From the IMG/VR virus record IMGVR_UViG_3300042898_000589, positions 1 through 64,000 of that record: a DNA stretch of 64,000 bases; one strand, given 5' to 3'. Under the pieces are notes generated by a model. It was given only the letters and a program-made list of their open reading frames with translations, searched no databases and had not been told where the DNA came from. This document shows, in pieces, positions 1 to 64,000 of the stretch (positions are counted from its first letter, which is position 1; each line of letters opens with the position of its first letter). This DNA comes from a virus. Made by a program: the position numbers and the translations under genes.

Positions 1-586
1 ATAGTATTGAAGGATTTGAAATAGTTGCGGTAGCCACGCCAATAATTACGCAGCGATACCATCCATTCCCAACGCTTTGAATACTTGCAGTAGTAGATGA
101 ACCAACCGAACCAACAACCCCGCTATTCAAATCAAAGTTTGCCCACACATTAGTTCCAAAGGTGCTGGAAAATCCTTGTAACTGAATAAAGTTATTTGTA
201 TTTTTCTTTGCGTAGATTGATGCAGTATAACTTATACCACTTATTACTGAATTAACTGCATAAATATAATGCGGACTGCTTGTTCCATCTCCCGCAAATG
301 TATCCGCAGTCAAAGTACCGCTTGGTGAAGTCGTTGTGTTGGCAGTTATAGTTGCTGCTAAATTTGGCCAAGCAGCATTCGAGAAATCCTCACTCTGCTG
401 CAACAGATTATAAGGAGCCTTGCGAATCACTCCCGTAGAATCCGTATAAGTTCCAGCAGCAGTAGAGTTAGCAAAGTCAATGTCCCTTGCGTAGTACTCG
501 TCATTGATTAACTTATACCCAAGTACATCTGCTTCCTTAATACCCCAGTTACCTCCTCCGATAACTACACTTGCATCGTTAATCAT
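1..586 (-). CDS. Tail or receptor fibre, N-terminal part, cut by window edge
   Basis: The frame is open from an ATG at 586 to the window edge, giving about 195 residues. The ATG overlaps the TGA of the preceding fibre gene (ATGA at 586-583). It contains the module shared by all fibres here: a D-S-T-G-V-I-R motif, then NLLQQSEDF, then a beta-rich lectin-like stretch ending in GNGWYRC. I infer a virion fibre that contacts the host surface. Its missing 3' end may be the fragment at the far right edge of the window, if the genome is circular. Confidence 0.75.
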   Translation of the reverse strand, partial: MINDASVVIGGGNWGIKEADVLGYKLINDEYYARDIDFANSTAAGTYTDSTGVIRKAPYNLLQQSEDFSNAAWPNLAATITANTTTSPSGTLTADTFAGDGTSSPHYIYAVNSVISGISYTASIYAKKNTNNFIQLQGFSSTFGTNVWANFDLNSGVVGSVGSSTTASIQSVGNGWYRCVIIGVATATISNPSIL

Positions 587-2511
587 TGTAATACACAGTT
601 AAGAGATTGTGCCAGTAGAGCGTATGTTCCATATCCTTCAGATGTGAGGACTTCGAGTTGGTCATTGCTAAGGCGTGTCGTGAATAGGGCGGCTTGGTTT
701 GTTTTGTAAGAAATAACACCTCCAAGCATTTGAATTACATCAAAAGAGAAATTTGGGTTAACCGCACTCGTTCCTACTTGCACTCCGTTCACATATAAAA
801 CAGCACCTGCTGAACTCCAAGCAACAGCTGCTTTTGCTCTTGTTATATTTGCTGTATAACTAATTAAAATCCCAGAAGTAGCACGAACATCTACTCTAAA
901 AGTAAGATTAAAACCATTCGTGGTAATTCCAATCCAGTTTGTAAAAGCGGTATTTCTTATACCAAAATCTGGATTACCAGTATTTGCAGGCGCACCAGTA
1001 ACATCGTTAACGTCCCAAAAGATAGTACCAGCACTTTGTCCAATGATTGAAGAAACGCCCGTCTTACTTGCAGTGTCCGCAATCCTTGTCACCGCTGCCG
1101 TGGTTGTAGGGATGTAGGTGGTTGGGTAGGTAGCATTTTGCTCCCATTGAACGCCCCACAAATAAAAACCGTCTCCGCTATTTGGAGAAATAACAGCACC
1201 AGTTATAGTTTGTAAAGTAGTAGTAGTTGTTATAAGTACGGCTGAGGTTACAATTACAAAACGATACCAGCCATTGCCAATATTTTGCGATGAAACGGTT
1301 GCAGTCCCTGCAATCAATGTAATAGTACCATTTGTTAAATCACAGGTAAAAGTTGGCCTATTGCCAGTCCAAGCGGTTACAGTTGCAAGCCTTAAGGTAA
1401 CAGCTGTTACTTCTTTTGCTTTTGCGAAGAAACTAATTGTTTGTATTTGTCCAGTAGTTACGTTAACATTTTGGGATTGAAATGTTACTGCATTACCTCC
1501 CGTTGTTTGTTGAATGTAACTGGCATTTTGCGTTCCGTCTGGTGATATTGTGTTATTATCTGTAATTGTTAATTCAGTTTTGAATGCCCAAGAATTAATT
1601 GCTTGAGAATATAGCATTGAGTTAGTGCGTTGGGGTTCGAGCAACAGACGCCCACAACTACTCAATGTCCCGTCTGCGTTACGGAAGTCGATTCGTGGTA
1701 CGTCTTGACGGTTGGTGGTTGGGAAGTAGTCAAGGGCGGAAGTGCCTTCAACGACTTGTGCTGCTTGGATTAGGATGTTGCCACTTGTTCCGCTCGTGGA
1801 GCCGTTCGCATCCGCCACAAAAATACGGACGGTTGAAACTGAATCTGTGAACGTAATTGAGCAACGATACCAACCACCACCAACAGACGAAATAGAAGAA
1901 GTACAACCAATTGTAGTGCCAAGCGTTCCGTCCTGTAAATTGAAATAAGCGGTTCTGTTTGAAGTTCCGTCTACCCGAAGGAATATCCAATTTTTAGTTC
2001 CAGCCTTGGCGTATGCGCTAAAAGTATATGAACCGCTTGTCAGTGTAATGTTTTGGTCTACTCGTCCCGATGCAGAACTTTTTGATAACAACCAAGCGTT
2101 ATTCGTACCATCGTATCCTGTTTGGCCGCTTGTTAAGGTAGCAAAAGTAGTTGTCCAAGTTGTAGTGAACGTATTGCTTTGCTGCAACAAATTCCACGGA
2201 GTACGTTCAATCACCCCTGCACTATTGGTACGGGTGGCATCAGATGCTCTCGTAAAGGTCAAGTCCCCTAATCCGCTGGTTGGCTTTTGGGCATATACTA
2301 CGTCCTCCTTTATTCCATCGGGGACAAGTACCCAAGATGCAGGTTCTAACAGTCTGTCTTGGTTCAACTCATTAATAGCAGCAGCGTCACAGGCAGTGTT
2401 CTGTAGTACTCCGCCAGCTTCTGTTACTCTTCTGATATATGAGGATACTAATGCTCTCCCTGCGTTAAATGCAGAGATGCCCTTCTGTAGTGATAGTCCT
2501 AATCCTAACAT
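583..2511 (-). CDS. Tail or receptor fibre with lectin-like modules (642 aa)
   Basis: The protein has two carbohydrate-binding-like modules, each led by a NLL/NSMLYSQ motif and ended by G-G/N-G-W-Y-R, followed by a LamG/concanavalin-like C-terminal domain (about residues 470-625). The motif FTRASDAT near residue 85 and the PTTTAAVTRIAD segment are shared with the neighbouring fibre. The start at 2511 lies 3 nt after the stop of that upstream fibre. Such proteins form adhesive fibres at the tail tip. The paralogy suggests duplication and diversification of receptor specificity. The exact receptor cannot be inferred. Confidence 0.75.
   Translation of the reverse strand: MLGLGLSLQKGISAFNAGRALVSSYIRRVTEAGGVLQNTACDAAAINELNQDRLLEPASWVLVPDGIKEDVVYAQKPTSGLGDLTFTRASDATRTNSAGVIERTPWNLLQQSNTFTTTWTTTFATLTSGQTGYDGTNNAWLLSKSSASGRVDQNITLTSGSYTFSAYAKAGTKNWIFLRVDGTSNRTAYFNLQDGTLGTTIGCTSSISSVGGGWYRCSITFTDSVSTVRIFVADANGSTSGTSGNILIQAAQVVEGTSALDYFPTTNRQDVPRIDFRNADGTLSSCGRLLLEPQRTNSMLYSQAINSWAFKTELTITDNNTISPDGTQNASYIQQTTGGNAVTFQSQNVNVTTGQIQTISFFAKAKEVTAVTLRLATVTAWTGNRPTFTCDLTNGTITLIAGTATVSSQNIGNGWYRFVIVTSAVLITTTTTLQTITGAVISPNSGDGFYLWGVQWEQNATYPTTYIPTTTAAVTRIADTASKTGVSSIIGQSAGTIFWDVNDVTGAPANTGNPDFGIRNTAFTNWIGITTNGFNLTFRVDVRATSGILISYTANITRAKAAVAWSSAGAVLYVNGVQVGTSAVNPNFSFDVIQMLGGVISYKTNQAALFTTRLSNDQLEVLTSEGYGTYALLAQSLNCVLQ
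1052..1110. repeat. Direct repeat copy A inside fibre gene
   Basis: This 59-nt stretch matches 2942-3000 with only two differences that I can see. Both copies encode the linker PTTTAAVTRIAD(T/A)ASK just before the C-terminal LamG-like domain. Confidence 0.85.
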
Positions 2512-2514
2512 ATC

Positions 2515-4695
2515 TTATAAGGTTGTGAGTTCTGCCAGTTGGGCGTTGGTTAAAGCGGTTGGAAATAAAACCATTTGCCTTACATTACCATAAAAAGGAA
2601 TACCTCCATCCCCACGGTCAAATCTAATAGCATTCAAAGTGTTTATAGAATAGGTGCTACCACTTGTATCAGTTCCAACCTGTACGCCATTAATCCATAA
2701 CGAAAAATCGTTCGTTTTATATTTTATGGCTATCTTGTTATTATTTGTAAGTGTTTGAGCGCTAATTATTGAAAATTGGTTAACCGCACCTACACGACCC
2801 ACTGCTGAAGCATTACTCAAAGATAATTCAATATATATATTGTTATTATTCGTTCCATCGGAAATAGCTAACCTCACTGTGTCATTTGACAATCCTTGAA
2901 TTTCAGCAAATAAAACACCTTCTTGGCTGTTAATCAAACTTGAAACGCCCGTCTTACTTGCAGCGTCCGCAATCCTTGTCACCGCTGCCGTTGTTGTAGG
3001 TACCCACGTTGTAGCATAAGCGCCAAGCTCCATTTGTGGGGCTGCTATGCGGATGGTGAAGTCGTAGGCGGCTCCGTTGGTTAAATTTCCAAGAACACCA
3101 TTTACAACACGAGCAGTAGTAGCACCGCCAGCGAGTGTTTCAGTTTGTGAAAATCTATTTAGATTGGATGTTGGTGTGATAGCAAAACTAACATCTCTTA
3201 CATAAACACCTGCTGAGGTGTATTCAGCAAAAAGTGAACGATAATTATTTGGAGGATTAGGTAATGAAATCGTTTTAAGGTAAAAAGACCCCGTCCAAAC
3301 TTGTCCATTTGCCGCTGTAATTCCTGTAACGGTTTCAAATGCTAATAGAACCGAAGTCCCCGTTGCAGTTCCGTTATATCTTACGTCAACATACGGAAGA
3401 CCATTTTCGGTGCCAGTTCCTACAATAGTCCGTGTAAGTCCAGCACCAAGAAGTTGAGTCCAATTCGTAGGCAAAGTACCAGGACTCCCCGCCACCGCTC
3501 CCACCATAGAGGAGTTGCGGATTGAGTTGGTGCGTTGGGGCTCTAATAGTAATCTTGGACAGGTGGACAGAGTTCCGTCTGCATTACTATAGTCTAAGCG
3601 GGGGACATTTAATCTGTCAGTAGTAGCAAAGTAAGGTAGGGCTTCGGTACCTTCAGCGAGTTGGGCTCCCCAAACAAAGACGGATGTTGTTAAGGTGCTT
3701 GATTCTGCTCGGGCGGATGTAGCTGATGGAATAATATTAGCAAAGAAAGCACTACCAGAACCTGTAGCTGTTGCCGTTGCGGTCATAGTGCAGCGATACC
3801 ATCCGTTTCCAACATTTGTTATTGTTGAGACAGCTCCCCCTCCAGAACTTCCTAACGTTCCATTTAGCAAGTCAAAATTTGCAAATACAATACCAGATGT
3901 ATATATAGCACCAGTTCCAACTATTTGAATAAAATTATTAGTGCTTCTTTTCGCATAAATGCTCTGAGTATAAGTTACCCCATTAATTGAATTACCTACT
4001 TGTGTTAAACCGTGAAAAGTATTAGTCCCATCAGCGGTAAGAGTATCGGCAGTTAATGTGCCATTTGGAGCAACAGCCGAATTAATGGAAACCGTAGTTG
4101 CGCTCCTTCCCCAAATAGCATTATCAAACTGCTCACTAAACGTCACCAAATTCCAAGGGCTACGTCTTACAACTCCAGTAGAGTCAGTAAACGTAGCATC
4201 AGAACTGCGTGTGAAGGCTAAATCTCCAAGTGTACTCGTAGGCTTAAAGGCACGTACCCAGTCCTCCTCATACTGAGATGGAACCATAACCCAACTCGCA
4301 TCGTCAAAGACACCTTGGGTTAGCAGTGCACTAATCTTCTGACTCAAGCACTGAGTACCCTCCTCGTAAAATCCTAAAGGAATACCTGACGCTGAGTACT
4401 GGTTTACAATCTCAGATATGTATGATGCGCCAGCAAGGTGCAGGATAGCATTACCACTATGAATAGTTACGGACGAGAACAAACCATAAATCTCCGTGCC
4501 CGCCAGCAAGAACTGACTGGACAGACTATCTCCCACATAGGAAGTAACGGAGACTACAGAATCGGTAGTAACAGTAATAGCACGAAACACATCCTCATAC
4601 AGAGAAGTGTAAGGTCCAGTTACATCCTTAATACCATCAGCATTAAGACTCTGGCGGTAGAAGTTACTATCCGCCTGTATGTTTGCGTAGCCCAT
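2515..4695 (-). CDS. Tail or receptor fibre with adapter-like N-terminus (726 aa)
   Basis: Residues 1-95 (MGYANIQADSNFYRQS onward, with VYGLFSS-type and GDSL motifs) match the separate 90-residue protein encoded just upstream, so this is probably the virion-attachment domain. Next come two lectin-like modules with motifs FTRSSDAT and NLVTFSEQFD, then PTTTAAVTRIADAASKTGVSS and a LamG-like C-terminal domain. It shares about 59 nt of near-identical DNA with the downstream fibre gene. It lies between the 90-aa adapter gene and the 642-aa fibre in one leftward operon. Confidence 0.75.
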   Translation of the reverse strand: MGYANIQADSNFYRQSLNADGIKDVTGPYTSLYEDVFRAITVTTDSVVSVTSYVGDSLSSQFLLAGTEIYGLFSSVTIHSGNAILHLAGASYISEIVNQYSASGIPLGFYEEGTQCLSQKISALLTQGVFDDASWVMVPSQYEEDWVRAFKPTSTLGDLAFTRSSDATFTDSTGVVRRSPWNLVTFSEQFDNAIWGRSATTVSINSAVAPNGTLTADTLTADGTNTFHGLTQVGNSINGVTYTQSIYAKRSTNNFIQIVGTGAIYTSGIVFANFDLLNGTLGSSGGGAVSTITNVGNGWYRCTMTATATATGSGSAFFANIIPSATSARAESSTLTTSVFVWGAQLAEGTEALPYFATTDRLNVPRLDYSNADGTLSTCPRLLLEPQRTNSIRNSSMVGAVAGSPGTLPTNWTQLLGAGLTRTIVGTGTENGLPYVDVRYNGTATGTSVLLAFETVTGITAANGQVWTGSFYLKTISLPNPPNNYRSLFAEYTSAGVYVRDVSFAITPTSNLNRFSQTETLAGGATTARVVNGVLGNLTNGAAYDFTIRIAAPQMELGAYATTWVPTTTAAVTRIADAASKTGVSSLINSQEGVLFAEIQGLSNDTVRLAISDGTNNNNIYIELSLSNASAVGRVGAVNQFSIISAQTLTNNNKIAIKYKTNDFSLWINGVQVGTDTSGSTYSINTLNAIRFDRGDGGIPFYGNVRQMVLFPTALTNAQLAELTTL
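2942..3000. repeat. Direct repeat copy B inside fibre gene
   Basis: This is the partner of 1052-1110, in the same orientation and about 1.9 kb away. The repeat falls at a domain boundary and could allow recombination that swaps C-terminal receptor-binding domains between fibres. Confidence 0.85.
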
Positions 4696-4701
4696 AACTA
4701 A

Positions 4702-4974
4702 TTAGGCTATGTACGCTAATACAGTTCCAGACGTTACAGTTACGGAGGAGAAGAGACCATATACCCCTAAACCTGTAGGCAGGGTGGCAGCAGTTAAGCT
4801 ATCACCTGCAAGTGCAGTAGCACTTACTACAGAGTCTACCAAGGGTACGATAACACGGTACTCCTCTCCTGCCACAGGCACGAATGAAGAAGTAATCCGT
4901 CTAAAGCCCTTCTGTCCGAACGATTGTCGGAAGTAGTTGGGGGCTGCGTTAATGTTTTCAAATGCCATAGCCAA
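4702..4974 (-). CDS. Small fibre-adapter protein (90 aa)
   Basis: The whole protein is a paralogue of the first 95 residues of the next gene's product. Shared features are N-Y/F-Y/F-R-Q-S near residue 13-18, DSVVS, GDSL and YGLFSSVT. It is therefore probably a virion attachment or chaperone-like adapter without a fibre shaft. Two starts are possible, 4974 (MAMAFEN) and 4968 (MAFEN). A promoter-like TAAATTTG lies at 5025-5018, so this is probably the first gene of a fibre operon. Confidence 0.7.
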   Translation of the reverse strand: MAMAFENINAAPNYFRQSFGQKGFRRITSSFVPVAGEEYRVIVPLVDSVVSATALAGDSLTAATLPTGLGVYGLFSSVTVTSGTVLAYIA

Positions 4975-5017
4975 TAGTTTTTAGGTTCAAGGGTCAAGGT
5001 GCAATGCTATGCAGGTA

Positions 5018-5025
5018 CAAATTTA
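5018..5025 (-). promoter_or_regulatory. Bacteroidota-type -7 element TAAATTTG
   Basis: This matches TAnnTTTG on the minus strand, overlapping the last codon of the giant gene and about 43 nt before the first fibre-operon start. It would let fibre genes be transcribed separately from the ejection-protein operon. Confidence 0.45.
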
Positions 5026-8000
5026 GTTATCCTCTAGCAGTTCTTTTTGTTTATTTATAGCTTGTCTAGTTTTGAATCTGGTGTACTTGGCGAACGTCTT
5101 GTCCATCTCCTTTTCGAACTTGTCTCCACCGTTAGGGTACTGATTAATTAACCTCTTTACTTCTTGGCGGAAGTCCTTCTCTTTATTGAGGTCGTCCCTC
5201 AAATAATCCAAAGTTATATCACGCACATCATTGTAAACTGGGACAAGACCTAGGTGACCTCCAAACTCCAAAGGAACTCGAATCTTTAGTTCTTTTAATT
5301 TCTCCTTGCGGCTGTCAGCTGTTTTGTTGTTTATCGCACCGTTTGCAAGTTTGAACGTACTAATGAATGTTCTAGCCACAGGACTGAGTGGACCAGCAAA
5401 TGCAGCAACAAAGCTTGCAATCTTTTCATTAGAGTTGCCTGGGGTCATCGCTGATGACAGCTGATTCATAAGTATGTTGTTCTCGAATGGGTCATAGTCT
5501 TTACCGTTGCGTAAGAACTGTCCGTACTCTTCGTTAGCAGTCTCCACCAACAGACCGTTGATGTTCTTGACTACGTTACCAAAGTTCCTGTTAATGAAGA
5601 TGTTAGCAAGAGCTCCACCAATAGAGCGGTATAGCTTTGGTAGAGTATCTGCGTTTGGCAAGATAGCTTCCATCAAGTCCTCTTCTTCCTCTTCTTCGTC
5701 CAGTCCCGCCAATCCAAGATTTGCCAAAGCAGATTGAGCCAATGCAGACATTATACCACCGATGTAGCTAGAGGCCATAACGTATACGATAGAACGCATA
5801 GCTACTCCTGTAAGTAATGCAGCGCCTTCCTTTCTAGAGATGGAGCCATTGCCTATCATTGCGTAGATGGCACGTCTTGCTGTGTTGTACTCAAAGATTG
5901 CAAAGCGGGAGATGAAACCATTCACTGCCTTGTATATCTTCTTGCTGCTAGTATCCTTCTCGTTAACTCTAAGCTTAGCAATAGTCTCGTATGGGTTGTT
6001 ACTAGCTGCTGCTTGAGTTACTTGCTTATCCGCTTCCTTAGATGCTTTCTTGATGGAGTCTCTGTTAGCTTCCATATAAGCTTCGTCGTTGTCGGAAATC
6101 TTCTTGAGGTCTGGCTCCTTGCCAGTTAGTTCTTTGAAGCTGTTCTCAAATGCTCCAAACCAAATGGGGCGGGAGACCATAGCATCAGGAGTAGACATTA
6201 AGAAGTCAGCTACATCAGCTATCTTGTTAGTTGCTATTCTTCCAAGCTTAGAGATTCTAGCCATCTTGTTGATAACATCAGGCTGCATCTCGGTCTTCAC
6301 TCCACCCGTATTTCTGAATCCACTCTTCTCTACCTGTGGGCTGGTGAGTGTCTCTCCTCCAAACAATCTAGTAGTGTGAACAGAACCCACGTTACGAAGC
6401 ACATCACCAGCAGAGATGTCGTTGTCTAGTTTGTAGTAAGACTTGACACCAGCAGTGAACTGCGCTGGATTAGAGATAGCAAATGTTATGTTAGATGCGG
6501 TCTCTGCGATTGCTCTACGTACAGATGCAAGTACAGCACGGTAACCATTGGTAACCAGAGTATCTGTGATGTCTGGAGACATAGAGGAACCTACAGCATT
6601 AGCCAGTACTCCCTCATTGAATCCTTGCATCAGTGACTCGACAGCTGTTAAGTTCTGTCTCTGGTTCACCATATCTTTTGATGCGGCGAGCGTACCATTA
6701 ACCTGTTTTATAGCAGGAGTCATATGGTAGTCCAACAACGTCATCTTCAGACCACGTACTGCAGTTTGATATGGGTCAAGGTTGATTGGGTTCACCTTAC
6801 CAGTACGAGTAATCAAAGACTTCGCCTTGGTAGATGCAGTGTAGCGCTCAGTGAATGCATCAATCTCCTTGAGTGGATTGTTGTTACCATCGTTGAACAC
6901 TTGGATGTGTACGTAGTTGTCACGGGCTTCAATACCCTCACCACGAATGACATCAGATACGTGAACAGCCTTGTCTCTAATAGAACCGTTAACCTCATCG
7001 ATAGCTTTGATAAGATTCTTCTCCGCTGGAGTCAAGCTCTTCTCTATCTTCTCGGTAGATACCTGACCATCCTCAGAGAATTTGGTTAGCTGCTCTCTTA
7101 GCTCGGCAGCAGTTGCCTCATTGTACAACTTACCTTCTTCAATAGCGTCTATGGTAGCCTTAATCCACTCTACTGCGGGACGAACCTCGGGGTTGCCTAC
7201 GTTGGTCTCGTACTCTCGCTGGATAAGGTACATCTGTATCTTATACATAGAAGAGCGGAACTCGTTGTCGCTTTTCTTAGCCTCGTATAGCCTTTTTTCG
7301 GCTGTGTTTAGTTTGTTAACAGCTACATCAAAGTCACGCTGGAATCTAGAGAACGCACTAGCCATTGGGCGGATAAGCGTGTCATAGATAGGTGTGGTCT
7401 TGAAGTTACCGAATACCTCATCAATGAATGCGGCGGGGTTACGCTCAGCAGCAAGACGAACAGTACCAGTCTCCGTAGCCTTTCTACCCATAAGGCGCAT
7501 CAAGGCTCCCTTGACGTTTACAATAATCTTCTCACCAAGTGGGAGAGATACTTTGTTCAGTGCAGACGCTAGCTTCTTACCATCGTTGATGCTCACCAAC
7601 TTGCGACGAACAACCTCTCCCATATGGGGAAGGAATCCGTTGTTGATGTTGTCTATTACCAACAGTAACTTGCGCAAGTCTTGACTAGTCATCTCACTAG
7701 CTGCATCCAAGTTGTCTTGAATAGCTGTAGCGATAGCTCTATCGTCTCTGTTCTCTAGTGCGTTTACGTTGATGTCGACGTTGGAAAGCTCCTCCTCAAG
7801 GGCAGCACGTGCCTCTTGGCTCTCTGCTCTCTTACCCGCACTAGCTACCTTAGCTTCACTGAGGATGATGGACTTGTAACGCTTCATCATCTCCTTCTCC
7901 TTCTCTGTGATTAGACCTTCGCTCTTCATCTTGTCAAGGACTTTAGAGTAGGCTTCTTCACCAAGGTTGTTGGAGGATATGAAGTCGTTGTACATCTCAC

Positions 8001-11000
8001 CCAATTCAATGAGGCGTCCAGCTTCTGCATCGATGTTATTAAGGATATTGTTCAGCGTAGTCTCCATTGCTCTTCTATCAGCAAGTGGGAGAACAGTCTG
8101 TTTAGCACCGAGACGTGTAACGATAGCGATGTAGTCATCAAAGGACTCATCGGGAATCATAGAGGCGTCAATAGACAACACACGTTGGAACAGTGGCTTG
8201 ATGGTGGAGTTACCAATGCGTCCAGACTGAATGTTCTTCAGTGCCTTCTTTCTGTTGGTGTTCAGCTGCTTTCTTAGCTGAGTGTTAATCTCCTTCTTGA
8301 CAGCGTTCATTGCTCTGTCTACCTCCAATGCATAGGTTGCTGGAGATACACGCTCAATGGTACGTAGGATTCTGTTAAGGTTGCCAGCAGATACGGTGCT
8401 GATATGCTTATCCTCTTTGAGTTTAGCAATGGTTCTTCTTAACTGCTGAACGAACTCAGTCTTGTCAAGCTTACCCGCTACCTCTTGGAAGTTCTTGAAT
8501 GCTGCAGCAATAGTCTTAGCGTTGCCAGACTCAAGGATAGCATTGATGTAGCCATCCATTGCTGTCTCTATCTTAGCCTTCTGCTCTTTAGCTTCTTGCT
8601 TGACTTTAGCTTTAGCCTCTTGCTCTGCTTTGAACTTACGAGCAGCTTCACTCATACCCTTTTCGCGGGCAGCCATACGTTCGTTACGCTTGGCTTCTGC
8701 TGCCTTACGTATTTCTTCAATGCGCTGCTTGAGTGGTGCCTTACCGTCCGCTTTACGCTGGCGTGTCGCCTGAGGCTCTCTAGACATAGAGCGGAACAGC
8801 TCCTTGTTCTTGGAAGTGGTAGACTCAGAAACAAATCCAAACTTGCTATAGAAGTCAGTGACGAGTCTGTCAGCCATCTTCTCCAACTGCCTGTCGGTGA
8901 ATTTCCTATCTCTTTCTTTGTCGTATTGGAATCTTCTTGTTGGGTATGCGTCAAGAGCTAGCTTAATACCAAGGTCATCAGCTGCTTGAATGATTCTGTT
9001 CATCAGACGGGTGCCAGCTCCTTTGCCAGCCCCATCTGTATCAAGGGCTTCAATAGCTTCGATGTATACATCTCCATTGAGGTTGAGACCTAGTTCGACG
9101 TTCATATCCATCGACTCGCTACCATTTGCAAAGTCACCGAACAAGAATCCACCACGAAGGGTTGGACTTGGGAACAGATATACATCCTCCTGCTCTGCGA
9201 TATGTGCAAACATATCAGCAACTTTCTCGTAGGTGGTTTTGTACTTCTTAAGGTACTGGAAATCATCGTCCATATAGTAGACTCTCATTTCCTGTGGAGT
9301 GAAAACGTCGTCACTAGTTGATGGGAAGAACTTCCGCAACTTCTTGTCAATACCCTCCCTCGCTTCTTGTAATGTCTGCTTAGCTTTCTTCTGGCGTGGC
9401 TGTATATCCATATCACCAGGAGCTTCGAGCTGGTCGTTGACAAGCAGTGACTCTACTGCGTTGTCTTGCAACTCAATACCAGTTCTAATCAGTTCAACTT
9501 GAGAGTCAAAGGTTTTGTTTGCAATGTCTTCAAGGTGCTTTATTCCTTGTACCTTTGCCGCCTCTAGATAAAGCTTTCTGTTTGATTCAAGCAATCTCTG
9601 AGCCTCCTCTGGGTTATCTGACTGGTGATTGAGTATTGTGGTTATATCAACAGTAGGAAAGTTAGGTAATCCAATCTCTGTAAGTGCTGGGAAGTAATCA
9701 CTGTATGGATTATTTCCAAATAAAGGAGAGCTAAAGGTTCCAATTGATTTAATGGATGAGAATATTCCATCGTTTACCTTCGTGGGCAAATATAGTTCAC
9801 CAACACTATTAAGTTTAGATGGTTCTTTTAAGTTTGCAGCATTAGGTATGAATAACATACCACCAACTTCCCTTAAGTTACCAAGAGATTTTCCAGTGAA
9901 GTTATTCATATATAAATTACCAGACACATACTCGACATCACTTATAGACTCCGCATAGAATACGTGGATTTTATTAATTGATTTTAACTTACCAAGAGAC
10001 TTCAATAAAGAATATTGTGCGAATATTGAATTGGCCTCTTTTAGTGACGGCAACTCTAATAAAAGATTATTTCTGTTGGCAAACTCATAAAATGGTTTGA
10101 AGTCTATAACTCCACCACGCGCCGCTCTTGATATATCTGCGTCAATTTTTGTAATCTCATCCCTAGCCTCACTACTTAGATTAACGTATTCTATATTCAA
10201 CTTCCCTACTGATTCTAAGGAGTTCAGCTTAACGTCATTTCTAACATATAATTTATCAGCCTTCTTCAATGAGGATAGGTCAGATATATACTTGGTAGAA
10301 TACGGGTCTATTTCACCAACAGTCTCCAACGACGGAAGCGCAATAGACATTTCTTTAAAACCAAATTTATCCAGCAACTTATTATTGATAGATATATCTC
10401 TAGCACTCTCTAACGCGTTTAGATTGGGAGAGCTGTCTCTGATTGACAATTCTCCAACACTTTTCAGCGACGGGAATGACACAGACACGGGTTGAAATGT
10501 AGGGTCACCAACAGGACGCTCCCTTAAAGAACCATCTAAAAGTCTTAATATGCCACCTACCGATTCAAGTGAATTAACATCAAAAGATTCGCTACCAGTA
10601 TACTCTAAGTTCCCAGTTACGGTCTTTAGTTTGGGCAAATCAAATCTTGAATTAGTATTAAAATTGCCATAAACAGAAGTCAAGCTATTTAACTTTAAGT
10701 CTGTATTTAGCCTGCCGCCTGTGTCTATTAAATCACCAAAGAATACTTCAACATTCTCTAAGCTAAATTGCCCCGTATTCCTTGGCAACATCAATGGCAA
10801 CCAGCCTTCATTAAATATGTATTTCGTTTTATTCGTTGGATATTCTTCGCGTGTGTAATTAAATGAATCATTAAAATAAATTTCATCTTTAATTTCGTCA
10901 GTTACCTGCCCGTTATTTACTTTCCTCTTTATGAAATTTACTATCTTAGAGATGTCTGCGTTTGGAGATTTAGAAAACTCGATAACGTCATCAATTGATT

Positions 11001-14000
11001 TTCTATTTATTATTGGGTTCTCTCTCTTGAAGTCCTTGAACTTTTTAGAGAATTCTATTGAACGTAAATATTGTTCACCGCCATTTACTTCCTCGAGCAG
11101 AAATTTCTCAGCGGTTGCAAGCATACCGTCTTCAATATCTTGCCTGTTACCATTCTCTATGCCACGAGCTTCAGCAACTTTGTCGCCATACATCCTAACA
11201 GCTATTCTTGGAGCTGGCTTCTCTTCACCAGTTACAAAGACATAGAAGTCTCCATCTTTTAATTGCTTATATGCGAGCTCCTTAGTACACCAAGGAGTGT
11301 CCTGCACCAACTGAGAAAGGGCTGACGCCTCCTCATTAATGTCTGGATTATCTCTACCCTCAAACTTAACCCATCTACCCTTGTCAGTCTTCTGGTATTT
11401 GTGCGCATCAATTACATTGAATGCGTTGTCGTACATAAACTGAACATAATCCTTTAGCAGTTCCTTTGAGTCAGACTCATATAGTTTTGCCAGGATACCA
11501 GAGTCGAACGTAGTTATACCACGCATCGTATCTGCAGTACGCTTCTTGTATTGCCCAGTGTTGAGGTCGTAGTTGAACGTAAGAGCGGCGTCAAGAATCA
11601 TATACTTGAATGCATCGTCATAGCTAGACTGCTCAAGGTATTTAATCCATCTACCTATCTCACGCTTCTGTGTGTCTGCGTACTGGTTAATATACTGTTG
11701 CTGTGTTTCACTTTCTCCAGCTTTACTTATTAATGAATCTTTATACGATTCACTAATTTCCCCCCTGTCGTAAGCTTCCTCAGCCTCGTTGATTATGGTT
11801 TCCTTAAGAGCCTGACCCCCCTTGTACATAAATGGAATCTCACCCTCATAGGTTTCGTTAGTCAGGTACTCTTGGACAACATCATTAAACTTCTTGGATA
11901 CAGCTTCCTTGACACCAGTCTCTGTGAACTTTACTCCAGACAGACCGATGCTCTCCATAGCCTGAGCCATACGCTGGTCAACTACGCCAATCTTGGAGTA
12001 CTTGATTACATCCTTTTCTGTTAATGTAATAAGTCCCTTGCGCTTGCGTACATCCTTACGTACCTGTTCTCCTACTGGAGTGTCTACCAACTTGTCAATG
12101 ATAGCCAAGTCCTCGTTGGTAATCTCTTTCCCTGATATAGTCTTGCGGGCGATGGTGTTAAGCATAGCCATCACCTGCGCATCGTCAAGCTTTGTCTGCA
12201 GGTCAACGCCAAATGCATCAGCAAAGTCTTGGATGAACTTCTTGATTGCATTCTTGAATGACTGAATCGCCTTCTCAGACAGACCATAGGTTCTGTTACC
12301 AGCGTAGAAGTCAGACAGGATAGCAACAAGCTCAGCTAGCTTTTCCTCGTCTTTGAAGTTATCCTTGTACTGGCTAGAGAAGTCCTCTAGGAAGTTATAG
12401 ATTTCGCTGTCCTTGCCTAATATGCGCTTGATAGATTCTATCATAGTGCTAGCAATGCGCTGGGCAGTGGGGTCGTTCTTTACTTTATTTAAGAATACGG
12501 CGTGGAATACTTCGTGTGCTATCGTAGATGGAGTAGCACGAGTACCGTTAATGTGGATAGTCTTGGTAGATGGATTGTATTGTCCGTGCTCAGCATCTCC
12601 AGTAGCTCTGGAGTATTCAGCTACGTCATTGTATACTACAATCTTTAGGTCGGGCATAATCTTGGCTACTGCCTTTCTTGCCGTCTCTGCTATCTTACTA
12701 AGCTTCTTGAACGTGGGAGTTCCGTCAGCCATTCTTCTTCTGTTGAGGACGTCTGGGTTGATACCAGACTTGAGCAAGAGAGCTCTCTGTGCTTCTCTTA
12801 GCTTCTCCGCTTCTGTCTTGCGGGAGGTAGTTGGTTCTTCAGCCGTAACTACTGGAGCTTCCTCCTTAGCTAACTGAACACCAGCATCCTTAAAGAACTT
12901 AACGTAGTCATCACTGTTGAACAGGTTGACGTAGCCGTCTCTGCCAATGGATGTCTTGGCAATGTCTTCCGTTAGTCCAGAGTCTACGTGCTTATTGAAC
13001 AGCTCAACGAACTTCTTTGTGGGAAGTTTCTTGTACGCCTCAGCTAACTTAGTCTTGATGTATGCAGGACTGTATACACCAGGGCGAGCGAAGGGTTGAA
13101 CAGTAGGAGCTTCCATAGCTGGAGCTACTGGAGCATCAGCTGCTTGCTGTTGGGCTGCGATTTTCTTTGCGGTAACTCTATCTACGTAATCTCCTAAACC
13201 ACTGTTCTCAACTAAAGAAGCTGTAACATCATTTGCCACAGCATCAATATCTATACCTAGATTAGCAACAGCACTCTCGAAAGCTTGATAGTCATCTTTA
13301 CTTATATCAAAAGCTTCATCTGATAAAATATAGCCAAGCCGCTCTGACATTGGCACACGCTTATTTTCAACACTGTAAGTGAATCCTGGGTCAACATACT
13401 TTCTCACAAACGCAAGTCTACTCCTGTCTGACTTGAACTTGTCGCTATACAATATCTTATTTAGTATGTTAGAGAATATAGTTTTAGAAGACCTTGGATT
13501 ATCATCACTAAGGAATAGCAACTCCTTGGCAGTTAGACTTACAGGACTAGACGGAGAGGCTGTAGCAACAGGCTCTACGGCTGCTTTAGGAGCCTTCTGC
13601 TGCACTTTCTTTTGTAGCTTGACCTTCGCCTTACCTACATCTTTTTTAAGCGCCTTAGCCTCTTCTCTGTACTGACCGATGATGGCGTTAGATTCGTTCT
13701 TCGCATCCTCCAGCTCAGCCCTTAAACTTGCTACAAGCTCCGCCTTCTCTGGCGCTGAAAGTTTGCTGACTCTAGCTTCCTTTATCTGCTCAGCAATCTC
13801 TGCCTTGCGCTCCACGAAGTTATCCTTCTCAATCTGGATGTCATCCTCTAGTGCTCTTAGCTGTTGCTCTTGAGTCTCTAGGTCGAGTTCTTCTTGAGTC
13901 TTCTCAACCTTAGGTGCGGGAGCTTCTTCAGCAACTGGTGCTTCCTCTACAGTTTCTGTAGCTGTTACATCAACTGCTGGAGTCTCTACTTGGACTTCTT

Positions 14001-15795
14001 CCGTGAGACCTTCTTGGGTAGCGACTTGAGGTTCTTGGTCTCCTTGGCCCACTTCTTGCAATCCCATTTGGGGCTCTTCTGCGCGAAGCACGCCTTCATC
14101 TGCTGTTTGCTTTTGAATGGCATCTTGTTGTTCTTTAGTGGTTAATGCTACCTCAGCTTCTGGCTGTGCAGCAGGCTCACGCAAGGACTTAATTTCAGAT
14201 TTGATTTCAGATACTCTATCCTTAGCTGTTTGCGTGGTGGCGGTAGATAGCTTCTTTAGTTCTTTCTCAAGACCTACAATGCGGGAGACGTTCTCTTCAC
14301 TGATGTTTGGTACTGTAGCCTTTACTTCTTTGGCAATGGCATCAGTCTCAATGGCATCAGTAATCTTCTCACCGTATTTGTTTACGTCGTTCTTAATCTT
14401 AATATCCATACCAGCCAAGTCAGCTGGAGATGCGTTGTCCATAATGTCACGCATCTTTGCTTCAGATATCTTCTCTCCGTTTACTACGTAGCTAGGTCTA
14501 CTACCAACAACAGAAGCAATGTCAATGACCGTACCAGGAGCTTCGCCAACACCTTCGAATAAAATCTCGGCAGTATCCATTTTCTGTCCAGCAACAACGC
14601 GACCCGCAACCTCGCCAAGAGAACCACCAGCCATCTCTATACCACCAGCTGCTGCAACGCGAGTAGCCTTTCCTGCTGTTGTCGTTGCAGTCTTAGCTCC
14701 AACACTACCAGCTAACTTACCAGTCATACCGTCAACAACACCGATGGTCACACCACGACCAAGAGCTCGCATACGAATGTCGCTAACAAGCTTTTCGTCA
14801 TTCAAAAGAGTTCTTACGTTCTCCTTTGTGAAGTCCATACCTCTCTTGGTTAGCTCTTCATTAAGGAGCTCTGAGAATGTAAGACCAGCCTCCATAGTAG
14901 CGCCCGCTGCACCCATAGCAAATGGTAATGAAGCTATACCAGTAACAAGACCACCAGGTCCAGTGGTGGCAGCGCCAGCAGCAGTAGCGCCACCAACAAC
15001 AAGCCCACCAGAAGCAAGGGATTTTGGGTTGAACATACCAACGACACTAGATACCAATATCTCTGGCACGACTGTTGGATTGTAGGCCACGCCTTTCATC
15101 CAGCCAAAGACGCCACCGCCTTCCTCCTCATATATCTTGGCAAAGTTTTGCATCTCATCAGAAGGCTTAAGCTTCTGTCCAGACTTTGCTATCTCGATAT
15201 ACTTGTTAATATCTTCATCAGTAGTCTTACTACCCTTCTCAATGAAGGTCCAAGATGGAGACACAATCTTACCTTGCTGACTACCAACAGCAACAGCACG
15301 ACCAGTATCATCAATGAAGTCAGCAAAAGCAGAGCCAACTGGGTTCCAAGGGCTACGCATAGCGTTCAAGAACTGACCGAGCCCGCCAGTAAAGTAATCC
15401 TCTTCCTCTTCTGGTTTTCCAGTAGGAAGTTCAGTTGGTCTTAATCTGGTATTGATACTACCAGAGGCTTCAAAGTTAGCCTTCTTAGCTTCAGCCTTTC
15501 TATCTACTACAGTCTTCGCAAACTCATCAACCTCCTCAACCTCTTGAATCGGCGCAACAGACGGGCGAGTCTCTGCAAGAGTCTTAGGTAAAGTAGATTG
15601 GGGAGCGGAAGCGGATTCCTCTGACGGTTCGCCAGAAGCTTTTTTTTTTTCGTCGAACTCGACAGCATCAGCGTACTGAGGATACTTGGCTACAACTTTC
15701 TTAGCTAGAGTGTAGTCATCAATATCCTTGTACTGTGGATACTTAGCCTTAATAGCTTGTGCGAATTCCTGTACAGATTTTTTAGGCTCAGCCAT
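5023..15795 (-). CDS. Giant internal virion/ejection protein with protease, LRR and GNAT-like segments (3590 aa)
   Basis: This 10.8-kb gene takes about 17% of the window. Residues 1-45 carry two KYPQY motifs, common at the N-termini of giant phage ejected proteins. A Gly/Ala-rich hydrophobic stretch follows (about 260-310), then Ala/Glu/Lys coiled coil (about 540-770). A zinc-metallopeptidase motif HEVFH is at about 1094-1098, with a downstream acidic helix. An unknown phage domain with TPWCTK is near 1500. About 1640-2065 holds leucine-rich-like repeats (LxSLxSVGG...). A GNAT-like acetyltransferase segment (GAGKGAGTRLMNRII) lies near 2250, then long helical regions. A second hydrophobic stretch followed by an E-rich run is near 3330-3370. 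It sits between the 495-aa internal protein and the fibres. The inferred role is a cargo protein injected with DNA. The family assignment of sub-domains is by motif only. Confidence 0.8.
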   Translation of the reverse strand: MAEPKKSVQEFAQAIKAKYPQYKDIDDYTLAKKVVAKYPQYADAVEFDEKKKASGEPSEESASAPQSTLPKTLAETRPSVAPIQEVEEVDEFAKTVVDRKAEAKKANFEASGSINTRLRPTELPTGKPEEEEDYFTGGLGQFLNAMRSPWNPVGSAFADFIDDTGRAVAVGSQQGKIVSPSWTFIEKGSKTTDEDINKYIEIAKSGQKLKPSDEMQNFAKIYEEEGGGVFGWMKGVAYNPTVVPEILVSSVVGMFNPKSLASGGLVVGGATAAGAATTGPGGLVTGIASLPFAMGAAGATMEAGLTFSELLNEELTKRGMDFTKENVRTLLNDEKLVSDIRMRALGRGVTIGVVDGMTGKLAGSVGAKTATTTAGKATRVAAAGGIEMAGGSLGEVAGRVVAGQKMDTAEILFEGVGEAPGTVIDIASVVGSRPSYVVNGEKISEAKMRDIMDNASPADLAGMDIKIKNDVNKYGEKITDAIETDAIAKEVKATVPNISEENVSRIVGLEKELKKLSTATTQTAKDRVSEIKSEIKSLREPAAQPEAEVALTTKEQQDAIQKQTADEGVLRAEEPQMGLQEVGQGDQEPQVATQEGLTEEVQVETPAVDVTATETVEEAPVAEEAPAPKVEKTQEELDLETQEQQLRALEDDIQIEKDNFVERKAEIAEQIKEARVSKLSAPEKAELVASLRAELEDAKNESNAIIGQYREEAKALKKDVGKAKVKLQKKVQQKAPKAAVEPVATASPSSPVSLTAKELLFLSDDNPRSSKTIFSNILNKILYSDKFKSDRSRLAFVRKYVDPGFTYSVENKRVPMSERLGYILSDEAFDISKDDYQAFESAVANLGIDIDAVANDVTASLVENSGLGDYVDRVTAKKIAAQQQAADAPVAPAMEAPTVQPFARPGVYSPAYIKTKLAEAYKKLPTKKFVELFNKHVDSGLTEDIAKTSIGRDGYVNLFNSDDYVKFFKDAGVQLAKEEAPVVTAEEPTTSRKTEAEKLREAQRALLLKSGINPDVLNRRRMADGTPTFKKLSKIAETARKAVAKIMPDLKIVVYNDVAEYSRATGDAEHGQYNPSTKTIHINGTRATPSTIAHEVFHAVFLNKVKNDPTAQRIASTMIESIKRILGKDSEIYNFLEDFSSQYKDNFKDEEKLAELVAILSDFYAGNRTYGLSEKAIQSFKNAIKKFIQDFADAFGVDLQTKLDDAQVMAMLNTIARKTISGKEITNEDLAIIDKLVDTPVGEQVRKDVRKRKGLITLTEKDVIKYSKIGVVDQRMAQAMESIGLSGVKFTETGVKEAVSKKFNDVVQEYLTNETYEGEIPFMYKGGQALKETIINEAEEAYDRGEISESYKDSLISKAGESETQQQYINQYADTQKREIGRWIKYLEQSSYDDAFKYMILDAALTFNYDLNTGQYKKRTADTMRGITTFDSGILAKLYESDSKELLKDYVQFMYDNAFNVIDAHKYQKTDKGRWVKFEGRDNPDINEEASALSQLVQDTPWCTKELAYKQLKDGDFYVFVTGEEKPAPRIAVRMYGDKVAEARGIENGNRQDIEDGMLATAEKFLLEEVNGGEQYLRSIEFSKKFKDFKRENPIINRKSIDDVIEFSKSPNADISKIVNFIKRKVNNGQVTDEIKDEIYFNDSFNYTREEYPTNKTKYIFNEGWLPLMLPRNTGQFSLENVEVFFGDLIDTGGRLNTDLKLNSLTSVYGNFNTNSRFDLPKLKTVTGNLEYTGSESFDVNSLESVGGILRLLDGSLRERPVGDPTFQPVSVSFPSLKSVGELSIRDSSPNLNALESARDISINNKLLDKFGFKEMSIALPSLETVGEIDPYSTKYISDLSSLKKADKLYVRNDVKLNSLESVGKLNIEYVNLSSEARDEITKIDADISRAARGGVIDFKPFYEFANRNNLLLELPSLKEANSIFAQYSLLKSLGKLKSINKIHVFYAESISDVEYVSGNLYMNNFTGKSLGNLREVGGMLFIPNAANLKEPSKLNSVGELYLPTKVNDGIFSSIKSIGTFSSPLFGNNPYSDYFPALTEIGLPNFPTVDITTILNHQSDNPEEAQRLLESNRKLYLEAAKVQGIKHLEDIANKTFDSQVELIRTGIELQDNAVESLLVNDQLEAPGDMDIQPRQKKAKQTLQEAREGIDKKLRKFFPSTSDDVFTPQEMRVYYMDDDFQYLKKYKTTYEKVADMFAHIAEQEDVYLFPSPTLRGGFLFGDFANGSESMDMNVELGLNLNGDVYIEAIEALDTDGAGKGAGTRLMNRIIQAADDLGIKLALDAYPTRRFQYDKERDRKFTDRQLEKMADRLVTDFYSKFGFVSESTTSKNKELFRSMSREPQATRQRKADGKAPLKQRIEEIRKAAEAKRNERMAAREKGMSEAARKFKAEQEAKAKVKQEAKEQKAKIETAMDGYINAILESGNAKTIAAAFKNFQEVAGKLDKTEFVQQLRRTIAKLKEDKHISTVSAGNLNRILRTIERVSPATYALEVDRAMNAVKKEINTQLRKQLNTNRKKALKNIQSGRIGNSTIKPLFQRVLSIDASMIPDESFDDYIAIVTRLGAKQTVLPLADRRAMETTLNNILNNIDAEAGRLIELGEMYNDFISSNNLGEEAYSKVLDKMKSEGLITEKEKEMMKRYKSIILSEAKVASAGKRAESQEARAALEEELSNVDINVNALENRDDRAIATAIQDNLDAASEMTSQDLRKLLLVIDNINNGFLPHMGEVVRRKLVSINDGKKLASALNKVSLPLGEKIIVNVKGALMRLMGRKATETGTVRLAAERNPAAFIDEVFGNFKTTPIYDTLIRPMASAFSRFQRDFDVAVNKLNTAEKRLYEAKKSDNEFRSSMYKIQMYLIQREYETNVGNPEVRPAVEWIKATIDAIEEGKLYNEATAAELREQLTKFSEDGQVSTEKIEKSLTPAEKNLIKAIDEVNGSIRDKAVHVSDVIRGEGIEARDNYVHIQVFNDGNNNPLKEIDAFTERYTASTKAKSLITRTGKVNPINLDPYQTAVRGLKMTLLDYHMTPAIKQVNGTLAASKDMVNQRQNLTAVESLMQGFNEGVLANAVGSSMSPDITDTLVTNGYRAVLASVRRAIAETASNITFAISNPAQFTAGVKSYYKLDNDISAGDVLRNVGSVHTTRLFGGETLTSPQVEKSGFRNTGGVKTEMQPDVINKMARISKLGRIATNKIADVADFLMSTPDAMVSRPIWFGAFENSFKELTGKEPDLKKISDNDEAYMEANRDSIKKASKEADKQVTQAAASNNPYETIAKLRVNEKDTSSKKIYKAVNGFISRFAIFEYNTARRAIYAMIGNGSISRKEGAALLTGVAMRSIVYVMASSYIGGIMSALAQSALANLGLAGLDEEEEEEDLMEAILPNADTLPKLYRSIGGALANIFINRNFGNVVKNINGLLVETANEEYGQFLRNGKDYDPFENNILMNQLSSAMTPGNSNEKIASFVAAFAGPLSPVARTFISTFKLANGAINNKTADSRKEKLKELKIRVPLEFGGHLGLVPVYNDVRDITLDYLRDDLNKEKDFRQEVKRLINQYPNGGDKFEKEMDKTFAKYTRFKTRQAINKQKELLEDN

Positions 15796-15810
15796 ACTTT
15801 GCTTCAGTTA

Positions 15811-17298
15811 TTATAGGATACCCATTGGGTCGCTTTGTGATGTCGATGCAGGCGCTTGAGCACCTTGAAGAATGTCAGTTCCAAATGTACTGTTGATACG
15901 CTTGATTAGAGCTGGTGTCATTTTAATAACGTGCTCTTTCAATACAGCACTTTCTCTAGTAGCTTCAGTTGGAACAAAATCAGCTCCATCTTTTGATTTA
16001 CCCACAGCACCCTTCTCGGTTACCTTTGCCTGACTCACACCAACAAGAACACCGCGACCATTTTTGTCTACTACGATATTCTTTGGCGACACGTCAACCA
16101 CCTCTCCATCAACAGTAGTAACCTTGAGCGTCTTCTCCTTTACACCTGGAGGTGCACTGATGGTTACGTTCTTGAACTGCCCAGCAGTAGTCTTTTCCTG
16201 GGTATTAAGGTCTTGGCCTTGTACAGTATATGTCCAAACTGTTTCACCAGTCTTCGGGTCAGCAAAACTTAAACCAGCTGAGCGCCAGTAGTTGTTAACA
16301 TCCTTAGGAACCGTAGGGCTTTTACCAGGTGTAGTTGGAGCAACATATGGTATGTTTCCAATAGGAGTCTCATCTGCAATAAAGCCACCCTCAAGTTGAC
16401 GTTGACCCATACCAGCACCAAGAGTGGCCTGCATACTTTGCTCAAACGGGGAGTACTGAGTGCTAGTAATCTTCTGCTCAGTTCTTCTTTGTGGAACGAT
16501 AGTAGAAATCTTCATATAAGCGTAGTCATCGAACGGCATCTTCTCTGGGTCTACCTTACCATTCGCTCTATCTTGCGCATACATAGCCGATAATGAAGCC
16601 CTGTTTGCATCTATTAAAGTTCCTACATATGTAGTATATTCTCCTGGGGTAAGCATAGAAACAGTAGTTTCTCTATCTTTACCAACCCCAAGTCTAGCGG
16701 TACTTGCTAACTTATCCGCATTCAAGTCGAAGTAAGACTTACTGTCTTTTAATACATTGTCAGTAGAAAACGGAATAGGGTACAATGCATTAGTTGCAAG
16801 TCCATCAAGTTCAGCAACAAAGTCTTGTGTGTTGATATTGGGGTCATATTTGTTTAGTGTAAGAAGACTAGACTCCAGGTCGCTAATCTTGTCAACTGGA
16901 TTTCCCCTTTCATCAAAAGTGATTAATGACTTTTTTCTATTCGTTGCTGGGTCAACAGCGAGGGCACCCTTCAGCTTATCCCACTGCGTCTCGTAAGTCT
17001 TAGCCTTTGCGCCAATCTGATACATACGAGTAGTAAAGTCAATATCATCTACGTTAACTTTTCCATCCTTTACATCTTGAAGAAGCACATTAACATTAGA
17101 TGTTAAGTCTCCCTGCATCTGAGGAGGAAGTCCCATCGCAGTCAATGCGATAAGGTTCTCCATCTTCTGCATCTGCTTTCCAGCAGCCTCTCTCTTTACT
17201 GCCGCACCACGCTCAATAGGAGTGTAGTCAATAGCAGTAGGTGTATTGCGTGTGGCTAGAATAGTCTGTATAGCCTGTTGCGAATCTGGTGTAGCCAT
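15811..17298 (-). CDS. Internal virion (ejection) protein candidate (495 aa)
   Basis: A soluble, mostly helical N-terminal half is followed by a beta-rich C-terminal part. There is no signal peptide or membrane segment. It lies 15 nt upstream of the giant ejection gene and 5 nt downstream of a small Gly/Ala/Gln-rich internal protein gene. This trio, between muzzle and fibres, is the usual place for internal core or cargo proteins in podoviruses. I do not recognise a named family, so the role rests on context. Confidence 0.6.
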   Translation of the reverse strand: MATPDSQQAIQTILATRNTPTAIDYTPIERGAAVKREAAGKQMQKMENLIALTAMGLPPQMQGDLTSNVNVLLQDVKDGKVNVDDIDFTTRMYQIGAKAKTYETQWDKLKGALAVDPATNRKKSLITFDERGNPVDKISDLESSLLTLNKYDPNINTQDFVAELDGLATNALYPIPFSTDNVLKDSKSYFDLNADKLASTARLGVGKDRETTVSMLTPGEYTTYVGTLIDANRASLSAMYAQDRANGKVDPEKMPFDDYAYMKISTIVPQRRTEQKITSTQYSPFEQSMQATLGAGMGQRQLEGGFIADETPIGNIPYVAPTTPGKSPTVPKDVNNYWRSAGLSFADPKTGETVWTYTVQGQDLNTQEKTTAGQFKNVTISAPPGVKEKTLKVTTVDGEVVDVSPKNIVVDKNGRGVLVGVSQAKVTEKGAVGKSKDGADFVPTEATRESAVLKEHVIKMTPALIKRINSTFGTDILQGAQAPASTSQSDPMGIL

Positions 17299-17303
17299 TT
17301 CGT

Positions 17304-17909
17304 TCAGGGAGTTTGTTTTTGCGTGAGCAATTTTGTAAACAACTCAACAAGAGCACCATTGTCTTGCCCAAGCCCCATAGCTGCACCAGCTTGGTTAACA
17401 GAAGTCTGCATACCAGCACCAGTGCCAGCCAATCCTTCTTGACGCTGACCGCGAGCCAAAGCTAAGCGGACGTTAGCCATACCCATATCTTCGTTGTATG
17501 TATTGGTTGCTCTGTTTGACATCTCGCCCAACATCTGCTGTTGGTTCTGTACACGCATCTCTGCGTCCTGTGCTGCAAGTTGTCTGTAGGCGTCAGCTAA
17601 TCCCATAGAGCTTTGACCAAGACCAATCAGTCCCGCTCTTCTGTCCTCCATATTAGTTTGCGCGGCGCCAAAGGCTCTGTCAACACCAGTCTCTGCGTAG
17701 TCCATAGACTCAGTAGGTAGCCCTTGACGCGCACGCATTTGTAACTCATTGAAATACTGCTGAGTATAATCGTTATAGTCAGTGCTCTCCATTTCGTTGA
17801 GAGCTTGACCTGTCTTTATCCCGCCGACTACTGAGTTTACTAAGCCAGCCCCTCCTTGAATCAAAGCTGGCGCTGCCTTAATCAATAGTCCTAGTGTGAT
17901 TGGGTCCAT
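17304..17909 (-). CDS. Small internal core/ejection protein candidate (201 aa)
   Basis: The N-terminus is hydrophobic and glycine-rich (ITLGLLIKAAPALIQGGAGL, a possible membrane helix), followed by a Gln/Ala/Met-rich amphipathic helical body. This is the look of the short podovirus internal core proteins (T7 gp14-like in size and composition, not proven homology). A TAAATTTG element 7 nt before the ATG suggests it starts a transcript for the ejection-protein genes. Confidence 0.6.
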   Translation of the reverse strand: MDPITLGLLIKAAPALIQGGAGLVNSVVGGIKTGQALNEMESTDYNDYTQQYFNELQMRARQGLPTESMDYAETGVDRAFGAAQTNMEDRRAGLIGLGQSSMGLADAYRQLAAQDAEMRVQNQQQMLGEMSNRATNTYNEDMGMANVRLALARGQRQEGLAGTGAGMQTSVNQAGAAMGLGQDNGALVELFTKLLTQKQTP

Positions 17910-17916
17910 ACGTCTA

Positions 17917-17924
17917 CAAATTTA
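17917..17924 (-). promoter_or_regulatory. -7 element TAAATTTG before ejection-protein operon
   Basis: This TAnnTTTG match ends 7 nt before the ATG at 17909, in the short gap after the muzzle gene's start-distal end. It implies a nearly leaderless transcript for the three internal-protein genes. Confidence 0.5.
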
Positions 17925-17940
17925 ATACTTAATGTGAGGT

Positions 17941-20900
17941 CTATCTTGTATAATTAGACATAAAATAATTAAATGTAGCTGAGATAATTCTAGCTGCAGT
18001 TATCTGACCAGCAGCGAACTTGATACGAGTCTTCTGCCAGAAGCCACGAACCTTTTCACCTTCAATAAAGTTAGTCAGTCCAGTAGGTCTACTGATGGTT
18101 CTCATATAGTCTGTGAATGCCTGCTGTTCTTTATAGGTGAAGCCAGTGCCAGAAGTCCATAAGCCATTACTAGTGACAACTCCAGATAGCATAGCTTGGT
18201 CTACAATTGTTGCTGACGTGGATGGTATAGACATAGTATCTACACCAGCTTCGTTAGTGAACAGAGTGTTGAGTGACATAGTGTTCCACACCTTTACTTG
18301 TGCGGGCTGTGCATTAGATACGATGTCAATGTATCCGTCTTGAGCCACACCGTAGAAGTTCATAGGACTGCTTGGTGCATCGTGAACATACAAAGCACCA
18401 GCTCTGTAAGTAACAAGCTCAACACCAGCAGATGAAATCATATCTGGGATGTAACTATAGAAGGAGGACCAAGCATTAGCATCTTCATTGAAGGCTACAG
18501 TCTGGTTAGTATATACTCCGATTTGATAATTAAGTCCAGCAGTAAGCACTACACCCAAGTCTAAGAATGCTTTTACAGACATTGTATACGTGACTCCATT
18601 TGTCCCAGGTAGGGCAGATGCAAATATCTCGTATTCAACTGGAGCTTGCGTAGATGCTGGGACCGCTGGTAGGTAAATTTTAGTTACCTGTCCAATGAAC
18701 ACATCGTATATTGACCTATCAATAAACAACGTGATTCTATCTGGACCCAAAGAAGTTTCTCCTGGGGTGTATGTAAGTAAGATACCTATTCTAAAGGAAA
18801 GGATATACTCATTGAATCTCTTGTCGTAACCACCAAAGGCGTAGTCAGCAACAGCATTTGTATTCATTCCACGAGATACTTGCTTGAAGTATCTGTCCAT
18901 ACCGTACATATTGATAGGAGTTACCCCATCATTTGATATGCGGCAGACCTGTCCTTGGTCAACATCAAAGAAATACTTTCTGTTATTCATATACGCGAAG
19001 CTTTCGGGATTAGTCCCGATGCCAGCACGTGTGTTGTAGTAGGTAATGTCAGAGATGGGAGTGTTAGCAGCAATGCTGAGGTTCTGTCCATCAACAGTGG
19101 TAATCACCTGTCTGTCAGTCTGCATTACGCCAACAGCATCCTCGTGGAATACATACGTCTTTCCCCCGTCAGTATGCAACAACTGAATAGAGCGAAGCGA
19201 TGGGTTGGCATCCTCGAATGATGTGTCGTATATAGTTCCCAGTCCATTGAACCCCTGATTTGGTAGCAGTGGTTCAGAGTACCTCATCGTTGTTGGGCGG
19301 GTGTATGCCTTGATAGTACCAGCATACTCGTCTGTCTGAGATGAGTTCTTTATAACAACATTAGGTCTTCCAGCCCCCCAGGTGCTAGAAATTGTTTTAT
19401 CGTAATAGTTAGCCTCTTCAACGAAGATTGTATCAACCCTTGTTTGGGTTCCACTTACCGTTGCTGGGGTTGTATTATCAAAAATTGTAACATAACTCCT
19501 TGGCTTTAGGAATGTATCACCATTGAAAAGCTGTATTGTTGCTGGGATTGTTGTCGTTTGATTGGCGACATTACCAGTGTGAAGGTAGCGTCCAGGTGTA
19601 GACTTATCAATATCACCAGAATACATCTCATAGTAGTACTCAGAAGTGTAGTCGTTATCTGGAGTATATAGTTCAAATACAACCCTTCCAACCTGTGCGG
19701 GGTCAGAGTTAGCCCCTTCCCCAGAAAAGAATAGAGCATTCCACCTGCTAGAAAGATTTCCGCCGTTAAGAACGTAGCTTGGCAAATCAGATGAACGTAT
19801 TACTATTGAGTTCAACTCTGGGAAGTATGTCAATATTTCCGCGTCTAAAAACGGCTCAGCAAAATCCAAGTTGGTTTGAGGATTATTAAAACCAAAAGAA
19901 GACCTGGACACAAATCTAATTCTATCTCCAGGACTGTACGAATAAGTTATCTGAGTAGATGCCAGTTCGCTATACGAAGAGTTGTATAGGTTTGTTAAAG
20001 CATTCAGCGGAATATATATAGCATCAAATCCACCAATTGACGCTGCAGTTGTTGGTGTATATGAAGTTGCTGTTGTCTGTACTGAGTTGGGCGAAATATA
20101 CCCCCTATAAAAGAACTTATTATCAAGTTCATTAAATACAGATTGGTTTTCCTGCTCTTCTTTTCTACTTCTTCTCTTTCCAAGGTATGTCTGCTTTGAC
20201 ATAGGAAGTGAGACATATCTCTTTATTCCGTTTCTATTTGTCTTTACGATGTGAAACTTTTCAGCCCAGGATGGGGCGTCGTGATTAAAACGTATCTGAG
20301 CAAATCGCTGACCAATACTATTAAATATATTCCCAGCTATAGCAGAAGATGAGCCACTTACAGACTCGTCTCTCCACCACATACTGTTTGCCTTTAGTGA
20401 GTCGTGAGTTATTACAGTAGAAAGGCGCCCATACTTATCGCTATACACAATGCCAAATTCCTGATTTGAGCCACGCTTAAACGATTGTATTGCGTAACTT
20501 TGAGCTACTATAGGTATTTTATTCAGTATAAAATATACGCTAGAAGTAGCTCCATTTGTAGTGTATAGAGTTTGGGGTATGGATGGGTATAGAACAAGCC
20601 TTCTATTAACTGTATCAGAAACAGCAGACAAGCCATACACAGTGAACTGACCACCAAATACAGCGTCTGGTAAATTGTATGCTGAGTTATTATTAAACGC
20701 AGAAGTAAATCTGTTTATAACGTCAGATACCGCAGAAGTTTGCGGGACAACGGTCTCGGTAAATGATATGCTACTAAAGTATGTGGACGTGCCAGCAGTA
20801 CTATTTGTTATTGATAGCGGAACAGTAATAGTTATAGGTATCCCAGCACTTACTGCAGTTGGAAATGAAAGTACAGCCCCAGAAGTTTGAGCAGTTGAAT

Positions 20901-22350
20901 TAAACAACCCAGGCAAAAACATATCGTTAGCCAGTTCAATAGAAGTAAGAGAAGTTGCACTCACGTTTCCATTAGTTGTCTTCTGTCTTGTTACTCCATT
21001 TGAAAGGTATGGATTAGACCTCTCAAACATCTCAGTAATTGGAGGCCTGGTGTTTATTCCATATGGACCAGATAAATCTATGTCTCTTCCTTCTGTTATG
21101 TTGGCATAGATAATTCTATTCTTATCTGTAATAGCCTGAGCTTTTGCCTTTACTGGAATCCACGAAAACAACTGGCTAGCCTGTTGAGCATTTATAGGGA
21201 GTAGGTTACCAGAATTGTCAAAGACTACACTCGTGTATAGCTTATAATTAGTTCCCCCATTTGGGTCTGCAGAAGATATGGAACTAATGCTAGATACATC
21301 TATCTTTGAAACAAGGTAAAAGTCACCAGGAGCCTTATCATCGTTGTTCTTTCTTACGGCAATCTTAATGTATCTATACTTAATAAAGTCTGGAACCTCC
21401 GCCCAAACTTTTATTTCATTATTCTTATATATCGATTCTTTATCCGTTGAAAGGATTGTTGAGTCAGCCCTTGTGAGCGGGTTAGCAAATGTACTTACTG
21501 GAGACCAAGCAGACTCTCTTCCGTCTTCCGCAACATAGCAATACTTAAACTGCCATAGAGAACCAGTCAAGTTGTTGAAGTTCTTAATGGAGTTCGAACT
21601 GTATTGAACTACAGGAGGGGTAAGAGGTGGCTTTACAATAGCAGTAGTAAACTCCTCATTTACAGCAGTATAGATATATCCAGATGGGCATAGCTCCCAT
21701 CCACTACTTGGCATTGGTGTTCCAGATGCGGCTGGGTCAGCTGTCGTACTAGCGGTACACCTGTAGTAAACATTTACGTTGGCGGTGGTTCCGTTTGGTT
21801 GGCGGAACTGCTTGACCATATAGTAAACATCATTAGGTATAGCAAACGTACCAGCTACCCACAAGCCCTTGAACTTCTTCTTTACCGTATCAAAGGTTCG
21901 GATGCCTGCATCAATGTTTATATTCTTCGGCTCACCGTAGTTATCAGTGAACAGCAAGTATGTATCCTGCTCTCCTACTACTACATCAATACCAGTGATT
22001 AGGTAGTTGACATTTAGGTTGAGCGTATTGTTACTATCATTGTAGATAGTAGTGATGGTGTTAGCGCTGTGGTCGTACTGAAGGATTCTGTTGTTACCGT
22101 TGGTGTTGTAGATAACGTATACAGTTCTGTTGTTCGTATCATCATCAACAGTTCCAATAACTCTATTACCACCAGCGGGCAGAGTAGTACTAACTAATCT
22201 GTTTCCCTCAATGGTAGTGACCACACCCTTGGCTCCTAGCCCAGAGTCTCCTGTTCTGATGTTAAAGGCGAAGCGATACTGGTTAGCAGGAATCAACGAC
22301 TCCTCCATATCTTGGTTCATCCCGCCTTCGAAGGAACGCTTTTCAATCAT
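17941..22350 (-). CDS. Muzzle-like/tail stabilisation protein (1469 aa)
   Basis: This long beta-rich protein begins MIEKRSFEGGMNQDM, a start typical of tail stabilisation (muzzle) proteins of crAss-like podoviruses. Many short beta-strand repeats follow, such as GNRVIGTVDDDTNNRTVYV, which suggest a propeller-like N-terminal region. It lies directly after three ring/adaptor genes and before the internal proteins, matching the position of the tail nozzle in that group. The start at 22350 is 4 nt after the stop of the upstream ring protein gene. The function is inferred from order, size and the N-terminal motif. Confidence 0.65.
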   Translation of the reverse strand: MIEKRSFEGGMNQDMEESLIPANQYRFAFNIRTGDSGLGAKGVVTTIEGNRLVSTTLPAGGNRVIGTVDDDTNNRTVYVIYNTNGNNRILQYDHSANTITTIYNDSNNTLNLNVNYLITGIDVVVGEQDTYLLFTDNYGEPKNINIDAGIRTFDTVKKKFKGLWVAGTFAIPNDVYYMVKQFRQPNGTTANVNVYYRCTASTTADPAASGTPMPSSGWELCPSGYIYTAVNEEFTTAIVKPPLTPPVVQYSSNSIKNFNNLTGSLWQFKYCYVAEDGRESAWSPVSTFANPLTRADSTILSTDKESIYKNNEIKVWAEVPDFIKYRYIKIAVRKNNDDKAPGDFYLVSKIDVSSISSISSADPNGGTNYKLYTSVVFDNSGNLLPINAQQASQLFSWIPVKAKAQAITDKNRIIYANITEGRDIDLSGPYGINTRPPITEMFERSNPYLSNGVTRQKTTNGNVSATSLTSIELANDMFLPGLFNSTAQTSGAVLSFPTAVSAGIPITITVPLSITNSTAGTSTYFSSISFTETVVPQTSAVSDVINRFTSAFNNNSAYNLPDAVFGGQFTVYGLSAVSDTVNRRLVLYPSIPQTLYTTNGATSSVYFILNKIPIVAQSYAIQSFKRGSNQEFGIVYSDKYGRLSTVITHDSLKANSMWWRDESVSGSSSAIAGNIFNSIGQRFAQIRFNHDAPSWAEKFHIVKTNRNGIKRYVSLPMSKQTYLGKRRSRKEEQENQSVFNELDNKFFYRGYISPNSVQTTATSYTPTTAASIGGFDAIYIPLNALTNLYNSSYSELASTQITYSYSPGDRIRFVSRSSFGFNNPQTNLDFAEPFLDAEILTYFPELNSIVIRSSDLPSYVLNGGNLSSRWNALFFSGEGANSDPAQVGRVVFELYTPDNDYTSEYYYEMYSGDIDKSTPGRYLHTGNVANQTTTIPATIQLFNGDTFLKPRSYVTIFDNTTPATVSGTQTRVDTIFVEEANYYDKTISSTWGAGRPNVVIKNSSQTDEYAGTIKAYTRPTTMRYSEPLLPNQGFNGLGTIYDTSFEDANPSLRSIQLLHTDGGKTYVFHEDAVGVMQTDRQVITTVDGQNLSIAANTPISDITYYNTRAGIGTNPESFAYMNNRKYFFDVDQGQVCRISNDGVTPINMYGMDRYFKQVSRGMNTNAVADYAFGGYDKRFNEYILSFRIGILLTYTPGETSLGPDRITLFIDRSIYDVFIGQVTKIYLPAVPASTQAPVEYEIFASALPGTNGVTYTMSVKAFLDLGVVLTAGLNYQIGVYTNQTVAFNEDANAWSSFYSYIPDMISSAGVELVTYRAGALYVHDAPSSPMNFYGVAQDGYIDIVSNAQPAQVKVWNTMSLNTLFTNEAGVDTMSIPSTSATIVDQAMLSGVVTSNGLWTSGTGFTYKEQQAFTDYMRTISRPTGLTNFIEGEKVRGFWQKTRIKFAAGQITAARIISATFNYFMSNYTR

Positions 22351-22354
22351 CTAC

Positions 22355-23113
22355 TTAGTATTTTGCGCTGCCGTTGAATGTCTTTCTTGATGCGTTAATC
22401 AAACTTCCTACAGACTCAGAAGTAAAGCGTAAGTTAGCGTGGTGCTTCTTGTTGACATATTGGGTGAATGCGTACTGCTTTTCCCCAGGAGAGAATGCCC
22501 TGTTGTATCTCATACTAGCGTAGTAGATGAAAGCCATAACAGGCTCAATCAAGAACGGGTGGATGAGGAACTGACCATTGACTTTATTAGGGTCTGCCAG
22601 ATACTCCAATACAATCTGCCCACTGACGTTGGAAGAGAACTGAATAGTTCCTCTAGTTTCGTCTACACGATAGGAGTAAACACCACCACCAGCATTTCCA
22701 TATTGGCGACCAACGACCTGCCCATTTCTAAATACGTTCTGTAAGTCATCGTAAGTGAAGTAAAGCGGCTGACCACTTGCGTTAACAGTTGGTGTTTCAT
22801 TGTTTCCTGTGCTACAGTTATAGTTTCCTTCTGCATCCACCACCAAGGTATTGTCAGAGTAAATCTCTACGAATCTTCCAGCTCCATCTACGAAACCCAT
22901 ACGGATAACCCGTATAACGTCTTGCGGAAGCGTTACAGACGATAACGTGTCCACGGTGAGGACTTCTACCTTCGGCACTCCGTAAACGTCATACTGAAGC
23001 TCTTTGAGGCCTCTAATGGCGAACTGTAAATACTGTGGGTACTTGTGCATAGAGTCACGCCCCTCAGAGATAATGTACTCGCGTACGACTTCATCAAGAC
23101 TAGCTGTTTGCAT
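22355..23113 (-). CDS. Head-tail ring/adaptor protein 3 candidate (252 aa)
   Basis: The protein has a helical N-terminus (SLDEVVREYIISEGRDSMHKYPQYLQFAIRG is split here over residues 4-34), a central beta domain, and a C-terminal helical part with aromatic residues (FIYYASMRYNRAF). It forms a set with two further genes that overlap by single bases (23113 is shared). Three consecutive proteins of 200-250 aa between the head fibre and muzzle genes fit connector rings stacked below the portal. The call is by context. Confidence 0.55.
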   Translation of the reverse strand: MQTASLDEVVREYIISEGRDSMHKYPQYLQFAIRGLKELQYDVYGVPKVEVLTVDTLSSVTLPQDVIRVIRMGFVDGAGRFVEIYSDNTLVVDAEGNYNCSTGNNETPTVNASGQPLYFTYDDLQNVFRNGQVVGRQYGNAGGGVYSYRVDETRGTIQFSSNVSGQIVLEYLADPNKVNGQFLIHPFLIEPVMAFIYYASMRYNRAFSPGEKQYAFTQYVNKKHHANLRFTSESVGSLINASRKTFNGSAKY

Positions 23114-23730
23114 TACCTGGGCGTGTTATCTGTTACTAAGTTGGGAGGGGATGCCATCTTGGTTTGTGCCATCTGTACTGCCATAGCGATTACATCGTAC
23201 TCGCAATCTGTTGGCAGCGGCATCTCGTCAGCAGCATCAAGAGCTGTGCTGTCTGGAACAACCACAATCTTTAATGAGTATCCATCAGCGATGGTGTCTA
23301 CTCCGTATAGGTAAATCTTATCTAGCTTAGGGATGTATCCGATGCGACCCTCTAACTGGTAGGAGTCTAGACCCTTGAACATACCGAAGAAGCCAGTGTT
23401 GAGCGGAGCGATTAACTCCGATTCATCATTGGCGGGAGATACTTGAAAGATACCACCGTTGTTAGGCAGTCCTTCAAGAGTTCTCACTGGAAGGTTAGCA
23501 TAGAACTTACCATACCCATCAGTGACTACGGGCTCGATATATTCCTTTAGACAGGAGTACGGAACCGTCTGCTCACCAGTAGACTTATTTGAAAAGATAT
23601 ACTCTCTAATGTACTTATTTGCAGCTTGAGAGGCAACAAGCATAGCCTCCTGTACTGTGATGTTTCCACCAAGCACAGTCTGGTTGAACAGCTTGACAAC
23701 CTCCTCGCCCATTCTATACTTCGTAGCCAT
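23113..23730 (-). CDS. Head-tail ring/adaptor protein 2 candidate (205 aa)
   Basis: The N-terminus is helical (RMGEEVVKLFNQTVLGG), the middle is beta-rich, and a helix near the end (CEYDVIAMAVQMAQTKMA) precedes a flexible tail. It shares a base with both neighbours, so translation is probably coupled. The position in the ring-protein trio suggests a connector component. I do not recognise the family with confidence. Confidence 0.55.
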   Translation of the reverse strand: MATKYRMGEEVVKLFNQTVLGGNITVQEAMLVASQAANKYIREYIFSNKSTGEQTVPYSCLKEYIEPVVTDGYGKFYANLPVRTLEGLPNNGGIFQVSPANDESELIAPLNTGFFGMFKGLDSYQLEGRIGYIPKLDKIYLYGVDTIADGYSLKIVVVPDSTALDAADEMPLPTDCEYDVIAMAVQMAQTKMASPPNLVTDNTPR

Positions 23731-24431
23731 TATACTTCTTGCTGTGCTTCGTTGTTAACAAACTGATAGAGCTCCTGCTCACGTACCTCGATACCAAAGT
23801 AGCGACAGATGCGGAACACCAAGTCTCCAAAGTTATCCTCACCCAATACAAAGTTGGTAGAGTTACCAGCAGTAACACCAGCATTCGGGTTAGTAGTTAC
23901 ACCGCCAGTTGCAGCGAACACAGGCTGTCCACTTACAATGGTGTAGTTCCACCAAGGCTGCTCAGGAATTCTAATGTAGTTAAGTACTACCTGATTGATG
24001 TTTGTGGGACGCACCTCGAAGTTCCCAGCAATAGAACGAATGATAGGAAAGTTCTTTGTAGGCTTGTTAATCTCAGACATCAAACGCTCTGACCATTCTA
24101 CATCTCTAATAAGCTGTACGGGAGTGGGACGTGCCTCATCTCCGAACATTGTATATGCGAATGCGGAACTGTAGTGAAGGTAGTTTGTAGGCTTTGTAAT
24201 GAGTCCAGATGATACAGTGATAGGTACACTAGCCTTCAGCTCAGAGAAGTCGTCAGAGGACTGGTAATTGTTCTCATACCCAAGCTTTGTAGATGGGTTG
24301 TAGTTCTCGTTAATCCAATCCAACTGAGCAAACTCTGCATAACGATTGAACTCAAGCGGGGAGATGTATCCCCCCACCTGAGACTTGTTAGCAAAGAGCT
24401 GTACAGCTTTGTATACTTTATCAATGAACAT
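23730..24431 (-). CDS. Head-tail ring/adaptor protein 1 candidate (233 aa)
   Basis: The N-terminal helices carry KVYKAVQLFANKSQ and the motif GGYISPLEFNRYAEFAQLDW. This arrangement is common in small connector proteins that dock on the portal of Bacteroidota podoviruses. A beta domain and a final helical tail follow. It overlaps by 11 nt with the small upstream gene and shares its last base with the next gene, so it belongs to the ring operon. Confidence 0.55.
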   Translation of the reverse strand: MFIDKVYKAVQLFANKSQVGGYISPLEFNRYAEFAQLDWINENYNPSTKLGYENNYQSSDDFSELKASVPITVSSGLITKPTNYLHYSSAFAYTMFGDEARPTPVQLIRDVEWSERLMSEINKPTKNFPIIRSIAGNFEVRPTNINQVVLNYIRIPEQPWWNYTIVSGQPVFAATGGVTTNPNAGVTAGNSTNFVLGEDNFGDLVFRICRYFGIEVREQELYQFVNNEAQQEV

Positions 24432-24549
24432 TCAACTTCTCATTCAGTGCGGCAAGTGCCTTGATAATTTCAGCACTCTGCGCAAGATTAAACGCTCCCT
24501 TTTGTGCGGCGTGGTCTAGAGCCGCTTCGATTACTTTGAAGTCTTCCAT
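24421..24549 (-). CDS. Small helical protein upstream of ring genes (42 aa)
   Basis: The ATG at 24549 opens a frame to a TGA at 24421 that overlaps the start of the next gene. The product is rich in Ala, Glu and Lys and predicted helical (VIEAALDHAAQKGAF). It lies 4 nt after the fibre gene's upstream neighbour, in a fully packed operon. No family is recognised. The tight spacing is the main support. Confidence 0.55.
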   Translation of the reverse strand: MEDFKVIEAALDHAAQKGAFNLAQSAEIIKALAALNEKLNVH

Positions 24550-24553
24550 TTTA

Positions 24554-26743
24554 TTAAGATGCAGTTACTAATTTGTAGGCTACTCCGTTTACAGTCAATT
24601 CAACATAGTTTCCGTTTGGAGTTACAGAACCAACAAGATGTCTTCCAAGCTGCCAATAGTTTACCATATCGGTAGACAATGTTGTTGCAACGAATTGAGT
24701 ATAGAATCTAGTAAGCCCACTTGCGAAAAATTCAAAAATAGTTCCAGGCGACCCAGAAATAGTTCTGACTAGTGAGAAGTTTCCAGGAGCTGTGCCAATT
24801 CCGTTTGCAGTTTGGAAGGTATAGTGGCTATCAGTTGCGTATACATTATTTCTAAACATCAATGTTGGACCACCTCCAAACAGCATCAAGGTGTTACCCA
24901 CAGCAAGTGAAAATGTCCCAGTTGGGAGCGTCGCACCTACTGAAAACTGAGTTCCTCCAGCATTGGCATAGAAAGAACTCGCACCAGTTAGAATATTGCC
25001 AGGACCGTCAGAGAAGAATGGGATTCTGTTTGTAGTTGCAGAAGTGGTAGATGGGATTCCCAAGTCAGCCTTTGTCTGCCAACGAACAGCAGTCCCAGTA
25101 GTTGTCATTATGTTACCACTCGCTCCAGCCGTATCAGATTCATCATATACAGTTCCTCTGAAACGAACAGAACTAAAGAAATCGTTGTTACGGGTAGGGG
25201 ACGCGGTACCAAAACCTACTCTGTCAGTAGTCGAGTCTACATAAAGCGTAGGACTATCAACACGAATATCAGTAAACAGACCAGTTGTAGAACTTACAAC
25301 AGTTGCGGATACAGTACCAAATGTATGTGTTCCAGTAAGCGTCTTAGTATTCTTCCACAGCCCAGTTGAAGTCTCGTATGCAAGCAGGTCGCTGTTTAGA
25401 GGAGTGGTAATTAGAACATCGTGCAGTTCATCAATATCGAATCCGTTCTGGATATTTACTTCGATAGACCCGTTGTTTGAAGAGCGGGTAACCACACCAA
25501 TGAATACAGAGTTCAGTGGCTGGACTGGCTTAGTTGCAGTGAATGCTCCTGGAGTTACAGCAGACAACCAAAGCAAATCACCATCAGCAAATGCAGATGT
25601 ATCTATGTTGTTTACAAGACCAAGAACTACAACGAATCCGTTAGAGTTATTGGATATGCTAGTAAGAACAACTCCAAAAGTTTTGCTGGAAGTTGCATCA
25701 GAATTAGCCTGAGCTTTTGCTATAGTCGGAAGTGACCCAGTAGCCCCGTTAATATAGACGACCGAACCAGCGCCGATAGTCGCCCCAGAAGCATTGCGAA
25801 CTTGAGAAACAACTGCTTGAGCATAGTTATTAACAACAGGAAGGAAAGGACTATTAGCAAAGCCAAGTACCTGCTCAGTTTCTTCAGAACCGCAACCACA
25901 GTCGCAATCTTCGCAGCCAGCGGCGAGTTTAATCTGCTCATAAATCTTCGGTAAATCTTCATACTTCTTACAGGTTGCGGCTTCTCTATACTGAGTCATC
26001 AATGCACCAACATAACTGTAGGTGGACAACAGCTCAGCGTAGTAAGAGCGGTTCTTAGATTGAGCTCCAACAACTTTCCTGCGCAATCCTTCGATGCAGC
26101 AGTAGATGTCGCACAGTGCGCTGTCGCACTCTACAACTTGAACATCATAAGCTGTTCCAATCTGCTGGTATGCATAAGCTGCGTAAGAGGCAATCGCTGC
26201 GATGGAGTACGTAACGTCATAAGACATCGTGCTCTGCATAGAACCAGTCCACAATGTACCAGTGTCAATGTAAAGCTTTGACGTAGTATTAGCAACAGAT
26301 ACTAAAACAGGAGATGCGGAACTACCAACTGGGTATGTGAGCGTAAGTGAGCGAGAGGCAGTAGTTACTGTACCAATAGAGCTGTATCCAGTCTTATCCT
26401 CAACATAGAAGTTCGGCGTGTAGCAGTCATAGGAAGACTCCAAGCACGGAACAAAAGGATGAGTTACAAAGTTTACAGTAGAGGTAGCACTTACTCCAGC
26501 AGACGCTACGAAGTTTACGTAGTATACGCCCTGCGGAATGTTTCCTGTAGCATCAAGAGCAAGAGCAATGGGTTGGGTAACACCCAAAGCACCAGCGCTA
26601 ATGTCATTAAAAGTACCAGCTAAGTTATTGTAGATGTCAGCCCCATTGAACTGAATCTGTAGTTTTCCAGTATCACCAACGCCACCAGTTACGGCAATCT
26701 GAGCCGAGGTAGCGTTCTTGATAAATTTTACTGAGATTGCCAT
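24554..26743 (-). CDS. Head or tail fibre/decoration protein (729 aa)
   Basis: I place the start at 26743 (MAISVKFIKNATS) rather than the longer frame to 26812, because a terminator (26805-26831) and a -7 element (26771-26778) lie within the longer version. The N-terminal part is beta-rich, a central helical part has a cysteine cluster (CEDCDCGCG near residue 275), and a fibre-knob-like module follows (ASGATIGAGSVVYINGATG, then DTSAFADGDLLWLS, then VNIQNGFDIDELHDV), seen in many phage fibres. A beta-rich C-terminal end completes it. Position between capsid and ring genes favours a head fibre or decoration protein. Confidence 0.65.
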   Translation of the reverse strand: MAISVKFIKNATSAQIAVTGGVGDTGKLQIQFNGADIYNNLAGTFNDISAGALGVTQPIALALDATGNIPQGVYYVNFVASAGVSATSTVNFVTHPFVPCLESSYDCYTPNFYVEDKTGYSSIGTVTTASRSLTLTYPVGSSASPVLVSVANTTSKLYIDTGTLWTGSMQSTMSYDVTYSIAAIASYAAYAYQQIGTAYDVQVVECDSALCDIYCCIEGLRRKVVGAQSKNRSYYAELLSTYSYVGALMTQYREAATCKKYEDLPKIYEQIKLAAGCEDCDCGCGSEETEQVLGFANSPFLPVVNNYAQAVVSQVRNASGATIGAGSVVYINGATGSLPTIAKAQANSDATSSKTFGVVLTSISNNSNGFVVVLGLVNNIDTSAFADGDLLWLSAVTPGAFTATKPVQPLNSVFIGVVTRSSNNGSIEVNIQNGFDIDELHDVLITTPLNSDLLAYETSTGLWKNTKTLTGTHTFGTVSATVVSSTTGLFTDIRVDSPTLYVDSTTDRVGFGTASPTRNNDFFSSVRFRGTVYDESDTAGASGNIMTTTGTAVRWQTKADLGIPSTTSATTNRIPFFSDGPGNILTGASSFYANAGGTQFSVGATLPTGTFSLAVGNTLMLFGGGPTLMFRNNVYATDSHYTFQTANGIGTAPGNFSLVRTISGSPGTIFEFFASGLTRFYTQFVATTLSTDMVNYWQLGRHLVGSVTPNGNYVELTVNGVAYKLVTAS

Positions 26744-26770
26744 ATCAGTATGTGTGTTAGAAGTATGAAG

Positions 26771-26778
26771 CAAAGGTA
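26771..26778 (-). promoter_or_regulatory. -7 element TACCTTTG after terminator
   Basis: A TAnnTTTG match lies about 28 nt before the ATG at 26743 and just downstream of a strong terminator. The terminator-promoter pair marks a transcription-unit boundary between the capsid operon and the fibre/ring operon. Confidence 0.6.
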
Positions 26779-26804
26779 CCTCACAACAGCTCTGGCCTTT
26801 TTGT

Positions 26805-26831
26805 AAAAACAAAAGCCCCCGATGTGGGGGC
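26805..26831 (-). terminator. Rho-independent terminator after capsid operon
   Basis: On the minus strand GCCCCC-ACATC-GGGGGC forms a perfect 6-bp stem and is followed by TTTTGTTTTT. It lies 26 nt after the stop of the 350-aa gene. Confidence 0.85.
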
Positions 26832-26856
26832 TTCTGCTTTACTGTGTGTCAGTCTC

Positions 26857-27909
26857 TTACAGAGTAGAGGATACTGCTACGATGATTGATTTACGCAGCT
26901 CTTCAGATGCGTCAATAGCTTCAATCAACTTAGCCTTACCCTTGTACTTCTCGTTAAAGAACTGATAGAAAGGACCTTTAGCTTCTACTGCACCAACTTC
27001 AAGTGCAGCTTCTACTAAGTCGCCAGTAGGCAAGTCAGCCAACTCAACACCTAATGATTTCTGTGTAGCTTCAACCAATGCTTCGTCGGATGGCTTGCGC
27101 TCAGTCTGCTTATTCATCTTACGTTGAATCTCCATCCAGGTTGTGCGGTGGGCTTGGTCAAAGGATACCTCTGCCATATACTCCAATGCATCGTAGTTGG
27201 CGGGGACTGCTGTAATCTGACGACCATCAGCCCAAGTGATGCGGTCATCCAATACTCGGATGATACCACGGTCACGTGCTTCTACTACTTCCTCGTGGCG
27301 TTGAACAACAGCACTGTCAATCAACTCAATGAAGTCTTGCGGGTTGTTCTGTGCAAAGGCTTGGATATCGTAAAGAATCAAGTCAGACTCTTTGTTTACG
27401 TCATAGCCCAAGTAACGTGCAAGCGGTACAATCTTCTCACGGAAGGGAGCTTCGTATACCATCTTGATTGCGTTAACTACAGCACGAGTCTGTTCGTTCT
27501 GCTTCTTAGCCAAAGCTTCTGGGTTGTGCTCACGGAACATAGCCTTCTGTCCTGGGAGTCTCCAATCTTGGTTAGCTTCATTACTTGGGTGCAGGCGCAA
27601 GAACTCAAGCAAGTTCTTCTGAGTACGGGGTACAATCAGTACTCCATTCTGGAAGCTGGGCTTGGCAATAAGTCTAACGATGTTGCGGTCAGAATCAATC
27701 TTCTGCTCGTCTTTGAAAACAGATTTCTGTCCTGGGATGTAACGAATGGTGCGGATGTCACCAGTGTCGTCAATAGCCGTAGTCTCGGCTGGGATAGATA
27801 AAGAAATTGGGTAGCGACGGAAGTTACCAGCCTGGTCTCGGATGATGTTGCTCTCCGCTTCGTTGCAAAGGATGAACGTGTAATGCTCACGCTCTCGTTG
27901 ATTTTTCAT
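26857..27909 (-). CDS. Capsid-associated protein of unknown function (350 aa)
   Basis: This soluble, charged protein has a beta-rich first third (YTFILCNEAESNIIRD..., with PRTQKNLLEFLRLHPSN near residue 95), a helical middle, and a C-terminal helical domain (LPTGDLVEAALEVG and KYKGKAKLIEAID). It is isolated between two terminators, after the capsid gene and before the fibre gene. It may be a decoration, vertex or assembly protein. I do not recognise the family. The level of expression may be set by partial read-through of the upstream terminator. Confidence 0.55.
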   Translation of the reverse strand: MKNQREREHYTFILCNEAESNIIRDQAGNFRRYPISLSIPAETTAIDDTGDIRTIRYIPGQKSVFKDEQKIDSDRNIVRLIAKPSFQNGVLIVPRTQKNLLEFLRLHPSNEANQDWRLPGQKAMFREHNPEALAKKQNEQTRAVVNAIKMVYEAPFREKIVPLARYLGYDVNKESDLILYDIQAFAQNNPQDFIELIDSAVVQRHEEVVEARDRGIIRVLDDRITWADGRQITAVPANYDALEYMAEVSFDQAHRTTWMEIQRKMNKQTERKPSDEALVEATQKSLGVELADLPTGDLVEAALEVGAVEAKGPFYQFFNEKYKGKAKLIEAIDASEELRKSIIVAVSSTL

Positions 27910-27934
27910 TTTACTTTTATTTTTGAATTGAATT

Positions 27935-27966
27935 AAAAAGAGATAAGGGGGAGCCTAAGCTCCCCC
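27935..27966 (-). terminator. Terminator/attenuator after major capsid gene
   Basis: A perfect 8-bp stem GGGGGAGC with loop TTAG and GCTCCCCC is followed on the minus strand by TTATCTCTTTTT. No promoter-like element separates it from the next gene, so it probably attenuates rather than fully stops transcription. Confidence 0.8.
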
Positions 27967-27981
27967 TCTCCCTCGTGCTGA

Positions 27982-29424
27982 TTAGGCTCCTACGAACAAA
28001 CCGAAACGGTTTAGTGCGAAGGCTTCCAAGCCAGTCTGTGCCAACATATTAACTTCAAAGAAGTCGTTGTTAGAGTTGGCAGCTCCCATACCGTAGCCAG
28101 TTACCCACTCGCGGTAGTCACGACCACCATCTTCGTTTTGCAGGTAGTTGATACGCAAGGAAGGAACAGTAACACCAGTAGTGGAGTTCATATTGTTGTA
28201 GGTGATAGTGTCATCCATCGGGATAACCATACCCAAGTCCTTGTAGATACCACCAGCATAACCCAAGAAGTTAGGGTCAGAGAAGATATCCAAGGTCTTA
28301 ACAGCGAACTTAAATCCACCGTATTCGAAGGCGTCGAAAGAAAGCTTAATAGCCTGCTCTTGTACACCGTTGAATGCGTTAAAGATAACACCACCGTTAG
28401 CGGCTGCTGAAAATCCAAGTCCAGTTCCACCGCGGAAGATAGCGTCGATACCCAACTTCAAGTTGTGACCAACGGCCAACATATTCTCGCGAGCACCACG
28501 GTACTTCTGCAACTCCTTCACCATATTCTCGACGTCAGTCAAGGTAAATCCAGTGGACAAAGAGTAGCTTTCTACGTTACCGTTACCAGAGATTTGAGGA
28601 ATCAAACCTTCAGTCGTGGTGATTGTAGCTGCGTTGTTGATACCAGTCGTGGTGGTAGCACCAGTCAACGGAGTATTCAACTTCTTACCAGCCAACAATA
28701 CAGCCTCACGCTCGTTCAAGAAGCGGTGGTACTCATCATTGATACCTTGCAAGTACCAGAAGTAACCCTTCTGACCGTCCTTACCTTCAACCTCAATCCA
28801 GGTTTTAACACCCATTTCAGTGTTGGTAACACGGTGCGTACGGCGCTGGATTTGCAGAGCACCACTGTAGGACAACAGCTGTGAGTTGCGAGACTCAGGA
28901 GCAGAAGAACCTTCAGGCATTGCATTACCCAAGATGATGATATCATCAGTCAAAGCGATAGCGGGACGAGTCTCAGAAGATACAACAGAAGTTGCAGTGA
29001 AAGCTCCACCGTTAACAGCAGTGATGATACCTTGCCATCCTTTTACTTCGATGATATCATACAAAGAAGGCATAAAGGTGGTGTACGCTTGAGCAGTAGG
29101 ATAGGGGCTATCACCGCTGAAGTTGTAGTTGTAAGCTGCGGCAGCCGTAGAAGCCAAAGGAGTAGAGCCAGAAGCTGCAGTAGCAGACAAACGGAACACA
29201 CCGTGGATACGGTCTTGCTCGTAGTGATGGAACTCGATTGCGTTAATCGGATTCATATTACCCAACATCGCCATAAATCCAGTGATGTCTTGGCGACCAT
29301 AGCGCATAATGTATTGCGGGTCAACCTCGGGCTTGTGCAGACCTTGTGCAAGGTCTAAAGACGAAATGTAGTTATACTCGGTAGCTACCTTCGTAATGTT
29401 TGGTGTTTTTGTTGCTACAGCCAT
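27982..29424 (-). CDS. Major capsid protein candidate (480 aa)
   Basis: Size and position (after portal and scaffold candidates, before a strong terminator) are those of an HK97-fold capsid protein. Visible features are a helical N-arm, a middle stretch with WIEVEGKDGQKGYFWYL and an E-R-E-A helix (FLNEREAVLLAGKKL), and a hydrophobic C-terminal region rich in Phe and Gly (GGFKFAVKTLDIFSDPNFLG). Several Gly/Asn turns fit a P-domain. No specific motif proves the fold. Confidence 0.7.
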   Translation of the reverse strand: MAVATKTPNITKVATEYNYISSLDLAQGLHKPEVDPQYIMRYGRQDITGFMAMLGNMNPINAIEFHHYEQDRIHGVFRLSATAASGSTPLASTAAAAYNYNFSGDSPYPTAQAYTTFMPSLYDIIEVKGWQGIITAVNGGAFTATSVVSSETRPAIALTDDIIILGNAMPEGSSAPESRNSQLLSYSGALQIQRRTHRVTNTEMGVKTWIEVEGKDGQKGYFWYLQGINDEYHRFLNEREAVLLAGKKLNTPLTGATTTTGINNAATITTTEGLIPQISGNGNVESYSLSTGFTLTDVENMVKELQKYRGARENMLAVGHNLKLGIDAIFRGGTGLGFSAAANGGVIFNAFNGVQEQAIKLSFDAFEYGGFKFAVKTLDIFSDPNFLGYAGGIYKDLGMVIPMDDTITYNNMNSTTGVTVPSLRINYLQNEDGGRDYREWVTGYGMGAANSNNDFFEVNMLAQTGLEAFALNRFGLFVGA

Positions 29425-29443
29425 TGTAGTAATTTGTTAGTTA

Positions 29444-30520
29444 TTAGCGACGTTTCTGCAAGAGTGCAATCTGTTCGATGGCCTGACTGAATGGGTCTTT
29501 GCTGATGTCTTGTTTCTGTTGCTGGAGGTTCACTGAACTATTCTCCAACCCCGAGACAACTGCCTCTTTACCTTTCGACACGCCCTGGTCGTAGATTGCT
29601 TTTGATATTCTGTCAAAGTCACTTAGGATTAACAGGTCGCGTTTTAAGCGATTGAAGTTAATCTGTTTTGATTCCTTGTCCAAGTAGTTATCTACAAAGA
29701 ACGTGGAACTGTTGACTACGGACGACTCAATGAATCTCTTACTATCTTCATTGGGGAAGAACTTAATCTCCATATCGTCGGACAGTTTGAAGGACTGCTC
29801 ATTGAAAGCATTCACCTCTTGTTTAACAAGCATATTAAACTTGGCGAGTGTTTCCTGGTCAGCCTTCTTTTGACTTTCAATTGACTGAAGGTCTACCTTT
29901 GGCAGTTGAAGTTTGTTCTTATGCTCAGAGAGTTTAGTTCTAGCTCTCGTAGCATCAATTGACAAGTCTTCCATTGCCTCGATATACTCATCATCATTAA
30001 CGTCGAACGACTCGTCAAACAAAGCGGGATACTGACGTTTCATCAGTCGCTCTACTTGAGATACATTCAACTCTGGATTGTCGACCGTTAGTTCGAGTCG
30101 TTTCAATTCCAAAGCGTCACGCTTTTGCGCGACGTTAAACGATTGTAAATCAATCGATTGCCATTTCCAAAAATCTGGGGAGTCTACGTCAACACCAGCC
30201 TTAGCGAGTTCATTCAATTTCTTGATGGCCTCGTTAGCGAACTCTTCCTTAGGAGTGGACAGCTTGGTTTCGTATTCACGAATCTTTGCTTCGTACTCCT
30301 GGCGAATCTTATCCACGTCAGCCATAGGCTGTACAGGAGGATGAACCGTAGAAGGGTCGATAGGCGTTGGTTCAGCGTGAGCTGACTCAACTGGTGGTGC
30401 GGGTGTAGGCTCCGCAGTTGGTGTATTATCTAAAGAACTTCCATCTGTTTGTGCGGGAGATTCCGATGGTGCGAATCCTGCTGCGGCAGCGAACTGCTTT
30501 GCGATATCCGATTCAGTCAT
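29444..30520 (-). CDS. Scaffold/capsid-assembly protein candidate (358 aa)
   Basis: A Pro/Ala/Thr-rich disordered N-terminus (about 1-65) leads into long charged helices (EYEAKIREYETKLS, DALELKRLELT) and a helical C-terminus ending in ALLQKRR. This layout, directly before the capsid gene, is typical of scaffolding proteins. A promoter-like TAATTTTG lies 28-35 nt upstream, overlapping the region that also serves the divergent regulator gene. Confidence 0.6.
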   Translation of the reverse strand: MTESDIAKQFAAAAGFAPSESPAQTDGSSLDNTPTAEPTPAPPVESAHAEPTPIDPSTVHPPVQPMADVDKIRQEYEAKIREYETKLSTPKEEFANEAIKKLNELAKAGVDVDSPDFWKWQSIDLQSFNVAQKRDALELKRLELTVDNPELNVSQVERLMKRQYPALFDESFDVNDDEYIEAMEDLSIDATRARTKLSEHKNKLQLPKVDLQSIESQKKADQETLAKFNMLVKQEVNAFNEQSFKLSDDMEIKFFPNEDSKRFIESSVVNSSTFFVDNYLDKESKQINFNRLKRDLLILSDFDRISKAIYDQGVSKGKEAVVSGLENSSVNLQQQKQDISKDPFSQAIEQIALLQKRR

Positions 30521-30536
30521 TTCAGTTAAGTGTTAT

Positions 30537-30544
30537 TATCTTTG
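30537..30544 (+). promoter_or_regulatory. -7 element TATCTTTG for the regulator gene
   Basis: This plus-strand TAnnTTTG lies 44 nt before the regulator's ATG at 30589. It is only 3 nt from the opposing element at 30548-30555, so the two promoters would compete. Confidence 0.5.
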
Positions 30545-30547
30545 ATA

Positions 30548-30555
30548 CAAAATTA
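30548..30555 (-). promoter_or_regulatory. -7 element TAATTTTG for scaffold/capsid genes
   Basis: This minus-strand TAnnTTTG match lies 27 nt before the scaffold ATG at 30520. It would boost capsid and scaffold expression independently of the portal transcript. Confidence 0.45.
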
Positions 30556-30588
30556 TACCTGGCTCACTGCCAAGAATTTGTAAAAACT

Positions 30589-30834
30589 ATGGGAACAAAA
30601 GAGAATCTGTTTACCTTCAATAAGATTCATATAGCGAAAGGGCTACGTGGACTAAGGAGAATGAAGGGCTATACACTAGAAGAGTTAGCTTGCTGGACTG
30701 GGAAAGACGTTGGCTATCTGTCAAGAGTTGAGAACGGGAAGTGCGTACCTAAGATTAAAACACTTAGTGATATACTATCGTTCTATGAGATGACTATTAA
30801 AGACTTCTACTTGAAGCTTGATAATCTCATTTAA
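30589..30834 (+). CDS. XRE/Cro-type HTH transcription regulator (81 aa)
   Basis: The helix-turn-helix is clear: GLRRMKGYTLEELACWTG, then KDVGYLSRVENGK and PKIKTLSDILSFYEM, the standard HTH_3 order. The start at 30589 is chosen because the domain begins there; the longer frame upstream has no homologous character. It is the only plus-strand gene inside 36 kb of leftward structural genes, it has its own -7 element, and its 3' end overlaps the portal stop by 8 nt. The likely role is a repressor or switch acting on the adjacent bidirectional promoter region. Confidence 0.85.
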   Translation: MGTKENLFTFNKIHIAKGLRGLRRMKGYTLEELACWTGKDVGYLSRVENGKCVPKIKTLSDILSFYEMTIKDFYLKLDNLI

Positions 30835-33202
30835 CTTCTTGCGGGAAGATGTTAGGCTCTACCTTTCCAGCCTCTCTTACGATTGAATCTTTCTCGAAGT
30901 CGTAGCCACCGCTTTGCTGCTGTGGTTGCCCCTTGAGCTTCGAGGCCAACTGAATCTTCTCGATGTCATACTGAGACTCAAGGGCAGAAGTCTTACGCTT
31001 CTCATTCTCAATCTCTTTATCGTTACGCAGTCTAAGGTCATACTCCAACTGCAAAGCTTGAGACTTGAGTTGCATCTCCATTTGCATAGTCTTCTGCTTC
31101 TCACCCTCTGCAATCTGTGCAGCCTGAGCTTGAACCTGTGCGTTCTGCTGTTGCAGCATCATAGATGATTGCTCCTTCTCTTTACGACGCTTAGCCTCAC
31201 GGATAGATAGAAGCTGTTCTGCTTTGTCTACGTCCTCTCTAAGTACGCGGCGAACTGCGAATACGTCTTGAGTATTCAGCAAGCCAGTCTCCAGTCCCAT
31301 CATCAGAAGCTGCTCAACGCGAGCGCGCTCTTCTTCATCTGGCAACATCTTAACAGAGATAGCGTAGTCAGCCAAGGACAGCTTGTTCAAGTCAATCTGT
31401 TCTACTGTAGCATTGCCTACCATATTCTGGAACACGTCCACATTGATACCGTCTCTAATGAGCTGCTGCGCGAGATTAGCAACGTAACGAACCATCTCCT
31501 CATTGATGCGGAGATATGCGTTGTAAAGGCTTCTAAGGGCGTTCCTGTGGGCTGATACGGCTAGCTTCTGCACACCAATCAAAGCCTTCTTATCTGGCTG
31601 CGAACCATCGACTGCATCATTGAGTCCAATGGTTTCTTTCATACGCTCCAGTGCAGCGTTGTATGCTTGGGTAAGAACCATAATAGATTGGTCCAAACCA
31701 TTAGGCAAATCCTGTACTGGTCGGGTGTTAGTAATCGGTGTACCATCCTCACGTACCGAGCGGTAGTAGATGTCACCAATCTGGTCGCGGATAGCGCGAG
31801 CATCAACGGGCTTGAGGTTACCCATACCCATACCTTGCAGTCCGCCAGTGATGGCGTCAATGTCAATAGCAAATCCAGAAGGTGCAGCCTTGGCGATAAT
31901 CTGTTGCATCTTCAGCTGGATACGAATCATCTCGTCAGCAAACGGAATCATCTCTTCCACCTTGGACTTGTTCTCCATATCATAGATATCGGGAGCACAA
32001 ACAATAAAGCCAAGGGATGTGTTAGTAGAATACTTGTCGTTGATACGCTCACGAACGATGTGCTGCTTCTTACCGAAGTCATACATATAGTCAGTACCAA
32101 CAATGTACTTGGCCTGATATACGTTCTTTATTTTCTTGCGGATAATTTCACGCTTACGCTTAGGGTTTGCGGGAGGAACGAAGTTCACTGGCTTCTCCTG
32201 GAAGTAGAACCCTCCGTTCTTAGCTTCCATCTTCTGGAAGACAACCTCATCCGTACTAAAGAACTCGAAGTCAAGAACACGCACACGGAACTTGTCGTAC
32301 TTAGTGCTGTCTACTTCGTTGTTATAGTACACGTGAGAACCATAGCTCCAGCTAGGGTTGTCGTAGCGACCAGCAACAGACTTAGCTACCTCGTACAGTT
32401 CTGCTTCTGACAGCTGTCCCTGTGCCTGCACTCGCAAGTCTTCTACAGTAACAAAGATTAACTCACCAATGTGTCTAGCATCAGAGAAGTCATCTTCAGT
32501 TACAAAAGAAGTTACAAGATTCAACGGGTCAACGTAGCGAATACGGATGTTCTTATTCTCGTCAAGCAAGATACGAAGACCAGCTATCTTGTTGTCTACC
32601 AGGTCTTTAGCAATCTTCTCGTTGAGCTTGTCTACGTTATTGTCTTGGAGGATTGCCCGTGTAACGGTCTCCATTGCAATAGACTGAGCCAACTTGAAGT
32701 TAGTCTCCATATAGATTTCAAGTTCCTCCACATTCTCGGGAGCATCTTTGTAGTCTACTGGTACGCCAACTTCTTTAAGGCTGCCGAGGTTATCGCGAAG
32801 CTTCATCTTCGCCTTGAGTACTTGCTTCTCTCTGTCAAACTCTGTGATTGATGTGCTGTCAACAGGAATGAACTGAGGAACGTACGGCTGGTTAATCATC
32901 TGTCCACGAATAACTTCCGCCATCTTTGGAAGCGGAGTGGACACACCCCAGTCAAGGTTCAAATAAGTAGAGTCTCCAGTAGTCGAGAACTGTTGCTTGA
33001 ACTTCTCGATGGACTGAAGACCCTCTGAATACTTTCTGTTCTGGATATAGCGACTCTTCCGAGACTCGAAAGAGAACGTAGTTCTAGATTGCTGCGCATC
33101 ACGCCAAAGTGTCTTGGCGTAATCTAAAATATATTTACGACTATTCTTCTCAACAGGAGGAACAAACGAAGAAGGATATCCGTAATCTGTAATCTCAGCC
33201 AT
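30827..33202 (-). CDS. Portal protein candidate (791 aa)
   Basis: Lying directly after the large terminase, this protein has a helical first half, a beta wing-like centre, and a long Gln/Lys/Met-rich C-terminal coiled coil (MLQQQNAQVQAQAAQIAEGE onward, about residues 680-760) fitting a portal barrel. Its size is within the podovirus portal range. A -7 element TATCTTTG lies 20 nt upstream. Its stop overlaps the antisense regulator gene by 8 nt. Confidence 0.75.
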   Translation of the reverse strand: MAEITDYGYPSSFVPPVEKNSRKYILDYAKTLWRDAQQSRTTFSFESRKSRYIQNRKYSEGLQSIEKFKQQFSTTGDSTYLNLDWGVSTPLPKMAEVIRGQMINQPYVPQFIPVDSTSITEFDREKQVLKAKMKLRDNLGSLKEVGVPVDYKDAPENVEELEIYMETNFKLAQSIAMETVTRAILQDNNVDKLNEKIAKDLVDNKIAGLRILLDENKNIRIRYVDPLNLVTSFVTEDDFSDARHIGELIFVTVEDLRVQAQGQLSEAELYEVAKSVAGRYDNPSWSYGSHVYYNNEVDSTKYDKFRVRVLDFEFFSTDEVVFQKMEAKNGGFYFQEKPVNFVPPANPKRKREIIRKKIKNVYQAKYIVGTDYMYDFGKKQHIVRERINDKYSTNTSLGFIVCAPDIYDMENKSKVEEMIPFADEMIRIQLKMQQIIAKAAPSGFAIDIDAITGGLQGMGMGNLKPVDARAIRDQIGDIYYRSVREDGTPITNTRPVQDLPNGLDQSIMVLTQAYNAALERMKETIGLNDAVDGSQPDKKALIGVQKLAVSAHRNALRSLYNAYLRINEEMVRYVANLAQQLIRDGINVDVFQNMVGNATVEQIDLNKLSLADYAISVKMLPDEEERARVEQLLMMGLETGLLNTQDVFAVRRVLREDVDKAEQLLSIREAKRRKEKEQSSMMLQQQNAQVQAQAAQIAEGEKQKTMQMEMQLKSQALQLEYDLRLRNDKEIENEKRKTSALESQYDIEKIQLASKLKGQPQQQSGGYDFEKDSIVREAGKVEPNIFPQEVK

Positions 33203-33221
33203 AGTTCGGGCGCATTTGACG

Positions 33222-33229
33222 CAAAGATA
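33222..33229 (-). promoter_or_regulatory. -7 element TATCTTTG before portal
   Basis: This minus-strand match lies in the 56-nt gap between terminase and portal genes and gives a leader of about a dozen nucleotides. Confidence 0.55.
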
Positions 33230-33258
33230 TTAACAACGTCAAGTTACGATTTTGTAAA

Positions 33259-35352
33259 TTACATACGTCTACTGAGGTTACCATCGTTGTTGAACTTAGG
33301 CAACCAGTCACTAGCTTGGTAGCGAACCTCAACCTGTATCTTAGGTTTCTTCGTAGCGATGATAGTAATACCAGAAGCTACAGCCAAGTCAAAGGGAGTC
33401 CAGTTATCTGGTTCAAACTTCTGCCAGTCTCTGATAACTTCATTGAATGGCATAAACCCACAGTTACCGAACTCATCCTTAGAACCTACGTAGTCCATAA
33501 TGTAGGCCTGCGTCATATTCATAAGGGCTTCTCTGTTGTCTGTGTGCGTCATAGCGATACCACGGAAACCCTTGGACCACTTCTTCATATAGTCTGGGTC
33601 GAGTGGGTTGTACATAGAGTAGCCATCGTATCCTCTCTTGTGGAAGTGGTCAAGCACACCGTACTTGTTACTCTCCGCAAGGAATGGTGAGGAGTAGAAG
33701 ACAGCCTGCATAATCATATCCTCATAAAACTCGTGCGGGTGGTTTGGACGTGATACGTACATACACACGAATCCCATTTTTATTTTGGGCGCTGTGTGGT
33801 GTGATTCGAGTAAAGTCATCGCTGCACCCATAGAACCTGCCTCATAGGTTTGCCTGTGAGAGAACGGGTCACACCCAGTCTTACAGAACTCACGAGTAGG
33901 AAACTTCTGTCCATTGCGAACCTCGAATCTGTTTCTGTCCTCCTCTGGTGGCATCCAAGCTACAAGCCATCTACCAGTCTCATCTGGCTTGAAGACTACT
34001 TGTGTGTCTTTGATTCCATCTTTCCAATAGAAGGTGCCGCGGACAACGGGGTCGATAGGCAAGTTCTTATTGTACATAAACTGCTCGTACAACTTCTTCT
34101 GGTTGTATGTATTACCAGCGTCTGCTACTGTAAAGCAGTCATCAATCTTTATAGGATACTTACGACGGTACGACAGCAAGTCATCACCATTCAGTGAGTT
34201 GTAGTTGTCGATGATGAAGTTACGCGTCGCGACGATATTGGAGTAACCCCATTCGTCAACGAATGGTTCTCCCGTCTTAGGATGCGTACCCTCGTACCCA
34301 TAATATGCTGGGAAGAATAAACGGAAAAGCCCTGAATCGGTACGTCCGTTGGGCTTGCGTTCGTTCGGGTTTGAGCGTTCCCATAACCGCATCGTTTTGT
34401 CGGATGAGTACTTCTCCATATCTTCGACCGTAGTGGTCTGAATAGAGTACCCAACGATGTTGTTACCAGACACCAAACATTCCCTATTAATGTTCCAGCG
34501 CTCATTGATGTCAATGTTCTTAGCAGTCTTACCAATCTCGTCCCCAAAGATAAACGAACAGTACTCACCGTCAAGGGCTTCTTCCTTGGCGTTGACGTAG
34601 TATATCTCTGAGTTAAGTACTTCACGGTATTCTTTTTCTTCTACTGACTTTTTCTTTGCTTCTGCGAACCTTAGCTTCTTTGTTACTGTTGTTTCTCCTG
34701 TGTCTAATGGCTTGAACCACTTGGGTAATCTCTGCCACGATGGTATCAGTTTCCTAAATACCTTTGATGCGTCGTCTTCTGTCTTGGACTGAATAGCGAA
34801 TACAGATTCTTCGTTCTCTGTTGTATCCCAATATCCAGCGGCGATAGAAGCTGCGGTCTTACCAGAACGTCGGAAGGACAGGTAGATAAGACCCATACAG
34901 AACTTATCTTTCTTGGTGAACTCAATGGCGTAGAACAGGTCTCGTTGCGAGTCACGGAAGTTTGGGTTGGTACGTACATTACGACCATCGTCTTCCACGG
35001 TGATAAGCCAGTACTGAAGTGTGGCGTAGTGGTGTCCTGTTACATACTCTAGATTATCTCCATTGTAGAAGAAGAGTCCTTCATATCTACGCTTCCATTC
35101 ATTTGCTACGAACTCTACGTATTCCTGTGAACCTTCTTTAGATTCCATCTCGCGAATAAACTTCTGTGAGTACACAGGAAACTTACGCTCAGACTTGGGT
35201 AGCCCCCAGTTCTCAATACTCTTATAGTTCTTTGGCGGCTCGGGACGAGTGAACACAAAATCCCATACAGCATCAGTGACAGTATCCCTGACGTTGTACT
35301 CGCACTTGAAGTTATCGTATGCGGACTTGCATTCTAACTCGTTCTTATTCAC
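33259..35352 (-). CDS. Terminase large subunit (697 aa)
   Basis: The packaging ATPase has a Walker A-like loop SFRRSGKTAAS (about residues 158-168) and a Walker B-like FIFGDEIGK (about 265-273). The nuclease half is further C-terminal and includes acidic clusters such as TGCDPFSH near 490. The protein translocates DNA into the capsid through the portal, and cuts the concatemer. It overlaps by 8 nt with the upstream coiled-coil gene, a candidate small subunit, and is followed by the portal gene. Confidence 0.9.
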   Translation of the reverse strand: MNKNELECKSAYDNFKCEYNVRDTVTDAVWDFVFTRPEPPKNYKSIENWGLPKSERKFPVYSQKFIREMESKEGSQEYVEFVANEWKRRYEGLFFYNGDNLEYVTGHHYATLQYWLITVEDDGRNVRTNPNFRDSQRDLFYAIEFTKKDKFCMGLIYLSFRRSGKTAASIAAGYWDTTENEESVFAIQSKTEDDASKVFRKLIPSWQRLPKWFKPLDTGETTVTKKLRFAEAKKKSVEEKEYREVLNSEIYYVNAKEEALDGEYCSFIFGDEIGKTAKNIDINERWNINRECLVSGNNIVGYSIQTTTVEDMEKYSSDKTMRLWERSNPNERKPNGRTDSGLFRLFFPAYYGYEGTHPKTGEPFVDEWGYSNIVATRNFIIDNYNSLNGDDLLSYRRKYPIKIDDCFTVADAGNTYNQKKLYEQFMYNKNLPIDPVVRGTFYWKDGIKDTQVVFKPDETGRWLVAWMPPEEDRNRFEVRNGQKFPTREFCKTGCDPFSHRQTYEAGSMGAAMTLLESHHTAPKIKMGFVCMYVSRPNHPHEFYEDMIMQAVFYSSPFLAESNKYGVLDHFHKRGYDGYSMYNPLDPDYMKKWSKGFRGIAMTHTDNREALMNMTQAYIMDYVGSKDEFGNCGFMPFNEVIRDWQKFEPDNWTPFDLAVASGITIIATKKPKIQVEVRYQASDWLPKFNNDGNLSRRM

Positions 35353-35683
35353 TTCGCTTGTTCTTAATGAAAGATTCTAGCGTACCCTCTTTAGCCTCAA
35401 GACGTTTAGCCTTAGCATCAGCTAAAGCTTCCTTGTCAATCTTCTGTTGAATGTTCTCCAGAGAGTCTGCTATCTTCTGATACTTCTCACCAAACTCCAA
35501 GAAGGACTTGAAGAGTTTGTTGTCGTCAGAGAAGTCAATGTGTGCACTCTCAATCTGCTCGGCAAGATTATCTAGCTGTTTCTTTACAGCAAAGTATGAT
35601 TTTATATACGGACTCTCATAGAACCGTATGAGCATTTCAACTAGCTCTTCTTTTGGCTTTGCCCTTAATTCCTTCTCCGTCAT
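35345..35683 (-). CDS. Terminase small subunit candidate (112 aa)
   Basis: This short, highly charged, mostly helical protein contains KPKEELVEMLIRFYESPYIK followed by a coiled coil (FLEFGEKYQKIADSLENIQQ). It overlaps the large terminase start by 8 nt, so translation is probably coupled. Position, size and coiled-coil content fit a DNA-recognition small subunit. No specific HTH is obvious, so the call is by context. Confidence 0.5.
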   Translation of the reverse strand: MTEKELRAKPKEELVEMLIRFYESPYIKSYFAVKKQLDNLAEQIESAHIDFSDDNKLFKSFLEFGEKYQKIADSLENIQQKIDKEALADAKAKRLEAKEGTLESFIKNKRSE

Positions 35684-35769
35684 AATTTATTTCATTCTTA
35701 TTGGTAGTAGCGTTACACCTGCCGTTGCAGGTACACTCTACTGGTTTGGTCTCGCAATATAAGACCAAT

Positions 35770-35952
35770 TTAGGAACCACAGCTCAGACAGTCGAAGTCA
35801 AAGTCTTCATCGATTTGCTCGACGCTGACTCCCATAGCTTCTGCCATTTCTTTCTTGAGTTCGTAAATCTGTTGTTGAATGTCTAAGTCACCGTAAAGGT
35901 CACCAGACAGTTGAGACTCGAGAGCCTCTATCTGTTCTAGATAAGCTTCCAT
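35770..35952 (-). CDS. Small acidic helical protein (60 aa)
   Basis: A leucine-rich helix (MEAYLEQIEALESQL) and a second helix (QIYELKKEMAEAMG) are followed by an acidic tail with CLSC. One base separates its start from the stop of the next gene upstream. A 6-bp hairpin (ACCTGC-AACG-GCAGGT) lies in the gap downstream at 35716-35731. Function unknown. Confidence 0.6.
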   Translation of the reverse strand: MEAYLEQIEALESQLSGDLYGDLDIQQQIYELKKEMAEAMGVSVEQIDEDFDFDCLSCGS

Positions 35953-35953
35953 T

Positions 35954-36343
35954 TTATTTTCTAAATTTTGAAACCTTCTTAGCTATAGATTTCGGTTGGG
36001 ATACAAACTGTTTGCCAGCACTGTTACCCTTTGCTTTCGCTGCATTGGTTGCAGCTTTCTCCCCAGAGGAGAGAGACTTCCACGCTTTCGCGGGAAGGTA
36101 TCTCTTTTTTCCCTCTGATGGTTTACCGTCTGAAGTTTTCCAATCTTGCTTGGTCCACTTAGATAGGCTGTTGCTAGAAGACTTACTACCTTGGTATCCA
36201 CCGCCTGACTTCTTGTATTGGGATACTGCGAGCTGTGCTTTTCTGCCGCTCCACTCCCCTGGGTCTCCACCCTTTGAGCCAGCCTTAACTTTGGCTACGA
36301 TGGCTTTCCACTTGGCAGGATTAGTCTTCTTAGCTGTTGACAT
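35954..36343 (-). CDS. DUF5872-type basic protein (129 aa)
   Basis: The series Y-K-K-S-G-G-G-Y-Q-G, SLSKWTKQDWKT, KKRYLPAKAWKSLSSGEKAATN, then GKQFVSQPKSIAKKVSKFR is the conserved pattern of the DUF5872 family, found in aquatic phages and giant viruses. The protein is strongly basic. It lies in a cluster of Lys-rich small genes upstream of the terminase. The family's function is not established; a DNA-binding or packaging role is inference. Confidence 0.75.
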   Translation of the reverse strand: MSTAKKTNPAKWKAIVAKVKAGSKGGDPGEWSGRKAQLAVSQYKKSGGGYQGSKSSSNSLSKWTKQDWKTSDGKPSEGKKRYLPAKAWKSLSSGEKAATNAAKAKGNSAGKQFVSQPKSIAKKVSKFRK

Positions 36344-36451
36344 TTAGCAGGCCTTGCCCTTCATAGCTTTCTTAGCTGCTTTCTTAGCTACTGCTTTCTT
36401 TGCCATTGGCTTTACCATTGGCTTAGCCATAGGCTTCATCATCTTTTTCAT
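36344..36451 (-). CDS. Very small Lys/Ala/Met-rich protein (35 aa)
   Basis: The frame from ATG 36451 to TAA 36346-36344 encodes a low-complexity peptide built of MAKP/MVKP units and then KKA/AKKAAKK units, like a histone H1 tail. It abuts the start of the DUF5872 gene and follows the upstream gene by 1 nt. With about 40% lysine it should bind DNA or another polyanion. The operon fit and repeat structure support it despite its length. Confidence 0.6.
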   Translation of the reverse strand: MKKMMKPMAKPMVKPMAKKAVAKKAAKKAMKGKAC

Positions 36452-36452
36452 C

Positions 36453-36602
36453 TTACTTCTTTTTTTTGTTGTACATTTTCTTTTCGCGAGCTTCGGTCTT
36501 CTTAGACTCTTTCTTCTCGTGTGCCATCTTAGCTTTCTTGGATGGATACTTCTCCATTCCTCCGTACTCTTTAACCTTCTTCATCTTATCTTTAGTTACC
36601 AT
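36453..36602 (-). CDS. Small lysine-rich protein (49 aa)
   Basis: An ATG at 36602 overlaps the end of the upstream gene by 7 nt. The product has VKEYGGMEKYPSKKAKMAHE and an all-basic C-terminus (YNKKKK). It is highly charged and probably unstructured or helical. It belongs to the cluster of basic proteins between the SSB-like and terminase genes. Function unknown. Confidence 0.6.
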   Translation of the reverse strand: MVTKDKMKKVKEYGGMEKYPSKKAKMAHEKKESKKTEAREKKMYNKKKK

Positions 36603-36892
36603 TTTTTCCAAGACCAATATGCTGCGGACAGCTTATTCTTAATTGCTGGCTTACCACTCTTGTCCTTAATGGCAGCGTGTCGAGCGCGATAAGAAGCTCT
36701 GCGTTTAGGGTCTTTATGCATCGTGAAGTCTTCAGCCCCTTGCTGTCCAAAGCGAACCAGTTTAACTTGGTCTCCGCTCTTAGCAAGCACAGCATACTTC
36801 TTGGTCGCGTGACCAGGTGTGCGCTTGGGCTTATTGACTCCACTGAATTTATATTTTGCCAGCAGGTTCTTTACTCTCTCGCTCGTTGCCAT
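36596..36892 (-). CDS. Small basic conserved phage protein (98 aa)
   Basis: The C-terminal pattern FTMHKDPKRRASYRARH...AAYWSWKKW resembles a family common in cyanophages and other marine phages (RRASFRARH and YWSCKxW motifs). The N-terminal half carries a KRTPGHATKKYAVLAK stretch. A TATTTTTG element ends 4 nt before the ATG, immediately after a terminator, so this gene leads a transcription unit that runs into the terminase region. The molecular role is unknown. Confidence 0.7.
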   Translation of the reverse strand: MATSERVKNLLAKYKFSGVNKPKRTPGHATKKYAVLAKSGDQVKLVRFGQQGAEDFTMHKDPKRRASYRARHAAIKDKSGKPAIKNKLSAAYWSWKKW

Positions 36893-36896
36893 AGTA

Positions 36897-36904
36897 CAAA
36901 AATA
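36897..36904 (-). promoter_or_regulatory. -7 element TATTTTTG, leaderless type
   Basis: Four bases separate this TAnnTTTG match from the ATG at 36892, and it sits in the U-tract of the terminator just upstream. The transcript would start at or within a few bases of the start codon. Confidence 0.65.
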
Positions 36905-36927
36905 ACAATCCCCCTCGAGGGGGGATT
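36898..36927 (-). terminator. Terminator between small-gene units
   Basis: AATCCCCC-TCGA-GGGGGATT forms a hairpin (one extra G on one arm) followed on the minus strand by GTTATTTTTG. It separates the SSB-like operon from the basic-protein/terminase operon. Confidence 0.75.
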
Positions 36928-36935
36928 TGTCAAAT

Positions 36936-37118
36936 TCAAAATGGAAGTATCTTAATCTCGTGGTCGTAATGCCTACTGATGAATGTCTCGTTAGAGAGTT
37001 CGTAGTAGATATGTTCTTCTGAGACTACCACGAGCGCGGTGACAACTCGTGGCTTTTCTTCTTGGTCTGTTACCAACGTGACAATTTCACCTGGGGAAAA
37101 CTTAGGGTTTATGAACAT
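36936..37118 (-). CDS. Small beta-rich protein (60 aa)
   Basis: The sequence FSPGEIVTLVTDQEEKPRVV, then a strand pair and a short helix, resembles small SH3-like or KOW-like barrel proteins found in Bacteroidota phages. It overlaps by 17 nt with the upstream 43-aa gene and is followed by a terminator. Function unknown. Confidence 0.6.
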   Translation of the reverse strand: MFINPKFSPGEIVTLVTDQEEKPRVVTALVVVSEEHIYYELSNETFISRHYDHEIKILPF

Positions 37119-37233
37119 CTTCTATGGATTCTTGCTCATCGCCTGGGTCGGAGATGATGTTAGGTTTGTCTGTTGGATAATTGTGCACTTTGCCAGTGCA
37201 CTCATCCCAATACAGAAATCGATAGCCGCTCAT
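37102..37233 (-). CDS. Small acidic protein (43 aa)
   Basis: The ATG at 37233 overlaps the TGA of the upstream gene (ATGA). The product contains a YRFLYWDECTGKVHNYP motif, which looks like a single beta hairpin, and an acidic tail. It overlaps the next gene by 17 nt. No family recognised; coupling signals support it. Confidence 0.55.
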   Translation of the reverse strand: MSGYRFLYWDECTGKVHNYPTDKPNIISDPGDEQESIEDVHKP

Positions 37234-37517
37234 TTTGAATATAGAATCTCGATTGACTCTTCGCTTAAATACACCTTTAGCCCGCGGGACTTGAGGATGG
37301 AAACCTGACAGCCAAGTGTTAGAGCATCAGAAGCTAGGTCTACAAGAAAGTCTTCAAGGAAGCTTACGTCACACTTGAAGAATCTGTTGAACAACTCTTC
37401 GTCGTACTCTCGCCCGTAGATGCCGTAAATCTTTACTATAGCTTTTACTTTCTCTGCGGGTGGTCCACTGATTTCTCCAATCAGTTGAGACAGCACTTGG
37501 GCTTCAATCAGTTTCAT
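37230..37517 (-). CDS. Hypothetical helical protein (95 aa)
   Basis: I choose the ATG at 37517 (MKLIEAQVLSQLIGE) because it forms an ATGA overlap with the upstream stop; the longer frame to 37562 would run into that gene. The product is mostly helical with DEELFNRFFKCDVSFLEDFL. Function unknown. It lies in the operon led by the SSB-like protein. Confidence 0.6.
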   Translation of the reverse strand: MKLIEAQVLSQLIGEISGPPAEKVKAIVKIYGIYGREYDEELFNRFFKCDVSFLEDFLVDLASDALTLGCQVSILKSRGLKVYLSEESIEILYSK

Positions 37518-37774
37518 ACTTTGCGGGTAATGGTGCAGGGCTGACCTTCGATAATCTTCCACAGAAACTCATCTCCATCGGACGACATCCCGTAGATGTA
37601 GACTCTGCGTTCACCGTGGGTGAAGTATGAGTTCTGGTCGTAGACGATTTCTGTTATCGTCACTGACTTAGCTGCAACCCTGTACGCTCTACCCACTGTG
37701 TATCGCATATCTTCTTTCGGGTTGTTGCCAATGGACACCTCGTAGATATCGTCGATGAATTGAATATCAGTCAT
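37514..37774 (-). CDS. Hypothetical beta-rich protein (86 aa)
   Basis: The start at 37774 shares a base with the upstream stop (TGATG). Alternating strands (YTVGRAYRVAAKSVTITEIV, then RRVYIYGMSSDGDEFLW) suggest a small barrel. The gene follows the SSB-like gene directly. Function unknown. Confidence 0.6.
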   Translation of the reverse strand: MTDIQFIDDIYEVSIGNNPKEDMRYTVGRAYRVAAKSVTITEIVYDQNSYFTHGERRVYIYGMSSDGDEFLWKIIEGQPCTITRKV

Positions 37775-38217
37775 CAGAAGGGAAGGTCAGAGTCTGGCGT
37801 AGCTACGTACATTGGGTCACCGTAAGGCTGCGCTGCCTGTACCGCTTGCAAGTTCTGTTGCAGTGCTTGTGCTTGAACAGCATCAGCAGCTTGAACCGTG
37901 TTGCGTGTCACGTGCTGTGCTTGTGTTACAGGCTGTGATGTAGTAGCACCAGTACGCTTGATGTCGTAGGCTTTCAGTGAGACGAAGTAACGTCCGTTCC
38001 ACTCTCGCCCGTCCAAGTCAAATGCAACCTCCAACGTGTCTCCCGCACGCATAGTGGAGATTAAATCTGCCTTCTCTTTCCAAGCCTCAAAGGCTACGTC
38101 CTTGGGATACTGCCCAGGAACGGTAAGAACAAATTCAGTTTTGTACGACCCGCTGTTGAATGACTTGCGTTCGCCCACCAACTTCAGTGTTCCCTGTGTG
38201 ATAAGTTTATTGCTCAT
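37774..38217 (-). CDS. DUF3127-type ssDNA-binding protein (147 aa)
   Basis: Residues 1-90 fit the DUF3127 OB-fold pattern of Bacteroidota (GTLKLVGERKSFNSGSYKTE, then FEAWKEKADLI and GDTLEVAFDLDGREW). A Gln/Ala-rich linker leads to the acidic C-terminal tail DSDLPF, the same kind of tip by which bacterial SSB recruits replication proteins. Probable role: coating ssDNA in replication or recombination. It is the first gene of the leftward program, with a leaderless -7 element 4 nt before its ATG. Confidence 0.8.
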   Translation of the reverse strand: MSNKLITQGTLKLVGERKSFNSGSYKTEFVLTVPGQYPKDVAFEAWKEKADLISTMRAGDTLEVAFDLDGREWNGRYFVSLKAYDIKRTGATTSQPVTQAQHVTRNTVQAADAVQAQALQQNLQAVQAAQPYGDPMYVATPDSDLPF

Positions 38218-38221
38218 AGGA

Positions 38222-38229
38222 CAAAGATA
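38222..38229 (-). promoter_or_regulatory. -7 element TATCTTTG, leaderless type, first leftward gene
   Basis: The element lies 4 nt before the ATG at 38217. No clear -33 TTG is present at the expected distance, so activity may need an activator. Confidence 0.65.
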
Positions 38230-38410
38230 AGAAATATATTCTGTTGTTGTATGCGCTATGTTAATTTTTTTTTTCTTCGCGCGTAATAGTAACTAGTAAC
38301 TAGCGTGTAGTAATATATATTTATTTCTTGTCGCGGTACTCATCACTAGTATACAGGACTGCTTTATTGCTAGATTCTGCGAAGACATAACTCTCCCTAA
38401 AAGGCGCCAC

Positions 38411-38627
38411 GTTTAAAAAAAAACGAGGTTGCCCTTCGGGAAAGTTAGTGCTCCACGTCCTCTGCTTCACCGCTGAGTTCCGCTTCGTCACAACCCGATA
38501 CCTTGCGGTCTCGGCAACTTAACACGCCGTTAAGCTGTCTCCCCACACAACTGCCTCAAACACGCTACAGATGTAGCCAAACTAAGGTTAGTCATCTCAC
38601 GACACCCCTGTGTGGTAGGTTAAGAGA
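38411..38627 (-). ncRNA. Candidate structured phage RNA of about 215 nt
   Basis: This stretch has no reading frame of note but has a -7 element just upstream (38633-38640) and a T9 terminator at its end. Visible pairings are: CCACACA with TGTGTGG (38609-38615 with 38543-38549); a hairpin CTTAAC-ggcgt-GTTAAG (38518-38534); a hairpin closed by CCGA/TCGG with an inner ACC-GCAA-GGT GNRA tetraloop (38495-38514); and GTTGCC with GGCAAC (38513-38518 with 38428-38433). I do not recognise it as tmRNA, RNase P RNA, 6S RNA or a known riboswitch. It lies in the divergent control region, antisense to nothing. Confidence 0.65.
38415..38440 (-). terminator. Terminator ending the structured RNA
   Basis: CCC-GAA-GGG and the GGCAAC arm of the long-range stem are followed within 4 nt by nine T residues on the minus strand. 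Confidence 0.75.
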
Positions 38628-38632
38628 TGCAA

Positions 38633-38640
38633 CAAAGATA
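38633..38640 (-). promoter_or_regulatory. -7 element TATCTTTG with upstream TTG for the RNA
   Basis: TTG-N20-TATCTTTG is close to the Bacteroidota consensus TTG-N19-TAnnTTTG. Transcription would start near 38627, so the RNA would end about 215 nt later at the T9 run. Confidence 0.65.
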
Positions 38641-38715
38641 TATCATCAATACCCTCTTGTCAATACCCCCACAGAAAAAGTTTTCAACGCTGTTGTGAGT
38701 TAGTCTGTGCTGTTG

Positions 38716-38723
38716 TATATTTG
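38716..38723 (+). promoter_or_regulatory. -7 element TATATTTG, leaderless type, first rightward gene
   Basis: The element ends 5 nt before the ATG at 38729, so the rightward early transcript would be essentially leaderless. Confidence 0.65.
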
Positions 38724-38728
38724 CCTAT

Positions 38729-39673
38729 ATGAACATCCTCGTCATCCAAGGAATTGAATCTGGTGTCTACTACCACCGCCAGTACACTCCCCACTACACG
38801 TGGCTGGATTCTGGTAGTGACTTCGCAGATGACTTCGTTGTGATTGTTGAGACGCGCCATTTGGACAAGCTTGTTGACGTGCTGTCCAAATACCGATTCG
38901 ACTTAGTGTATTTCTCCCTACGCTTTGTCATCCCGCGTAACTTCATCACGATGCTGGACTTCTTGCGCAAGAGAAATACCAAGCTCGTCCTGGATATCGA
39001 CGACTACTTCAAGGGCTTCAACGAGATGAAGAAAGACTTGAAGGCAGCGGATGCAATCATCACCACCTCTCCGCAGTTACAGAACTTTATCTACCAACGG
39101 GGCGGGAGAAATGTGCATCTCATTGAGAATGGGATTGACAGCAAAGAAGAGCAGTTCAAGTTAGTAGACTCCCCTACTGACGAGCTGTGGTTCGGTTACC
39201 TAGGGTCCACTCGCCACGAGAAAGACTTAGAGTCTATGCTCTACACGTTCGAGACAGAGAACCTACACGTTGTAATCCCCGAGTACGCCAACATTCTCAA
39301 CGTCAACTCAACCTCAGTCCTGCGCACCTACCAAGAGTACGCCACTGAGTACGACAAGATACACGTAGCTCTCGCCCCGCTTGTACCTAATCAGTTCAAC
39401 AGCTGTAAGTCTATTCTGAAAATCGTAGAAGCAGGGTTCAAGAAGAAGGCACTGATTGCCACCGCTACAGAGCCATACACGCGATATAAGGAACTATCTC
39501 CAGCGATTGACCTGATACCCTCAGGAGAGTCTTGGGAGCGTCGTGTGAAGTCTTATACGCTGTCCGAAGCCACAGAGAAGGGTGAGCAGTTATACGAACT
39601 CGTCCAAGACTACGAGATTCGCAAGTTAAACCAGAAGCGTAGAGAGATTTACAATCTGATAATCAGCAAGTAA
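38729..39673 (+). CDS. GT-B glycosyltransferase-like protein (314 aa)
   Basis: The fold pattern is that of GT4-type glycosyltransferases: an N-terminal Rossmann half (MNILVIQGIESGVYYHRQ, then DLVYFSLRF and LVLDIDDYFKG), VHLIENGID at the domain junction near residue 133, and a C-terminal half with WFGYLGSTRHEKDLE and an acidic KIVEAGFKKKALI segment near 230-245. It probably transfers a sugar from a nucleotide donor to a host surface glycan, phage DNA or a protein; the acceptor is unknown. It leads the rightward program and is followed by a GroES-like gene 2 nt later. Confidence 0.7.
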   Translation: MNILVIQGIESGVYYHRQYTPHYTWLDSGSDFADDFVVIVETRHLDKLVDVLSKYRFDLVYFSLRFVIPRNFITMLDFLRKRNTKLVLDIDDYFKGFNEMKKDLKAADAIITTSPQLQNFIYQRGGRNVHLIENGIDSKEEQFKLVDSPTDELWFGYLGSTRHEKDLESMLYTFETENLHVVIPEYANILNVNSTSVLRTYQEYATEYDKIHVALAPLVPNQFNSCKSILKIVEAGFKKKALIATATEPYTRYKELSPAIDLIPSGESWERRVKSYTLSEATEKGEQLYELVQDYEIRKLNQKRREIYNLIISK

Positions 39674-39675
39674 CG

Positions 39676-40440
39676 ATGACTCCAGTAAAGCATTACTTTA
39701 TCCAAGTAGACGATGTAGACGTATTGCAGCGTCGCCTATCCAACGGAAAGATACTTTTCCTCCCGCGAAGAGATGGAGACAAGTACCGAAGCAACAGCTT
39801 CCACGGAGTACTAGCAGGAGTCCCTGAAGGTTCACGTCTACGCGTAGGTGAAACCGTGTACGTCAACTACCAAGCCATCGACACTGCAGAAAAGATTGAC
39901 GGTAAGTACTACTACATCGTCCCCGAGAAACTTATTGTCGCTAAAGGAGAACTTGAAAAGACAGCATTCAACTCGCTGTTAGTCAAGCCTATACAAGCTG
40001 AGCGTCTTACTTCTTCTGTTCTAGAAATCATCCAATACGACCTACCAGCAGTAACTAAGTCCGAAGTAATCTCCAGCGACATCAAGGGATACAAAGCAGG
40101 AGACATCATCGTCCACGAGAAAGACATTGACTGGGAGTTTTTTGTCAACGAAGAGAAGTTCCTATACATCACAATGCTCCACCGCATTATCTCTGTCAAC
40201 GACAAGCTAGTAAACAACTACGTAGAAATCCAGCCGCTCCCCAGATATAAAGAACATCACGGTCTCAAAATCCCCTACACAGACCCCTGGGCAACAGGAG
40301 TATCACAACCCTACACCGACCACCAACTCTACATAGAGAGAAACAGAGTCCAACTAGAACGATACATCCACGAAGACTACATCCACGCAGCTATACATCC
40401 CGCTCAATCCCCAGCCGCTCAAGAGCTCGTAGCAGATTAA
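39676..40440 (+). CDS. GroES-like tandem beta-barrel protein (254 aa)
   Basis: Two segments resemble the co-chaperonin core in strand order: GVLAGVPEGSRLRVGETVYV to IDGKYYYIVPEKLIVAK (about residues 45-95), and IKGYKAGDIIVHEKDID to FLYITMLHRIISV (about 138-178). This is like two divergent copies of GroES. Its length is about twice that of GroES plus a polar tail. The 3' end overlaps a convergent minus-strand gene by 50 nt. If correct, it would help host GroEL fold capsid proteins. The similarity is by pattern only. Confidence 0.45.
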   Translation: MTPVKHYFIQVDDVDVLQRRLSNGKILFLPRRDGDKYRSNSFHGVLAGVPEGSRLRVGETVYVNYQAIDTAEKIDGKYYYIVPEKLIVAKGELEKTAFNSLLVKPIQAERLTSSVLEIIQYDLPAVTKSEVISSDIKGYKAGDIIVHEKDIDWEFFVNEEKFLYITMLHRIISVNDKLVNNYVEIQPLPRYKEHHGLKIPYTDPWATGVSQPYTDHQLYIERNRVQLERYIHEDYIHAAIHPAQSPAAQELVAD

Positions 40441-40696
40441 CATCCCGCTCACTACTCCCTATCTCTTTCCTAGGCCTCAACCAACACGCCCAAAAGACAG
40501 TGATAACACTTCTGTCTACCAACACAGCTATCCTCTCCATATCCTCAACACTAAAGTATTTATACGGTCTGTGCAACGCCGTAAAGTACCACGTAGGCTC
40601 CTTACCCAACAGCTTACTTACCCTAGCCCTAGTATAGTTCTTATCGTAGTGTAGCCACTTATCAATAGTGCTCACTGGTTCCTTGCTTTCTTCCAT
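40391..40696 (-). CDS. Small helical regulator-like protein on opposite strand (101 aa)
   Basis: The start at 40696 is set by a TATCTTTG element 5 nt upstream; the longer frame to 40879 would span that promoter. Features are TIDKWLHYDKNYTRARVSKLLG, which could be a helix-turn-helix, and FSVEDMERIAVLVDRSV, then a basic C-terminus. It is the only minus-strand gene in the rightward block and converges on the GroES-like gene with a 50-nt overlap. A regulatory role is inferred. Confidence 0.6.
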   Translation of the reverse strand: MEESKEPVSTIDKWLHYDKNYTRARVSKLLGKEPTWYFTALHRPYKYFSVEDMERIAVLVDRSVITVFWACWLRPRKEIGSSERDVNLLRALERLGIERDV

Positions 40697-40701
40697 AGAA
40701 A

Positions 40702-40709
40702 CAAAGATA
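40702..40709 (-). promoter_or_regulatory. -7 element TATCTTTG, leaderless type
   Basis: It ends 5 nt before the ATG at 40696, matching the spacing at four other starts in this genome. Confidence 0.65.
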
Positions 40710-41356
40710 CGCCCGCATACCCTAACTATAGGAGAACAGAAATGTGCCCAACTAATAGAGGGACAGTATACCACATACACAACAAGTACCCCAAAGGAAG
40801 TCAAAATCCACAACCGTGTACCCCCTCCACTAAAAGAATCACAATAGATTCTAACTTCTGTTGCACAATCCGCAACCAATCACCACACACCATTACACAT
40901 AATGCAATCTCCTCCCGAACGGAATTGCATTTCTTTCAATGCGAAGTGATTTCTGTTAACGAATCAGAACCACGCACAGACAATTTCTAAAATTTTTAAG
41001 GTAGGTCTTTACAGCGTATAATCCCCCCCCTCCACCCCCCGTGCTGCCGTGAGGGGAAACGCAAAAGTGCAACGGGGTACCCCACGAAACGTACAGGAAC
41101 GGCGCGCGCGGACGGACGGACGGCGTATACCTATAAACTATTTCGGTAGGTACTAACTTTTTTTTGACTTCATTACAGACGTTTTAAGCGCGTTTTGGTA
41201 CGTCGGTGGTACTTTGGTATTACTTTTGGGAGAAAGTGGCGCAAACGGGCTGTATAGTACCTTAAAACCCCTCCTTCACCCCTTATACCCTCCCTTTCCT
41301 CGCGCACGCCCGCCGTTCAGATAGTGAAACGCCGTTGAAAATTTTAGGTATTGGTG
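40710..41356. other. Non-coding stretch with GC-skew switch and poly-C tract
   Basis: I find no convincing gene here. A weak plus-strand frame at 40742-40990 (82 aa, Thr/Asn/Pro-rich) is the only candidate, and I do not accept it. The top strand is C-rich up to about 40.98 kb and G-rich after about 41.05 kb. The border holds a C8 and C6 tract (41024-41040), a GGGGTACCCC palindrome and a tandem GGAC repeat (near 41110). It may contain a replication origin. Confidence 0.45.
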
Positions 41357-41386
41357 TTGCGGGTTTAAGATATTAGTGTACCTTTG
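41357..41386 (+). promoter_or_regulatory. Full promoter TTG-N19-TACCTTTG
   Basis: TTG at 41357-41359 and TACCTTTG at 41379-41386 are separated by exactly 19 nt, the Bacteroidota consensus. It drives the gene at 41425. Confidence 0.75.
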
Positions 41387-41424
41387 TTGCGTTATCCTTT
41401 GTTTAATCCCTAAAAAATGTAATA

Positions 41425-41883
41425 ATGGGAACAAAAAAGAACACCCCCGCCGCCGTAAAGGCAACCGCCGCCGCCGTCAACACCCCCGCGTTGACGGAAA
41501 CAAAATTGGTATTTTTTCAGTGGGGACGGCGCGACGGCGTTGACGTTGAAACGTTCCGTTGGGAATTTGACGCCCAATTTGAGGGCGCGCCCGATATGGG
41601 GCGGTTGTCGCAATTCATCGGGCGCAAATTACAGGAATTGGCGCTAATTTACGAGCGGCAAAAATCCATAGGCGCGCCGTTCGGCGGGTTTAGTGCGTCC
41701 AAACCCCTAGAATTTAAAGTAGTGGGCACGGGCATTGCGTCGTTCGGGTCTATGCGTAACACGTTCGCCGCCTATCTGAAAGGGAAAAAGGGGGGCAACG
41801 TAATGACGCGTGAGCAATTAGCGGCGTCCGTCCTTTCCTTGTTGGAATTGGTAGCCGTTGTCCGCGACGACGCGTCGTTGTAA
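41425..41883 (+). CDS. Hypothetical Ala-rich protein with unusual codon use (152 aa)
   Basis: A Thr/Pro/Ala/Lys-rich N-terminal tail (AAVKATAAAVNTP) is followed by a compact domain with FFQWGRRDGVDVETFRW and GFSASKPLEFKVVGTG. No family is recognised. Its codons favour GCC, GCG, GAC and GGC far more than the neighbours, so it may be newly acquired. It has a consensus promoter (41357-41386) and is followed by the hairpin-rich region. A high-level stand-alone early transcript is plausible. Confidence 0.65.
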   Translation: MGTKKNTPAAVKATAAAVNTPALTETKLVFFQWGRRDGVDVETFRWEFDAQFEGAPDMGRLSQFIGRKLQELALIYERQKSIGAPFGGFSASKPLEFKVVGTGIASFGSMRNTFAAYLKGKKGGNVMTREQLAASVLSLLELVAVVRDDASL

Positions 41884-42376
41884 ACCCCTATAATCGCCGC
41901 GCGCGGGGTACGTCCCCTTGCGTCCCCTCGTAAGGACGGCGCGCACAATAGCCCCCGACGGGGGCACGTTCTTAAATTATTGCCCCGCCGTGCGCGGGGG
42001 GTATTGGTAGCGCCGCCGTACTACGGGGCAACGGACTACCAATACCAATAAAGGGGGGCGCGTTTAATCGCGCGCCCGTCCCCAACGCCGCCCGAATGTA
42101 AACGGGGGGCAAAGGGACGCCGCCCCCCGCACGTTGCGCCCGTTGGTCATTGCGGGCGCGTAAAAGGCGCGTTATTTGATGTATAGGAAAGTAGCAAAAA
42201 AGGGAAAAGCCGCGCAAGGCGTCCCAATGCATAAGCCACAACGTAAGAAAGACGCCGCAAGGCGTGCCGTACTTACGTATATGTTCTATTCCTTAACTTT
42301 TGTAAGACGCCGCAAGGCGCGCGACGTGTGAGAATTGTAGCACGTCGTAAATTGTAAATTTCTATATTTTATACTT

Positions 42377-42499
42377 ATGCACGACGCACCACCTTTGGAA
42401 AGTGGGGAAAAGCGCGCCCAAAGACGTACGTTGTTGAAGAACAAAGAAAGGCAACGTCCCTACATTATTTTTAATGTTTGCCCGTCCGTATTCAAGTAG
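42377..42499 (+). CDS. Possible small basic protein (40 aa)
   Basis: The ATG at 42377 opens a 40-residue frame (KRAQRRTLLKNKERQRPYI is its basic core). It has no promoter-like element or overlap with a neighbour and lies among hairpins, so it may be chance. Confidence 0.25.
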   Translation: MHDAPPLESGEKRAQRRTLLKNKERQRPYIIFNVCPSVFK

Positions 42500-42590
42500 T
42501 ACGGCAATATCGCAAGGTATTGAGGGGTCGCGAAATCCGAAATAAATTTTGGTTTATTTACTGCAAGGTCTATTTATATACCTTGATACT

Positions 42591-42625
42591 GCACGGCGGG
42601 CGCTTATTGTGTCCGTCGTGCTTTT
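42591..42625 (+). terminator. Terminator-like hairpin
   Basis: GCACGGCGGGC (42591-42601) pairs with GTCCGTCGTGC (42611-42621) over 11 bp including two G-T pairs and is followed by TTTTAT. A second hairpin, ATAGGGC/GCCCTAT (42667-42693), is followed by TTTTTT before the next start. Confidence 0.65.
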
Positions 42626-42714
42626 ATATGCCCTATCGGTTAACGACCTACACGTTCGCAACGTGAATAGGGCGCGGGGTACTTATGCCCTATTAACTTA
42701 AACCCTTTTTTATT

Positions 42715-42972
42715 ATGTCAGTTTCCGAATTGATTAACGCCTTTAATGTTAAGGCGGGCGTGTGTTTCGTGCCGTGCGGTTACAAACGACTAGATGAACA
42801 AATAGAGTTTATGCACCTACAAGGTGCGAATTCTAGTGTTGTGGGCGCATACATTTCGCTCAATAACTTGTTCAATATGATTGACCAAATGTCTATGTAT
42901 TGCGATATGTGGGACGCGGACGACGTTAACGAAGCCAAACAAAATGCTAATCATTTAATTCAATCTATCTAA
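42715..42972 (+). CDS. Hypothetical protein (85 aa)
   Basis: A mixed protein with three cysteines (GVCFVPCGYKRLD) and a helical C-terminus (DADDVNEAKQNANHLIQSI). It starts 5 nt after a T6 tract and is followed within 3 nt by the next start, so it belongs to a packed operon. No family recognised. Confidence 0.6.
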   Translation: MSVSELINAFNVKAGVCFVPCGYKRLDEQIEFMHLQGANSSVVGAYISLNNLFNMIDQMSMYCDMWDADDVNEAKQNANHLIQSI

Positions 42973-42975
42973 ACT

Positions 42976-43152
42976 ATGCGTATTGTTTTCAGTGTGGTCG
43001 CGGGCATCCTATCAATAGGTGCGGCGGCAAGTTTCTGTACTATTGCCCTACAAGCACGGGGTCTCAATGACCTATTCTTCGCATTGCTTGCGGCGTTTGT
43101 TAGTTACTCTTTGTTCAACGTATGTAATAAGTTATCAAATGACTCTATTTAA
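42976..43152 (+). CDS. Small membrane protein (58 aa)
   Basis: Two hydrophobic segments (VFSVVAGILSIGAAASFCTI and FFALLAAFVSYSLF) with a short polar loop predict a two-pass inner-membrane protein. It overlaps the next membrane-protein gene by 14 nt. Function unknown. Confidence 0.6.
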   Translation: MRIVFSVVAGILSIGAAASFCTIALQARGLNDLFFALLAAFVSYSLFNVCNKLSNDSI

Positions 43153-43312
43153 GTCCTTCCTATATACCTACTTGGTGCTTGGGTTCGTGTCTTTGGATTT
43201 CAACCCAATGAACTATACTACTACGGGTCGTGTCGGGCTGTTGGTAGCGTGTTGTACTGTTTATGTACTCAGAAAGGTGTATCTAGAAATGGAAGCACAA
43301 GGTAAACTCTAA
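43139..43312 (+). CDS. Small membrane protein (57 aa)
   Basis: I start at ATG 43139, since the longer frame to 43019 only shadows the upstream gene. Two hydrophobic stretches (FLYTYLVLGFVSLDF and VGLLVACCTVYVL) flank a polar loop. It is the partner of the preceding gene; together they may form a membrane complex early in infection. Function unknown. Confidence 0.55.
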   Translation: MTLFKSFLYTYLVLGFVSLDFNPMNYTTTGRVGLLVACCTVYVLRKVYLEMEAQGKL

Positions 43313-43324
43313 TTCTATTATGTT

Positions 43325-43393
43325 ATGAAGAAACAACACACGTTAAGTTATTGGACTAGCGTACAAGGACTGCACAACGCAAAGGAAAGATGA
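43325..43393 (+). CDS. Possible 22-aa peptide coupled to next gene
   Basis: The frame from ATG 43325 ends with a TGA that overlaps the next ATG (ATGA at 43390-43393). The peptide is polar (KKQHTLSYWTSVQG). Stop-start coupling is the only support. Confidence 0.4.
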   Translation: MKKQHTLSYWTSVQGLHNAKER

Positions 43394-43692
43394 AATTTAA
43401 AGCAACATTAGATTATTGGAACCCACGAAACGAAACGGTTGTAACTGAATCGGGGTTCCGTTATCTTGATACCACATCGGTTATCACCAGAACGAAAGAT
43501 ATATCGGATGATACCGAGATAGGTTTGTTTGAGCAGTTCTATAAACTAAATAATAGTTTAAGGTATTGCAATGGTAGTCATTACACCTTTCAAGATAAGG
43601 GGTGGGAACAGAAGTACGAAGAATGGTTGAAGTCGGATGACTATAAACAAAAAAGTTTTAATCTTTACTACGGAAACGGAGTGGTTGATTAA
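43390..43692 (+). CDS. Hypothetical protein (100 aa)
   Basis: A polar, aromatic-rich protein with several strands (MKFKATLDYWNPRNETVV) and a C-terminal helix (KYEEWLKSDDYKQ). It lies upstream of the amidoligase cassette. No family recognised. Confidence 0.6.
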   Translation: MKFKATLDYWNPRNETVVTESGFRYLDTTSVITRTKDISDDTEIGLFEQFYKLNNSLRYCNGSHYTFQDKGWEQKYEEWLKSDDYKQKSFNLYYGNGVVD

Positions 43693-43745
43693 ATAAGTAA
43701 AGGTGAAGCGGGCTACCTTCAAGTGTCCGTATGTATTAATCTTCT

Positions 43746-43937
43746 ATGTATATGAAGAACTTTGTTTTCAGTATGCCCGTCAATGTATGGGGGCGTACTA
43801 AGCGTCCAACCGAACCGAAGCAATACGTATCGGTTCAAGCACCCAATGAAAAGGAAGCGCGGCGACGTGTTGCCTTTAATATGGGACGGGGTAAATGTCC
43901 CGCAGGTATTCAATTGTTAAACCTAATCCACTTGTAG
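43746..43937 (+). CDS. Small basic protein upstream of amidoligase (63 aa)
   Basis: The product has two strands and one helix: NFVFSMPVNVWGRT, then YVSVQAPNEKEARRRVAFN. Such short N-E-K-E-A proteins with a single helix are common phage additions. Its TAG is 2 nt before the amidoligase ATG, so it is translated with the cassette. A second start is possible at 43752. Confidence 0.6.
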   Translation: MYMKNFVFSMPVNVWGRTKRPTEPKQYVSVQAPNEKEARRRVAFNMGRGKCPAGIQLLNLIHL

Positions 43938-43939
43938 AA

Positions 43940-45469
43940 ATGAAATTTCATCCTTCACAAATTGCCGTCGGTGACCTTGTGTATCGTATCGGCTACCTTG
44001 AAAACGGACTATGGACTGTCCGTAGTATCCAAGAGTCCATAGGCGGCGACAACGACATAGTAGACGTACTCAACCACAACGGACGACACGACTACGCCGC
44101 GTATCGCAGTCGCTTTATCCATAAGTCTATCGTTGACGCTATGGAGGTGGGGCGTGTATTGCTTGTACACAATCTTCGGTACGTTATTGAATCGGTTGAC
44201 TTCTCGTCGGGGTATATCAATATCTCCAATGTTGAAGGCGGCGGGATAGTTCGTCTTGACTATGACCACGTAAGCGGCGGTATAGAACTACTTCAAGAAA
44301 GTATTGAGTTGGTTGAATGTCAAGCTAATCCAATGTTAGTTCGCACTATTCCAAAGAATAGGTGTACCAAGTACAAAGATAAGTGGGTACTGACTAGCGA
44401 TATGCTTTGCACAGAGACAGAGCGTGACGAGGTTCCTTCTCACGCTTGGCGCTTTGACAGAGAGTATATTCAGTTATATCATTGCAACATACTCTTACTT
44501 CGCGATGAGTTAGACGACTTAGAGTATACCGAGGCAACGGCGGGTCGTGCAGAAGGTCACGCTATTCCTGTTGACGACTCAATCTATGTTGAGGACTCGG
44601 GCAATACGTACCACAGTGACGACCAAGGCAACTACTTCTATTGGTCTGACAGATTTGACCAATACGTAGAGGGCTGTGATAATGATAGCGATAGACACTC
44701 CTACCACGACGGTCCACGTCACGACTATTCCGACGGCGCTACTTATCGCTTCGGTGTAGAGGTAGAGAAAGAAGACTACGACGTACTCAGTAGTTATACA
44801 CTCAGTGAGTGCGACGATACGGGTTGGTCTCGTGAGGAGGACGGTTCACTTGACAGTGAGTCGGGCTATGAGTTCGTGTCCCCTATGTTTGACTTGTTCG
44901 GTGATAGGTTTGACGAGAGTCTTGCGGGACGTGTGGTTGCCGACCACGTTAACGGTGACTACTCTACTTCTTGTGGCGGGCATATGTCCTTCTCTATCAG
45001 GGGACACGACGGGCTAGAGACCTACAATCGTGTTAAGGGTTTCGTCCCCTTGATACTATCGCTGTACAGAGGTCGTCTAACTAACTCGTACTCAACAGCA
45101 TACAAAGACCCCGTAGGTCGTGGTCGTGGTGCTATCAACGTAGCGAATGGCTACGTAGAGTTCCGTGTGTTCGCTGCCGTGCGCAACGTACAGAATCTCA
45201 AGAATCGCCGTGACTTACTACGAGTTATGGCTAACAATCTTGACCGCTCACCGCTATACTTTATCCGTATGGCTATGGACGAGTCAAGTGAACTGCATCA
45301 AATCTTACGCCGCGCCTATGACCGTGACAAGTTATACGCCCGCATCGCATTGTGTGCGGGCATCGCTGAGGAGATGACGGGTAAGAACTATATGCGGTTC
45401 GTTACCTGTGTAGACAAAGACCAACGCGCTACCGCTAAGCGTAGCGCACAATCATTAATCCAAGAATAA
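43940..45469 (+). CDS. Amidoligase 1, GS-fold COOH-NH2 ligase (509 aa)
   Basis: I place the start at 43940 (MKFHPSQIAVGDLVYRIGY), 2 nt after the upstream stop; the frame extends to 43895 but overlaps that gene. The C-terminal 240 residues carry the putative amidoligase pattern (glutamine synthetase-like fold): YRFGVEVEKED near 269, GWSREEDGSLDSESGYEFVSP near 295 (split in two parts), SCGGHMSFS near 350, and YVEFRVFAAVRNVQNLKNRRD near 405 (in parts). The N-terminal 265 residues are an unrelated domain with a KOW/SH3-like start and an acidic Asp/Tyr-rich stretch. Known family members join an amine to a carboxylate with ATP. The partner is the next gene, a class II amidotransferase 6 nt on. Confidence 0.8.
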   Translation: MKFHPSQIAVGDLVYRIGYLENGLWTVRSIQESIGGDNDIVDVLNHNGRHDYAAYRSRFIHKSIVDAMEVGRVLLVHNLRYVIESVDFSSGYINISNVEGGGIVRLDYDHVSGGIELLQESIELVECQANPMLVRTIPKNRCTKYKDKWVLTSDMLCTETERDEVPSHAWRFDREYIQLYHCNILLLRDELDDLEYTEATAGRAEGHAIPVDDSIYVEDSGNTYHSDDQGNYFYWSDRFDQYVEGCDNDSDRHSYHDGPRHDYSDGATYRFGVEVEKEDYDVLSSYTLSECDDTGWSREEDGSLDSESGYEFVSPMFDLFGDRFDESLAGRVVADHVNGDYSTSCGGHMSFSIRGHDGLETYNRVKGFVPLILSLYRGRLTNSYSTAYKDPVGRGRGAINVANGYVEFRVFAAVRNVQNLKNRRDLLRVMANNLDRSPLYFIRMAMDESSELHQILRRAYDRDKLYARIALCAGIAEEMTGKNYMRFVTCVDKDQRATAKRSAQSLIQE

Positions 45470-45475
45470 TTTATT

Positions 45476-46312
45476 ATGTGTATCGCAATCCTTAACAAAG
45501 GCGGGCAAATCTCCCGCGAATCTTTACTCAACTGTTGGGAATCCAACGACGACGGCGCAGGTATCTTGTATGTCAACAACGACAAGCTCGGTGTGTACAA
45601 GCAACCTAACAAGGGACGCAAGTCCTTTGAGCAGTTCTACTCTACGTATCAACGACTCTATAATTCTAGTGCGGGTATGCCTATGCTACTGCACTTCCGT
45701 ATCGCTACGCACGGGTTCGGTGATAAGTTCCTTCACCCATTCCTTGTATCAGATACGCTAGGTCTAGTACACAACGGCATCATCAGCGGGCTAGGTGACC
45801 ACAACTACTCAGATACCGCTGAGTTCCGTGACATTATTGCGGGTGTTCCCGACGAGTGGAAGCAAGACGTATCGCTGTTCTCTATCCCACTTGTTGACCA
45901 AGTTACTGCCGACCTACTAGGTACGTACAACAAGGTCATCTTCCTAGATGCACAAGGCGACCACGTTATCTACAACGAGGAGTCGGGTATATGGGACGAA
46001 GACAATTGGTATTCCAATAGTGCTTATCGTTCTCGTGTCCGCTACTATGGACACTACGCACAGCCACTGTCAACTGCCGCCACAAAGTATTATGGGTGGG
46101 ACGAAGACGATTTGATTGACGGTGTTGATGACAAGCGCACACAAGATTACTACGACGAGATTACTGATGACCTCACCGAAGAATTGTTTGACTGTGCTGA
46201 GTGTCTTGAGACTTGTCAAGTAGACGGAGATGCTCAGTGTGTGTCTTGCGGGTCATACAATCCCGCTGCTGTTGACTATGTATTACGTAAAAACTATGCT
46301 GATTTATTATGA
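45476..46312 (+). CDS. Class II glutamine amidotransferase 1 with zinc ribbon (278 aa)
   Basis: The Ntn-hydrolase fold is shown by MCIAI at the N-terminus, with Cys2 as nucleophile after Met removal, HFRIATHG near residue 76, and HNG near 100. It should hydrolyse glutamine to supply ammonia. A CAECLETC...CVSCG zinc-ribbon is present at about 240-262, absent in its paralogue. ATG 45476 is 6 nt after amidoligase 1, and its TGA overlaps amidoligase 2 (ATGA). The context says it feeds ammonia to an amidoligase. Confidence 0.85.
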   Translation: MCIAILNKGGQISRESLLNCWESNDDGAGILYVNNDKLGVYKQPNKGRKSFEQFYSTYQRLYNSSAGMPMLLHFRIATHGFGDKFLHPFLVSDTLGLVHNGIISGLGDHNYSDTAEFRDIIAGVPDEWKQDVSLFSIPLVDQVTADLLGTYNKVIFLDAQGDHVIYNEESGIWDEDNWYSNSAYRSRVRYYGHYAQPLSTAATKYYGWDEDDLIDGVDDKRTQDYYDEITDDLTEELFDCAECLETCQVDGDAQCVSCGSYNPAAVDYVLRKNYADLL

Positions 46313-47883
46313 TAACTTACAATGTAATTGAACGCAAGTTCTACAACTCAGAGGGCGGAGTGTCCTCGGGTGCTATGTCTATCTACCGAGATTGTCTAAG
46401 CGTCCTCAATCAAGGTAATCACATACCCTTTACTCTGTTTGCTACGCATCGTACTCACTCTATCAATGGTAGTATGATAGACCTTGTACGTTCTCAACAG
46501 TATGTACTCAGTGAGGATAGTACGGGGCGAAGACTAAGCGGCAATCCCCAAGATAATCATATATCTGTTGCAGGTGATGGTTACACGTACGATACCGTTG
46601 ACTTTCTATCCCCGTTTGTTTGTTTCGTCAACCGAGTTGACGACGACCTAACTATCAACTATGTTAACGGTCTCAGCATTGTTGTAATGCCAGGAGTCTG
46701 CCCATCTAGTGATGCTTCTCGTATAGTAACTACTCATTTGCTTGACAGCAATGGAGAAGTTGAGGAAGAGTTCATTGCAACTGTTGATAACGTGGGTGCT
46801 ATCAGGGTTATTAACTCAGCAATCTTTGAACACGGCACAGCATTTATGCAACACATAAGTGCACTACCTAGTCAAGACAGTGAGTCCTTGCCAAGCAATA
46901 GACATACGAACGAGCTCATCCATATGTCGTCAACACCTAGAGCCATAGATGATAGCCGTGGTCCTCGTCTATTCCGATACCATCACGGACCACGAGGCAA
47001 CAAACTTATTGGTTCTGATAACTTCCGCATAGGGTTTGAGGTAGAGAAAGAAGATGAGGTATCGCGTAACAAGTACGCTGCCCGTGTCGTTTCCAAAGAA
47101 ACTATGTGGTCTAAGGAACGTGATGGTTCACTTTGTGAAAGAAGCGGGTTTGAGTTAGTGTCACCTGTCTATGGACTGTATGAGTCAGTGCTTGACGATG
47201 ACCTCAAGATGGACATCTTGCGGGAGCATATCAACGCTGACATATCATCTAGTTGCGGCGGTCACGTCCACCTATCCAAGCGTGCCACGACTGGAGAGGA
47301 GTTGTTTGACTCTCTATCTTCTTGGATACCAATGATTTACTCACTGTATGTTGGTCGTATCCATCGTCACTACTGCCGAGTCAAGAAGAACGATGACATC
47401 ATAAACGGAGAGGATAAGTACCAATCAATACGAATCTTTGATGACCGTGTTGAGTTCCGTATCATCTCTGCTGTACGTGACGTTGACAATCTAGTATGGC
47501 GTCGTGACTTGTTTCGTATCATCTGCCGCAACCTAGACATCACTCCCTTCTCTGTTGTGTCTATGCTTAGTGACAAGAAGTCCGAACTCTATAAGCATCT
47601 TGCCGAGGTGTACTCAGAGTCTAGCATCCGTAAGAAACTTAAACTCTATGCTTTCTTTGCGGACGAACTGCTTGACGTTGAGCATAAGGTAAGTATGGAC
47701 GGTGTTCGTGCCGCTGATATGTTCTCTAGTGCACAGATTCAACACCTTAAGAACCATCAGTTCAACCTAGGTGATGACGATGGTGCTAATGCTGCTACTA
47801 TCTCAGCAGTTAGGATAAACAACTCCTTCATTGTATCAGACACAGTTCCAACCTTCCTACCATCAGATACTTTACCCTATTAA
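46309..47883 (+). CDS. Amidoligase 2, GS-fold COOH-NH2 ligase (524 aa)
   Basis: This is a diverged paralogue of amidoligase 1. Shared motifs are FRIGFEVEKED near 239, MWSKERDGSL, GFELVSPVY, SCGGHVHLS (the canonical CGGHVH here) and VEFRIISAVRDVDNL. The N-terminal 235 residues are unrelated to the other copy, with only a Y-H-x-G-P-R segment in common. The two ligases may thus act on different substrates. The gene overlaps amidotransferase 1 by 4 nt and lies 12 nt before amidotransferase 2. Confidence 0.8.
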   Translation: MITYNVIERKFYNSEGGVSSGAMSIYRDCLSVLNQGNHIPFTLFATHRTHSINGSMIDLVRSQQYVLSEDSTGRRLSGNPQDNHISVAGDGYTYDTVDFLSPFVCFVNRVDDDLTINYVNGLSIVVMPGVCPSSDASRIVTTHLLDSNGEVEEEFIATVDNVGAIRVINSAIFEHGTAFMQHISALPSQDSESLPSNRHTNELIHMSSTPRAIDDSRGPRLFRYHHGPRGNKLIGSDNFRIGFEVEKEDEVSRNKYAARVVSKETMWSKERDGSLCERSGFELVSPVYGLYESVLDDDLKMDILREHINADISSSCGGHVHLSKRATTGEELFDSLSSWIPMIYSLYVGRIHRHYCRVKKNDDIINGEDKYQSIRIFDDRVEFRIISAVRDVDNLVWRRDLFRIICRNLDITPFSVVSMLSDKKSELYKHLAEVYSESSIRKKLKLYAFFADELLDVEHKVSMDGVRAADMFSSAQIQHLKNHQFNLGDDDGANAATISAVRINNSFIVSDTVPTFLPSDTLPY

Positions 47884-47895
47884 TTGTAATAACCT

Positions 47896-48978
47896 ATGTG
47901 TATAATTGTAGTAAACAAAGAGGGGCGTGACATCGCTGCCCCTATCATTGACAAGTGTATAACTAATAACCCGCACGGATTCGGCATCTATTTCCTTGAC
48001 GACCAGCGTCTGCACAAGACTATGGATATGGACGAGGCACGCTATATGCTAGCGTCACGCCGACCATACGTAGCCCACTGCCGATACGCTACCGTCGGAG
48101 AGAAGACAGTAGACAACGTGCATCCCTTTGAGGTTCAGGAAGATGCGTTCTTATTCCACAACGGAACAGTACGCACACGCCCCGAGGATACAACCAAGTC
48201 TGACTCTTGGGCATTGGCTCAACTCATCTCCCGCTATGACCCTATGGGTGATGAGGTACAGCACATCCTTGAGATGACTGACTCACGATTCTGTATTGTC
48301 AAGGGCAACGAGTTCAAGTTATTCAATGAGGACTTATGGCACGAGCACGAGGGTGTTATGTACTCCAAGGATAACGTACTGCCATCTGAGTTAGTGTTTG
48401 TTTATGAGGCATCACTTCTCAAGCACGACTCGTACCATACTAAGTTTCTTACCGATGCAGGTGAAGCGTATCTAGAAAATGCTTACCTTTACCGACTGAA
48501 AAGAGGTACTCTTGTGAAGGGTTGTATGGTACACGAAAAGGATAAGCACATTATTGAGGGCTGTTTGTTCAGCGGCGTCACTCAGTATGACCTCGGCAAT
48601 CTAGATAGATTCCACGCGGGCGCTAGGCGTACGTCTGTTACTGTCAAAGACCTTGACGGTAATAGTATCCGTGCTATCACTTGGTTGTATGACTTCCCTA
48701 CTACTGAGTGTGATTGGGGTAGCCACTCTATGGACTTCACACCTACATATTGGCACGGCAACTTGAACCTGCCAGCCACATCAATAGACCCCTTCACCAA
48801 GTTCTGCCGCGAGACATATGATAGTTACCTACCTACTACACACACAGCACAGCAGACAGCTAATTGGATGGAGACTAAGAAGTTTAATCTAGAAAGAATA
48901 GTCAACTACTACACAGACAAGACGGGATTCGTTCCCACTATCAGTCAATTGAATAACAAATTAATCTATATGTCATAA
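47896..48978 (+). CDS. Class II glutamine amidotransferase 2 (360 aa)
   Basis: MCIIVVN gives the Cys2 nucleophile, followed by GFGIYFLDD, AHCRYATVG near 70 and FHNGTVR near 95. The order and spacing match the class II amidotransferase domain. A C-terminal extension of about 180 residues has no zinc ribbon and no recognised domain. TAATG couples it to the next gene (48976-48980). It completes a two-unit ligase/amidotransferase operon. Confidence 0.85.
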   Translation: MCIIVVNKEGRDIAAPIIDKCITNNPHGFGIYFLDDQRLHKTMDMDEARYMLASRRPYVAHCRYATVGEKTVDNVHPFEVQEDAFLFHNGTVRTRPEDTTKSDSWALAQLISRYDPMGDEVQHILEMTDSRFCIVKGNEFKLFNEDLWHEHEGVMYSKDNVLPSELVFVYEASLLKHDSYHTKFLTDAGEAYLENAYLYRLKRGTLVKGCMVHEKDKHIIEGCLFSGVTQYDLGNLDRFHAGARRTSVTVKDLDGNSIRAITWLYDFPTTECDWGSHSMDFTPTYWHGNLNLPATSIDPFTKFCRETYDSYLPTTHTAQQTANWMETKKFNLERIVNYYTDKTGFVPTISQLNNKLIYMS

Positions 48979-49214
48979 TGCAAGAAGTAAAACGCACATA
49001 CCGATTCGAGCGCGAGTATCTTAATCACCGCTCAGAGAACTCTAAAGTAGTAACAGAAGTAGAAGTTGACTTCTCTAACAAGACTTTCTTTATTGACAAC
49101 GTGACCACGCATAACTTCCACGGTCACTGTACCGACTACCACCTACCGAAGATGGTAGCCTCACTTGAAATCCAATTAGAAGCAATCTATGCCGTCCAAC
49201 AATTACTTTCGTGA
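48978..49214 (+). CDS. Hypothetical protein (78 aa)
   Basis: The N-terminal half is beta (KVVTEVEVDFSNKTFFIDNV) with THNFHGHC, then a helix (SLEIQLEAIYAVQQLL). It is coupled to the amidotransferase gene by TAATG and overlaps the next gene by 26 nt. It may be an accessory to the cassette. No family recognised. Confidence 0.6.
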   Translation: MQEVKRTYRFEREYLNHRSENSKVVTEVEVDFSNKTFFIDNVTTHNFHGHCTDYHLPKMVASLEIQLEAIYAVQQLLS

Positions 49215-49353
49215 GACGTATGACTTCCTCCAACTCCGCGTCGAGGCAATGGAGAAGCACATACAAAAACTAGAGGCCGAGCTTGCTGCCTGCGAAGCAA
49301 GAGAAGTACAACAGATGATTGATGAGCGATGCTCAAACGATATGGTATCTTGA
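49189..49353 (+). CDS. Small coiled-coil protein (54 aa)
   Basis: The frame from ATG 49189 to TGA 49351-49353 encodes a heptad-like helix (FLQLRVEAMEKHIQKLEAEL). It overlaps both neighbours (26 and 32 nt). Composition and packing support it although it is short. Function unknown. Confidence 0.55.
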   Translation: MPSNNYFRETYDFLQLRVEAMEKHIQKLEAELAACEAREVQQMIDERCSNDMVS

Positions 49354-49579
49354 GGTTGAGGTCAAGTATCTAAAGAAGAACGTATACTTCTTCAAGGACA
49401 CTTGGATTATATCTAGGTACGATAACATCAGAGACATCACCCGCTGTGACCATAAGACTTTCCACGGATTCGCTGGACTACACACTAGAATCTATGGTGC
49501 TGCTTATAAATCACAGCGGGAAATCATCATCACCAAAATCAAATCTAAAATTCCAATCGGTAAAGTATCACCACAATGA
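49322..49579 (+). CDS. Hypothetical protein (85 aa)
   Basis: I use the ATG at 49322; a TTG one codon upstream is less likely. The product is basic with aromatic-rich strands (KKNVYFFKDTWIISRYDN) and a terminal KIKSKIPIG. It overlaps the next gene by ATGA. Function unknown. Confidence 0.55.
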   Translation: MSDAQTIWYLEVEVKYLKKNVYFFKDTWIISRYDNIRDITRCDHKTFHGFAGLHTRIYGAAYKSQREIIITKIKSKIPIGKVSPQ

Positions 49580-49818
49580 AACTAAACGAAGAACAATTCC
49601 AACAGTCAGAATTCAAAATCAAACTGAAAGTAGACAGTAAGTTCTACGATGTAACTGTAAAGCCAGACAGCGATGAGATGTGGGTACCTATCGGAGACAC
49701 ACCATACGATATGTATATGTATGTCGGTACTGATAAGCATCTGAATATCAGTGTGTTGAAGTTCGCTGAGCCGCACGTTAAAGTTAACTTTGAAATCGTA
49801 TCAATTAAAATCAAATGA
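49576..49818 (+). CDS. Hypothetical beta-rich protein (80 aa)
   Basis: Regular strands (FKIKLKVDSKFYDVTVKPD, then VKVNFEIVSIKIK) suggest a small beta sandwich. It is coupled by ATGA at both ends, upstream and to the cell-wall hydrolase. Function unknown. Confidence 0.6.
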   Translation: MKLNEEQFQQSEFKIKLKVDSKFYDVTVKPDSDEMWVPIGDTPYDMYMYVGTDKHLNISVLKFAEPHVKVNFEIVSIKIK

Positions 49819-50366
49819 TATACAAGTTCAACAAGGAGACGCTCACCTTTGATAGGGTGGGCTCTCCAACTAAGAGGCTGTTCGCAGCCATATCACTAAC
49901 AGCATTACTATCAGTAGCGGGAGGCGTACTGATGGGGAGTCGTGAGATATACACGCCCGAAGAAGTTATCCAAGTAAACATTAATGAGGAACCCTTCTCT
50001 GAGCAGGCTCTCGTTAGACTACTGAAGAAGATGAACCTTAAGTATCCGCACATCGCTCTTGCTCAAGCAAAGATTGAAAGCGGTGGGTATAAGTCCTTCT
50101 TATTCAGAGAGAACAACAACCTGTTTGGTATGCGTGAGGCTAAGGTCAGAGTCAATATGGCTATGGGTACACGACATAAGCACGCCTACTATGAGTCGTG
50201 GCAAGAGAGTGTCATCGACTATGCTATGTGGTGTGCTACCTATGGTGCTAAGTGTAAGACAGAAGACCAGTTCCTCAATCTATTGGCGGGCTATGCTGAA
50301 GCATCTCAGTACAAGGAGACAATCATCAGTGTAGTTAACAAGAACAATCTTAAATCTAAGTTCTAA
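49815..50366 (+). CDS. Membrane-anchored glucosaminidase-like cell-wall hydrolase (183 aa)
   Basis: A membrane segment at about residues 22-40 (LFAAISLTALLSVAGGVL) leads to a domain with YPHIALAQAKIESGGYKS, NNLFGMR and YYESWQESVIDYAMW, the pattern of the mannosyl-glycoprotein endo-beta-N-acetylglucosaminidase family. The Glu in KIESG is the probable catalytic acid. It would act on peptidoglycan from the inner membrane. It is in the early operon, near the amidoligase cassette, and not beside the endolysin at 63 kb, so it may have a role other than lysis. Confidence 0.75.
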   Translation: MIYKFNKETLTFDRVGSPTKRLFAAISLTALLSVAGGVLMGSREIYTPEEVIQVNINEEPFSEQALVRLLKKMNLKYPHIALAQAKIESGGYKSFLFRENNNLFGMREAKVRVNMAMGTRHKHAYYESWQESVIDYAMWCATYGAKCKTEDQFLNLLAGYAEASQYKETIISVVNKNNLKSKF

Positions 50367-50647
50367 TGTCACGTAAGACACGCAAACAAAAGGTAGATGA
50401 GGTATCGCAAGAACTCATCAATGAGATGTTCAGAATCGCTGGACATAACGTAACCTTTGAAGACGTCAAAGGACGAACAGATGATTGGTACACCCAATGG
50501 ACTATCACACCGCAACAGAATGAGGAGTGGAAGAAGTTCGGTGTAGCACTAATCAGAACAAAGCTCAAGCTCCCTAAGAAAATAGCCGAGCTTGAGATGG
50601 CACACTTCTCACTTGCTTACGGATTAAAATTTTCAGAATGGTACTAG
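50366..50647 (+). CDS. Hypothetical protein (93 aa)
   Basis: A helical N-terminus (KQKVDEVSQELINEMFRIAG) and a WTITPQQNEEWKKFG motif near residue 47, then a basic stretch. It shares one base with the upstream stop (TAATG) and overlaps the phosphatase by 10 nt. No family recognised. Confidence 0.6.
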   Translation: MSRKTRKQKVDEVSQELINEMFRIAGHNVTFEDVKGRTDDWYTQWTITPQQNEEWKKFGVALIRTKLKLPKKIAELEMAHFSLAYGLKFSEWY

Positions 50648-51363
50648 TATTAGGAGACACCCACGGCAGGGACAATTGGAAGCGGGCAATAGACAATCAC
50701 ACACCCGATAAGGTTGTGTTCCTTGGTGATTACTTTGACTCCTTTGATATCTCTTCTGGCAAACAAGTTCTCAACTTCAACGACATCGTAGAGTATAAGA
50801 AGACAGCAGAGATGCCTGTCGTACTTCTTATCGGTAACCACGACCACCACTACATCAAGCCTAGTGATGGCGGTATAGGGACAGAGAGGTACAGTGGCTA
50901 TCAGTACGCTAATGCCGCTGAGATTAAGGCTGCAATAACAGAACACAGAGAACATCTATGCATTGCACACCTAGACAATGGGTTTCTGTTCACTCACGCT
51001 GGGCTTAGCCCCATATGGTTGAGCAAGAACATTCCTGGATATGATATGGATGTAGTTGATAAGCAACTGAATGAACTGTATGCAACTGACTCACGTCGCT
51101 TCGACTTCAATGATAGTACTGTCAACCCTTACGGTGATGACGTTAGGCAAGGGCCTCTTTGGATTCGTCCTATGTCTTTATTCAACTCAAATAAGGGGCG
51201 GGACAGAGTGCCATACAACCAAATGGTAGGGCACACACAAGTCAAGAGCATTATGGATACAGTAAACAACCCTAAGATGAGTGGCTTCTTTCTTATTGAT
51301 GCTATGGAAGATGGTGGGTACGTAACTATTGAGGATGGCGTTGTTATCCCACACGTTTTGTAG
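50638..51363 (+). CDS. Calcineurin-like (PPP-type) metallophosphatase (241 aa)
   Basis: All classic motifs are visible: GDTHGR near residue 6, GDYFDS near 31, GNHDHHY near 66, THAGLS near 119, and GHTQ near 198. The PPP family covers protein phosphatases and diadenosine tetraphosphatases; lambda-like phages encode similar enzymes. The substrate cannot be read from the sequence. It lies between two small genes in the early operon. Confidence 0.85.
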   Translation: MVLVLGDTHGRDNWKRAIDNHTPDKVVFLGDYFDSFDISSGKQVLNFNDIVEYKKTAEMPVVLLIGNHDHHYIKPSDGGIGTERYSGYQYANAAEIKAAITEHREHLCIAHLDNGFLFTHAGLSPIWLSKNIPGYDMDVVDKQLNELYATDSRRFDFNDSTVNPYGDDVRQGPLWIRPMSLFNSNKGRDRVPYNQMVGHTQVKSIMDTVNNPKMSGFFLIDAMEDGGYVTIEDGVVIPHVL

Positions 51364-51379
51364 TATGAAAAACTTTTCT

Positions 51380-51387
51380 TATCTTTG
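51380..51387 (+). promoter_or_regulatory. -7 element TATCTTTG before zinc-finger gene and tRNA
   Basis: The element ends 4 nt before a GTG start codon at 51392. It would transcribe the small zinc protein and the tRNA together. Confidence 0.65.
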
Positions 51388-51391
51388 AGGC

Positions 51392-51535
51392 GTGGACAAC
51401 TTTCCTTCACAATGGGACTTCGAAGGCGTGCGTACGTGCCTGTATTGCAGTGAGATGCTCAATGCTCACCGCCCGCTGGACTTGTATTGTAGTGATGACT
51501 GTGAGTCCACACATACAAAGACAAGAATATACTAG
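51392..51535 (+). CDS. Small zinc-ribbon protein with GTG start (47 aa)
   Basis: The frame from GTG 51392 to TAG 51533-51535 carries CLYC and CSDDC (Cys-x2-Cys and Cys-x3-Cys spaced by about 15 residues), a small zinc-binding fold. The GTG is chosen because the -7 element is 4 nt upstream, as at other leaderless starts. The last base of the stop codon is the first base of the tRNA. Function unknown, possibly nucleic-acid binding. Confidence 0.6.
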   Translation: MDNFPSQWDFEGVRTCLYCSEMLNAHRPLDLYCSDDCESTHTKTRIY

Positions 51536-51606
51536 GCCTCATAGTTTAACGCATAAAACTCTCCTCTTCTAAAGGAGTAATGACAGTTGGATTCTGTCTG
51601 AGGCTA
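51535..51606 (+). tRNA. tRNA-Arg, anticodon TCT
   Basis: A full cloverleaf can be drawn: acceptor 51535-51541 with 51599-51605 (one G-T at the first pair); D stem GTTT/AAAC (51544-51547, 51556-51559); anticodon stem CTCCT/AGGAG (51561-51565, 51573-51577) with loop CTTCTAA and anticodon TCT at 51568-51570; 4-nt variable loop; and T stem GACAG/CTGTC (51582-51586, 51594-51598). The discriminator base is A at 51606. CCA is not encoded. The T loop is TTGGATT and the D loop lacks GG, so the normal G19-C56 pair looks replaced by C19-G56. It decodes AGA. Confidence 0.8.
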
Positions 51607-51624
51607 CAAATTAAATTATTAATT

Positions 51625-52227
51625 ATGAACAAGTTAGAATTCTTAGACATTTACTTGTCACCATTCAAGAGTCCGAAGATGAAGTTCTACTTCGGCAAGA
51701 CCAAGATTGGTACTCCTTACTTCCTCCCGCGTAAGTTCGTAAAGAACACACCCGAGAACGCACTGAAGGAAGCTAAGCGTAGGCAGGCTGAGATGATATA
51801 CGAAAGGGATAACAACCCTGAGAATCCATTCACCTCTCGCATACCAACGATTGAATCTATCATCAGTGAGATGAAGTATGACCGCATACCTGTGACCAAG
51901 AGATTCTCTATCGACCTTGTGCCATTGGGGTACAAGACTAAGTGGTCTGAGACTGACTATAGATTTGAGTGGTCGCCACGCCTGTCTATTGTAGCCTTTG
52001 GTTATCAGTTCGCTATCACTTGGGAAGCGCCAGTTGAATCGGTGTACTACTGGGAGGCGTTCCTTCTGTACAACAATCACATTAAAACTTTCTTATCTGA
52101 TAAGCCTATGCGGGAGAGGGTTAGTATGTGTAGGGATTTATTCCCGATGTCCTTTACTGAGTACAAGAAGGATAGCAAGAGAACATTCGATGAGTATGAT
52201 ACAATCTTAAAGAAGAAGTACCTATGA
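51625..52227 (+). CDS. Hypothetical protein (200 aa)
   Basis: I start at ATG 51625, after the tRNA; the frame extends back to 51580, inside the tRNA. The protein has a basic N-terminus (FKSPKMKFYFGKTKIG), a helix near residue 42 (ALKEAKRRQAEMIYE) and a central beta region with many Trp and Tyr (WSETDYRFEWSPRLS). Its TGA overlaps the next ATG. Proteins of this kind recur in Bacteroidota phages but I know of no function. Confidence 0.65.
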   Translation: MNKLEFLDIYLSPFKSPKMKFYFGKTKIGTPYFLPRKFVKNTPENALKEAKRRQAEMIYERDNNPENPFTSRIPTIESIISEMKYDRIPVTKRFSIDLVPLGYKTKWSETDYRFEWSPRLSIVAFGYQFAITWEAPVESVYYWEAFLLYNNHIKTFLSDKPMRERVSMCRDLFPMSFTEYKKDSKRTFDEYDTILKKKYL

Positions 52228-52361
52228 AGGAAGACTGCAGCAAGTGTGAGCAGACAGTAGCTAACTGCGAATGCCACATCCCGCTAAGGGAAAAGCACAA
52301 GGGTCTGTTCAATATGGTAGACCTATTCAAGAAGATAACATCTAATAAGAAAGGGTTATAG
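52224..52361 (+). CDS. Small Cys-rich protein (45 aa)
   Basis: The ATG overlaps the preceding stop (ATGA). Cysteines in the order CSKC...CECH suggest one zinc site, followed by a basic helix (LFNMVDLFKKITSNKK). Function unknown. Confidence 0.55.
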   Translation: MKEDCSKCEQTVANCECHIPLREKHKGLFNMVDLFKKITSNKKGL

Positions 52362-52403
52362 CTGGCACCCTCAAGACAGCAAACAAATTAATTCATTTCA
52401 ATT

Positions 52404-52643
52404 ATGGGTAAGATGTTTACCGAACAAGAAGTGCGGGCAATGCTTCGTCAAGTCCGCAAAGAAACACGTCAGGAAGTTCTCTCAGAGAAGAAGCGTCCAC
52501 GTGTGACAGCAGAGCGCGTTGTTGAAATACTCAACAGCACAAACACAATCGGTGGCGCAGCCACAATGCTTGGCGTGACTACGCAGACGATGAGAAACTA
52601 TATGCGTAAGCACAACGTAACAAAGCAGTACGTTACTCAATGA
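52404..52643 (+). CDS. Small HTH DNA-binding protein (79 aa)
   Basis: A C-terminal helix-turn-helix of the Fis/transposase-like type is clear (GGAATMLGVTTQTMRNYMRKH, shown here in two overlapping helices). The N-terminal part is a charged helix. ATGA couples it to thyA. A regulatory role is likely; the target is unknown. Confidence 0.65.
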   Translation: MGKMFTEQEVRAMLRQVRKETRQEVLSEKKRPRVTAERVVEILNSTNTIGGAATMLGVTTQTMRNYMRKHNVTKQYVTQ

Positions 52644-53548
52644 GTTTCGTAGATACACAGTATGCCTCCCTTGTCAGTTACGCACTCTCTCAAGGGGTGC
52701 GGGCTGACAGGACGGGGGTTGGCACTCGCTCGTTTCTATATGGTGCTATCCGCCACGATATGCGTGATGGTTTTCCTGCACTGACAATCAAGCGATTAGC
52801 GTGGCATCAAGTAGTCACTGAACTACTTTGGTTTCTACGTGGTGATACCGATATCAAGTACCTAGTTGAGAACGGGTGCAACATATGGAATGGTGATGCT
52901 TACAATGCATACCTTAACAGCACTGATGAACCTCATATGACAATGAGTGACTTCATTAAGCAAATCAACAGCGGTGAACTACATCAAGACCTCGGCCCTA
53001 TCTACGGTCATCAGTGGCGTAAGTGGACAGTAGGTCACGGTGGTATCGACCAGATTGCACAGGTGTATGACTCACTGCGTAACAATCCTTTCTCTCGTAG
53101 GCACATCGTATCTGCGTGGAATGTTGGTGACCTCAGCAGTATGGCACTACCACCTTGCCACTACTCCTTTCAGTTCTATGTTACTGAAATGCTTGGAGAG
53201 AAGTACTTAAGTCTTATGTGGAACCAACGCTCAGTGGACTTGTTCCTTGGGTTGCCGTTCAACATTGCTTCATATGGTTTACTCCTACATATTATGGCGG
53301 ATGCTGTTGGTATGATACCGCATATGCTTATCGGTAGCCTTGGTGATTGCCACCTGTATGCAAACCATACTGATGCCGCCAAAGAACTATTGAAGAATAA
53401 GACTAGCCGCTACGACTACCCAAAGTTATCTATGTCACCAAGCGGATACGACGTACTCTTCAAGACAATGAAGATATCCCCGTATGACTTCAAGTTAAAC
53501 GGATACGAATGCTACCCAACAATCAAAGCCAAACTGAACAATGGATGA
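52640..53548 (+). CDS. thyA: Thymidylate synthase (302 aa)
   Basis: The protein converts dUMP to dTMP using methylene-tetrahydrofolate. Visible motifs: RTGVGTRS near 25; ELLWFLRGDTDIKYL with the conserved Glu near 58; DLGPIYGHQWR near 116; PPCHYSFQFY with the nucleophilic Cys near 174; and GLPFNIASYG near 204. The Asn in this last motif is kept, which favours dUMP and argues against a dCMP hydroxymethylase. Length matches the bacterial enzyme plus a small C-terminal extension. It lies beside an HTH gene and before MazG-like genes, forming a nucleotide-supply set. Confidence 0.95.
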   Translation: MSFVDTQYASLVSYALSQGVRADRTGVGTRSFLYGAIRHDMRDGFPALTIKRLAWHQVVTELLWFLRGDTDIKYLVENGCNIWNGDAYNAYLNSTDEPHMTMSDFIKQINSGELHQDLGPIYGHQWRKWTVGHGGIDQIAQVYDSLRNNPFSRRHIVSAWNVGDLSSMALPPCHYSFQFYVTEMLGEKYLSLMWNQRSVDLFLGLPFNIASYGLLLHIMADAVGMIPHMLIGSLGDCHLYANHTDAAKELLKNKTSRYDYPKLSMSPSGYDVLFKTMKISPYDFKLNGYECYPTIKAKLNNG

Positions 53549-53816
53549 GGATTTAGGAAGGGTGTCTACAAAGCTTATCATTCTACTTCAGTGTTCGCTG
53601 GAGTTAATGGACGAGCTAAAGAACACAGACCTGTACAGACAAGACATCAAGTACGCTATCAATAACCTTGAGCGTAAGCTTGAGTCATCACTACGTAAGC
53701 CACTGTCTACCATCGATGATGTGGACGAGAAGGAGGACACGTTTATGGGTATCCAACGTGGAGTACATAAGATGTTAGAAGCATCGCTAGAAGAAATATA
53801 TATACTACAAGAATGA
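53541..53816 (+). CDS. Hypothetical helical protein (91 aa)
   Basis: Almost wholly helical, with heptads (LILLQCSLELMDELKNTDL, IKYAINNLERKLESSLRK) and an acidic loop. It overlaps thyA by 8 nt and the next gene by ATGA. Function unknown. Confidence 0.6.
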   Translation: MDEDLGRVSTKLIILLQCSLELMDELKNTDLYRQDIKYAINNLERKLESSLRKPLSTIDDVDEKEDTFMGIQRGVHKMLEASLEEIYILQE

Positions 53817-53974
53817 AGAACGTAGTTATTCTATCGCTGATGGCTGTCGGGTTTTTTGCTGTACTCAAGTTGCTGGGCTGGGATATGTCTTGGTGTGAGG
53901 TCAGTGCGCCGATTACCATTCCTTTGCTTGCCCTTATTATAATTTTAACATCAGGAGAAGATGAGAAGAAGTGA
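53813..53974 (+). CDS. Small two-pass membrane protein (53 aa)
   Basis: Two hydrophobic segments (VVILSLMAVGFFAVLKLLG and ITIPLLALIIILTS) around a W-D-x-S-W loop resemble the phage family named transmembrane Fragile-X-F protein. It ends in an acidic-basic tail. It is coupled by ATGA and overlaps the next gene by 14 nt. Function unknown. Confidence 0.6.
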   Translation: MKNVVILSLMAVGFFAVLKLLGWDMSWCEVSAPITIPLLALIIILTSGEDEKK

Positions 53975-54299
53975 GTTTTATAAATCGCTGGACAAGCGAA
54001 TTGAGCGAACCAAAGAAACCTTTGGTGCTAAGAATGAAGAGTATGCCACTGACTATAACTTTATGCGCAACTTTGATAACGGTGTTGGTATGAGCCTGCA
54101 CTGTACGCCAGAGGCAGTTGCTTGGGGATACGCCACGAAACATCTTGAGTCCATCCGCTCCATCATTCTAGATGTTGACAACTCTAATGGTACTCAGCTA
54201 CCAACAGAAGAAAGAATCATTGAGAAGTTCGGAGATGCAATTAACTACCTCATCATCATTGAGGCTATGCTACTAGACCGTGAAGCGCGCAGAGTTTGA
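53961..54299 (+). CDS. DUF1599/nucleotide-modification-associated domain-like protein (112 aa)
   Basis: A helical protein with NEEYATDYNFMRNFDNG near residue 24 and IIEKFGDAINYLIIIEAML near 86, the E/D pattern of MazG-fold relatives linked to nucleotide metabolism. Location next to thyA and mazG fits a role in the nucleotide pool. The assignment is tentative. Confidence 0.5.
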   Translation: MRRSEFYKSLDKRIERTKETFGAKNEEYATDYNFMRNFDNGVGMSLHCTPEAVAWGYATKHLESIRSIILDVDNSNGTQLPTEERIIEKFGDAINYLIIIEAMLLDREARRV

Positions 54300-54423
54300 G
54301 GACGCTATGGAGCGTGGTCTTGACAAGGCGTTCAAGAGGAGCAACGTGACACCGAGTATGTGTATGGCGTACATTCTTATGGAGCTGTCTAAGAAGGCAG
54401 AAGAAACAGATAAGAAATGGTAA
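54280..54423 (+). CDS. Hypothetical helical protein (47 aa)
   Basis: The frame opens with GTG at 54280; an internal ATG at 54307 is the alternative. The product is charged and helical (FEDAMERGLDKAFKRSN, then MAYILMELSKKAEE). It overlaps both neighbours. Function unknown. Confidence 0.5.
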   Translation: MKRAEFEDAMERGLDKAFKRSNVTPSMCMAYILMELSKKAEETDKKW

Positions 54424-54728
54424 CTTGTGTATTAAAATCAAATGACTTACATTTGAATATGATTTACGGAACAGAGTATTACTTCAAGGTGCGCAACAAC
54501 GGTAGATATTACTACGTATGTTCTAAGGGTAAGACCAAGGAGCAGGCGATACGAAGACTACTGTTCGCTATGTTCTCCTTCAGGCAGAATGTGAATCAGG
54601 GATGGTTCAAGAACAGGATTGAGGAAGTCGAGCATAGGTATAGGATACTTAAGAGTAACTATGAACACCTCATCGTTGAGTGCAGTAAGGAGGACTACAT
54701 AGAGAATGACCAACAACAAATGTCGTAA
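54417..54728 (+). CDS. Hypothetical protein (103 aa)
   Basis: A beta N-terminal half (YYFKVRNNGRYYYVCSKGK) is followed by a helical C-terminal half (KNRIEEVEHRYRILKSN). The stop codon abuts the MazG-like ATG. No family recognised. Confidence 0.6.
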   Translation: MVTCVLKSNDLHLNMIYGTEYYFKVRNNGRYYYVCSKGKTKEQAIRRLLFAMFSFRQNVNQGWFKNRIEEVEHRYRILKSNYEHLIVECSKEDYIENDQQQMS

Positions 54729-55121
54729 ATGAATCCAGGAATTGAACAACTAACCGTGAACATTCGTGCTTGGGCACGGGCACGTGGCATCGACAAGGCT
54801 GACCCTAGCAGGCAGTTCTTAAAGGTAGCCGAAGAGTTCGGGGAGATTGCAGCAGCACTCGCCCGTGGTAAAGATGAAGAACTGAAAGATGCTATCGGAG
54901 ATACGTTTGTAACTCTAGTCATCCTCGCTGCTCAGTGTGGCACCTCTATAGAGGAGTGTGCTTACCTAGCATACGAAGAGATTAAAGGACGCAAGGGTAA
55001 GATGGTTGATGGAGTATTCATCAAAGAGGGAGAGAAGTGCTCGTGCAAGAAAGCGCAGTTTACACGTACGGTAAATGAGAACTTTGATTTTATGTGCGGT
55101 AGATGTGGTAAACCTATTTAA
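54729..55121 (+). CDS. MazG-like nucleotide pyrophosphohydrolase with zinc ribbon (130 aa)
   Basis: The catalytic four-helix pattern is present: KVAEEFGEIAAAL near residue 33 (E-E-x-x-E) and DAIGDTFVTLVIL near 57 (x-D). A C-terminal CSCK...CGRCGKP zinc ribbon is added. Phage MazG-like enzymes hydrolyse NTPs or (p)ppGpp-like signals. It belongs to the nucleotide group with thyA. Confidence 0.8.
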   Translation: MNPGIEQLTVNIRAWARARGIDKADPSRQFLKVAEEFGEIAAALARGKDEELKDAIGDTFVTLVILAAQCGTSIEECAYLAYEEIKGRKGKMVDGVFIKEGEKCSCKKAQFTRTVNENFDFMCGRCGKPI

Positions 55122-55127
55122 CATCAA

Positions 55128-55343
55128 ATGAAAGCAATACTTGAGTTCCAAATACCCGAGGAAGAGCAGGAGTTTATGGAAGCGGTTAACGGAGGAATGT
55201 TTAAGCACATCCTATGGAAACTTGACCAAGACTTGCGAGGCAAGTTGAAGCACGGCACTCTTACAGAATGTGAGAGCAAGTGTTACCAAGAAGTACGAGA
55301 CGAGATACGAACCTCATTACAATCACACAACCTAGAAATCTAA
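55128..55343 (+). CDS. Small conserved phage protein (71 aa)
   Basis: The layout AILEFQIPEEEQEFMEAVNG, then MFKHILWKLDQDLRGKLKHG and a terminal helix matches a small family common upstream of phage replication genes (a strand, then an ILWxxDxxLR helix). Function unknown. Confidence 0.6.
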   Translation: MKAILEFQIPEEEQEFMEAVNGGMFKHILWKLDQDLRGKLKHGTLTECESKCYQEVRDEIRTSLQSHNLEI

Positions 55344-55355
55344 TTAACAAACAAA

Positions 55356-55739
55356 ATGAAAACAGCAAAGATTTCAATCATCAACGGTCAGCGCACTTGG
55401 ACTAACCCACAGGGTCAAGTGTTCTACTACCACTCAATCACAATGGACAACGGGGACAGTGGTTCCGTAGGTTCCAAAGAACAGAACCCCGCTTGGTTAG
55501 CAGTAGGTGCTACTATGGATTACGATATTGACGGCGATAAGATTAAGCGTGTAACTCAGAAACCATTTGGCGGTGGAGGTAGTATGCGTGGTGGTTCACG
55601 TGGTGGCAACGCATCGTTCGCCCTGTCTTACGCTAAGGACTTCGGCATCGCTAAGATGACAGCAGGTGCAGACGTAGACTCTAAGATGATTCTTGCAGTG
55701 GCTTCCGCCTTCAAGAAATGGTTAGACGAAAACGAGTGA
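55356..55739 (+). CDS. Putative ssDNA-binding protein (127 aa)
   Basis: An OB-like beta N-terminal domain (residues 1-65), a GGGGSMRGGSRGG flexible linker, and a C-terminal helical domain (FALSYAKDFGIAKMTAG, then ILAVASAFKKWLDENE). The linker and acidic end resemble phage ssDNA-binding or recombination accessory proteins. It directly precedes the primase-helicase module. The call is by layout. Confidence 0.45.
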   Translation: MKTAKISIINGQRTWTNPQGQVFYYHSITMDNGDSGSVGSKEQNPAWLAVGATMDYDIDGDKIKRVTQKPFGGGGSMRGGSRGGNASFALSYAKDFGIAKMTAGADVDSKMILAVASAFKKWLDENE

Positions 55740-55860
55740 TACTCAATTGTATTAGTGCAGCTTGTTTGCCCCTACCAACACTTGTTATTTTACTTCAGAA
55801 CTTGTGGCTATTGCTACCGTTCGTTTTATTATTAATTATCCACGAAAGATTAGAAAGAAA

Positions 55861-56298
55861 ATGGAGCTACTGAAATATGATGAGCTTGTATCCTACAAAG
55901 TACAGTCATCAGAACTTGTCAACCACGTCAACAACGAAGTACAGAGTGGACGTATCACTCCGCTGTCTGTTATCGTACGCCTTAAGGCTATGCGGGACGC
56001 AATGGAAAAGCTTGAGGAGATGTACCTCGGCGCAGCCATCGAACAGCTAGAAGCTACGGGTGAGACCTCACTTGACATCAACGGCATCAAGGTATACAAG
56101 AATGCTGGTGGTCGTTACGACTACTCTACCAACAGCGAAATCAAGGAGCTGTCTGCCCGCATCAAGTCTATTCAAGATGCTATGAAGCAGGCATACGAAG
56201 CAGACAAGGCTGGTGCTAACTTCGTTACAGGTGATGGTGAGATTGTCGAGCCAGCCAAGTACATTCAAAACAAGCCTAGCATTACAGTACGATTCTGA
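55861..56298 (+). CDS. Hypothetical helical protein upstream of primase-helicase (145 aa)
   Basis: I start at ATG 55861 (MELLKYDELVSYK), since upstream codons to 55762 look non-coding. The protein has long helices (LSVIVRLKAMRDAMEKLEEMY), a DINGIKVYKNAGGRYDYS hairpin near residue 75, and a C-terminal tail. TGATG couples it to the primase-helicase. It may be a loader or clamp-like partner; this is inference. Confidence 0.6.
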   Translation: MELLKYDELVSYKVQSSELVNHVNNEVQSGRITPLSVIVRLKAMRDAMEKLEEMYLGAAIEQLEATGETSLDINGIKVYKNAGGRYDYSTNSEIKELSARIKSIQDAMKQAYEADKAGANFVTGDGEIVEPAKYIQNKPSITVRF

Positions 56299-58091
56299 TG
56301 CTTGTATCTATCTTCGCCACCGTTACTGATACTTCCAACCCACAGATGACAACTGTTAATTCTGTGCTTGAGAAGATACGCAGTGGGGGTATGCACAAGA
56401 ACACCATCCTCACTATGCGGACGATGGATAAGGCTGGACTAAATACAGAGAAGAGAAAGCTACCCGTCATCTGTTTTGGCGGGACTTTCTCCGCTCGCAA
56501 TAAAGCCTCTCTAACGAACGCAAGTGGGCTGATGGTCCTGGACTTCGACCACGTGGAGAAGATGCAGGAGACGCGAGATAAACTATGCTCACTGCCCTAT
56601 ATGTACAGTGTCTTCACCTCGCCAAGTGGAAGCGGACTCAAAGCTCTTGTTCACATACCGAAAGTAAAGGACGATGCTGAGTTTAAATCATACTTCAATG
56701 GCATCTTCTCCAAGGTTCCAGGCATCGACCCATCAGGTAAGGACATCAGCCGTGCGTGCTTCTTCTCGTACGACCCTGACATCTACATCAATCCTAACGC
56801 CACTGTCTTTACTGACATACACGTAGAGAAACCCGAGCAGCCTAAGCCTGTCGTAGGTACTGACTACTCAAAGGTTAACATCGCTGTTCAGATGGTGCGT
56901 GATAGTATCGATGGAGAGAAGCACATCACCCTACTCAAAGCTGCTAAGCTTATGGGTGGTTACATTGCCATCAAGAAGATAGAGGAGTCTGAGGCTATTC
57001 GTGTACTAGAGACAGAGATTCAAGCTAAGAATCCACACAGCTTTGCACAAGCACAGAAGACTATCCGTGATGGCATTGACTACGGTAAGCGTATGCCTAT
57101 CTCTGAAGCGAAGAAGATTGAACGTGAGACTCGGTTCATTCGTGAGGAGGATGGTAGGTTTAGCTTCCTTGCTAGCGACCAAGATATGGACAGGTATCTC
57201 CAAGACTTCATCGGCGGGAGAATAGAGATGGGGTTACCAACACACGTAGGTAAACTCGATGACTACTTCCGACTGAAGAAGAATACCTTTATGCTTGTTG
57301 CTGGTATTGACAACACTGGTAAGTCGTTCTTTGTGTGGTACTTAGCCACCATTGCCGCTATGTTCCACGACTGGAAGTTCGTAATCTTCTCCTCCGAGAA
57401 CAAGGATGGACAGATTAAGAAGAAGATAATGGAGTTCTACCTAGGCAGACCTATCGCTACGGTAAGCAGAGAGGACTTTGAAAGGGCAATGACATTCTTC
57501 CGTGACCACTTCAGAATCATCTCTTCTGCACGTAGTATCTACAGTTGCAGAGACGTGCTGGATATGGGAGAGGTACTCTATGACCAAGCTTGGGGAGCGT
57601 ACGACTGCATCATCATCGACCCTTACAACTCACTCAAGGGTGGCGGTGATTACAACAAGGACTACGAGAACCTGTCTGAGATTCGTCTGTTCGCTCAGAC
57701 CTATGCTTCTGTATGGGTGTGTGCTCACATTCAGTCTGGCGCTGCCCGCAACAGAGATGGAGATGGCTTCATCAAGACACCAAGTAAGGCAGACATTGAA
57801 GGTGGACAGCCATTCGCTAACCGTGCTGACGATATGATTATCTATCACCGTGTTACCAACCACCCCGAGCTATGGATGTACGGTCAGGTGAACGTAGTTA
57901 AAGTGAAAGACACGGAGACTGGTGGTAGACCTACACGTGCGGGTGACCCTGTTATGGTGAGAGCCAACAGAGACCAATGCGGATTTACTATGGATGACTA
58001 CGACCCAGTACTAAACACGTGGCAGAACTACTACGCTATGAATGCTGCTCCTAGGATTGAACCTGTTGAACCTGAAGACATTGTATTCTAA
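56298..58091 (+). CDS. BT4734-type primase-helicase (597 aa)
   Basis: Residues 1-160 fit the BT4734-like N-terminal (VirE/primase-type) domain: FGGTFSARNKASL, LMVLDFDHVEKM, VFTSPSGSGLKALVHI. Residues 310-560 are a RecA-like helicase: Walker A-like AGIDNTGKSFF near 334, and Walker B-like CIIIDPYNSLKGGG near 434, with AHIQSGAARN and FANRADDMIIYHR further on. It should prime and unwind DNA at the fork. It is coupled on both sides (TGATG, TAATG) in the replication operon. Confidence 0.85.
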   Translation: MLVSIFATVTDTSNPQMTTVNSVLEKIRSGGMHKNTILTMRTMDKAGLNTEKRKLPVICFGGTFSARNKASLTNASGLMVLDFDHVEKMQETRDKLCSLPYMYSVFTSPSGSGLKALVHIPKVKDDAEFKSYFNGIFSKVPGIDPSGKDISRACFFSYDPDIYINPNATVFTDIHVEKPEQPKPVVGTDYSKVNIAVQMVRDSIDGEKHITLLKAAKLMGGYIAIKKIEESEAIRVLETEIQAKNPHSFAQAQKTIRDGIDYGKRMPISEAKKIERETRFIREEDGRFSFLASDQDMDRYLQDFIGGRIEMGLPTHVGKLDDYFRLKKNTFMLVAGIDNTGKSFFVWYLATIAAMFHDWKFVIFSSENKDGQIKKKIMEFYLGRPIATVSREDFERAMTFFRDHFRIISSARSIYSCRDVLDMGEVLYDQAWGAYDCIIIDPYNSLKGGGDYNKDYENLSEIRLFAQTYASVWVCAHIQSGAARNRDGDGFIKTPSKADIEGGQPFANRADDMIIYHRVTNHPELWMYGQVNVVKVKDTETGGRPTRAGDPVMVRANRDQCGFTMDDYDPVLNTWQNYYAMNAAPRIEPVEPEDIVF

Positions 58092-58492
58092 TGGATGAAT
58101 TAAAGAAAGCTATCGACCGCTATAAGGAAGTGGCGGAGAGCGCAAACGTAGAGTCACTGTTGAAGATGAAGGACTACTTCATTGGTATGCTGTACTACCA
58201 CGGACAGATGGAAGCTGACTGGTCTAAGGTTAGCCAAGGTCTTGAGATGGAGTACGACAAGATTAAGAGCGAGACCTTTGTGTTCCTACGCAAAAGTGGT
58301 ACAACAGAGAAGATGGCAGACCAAGAGTCACGACTCGCTGCTGTTGATAAACACTACGAAGTTATCTCTGCACTGCACGAGTTCAAGGCACACCGCTCAG
58401 CCAAGGAGACTATCAGTAAAATTATAGATGCCATCTCTCAACGCATATCTATTATGAGAAGAGAGCAAGAGTTTAATCAATTTATTAAATGA
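58091..58492 (+). CDS. Hypothetical coiled-coil protein (133 aa)
   Basis: Almost entirely helical with heptads and Lys/Glu-rich faces (LKKAIDRYKEVAESANVESL, AKETISKIIDAISQRISIM). It is coupled to the helicase by TAATG and to the DnaA-like gene by ATGA. A role as a fork accessory is plausible. No family recognised. Confidence 0.6.
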   Translation: MDELKKAIDRYKEVAESANVESLLKMKDYFIGMLYYHGQMEADWSKVSQGLEMEYDKIKSETFVFLRKSGTTEKMADQESRLAAVDKHYEVISALHEFKAHRSAKETISKIIDAISQRISIMRREQEFNQFIK

Positions 58493-58971
58493 GAAAATTT
58501 ACTGTACTTAGCCTACGCCAATACATACTAGAGCTGTCCAAAGAGTTTGACATAGACTTGAACACACGACGTAGGTTCGCCCGCGTTATGATGATAAAGA
58601 AGATAGCAGCATACTGCCTGCATCAGCGTGGTGTTACAAAGACTATGATGGGCATAGCCTTTAAGTTTGACAGAACCAACATCCACTACTGGGTAGAGGA
58701 CATCAAGGGCAAGATGTACATCGAAGACCCCTATACTGTATCTTTGTGGAGACGCATAGAAATGTTAACATCTAATTACTTTTATGATATGGGAGTAGAG
58801 GAGATGACAGATTACGAACGTGTCACTCTAGTCAAGGATTTACTTGACGATTTTATTAACGAGAACCTTGAGCGTGTCCCTATGCTGTTAGGCACGAGAA
58901 CTAGAAAAGAAATACTAGTGGATATGCTCAATGATAAAGCCAACAAAATATGGCAAACGCGAGACGTGTAG
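58489..58971 (+). CDS. DnaA domain IV-like DNA-binding protein (160 aa)
   Basis: Residues 25-85 follow the origin-binding domain of DnaA in order: a helix starting RRRFARVMMIKKIAAYCLHQ, then GVTKTMMGIAFKFDRTNIHYWVEDI, in which a T-N-I-H-Y replaces the D-H-T-T-V-x-H signature. There is no ATPase domain. It may bind the phage origin and recruit the host replisome. It overlaps the helicase-accessory gene by ATGA and the nuclease gene by 22 nt. Confidence 0.6.
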   Translation: MRKFTVLSLRQYILELSKEFDIDLNTRRRFARVMMIKKIAAYCLHQRGVTKTMMGIAFKFDRTNIHYWVEDIKGKMYIEDPYTVSLWRRIEMLTSNYFYDMGVEEMTDYERVTLVKDLLDDFINENLERVPMLLGTRTRKEILVDMLNDKANKIWQTRDV

Positions 58972-59300
58972 GACATCAGTACGAACGTGATGTTGCTAAG
59001 GAGTTAAGAGAGCTTCTCGGAGATGCCAAGATTAAAACATCCCGTTATGCCTCGAAAGAACTTGACGACAACAAAGTCGACATCGCAGGGACACAGAAGT
59101 ACGGACTCAACATTCAGTGCAAGAGATACAAGAATACTCCCAATCTGTTTGAGGTTCTGGGCTCTATGCCAGCAGATGGAGATATCAATACTATCTTCTG
59201 GAAGAAACCAAACAAAGGGGAAGTAGTAGTACTCAGTAAGAAAGACTTCTATCATATTATAAAACAACTACTGCAATGTCAGAAGAAACTGAATCAATAA
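58950..59300 (+). CDS. PD-(D/E)XK nuclease, Holliday junction resolvase-like (116 aa)
   Basis: The compact nuclease order is GHQYERDVAKELREL, then NKVDIAGT (the catalytic Asp), then IQCKRYKN (the E/Q-x-K). This is close to archaeal-type Hjc resolvases and VRR-like enzymes. It may resolve branched DNA before packaging. It overlaps both flanking genes by 22-25 nt. Confidence 0.65.
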   Translation: MANARRVGHQYERDVAKELRELLGDAKIKTSRYASKELDDNKVDIAGTQKYGLNIQCKRYKNTPNLFEVLGSMPADGDINTIFWKKPNKGEVVVLSKKDFYHIIKQLLQCQKKLNQ

Positions 59301-60013
59301 ACCTGTGGTCTTTCTCTAGGGTTACCTCTCACGAACAGTGCCCGCTTCAATACAAGATGAAGTACATCGATGGGTTTGAAGAGGAAGGTAATGGATGGGG
59401 TGTACTAGGTAGCTACTGCCACGAGATACTAGAACTCTACGCTAAGAAGCAGCTGTCCATACCACAGATGGTGGAGTACTACGTCTCTAACTATCCCGAA
59501 CCTGTCTTCCCTACGCTGGGCAGAACAGACTTAGCTGTCAAGTACAGACACGAATGCTATGAGTTCTTCAAGAACTTCAAGGGATTCTCTACAGAAGTTG
59601 TAGGCGTAGAGCGTGACTTCAAGATGCACATAGAAGGCAATAACTATCTGCGTGGATTCATTGACCTCGAGACCTTTGATGGGGAGAACTATACCAACGT
59701 AGACTACAAGATTAGTAACCCATTTAAGGGTGAGGAACTGAAAAAGAAACGTAGGCAGTTGTACCTTTATTCACGGGCTACCAAAGAAAAATTTGGTAAG
59801 TTCCCAAAGTTTATGTACTTTTACTTTATTAAAGCTAACTCATACATTCAGATTCCGTTTAACGAAGCGGACTATCACGAAGCGTGGGAGTGGCTGTCAC
59901 TAGAAATAAACAAGATTCAAAATGCCGAAACGCACCAAGCAAAACCAGACAGATTCTACTGCGGAAACCTCTGTGGATTCAGGTACCAATGCCCCCAAGC
60001 TGCAGGCCGCTAA
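59276..60013 (+). CDS. Cas4/RecB-like PD-(D/E)XK exonuclease, probable Fe-S protein (245 aa)
   Basis: Motifs: SFSRVTSHEQCPLQY near residue 13 (first Cys), GSYCHEILELY near 46, FIDLETFDG near 125, NVDYKIS near 140, and QLYLYSR near 163 (Q-x3-Y). The C-terminus has CGNLCGFRYQCP, so four Cys could bind a 4Fe-4S cluster as in Cas4 and AddB. The likely role is 5'-end resection in recombination or packaging. The end overlaps the next gene by 92 nt. Confidence 0.75.
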   Translation: MSEETESINLWSFSRVTSHEQCPLQYKMKYIDGFEEEGNGWGVLGSYCHEILELYAKKQLSIPQMVEYYVSNYPEPVFPTLGRTDLAVKYRHECYEFFKNFKGFSTEVVGVERDFKMHIEGNNYLRGFIDLETFDGENYTNVDYKISNPFKGEELKKKRRQLYLYSRATKEKFGKFPKFMYFYFIKANSYIQIPFNEADYHEAWEWLSLEINKIQNAETHQAKPDRFYCGNLCGFRYQCPQAAGR

Positions 60014-60281
60014 CCTTAGCGCATCTAATCTGATTGTGTATATGGCTCTCGCTAAAACAATGCGGGATATGTACCAAGAAGTAGGTCCTTCTCTGTATCA
60101 AACAGATAAGTATGTTATGAACCAAATCAATGAGCGGTTCAACAGAATGTTCACCTTCTACAAGGACGCCTTCGAAGCACCGATAGTAGCCGAGCTGTCT
60201 AATGCAATGTTAGAAGTAATGAAGGAGTTTGTTAATGACGTAAACAATATCATCTCTGAAGATGCTGAGAGCAAAGCCTAA
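59922..60281 (+). CDS. Hypothetical protein overlapping nuclease gene (119 aa)
   Basis: A polar N-terminal tail (about 30 residues, Thr/Ser/Asn) lies wholly inside the nuclease gene in another frame. The body is helical (NLIVYMALAKTMRDMYQEVG, AIVAEL-type helices). The ATG at 59922 is the only good one. Its end overlaps the next gene by 20 nt. Function unknown. Confidence 0.6.
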   Translation: MPKRTKQNQTDSTAETSVDSGTNAPKLQAANLSASNLIVYMALAKTMRDMYQEVGPSLYQTDKYVMNQINERFNRMFTFYKDAFEAPIVAELSNAMLEVMKEFVNDVNNIISEDAESKA

Positions 60282-60708
60282 AGAGTGTCTTGGGTGTGGT
60301 GAGCTAACCCTCATCTGGAGCAAGGGGATGTGCAAGTACTGCGCAGCTGCTTCCTCCACCCCAAAACTGAAGAAGACAAAGATGAATACATCTCGTAAGC
60401 CGACAGGTGAGATGGCATTCTTCGAGACACTATGGAATGTAAGAGAGCGGGTTTCCTTCTTATCAGGGAAGCCCGTTTCTTTTTCCCCCTCTACCTTCGC
60501 ACACGTGCTACCTAAATCTAAGTACCCTAAGCTGCGCCTGTACGATAGGAACATCATCTTCTTAACGCAAGAAGAGCACACCTTGCTTGATGCAGGGACT
60601 AAAGAACAAAGAGAAAGGTACGCTAAGGAGTATCTTTGTGACTGGAATTCAATCTATAAGCTCAAGGAAGAGCTTCTAAAAGAAACACAGGATGCCGATT
60701 CAAAGTAA
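60262..60708 (+). CDS. HNH/NinG-like zinc nuclease candidate (148 aa)
   Basis: A zinc site ECLGCGELTL...GMCKYC near residue 8-27 is followed by TFAHVLPKSKYPKLRLYDRN (about 78-97) and HTLLD near 106, the layout of NinG/HNH-like nucleases in Bacteroidota phages. It may process recombination intermediates. It is packed between a helical gene and the phosphoesterase. Confidence 0.6.
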   Translation: MLRAKPKECLGCGELTLIWSKGMCKYCAAASSTPKLKKTKMNTSRKPTGEMAFFETLWNVRERVSFLSGKPVSFSPSTFAHVLPKSKYPKLRLYDRNIIFLTQEEHTLLDAGTKEQRERYAKEYLCDWNSIYKLKEELLKETQDADSK

Positions 60709-61873
60709 GTGGTCAGAGCTAGAGAACCACATCGTACCCTTCCTATCCTCCGCATTAAAGAATATAGATATTGCTAAGGCTGTTGCTCCTGAGCTTGATG
60801 CTTATGAGTTGAACTCCTTGCGTAAGTATATTCAACGTATGCGTGAGCGTATTAACATCCCCAAAGTAGATAGTGCGGGACAGCAGTATGAGAATGCACT
60901 GCGTAAGTTCTGTGATGACCACGGTCTACCGTACGACAGAGTAACATCTGCTAAGTACATCACACACTCAGGCAAGGAGACCTTCAATGTACTGATTGAT
61001 AACAAGACAGACAAGCAAGAGGAGGTTAACTGGGAGGCAGTGATGGAAGCTGTCTCTAAGAGCGATGAGTTGCACACTCCATCGTTTGCTCCTGGCGATG
61101 GTGCTGGAGTGGTGAAGATATCCGACCTGCACATCGGTGCTTTCGTTCGTGATATGATTCGCACTCAAGACTACTCGTTAGACGTTGCTGTCTACCGATT
61201 GCGGCAGGCTGCTAACATCGTCAACAACGCTGCTTACAAGACCGTACACGTACACATTCTTGGTGACCTTATAGAATCCTTCACTGGATTAAATCACGCC
61301 ACCTCGTGGAAGGAAATGGAGCACGGTATCCACGGTGCTAATGCTGTTAAGGTAGTGGCTAGCGTACTGCACAAACACTTCCTATCCCGCATCCATAATC
61401 TGGAGACAGTAAAGATTGTAGCAGGTAACCACGACAGAATATCATCCTCCAATAAAGAGGATATGACGGGGCAGGCAGCAGAGCTAGTAGCTTGGGGTCT
61501 GTCCTTGATGGGCTATGACGTAGAGTTCAACCCTATCGTTATCACCCATAAGGTAGACGGGATATGTCACATCCTAACACACGGACATCACGGCATCTCA
61601 AGACTCGGTACTCGTGACATCGTATGGGAGTACGGAGAGAAGGGATATTTTAATTACATTTGTGAGGGACACCTTCACAGTAGAATCAAGAAACTTGCAA
61701 GAGACCACAAGGTACAAAGGGATGACTCATTGGACTTCACACGTTACGTCCTCCCCTCATTTTTCACAGGAAACTTTTACTCCGAGTCCAATGGCTGGAC
61801 AAGCAACGCTGGTTTTGTCATCATTGAGGACAACGGAGCAGGTAAACCAAACACTTTGGATTATTCATTATGA
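60692..61873 (+). CDS. Mre11/SbcD-type phosphoesterase-like nuclease with HTH N-terminus (393 aa)
   Basis: Residues 1-60 form a helical DNA-binding-like region (KWSELENHIVPFLSSALKN). The catalytic half has SDLHIG near 148, GDLIES near 191, GNHDR near 246, LTHGHHG near 292 and GHLHS near 327, all five calcineurin-like metal motifs. Such enzymes act as SbcD/Mre11-like exonucleases in phage recombination. A terminal ATGA leads into the last rightward gene. Confidence 0.75.
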   Translation: MPIQSKWSELENHIVPFLSSALKNIDIAKAVAPELDAYELNSLRKYIQRMRERINIPKVDSAGQQYENALRKFCDDHGLPYDRVTSAKYITHSGKETFNVLIDNKTDKQEEVNWEAVMEAVSKSDELHTPSFAPGDGAGVVKISDLHIGAFVRDMIRTQDYSLDVAVYRLRQAANIVNNAAYKTVHVHILGDLIESFTGLNHATSWKEMEHGIHGANAVKVVASVLHKHFLSRIHNLETVKIVAGNHDRISSSNKEDMTGQAAELVAWGLSLMGYDVEFNPIVITHKVDGICHILTHGHHGISRLGTRDIVWEYGEKGYFNYICEGHLHSRIKKLARDHKVQRDDSLDFTRYVLPSFFTGNFYSESNGWTSNAGFVIIEDNGAGKPNTLDYSL

Positions 61874-62136
61874 GTACAGACCTCATTAACGACAAGTATT
61901 ATGTGCCCGTAGATAGGGTGCAGGATATCGCAGAGAAAGTTATGCAGTCTCAATCTGCTGACAGATACAAGGTAGATGCGCTGTTGCACCTAGATGCACA
62001 GATGTATCAGAACCTCGGCAAAGAGTCTACAAAAACAGAGCGGGAGAAGGTCAAGACCCAGTCCCGCAAACTGTATAGACTTATTAAAACTCTGAACGAA
62101 GAGATGGGGAAGCGACTACTTATGTATGTCGCTTAA
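61870..62136 (+). CDS. Hypothetical helical protein, last rightward gene (88 aa)
   Basis: A helical, charged protein (VDRVQDIAEKVMQSQSADRY, KLYRLIKTLNEEMGKRLL). Its TAA overlaps the TAA of the minus-strand small gene at 62133-62136, so the two transcription programs meet here. I see no terminator in the overlap. Function unknown. Confidence 0.6.
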   Translation: MSTDLINDKYYVPVDRVQDIAEKVMQSQSADRYKVDALLHLDAQMYQNLGKESTKTEREKVKTQSRKLYRLIKTLNEEMGKRLLMYVA

Positions 62137-62267
62137 CCCTGACCTCTATACTTCTTCTTGTATAGCTTACTAGATTTAAGCTTTGATGTCTTACTCTTGG
62201 AGTGTACTCCAGGACGTGCTACCTTAGACTTCTTGCTGAAGGTAGTAACTTCTTTAATCTTTGCCAC
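62133..62267 (-). CDS. Small basic phage protein (44 aa)
   Basis: The frame starts with GTG at 62267 and ends at the convergence point. It carries RPGVHSKSKTSKLKSSKLYKKKYRGQG, split here as RPGVHSKSKTSK and YKKKYRGQG, the signature of a small basic family common in aquatic phages (GVHSK...KPYRGQG). It overlaps the spanin-like gene by 14 nt. Function unknown. Confidence 0.65.
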   Translation of the reverse strand: MAKIKEVTTFSKKSKVARPGVHSKSKTSKLKSSKLYKKKYRGQG

Positions 62268-62682
62268 GTGCAGTTAGGTTATCAATTAATCTTGCAGTAC
62301 CCATAACCAAAACAACAGTAGCCACAACCATCCATAGCACTCTGTTGATTCTGTTCTTATCGCAGCGGATGATGCTCTTATACACCGTTACCTTACGGTA
62401 GATAGGATAGGGTTTGACCACCGTCTGAACAACGAGCTTACCCTTCCCGCCTCTCTTTAATGTGGTGACAATAGTATCATTGGTAATTACTACGCTGTCC
62501 TTGAAGTTCACGTTGACAGAGTCCTTGAACTTAATAGCATTAGTCCACAGCGTATCAAACTTGTAGACGATACGTGTGTCGATAATGTCTGGGTCTTTCT
62601 GAATGGCTTTACGCATATGCCACTCAGCAGAACAGCTACTGATTAGCCCAATCAGAATAAGGGATGTAATAAGTCTTACCAT
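62254..62682 (-). CDS. One-piece spanin candidate, lipoprotein with C-terminal membrane helix (142 aa)
   Basis: The N-terminus is a lipoprotein signal (MVRLITSLILIGLISSC with Cys17), which would place the mature N-end in the outer membrane. A periplasmic part follows with beta-like alternation (FKDSVNVNFKDSVVITND). The C-terminus is a membrane helix (VLWMVVATVVLVMGTARLI, about 114-132). This layout is that of unimolecular spanins such as phage T1 gp11, which link and fuse the two membranes at lysis. It overlaps the endolysin gene by 47 nt. Confidence 0.6.
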   Translation of the reverse strand: MVRLITSLILIGLISSCSAEWHMRKAIQKDPDIIDTRIVYKFDTLWTNAIKFKDSVNVNFKDSVVITNDTIVTTLKRGGKGKLVVQTVVKPYPIYRKVTVYKSIIRCDKNRINRVLWMVVATVVLVMGTARLIDNLTARGKD

Positions 62683-63118
62683 TGGAGTTTCTTTTTGCTA
62701 CTAATATTTCTTTCTCTTCTTCCCTTCCCTTGACGATGCCTACGTGTACCCAAGCAGGGTTACCATATGCATCAGGGTGTTCTAAGATTAACTCAGTAAA
62801 GGGTAGGTTATCCTTGATGTAGTGGAAGATGTCTCTGTTAGGAATAGAGTTGCGTCCATCCATATCTATGTCGGCAGCAGAAGCTGTTACGTGGAAAGAC
62901 GTAGCAGAACCATTTACAGCCTTATTAAGAGCACTTGAGCGGTACCAAGAGGAGATGTATACCGCAGTATTGAAACGCTCTCTAACGGGGTCTAAGACAG
63001 TCTTAGCGAGGTACTCTGCATTAGCAAGGTGGGCGGCAGTCAAACTGTTGGAGATGCCCAGTCGTTTTGCTGTATGAGACTTCTCTACCTCAGACCTATG
63101 GAAGTACTTACTCTCCAT
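62636..63118 (-). CDS. Peptidase M15-type endolysin (160 aa)
   Basis: Zinc peptidase motifs are visible: YISSWYRSSALNKAV near residue 54, SFHVTASAADID near 73 (H and D ligands), and WVHVGI near 122 (His ligand). This is the Peptidase_M15_3 pattern, cutting peptidoglycan stem peptides. There is no signal peptide, so a holin is needed. It sits between the holin candidate and the spanin candidate, making a lysis cassette. Confidence 0.8.
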   Translation of the reverse strand: MESKYFHRSEVEKSHTAKRLGISNSLTAAHLANAEYLAKTVLDPVRERFNTAVYISSWYRSSALNKAVNGSATSFHVTASAADIDMDGRNSIPNRDIFHYIKDNLPFTELILEHPDAYGNPAWVHVGIVKGREEEKEILVAKRNSNGKTYYIPYSDWANQ

Positions 63119-63320
63119 CGTACTTGCGCTTAACGTCTTGCTTTACTGAGTCTGCACTATCTCTTAGGAACAGCATCGTGAACCCACCTACGATAAAGAC
63201 AGAGGCTTCTGTCAGTGAGGCTTTCTCTATGAAGACAAGTACGAAGCAGGCTACAATCATAGCCAGCCCCAGAAGTGTCGTCTTCCAGTTCTTGAAGATG
63301 CGTTCTATAAGCAAGTTCAC
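63108..63320 (-). CDS. Holin candidate, two-pass membrane protein (70 aa)
   Basis: Two membrane segments (TTLLGLAMIVACFVLVFI and ASVFIVGGFTMLFL) and a charged C-terminus (DVKRKYDGE) match small class II holins. The start is GTG at 63320, overlapping the upstream TGA (GTGA). It overlaps the endolysin gene by 11 nt. Position supports the role. Confidence 0.65.
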   Translation of the reverse strand: MNLLIERIFKNWKTTLLGLAMIVACFVLVFIEKASLTEASVFIVGGFTMLFLRDSADSVKQDVKRKYDGE

Positions 63321-63478
63321 TTTCCCTGTTTGATGTCCTTATTCCACCGCCATAGAGTGTAGCAGAATGAGACAATCATTACAAAGAGTCCTGCAATCTG
63401 GTGTACTTGCGCCAGTGTTAACCCTCCTATAGTGAGGCCCCAAGAGGCTGCTACCGCTTCTGTGCTTTGGTCTTTCAT
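63317..63478 (-). CDS. Small membrane protein of lysis cassette (53 aa)
   Basis: The ATG at 63478 opens a frame with one hydrophobic stretch (HQIAGLFVMIVSFCYTLW) and a weaker one (WGLTIGGLTLA). It is coupled to the holin candidate by GTGA. It may be an antiholin or second holin. Confidence 0.55.
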   Translation of the reverse strand: MKDQSTEAVAASWGLTIGGLTLAQVHQIAGLFVMIVSFCYTLWRWNKDIKQGK

Positions 63479-63480
63479 CG

Positions 63481-63843
63481 TTACTCAGTTGGAGCTGCTA
63501 AGGTACAAAATGGGTCGTTAGGATTATTTGCGCAAAAGTCTACAGCATATGTACCTTCCCATCCACCGTACCAGTGTACAGCAGAACCTGGGGTAGGCCA
63601 TACTACCAGTGGTAAGAACTCAGTAGGTACTTCTTGGTAGAAGATAATGTCTACTGCCCATCGTGGGTCAAAGGTGGTGCAGTTGCCTTCAGCATCTTGT
63701 GCAATGCATACAGTACCAATCTCGTGTACTGCACAGTTAACGTAGGAGAATACTCCTTCTTCTTCTTGACGCAGACCAGCAGCGTCCATTAGGCTGTTGA
63801 AAGATTCCTGTGAGGTGAATCCAAATTTTCTGTACGTTGACAT
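63481..63843 (-). CDS. Hypothetical virion-associated protein (120 aa)
   Basis: This acidic, Cys- and Trp-containing beta-rich protein (FSYVNCAVHEIGTVCIAQD, VVWPTPGSAVHWYGGWEG) has no signal or membrane segment. It is located between the last fibre and the lysis cassette, 2 nt after the fibre stop at 63846. It may be a fibre cap or chaperone; this is inference. Confidence 0.55.
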   Translation of the reverse strand: MSTYRKFGFTSQESFNSLMDAAGLRQEEEGVFSYVNCAVHEIGTVCIAQDAEGNCTTFDPRWAVDIIFYQEVPTEFLPLVVWPTPGSAVHWYGGWEGTYAVDFCANNPNDPFCTLAAPTE

Positions 63844-63845
63844 AG

Positions 63846-64000
63846 TTATAGTGTTGTGAGTGATTGAAGTTGTTCGTTGGTTAGGCGAGTGGTGAATATG
63901 GCGGCTTGATTGATTGGGTTGCTTAAATTACGAGCAAGAGAGGAGCTACCTCCTAATTCAATAACTGATAACGAAGTTGGCGCAACATTGGTTGCTGAAG
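63846..64000 (-). CDS. Fibre C-terminal end, cut by window edge
   Basis: The 52 visible residues end in NPINQAAIFTTRLTNEQLQSLTTL, matching the end of the 642-aa fibre (KTNQAALFTTRLSNDQLEVLT). It is thus the C-terminal LamG-like part of another fibre, possibly of the one that begins at 586 on a circular genome. Confidence 0.75.
   Translation of the reverse strand, partial: SATNVAPTSLSVIELGGSSSLARNLSNPINQAAIFTTRLTNEQLQSLTTL

Follow-up and report, generated by a model that had tools for sequence, protein, structure and literature searches.

A phage early-region cluster of two paralogous amidoligases and two class II amidotransferases of separate lineages

In the early region of a bacterial virus (source record of 65,275 bases), genes for two amidoligases alternate with genes for two class II glutamine amidotransferases. 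The questions raised by this locus are whether it is an undescribed system formed by duplication, as a first-pass annotation of the same DNA proposed, and what its products might do. We analyzed a stretch of 64,000 nucleotides that is part of the record, which we refer to as the window. Four plus-strand open reading frames at positions 43940-48978, designated Lig1, Gat1, Lig2 and Gat2 (Table 1), make up the module. Their coordinates confirm the tight coupling that had been reported, with successive intergenic gaps of 6, -4 and 12 nt. The Lig1 protein is ~509 aa long if translated from position 43940, or 524 aa from an alternative in-frame ATG at position 43895, which overlaps the preceding open reading frame (stop at 43937).

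Table 1. Genes of the module and the adjoining small gene.
Feature	Position	Strand	Assignment	Basis
Lig1	43940..45469	+	GS-fold-type amidoligase	Open reading frame; 38% identity to Lig2; invariant motifs; Lig1 clade
Gat1	45476..46312	+	Class II (Ntn) glutamine amidotransferase	Open reading frame; catalytic residues; clade A; family profile
Lig2	46309..47883	+	GS-fold amidoligase, paralog of Lig1	AlphaFold model; VIA-align; Lig2 clade
Gat2	47896..48978	+	Class II amidotransferase (residues 1-163) with degenerate cyclotransferase-fold domain (~163-278)	
Small conserved gene, 78 aa	48978..49214	+		Start overlaps the Gat2 stop; homologs lie behind the module in triad contigs

The window is organized by strand: the minus strand encodes the structural genes and the plus strand the early ones. 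The early region also holds genes for thymidylate synthase and MazG. For the capsid protein a match to SU10-type capsids (PF17236) was obtained, and its relatives among named phages are podoviruses of Cellulophaga, Flavobacterium and Maribacter (~24% identity); from this the host may reasonably be guessed to belong to the Bacteroidota. Within the virion block, the minus strand contains an open reading frame of 3590 codons (5023-15795) that probably encodes a giant virion protein. A single tRNA-Arg gene (anticodon TCT, 51535-51607) overlaps the start of the next predicted open reading frame (51580). At 39676-40440 there is a gene for a 254-aa protein with a short GroES-like co-chaperonin stretch (phrog_3188, E = 2e-5); minus-strand GroEL genes neighbor the ligase module in 37 of the 119 related loci introduced below, and none was recognized within the window. 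Just 3' of the module, positions 49815-50366 encode a glucosaminidase-domain protein (PF01832, E = 1.2e-15), a cell-wall enzyme distinct from the endolysin (62636-63118), and its homologs occupy the same position in 8 related loci.

Lig1 and Lig2 share 38% identity across ~235 aa, outside which their N-terminal regions have no detectable relationship (BLASTP E = 0.32), in agreement with the earlier description of these regions as unrelated domains. The FGVEVE (or FGFEVE-type), DGSL, VSP and CGGH motifs that had been noted are indeed present in both ligases, with little or no variation across 51 relatives. The same holds in the 51 ligases for the individual residues E244, E246, D272, S274, E282, C316-H319, R350, E382 and R384, so that the conserved set reads E-x-E, D-G-S, E, CGGH, R and E-x-R. 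From the order of the motifs we infer that these residues would form the counterpart of the ATP/metal site of glutamine synthetase (GS). An AlphaFold model of Lig2 has pLDDT values above 90 over residues ~230-480, and VIA-align superimposed residues 235-426 on human GS with a Z score of 9.1 (rmsd 3.7, 175 aligned residues). The top 50 structural matches of this model are glutamine synthetases almost throughout, and the ligase YbdK scores Z = 8.6; the GS matches found by Foldseek were weak (E ~0.01), and the clear match came from VIA-align. As modeled, Lig2 has the GS fold that the first-pass annotation had assigned to both ligases, and Lig1 would share it by virtue of its 38% identity to Lig2.

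The Pfam model Amidoligase_2 (PF12224) gave 18.4 bits with Lig2 (E = 0.0021; the cut-off is 22), Lig1 had no Pfam match, and 13 of the 51 relatives matched Amidoligase_2 at E <= 0.01 (best 3.2e-7). Sequence searches for solved structures found none for the ligases. A scan of genome contigs with the ligase alignment, which detects fairly close relatives only, returned no bacterial relatives, and this speaks for a phage-borne family. Judging from dN/dS between orthologs (0.13-0.27 for the two ligases, and 0.09-0.27 with Gat1 included), both Lig1 and Lig2 are under purifying selection.

Both amidotransferases carry the Cys2 that had been reported. C2 is invariant in a set of 15 sequences that includes Gat1 and Gat2, as are the class II Arg, Asn-Gly and Asp residues (R63, N89-G90 and D103 in Gat2 numbering). 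The amidotransferase family profile matches GlmS and PurF structures by sequence, and the Gat2 model aligns to the GlmS glutaminase and to EgtC with Z scores of 12.6-13.3, so the Ntn fold was recovered for Gat1 by sequence profile and for Gat2 by model. The C-terminus of Gat1 contains a CxxC...CxxC stretch resembling a zinc ribbon. The combination of GS-fold ligases and class II amidotransferases, the chemistry class that had been proposed, is well supported by the profile and by the Lig2 and Gat2 models.

The amidotransferases are not a duplicated pair, as the annotation had supposed. Gat1 and Gat2 share ~15 bits, and a tree of 92 amidotransferase domains fully separates Gat1-type (clade A) from Gat2-type (clade B) sequences with support of 100/100. 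Single-sequence scans of viral contigs with Gat1 or Gat2 found no relatives, which were recovered with alignments. In the tree Gat2 adjoins the sequence from locus L099, a placement that is unreliable because it joins two long branches, whereas the position of Gat2 within clade B is firm. The idea of a duplicated operon therefore holds for Lig1 and Lig2, which are old paralogs, and fails for Gat1 and Gat2, which come from two separate clades. Tandem duplication of a ligase-amidotransferase pair is ruled out by this tree.

Gat2 is more than the class II amidotransferase that its Cys2 indicates: it also has a C-terminal cyclotransferase-fold domain, which had been overlooked. The region from residue ~163 to ~278, modeled with modest confidence (pLDDT ~40-80), aligns to GGCT and GGACT structures with Z scores of 8.1-10.7, and the domain is predicted to keep the cyclotransferase fold. 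The GGACT model (PF06094) matches 38 of the 39 aligned Gat2-type members, the sole exception being Gat2 itself; in the whole record no match to PF06094 and no separate GGCT gene were found. Two motifs that the remaining 38 sequences keep with little or no change are altered in Gat2, where the signature loop YGTL has become YEAS and LEGHP has become FHAGA. The catalytic Glu of LEGHP (E82 in human GGACT) aligns to His240, and on these substitutions the domain looks catalytically dead. The structure of the E82Q mutant of human GGACT appears among the structural matches of Gat2.

We compared the module with 119 representative loci, half of them picked via the amidotransferase and half via the ligase, on contigs that may be incomplete or chimeric. 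Every one of the 119 contains a ligase and 115 contain an amidotransferase, the contig ending at the ligase in the remaining 4; because the loci were gathered partly by one gene and partly by the other, this co-occurrence is not an unbiased rate. The Gat2-type alignment collected 80 loci, and a ligase was detected by profile in 65 of these, with a profile that misses some ligases, for example the annotated amidoligase of phage C75C1. Eight other phage contigs (L001, L009, L014, L020, L021, L024, L025 and L027) have the arrangement Lig1-Gat1-Lig2 with no second amidotransferase behind it, and searches of these eight whole records, several of which are fragments, found no Gat2-type gene. Two ligases with one amidotransferase thus appear to be the usual state. 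The suggestion of a separate ammonia donor for each ligase is not supported: in these eight contigs two ligases surround a single Gat1, and Gat2 belongs to another lineage.

The ligase duplication is old, since orthologs of Lig1 and Lig2 fall into separate supported clades in the ligase tree (11 rows with support 100/99, and 9 rows with support 100/98, respectively). Conservation of the small gene that follows Gat2 is limited to the triad group and L069. In L009 and L025 there is a direct overlap between this gene and the end of Lig2, whereas in the window Gat2 stands between the two, and the small gene apparently marks the site where Gat2 was inserted or retained. The simplest history is apparently that Gat2 was gained behind Lig2, from a phage lineage with a ligase and an amidotransferase-GGACT fusion. 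We found two ligases together with two amidotransferases in no other sampled locus. Separate ligase additions around one amidotransferase are seen in L057 and L173. In L173 (4622-9760) two ligases surround one amidotransferase-GGACT fusion, apparently an independent case, and repeated small proteins of a YYE(N/T)S type lie between and before the ligases. Clustering of the neighboring genes in the 119 loci found, ligase and amidotransferase aside, no gene common to most loci, and no conserved envelope or peptide-substrate gene linked across loci. A conserved small peptide substrate adjoining the module was rejected as a candidate, because the clustering showed none across most loci.

The suggestion that the cluster is an undescribed system is not supported; it matches a known type of cassette in part and has an unusual build. 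A description of phage amidoligase and amidotransferase genes is credited to Iyer et al. 2009 by the citing passages in PMC10580990 and PMC11318856. Sets of two amidoligases, an amidotransferase, a GGCT and an ATP-grasp protein are known from phages RIO-1, phiEco32, 7-11, PA11, tf, LUZ24, PaP3 and CW02 (PMC5498523), and the cassettes of phiEco32, LUZ24, RIO-1 and others have been treated in several reports (PMC5498523, PMC3890496, PMC10580990). As in these cassettes, the early region has neighboring genes for a GS-type amidoligase and a class II amidotransferase, and in the cassettes the presence of two amidoligases is usual as well (PMC5498523, PMC3890496). LUZ24 itself carries the amidoligase, amidotransferase, GGCT and ATP-grasp gene set; its gp18 has the same order of FGFEVE, DGSL, H and EFR motifs as the ligases of the window, and its gp19 has the amidotransferase core. 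Unlike the phiEco32, LUZ24 and RIO-1 cassettes, the window has two ligases from a single family, paralogous to each other, two amidotransferases that differ in lineage, and no recognizable active GGCT or GGACT, only the degenerate domain of Gat2. The second ligase of the phiEco32 type, COOH-NH2_lig (PF14395), was not found in the 65 kb record, which may be incomplete, whereas LUZ24 was positive in the same test. The ATP-grasp model R2K_3 had no match in the record; the ATP-grasp protein of LUZ24 is likewise without a Pfam match. Gat2 has the same lineage and domain order as the fusion proteins in modules of a ligase with an amidotransferase-GGACT (for example Podoviridae sp. ctfjg026, MW202828; phage C75C1), but its cyclotransferase is degenerate and the ligase in front of it comes from the other lineage.

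The reading that we favor, with modest confidence, is that this is an early-region amide-bond module in which the ligases amidate carboxylates with ammonia derived from the Gat proteins, Gat2 having been gained later. Each ligase would activate a carboxylate with ATP to give an acyl phosphate, and glutamine-derived ammonia, from a shared Gat1 or from Gat2, would attack it to form a carboxamide. The differing N-terminal regions would direct Lig1 and Lig2 to different targets, and two amide modifications on two substrates are possible. At a guess, these targets would most likely be envelope or peptidoglycan peptides of the host, or host proteins, altered early in infection. Such a cluster would have begun with the old ligase duplication around Gat1, followed by the gain of Gat2 behind Lig2. 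Modification of peptidoglycan has been proposed for cassettes of this kind (PMC5498523, PMC6256558). Several observations count against the favored reading: no linked envelope or peptide-substrate gene was found across the loci, the Pfam match is sub-threshold for Lig2 and missing for Lig1, the C-terminal domain of Gat2 is modeled with modest confidence, and the best structural match to Gat2, tied with GlmS, is EgtC, which takes off gamma-glutamyl groups and does not donate ammonia.

A less probable alternative, which we nevertheless take seriously, is that the ligase joins the gamma-carboxyl of glutamate to an amine and that the Ntn enzyme removes it again as an EgtC-like amidohydrolase; the cyclotransferase fused in the Gat2 lineage would be a second remover, yielding 5-oxoproline. 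The known substrates of GGACT are gamma-glutamyl amides, which suits both the fusion of this domain in 38 of 39 Gat2-type proteins and the standalone GGACT copies that two A-type phages carry ~8-9 kb away from the module, but most phages of the Gat1 lineage have no cyclotransferase domain and in the window's Gat2 its active site is lost. In ergothioneine synthesis, the gamma-glutamyl ligase EgtA and the class II amidotransferase homolog EgtC, an amidohydrolase, act in this way and are paired much as the proteins of the window are (PMC9103826); EgtC belongs, however, to a five-gene thiol pathway, and no such pathway was seen within the window. EgtC is also the best structural match to Gat2 (Z = 13.3), but it ties with GlmS, and by sequence the profile of the family finds GlmS and PurF. 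EgtC-like removal and ammonia donation are indistinguishable from sequence. In a fuller version of this alternative, which we think unlikely, a GS-fold ligase marks a host amine target with gamma-glutamate, which the Ntn enzyme and cyclotransferase remove or trim, and in the window's phage the dead cyclotransferase would turn a normally transient gamma-glutamyl mark into a permanent one. If this were true, two ligases with different N-terminal readers would put a permanent gamma-glutamyl mark on two targets.

We are similarly doubtful that the product of the module is a secondary metabolite or a small diffusible one, or that the module serves nitrogen recycling as auxiliary metabolism, with no macromolecule being modified. 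In OM43 phages and Phage-ZRK32, the genes for amidoligase, amidotransferase and cyclotransferase have been classed as auxiliary metabolic genes (PMC10580990, PMC10945688), but the growth effects of Phage-ZRK32 were not linked to those genes, and no further conserved biosynthetic, transport or tailoring gene adjoins the module. Hypermodification of phage DNA bases via amide formation is very improbable, because although the module sits among early replication and nucleotide genes such as those for thymidylate synthase and MazG, the thymidylate synthase resembles ordinary phage thymidylate synthases and no base-modifying enzyme was recognized nearby.

Cassettes of this kind occur in many phages and have been noted since 2009, with a substrate that the literature has only proposed. 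Our comparison splits them into two lineages, one with an amidotransferase alone and one with an amidotransferase-GGACT fusion, the ligase nearly always adjoining, and it indicates that duplication of the ligase around a single amidotransferase recurs. The window's phage, a natural variant in which two ligases and two partners come with an apparently dead cyclotransferase, offers ready combinations of genes from which the roles of the cassette members could be worked out.
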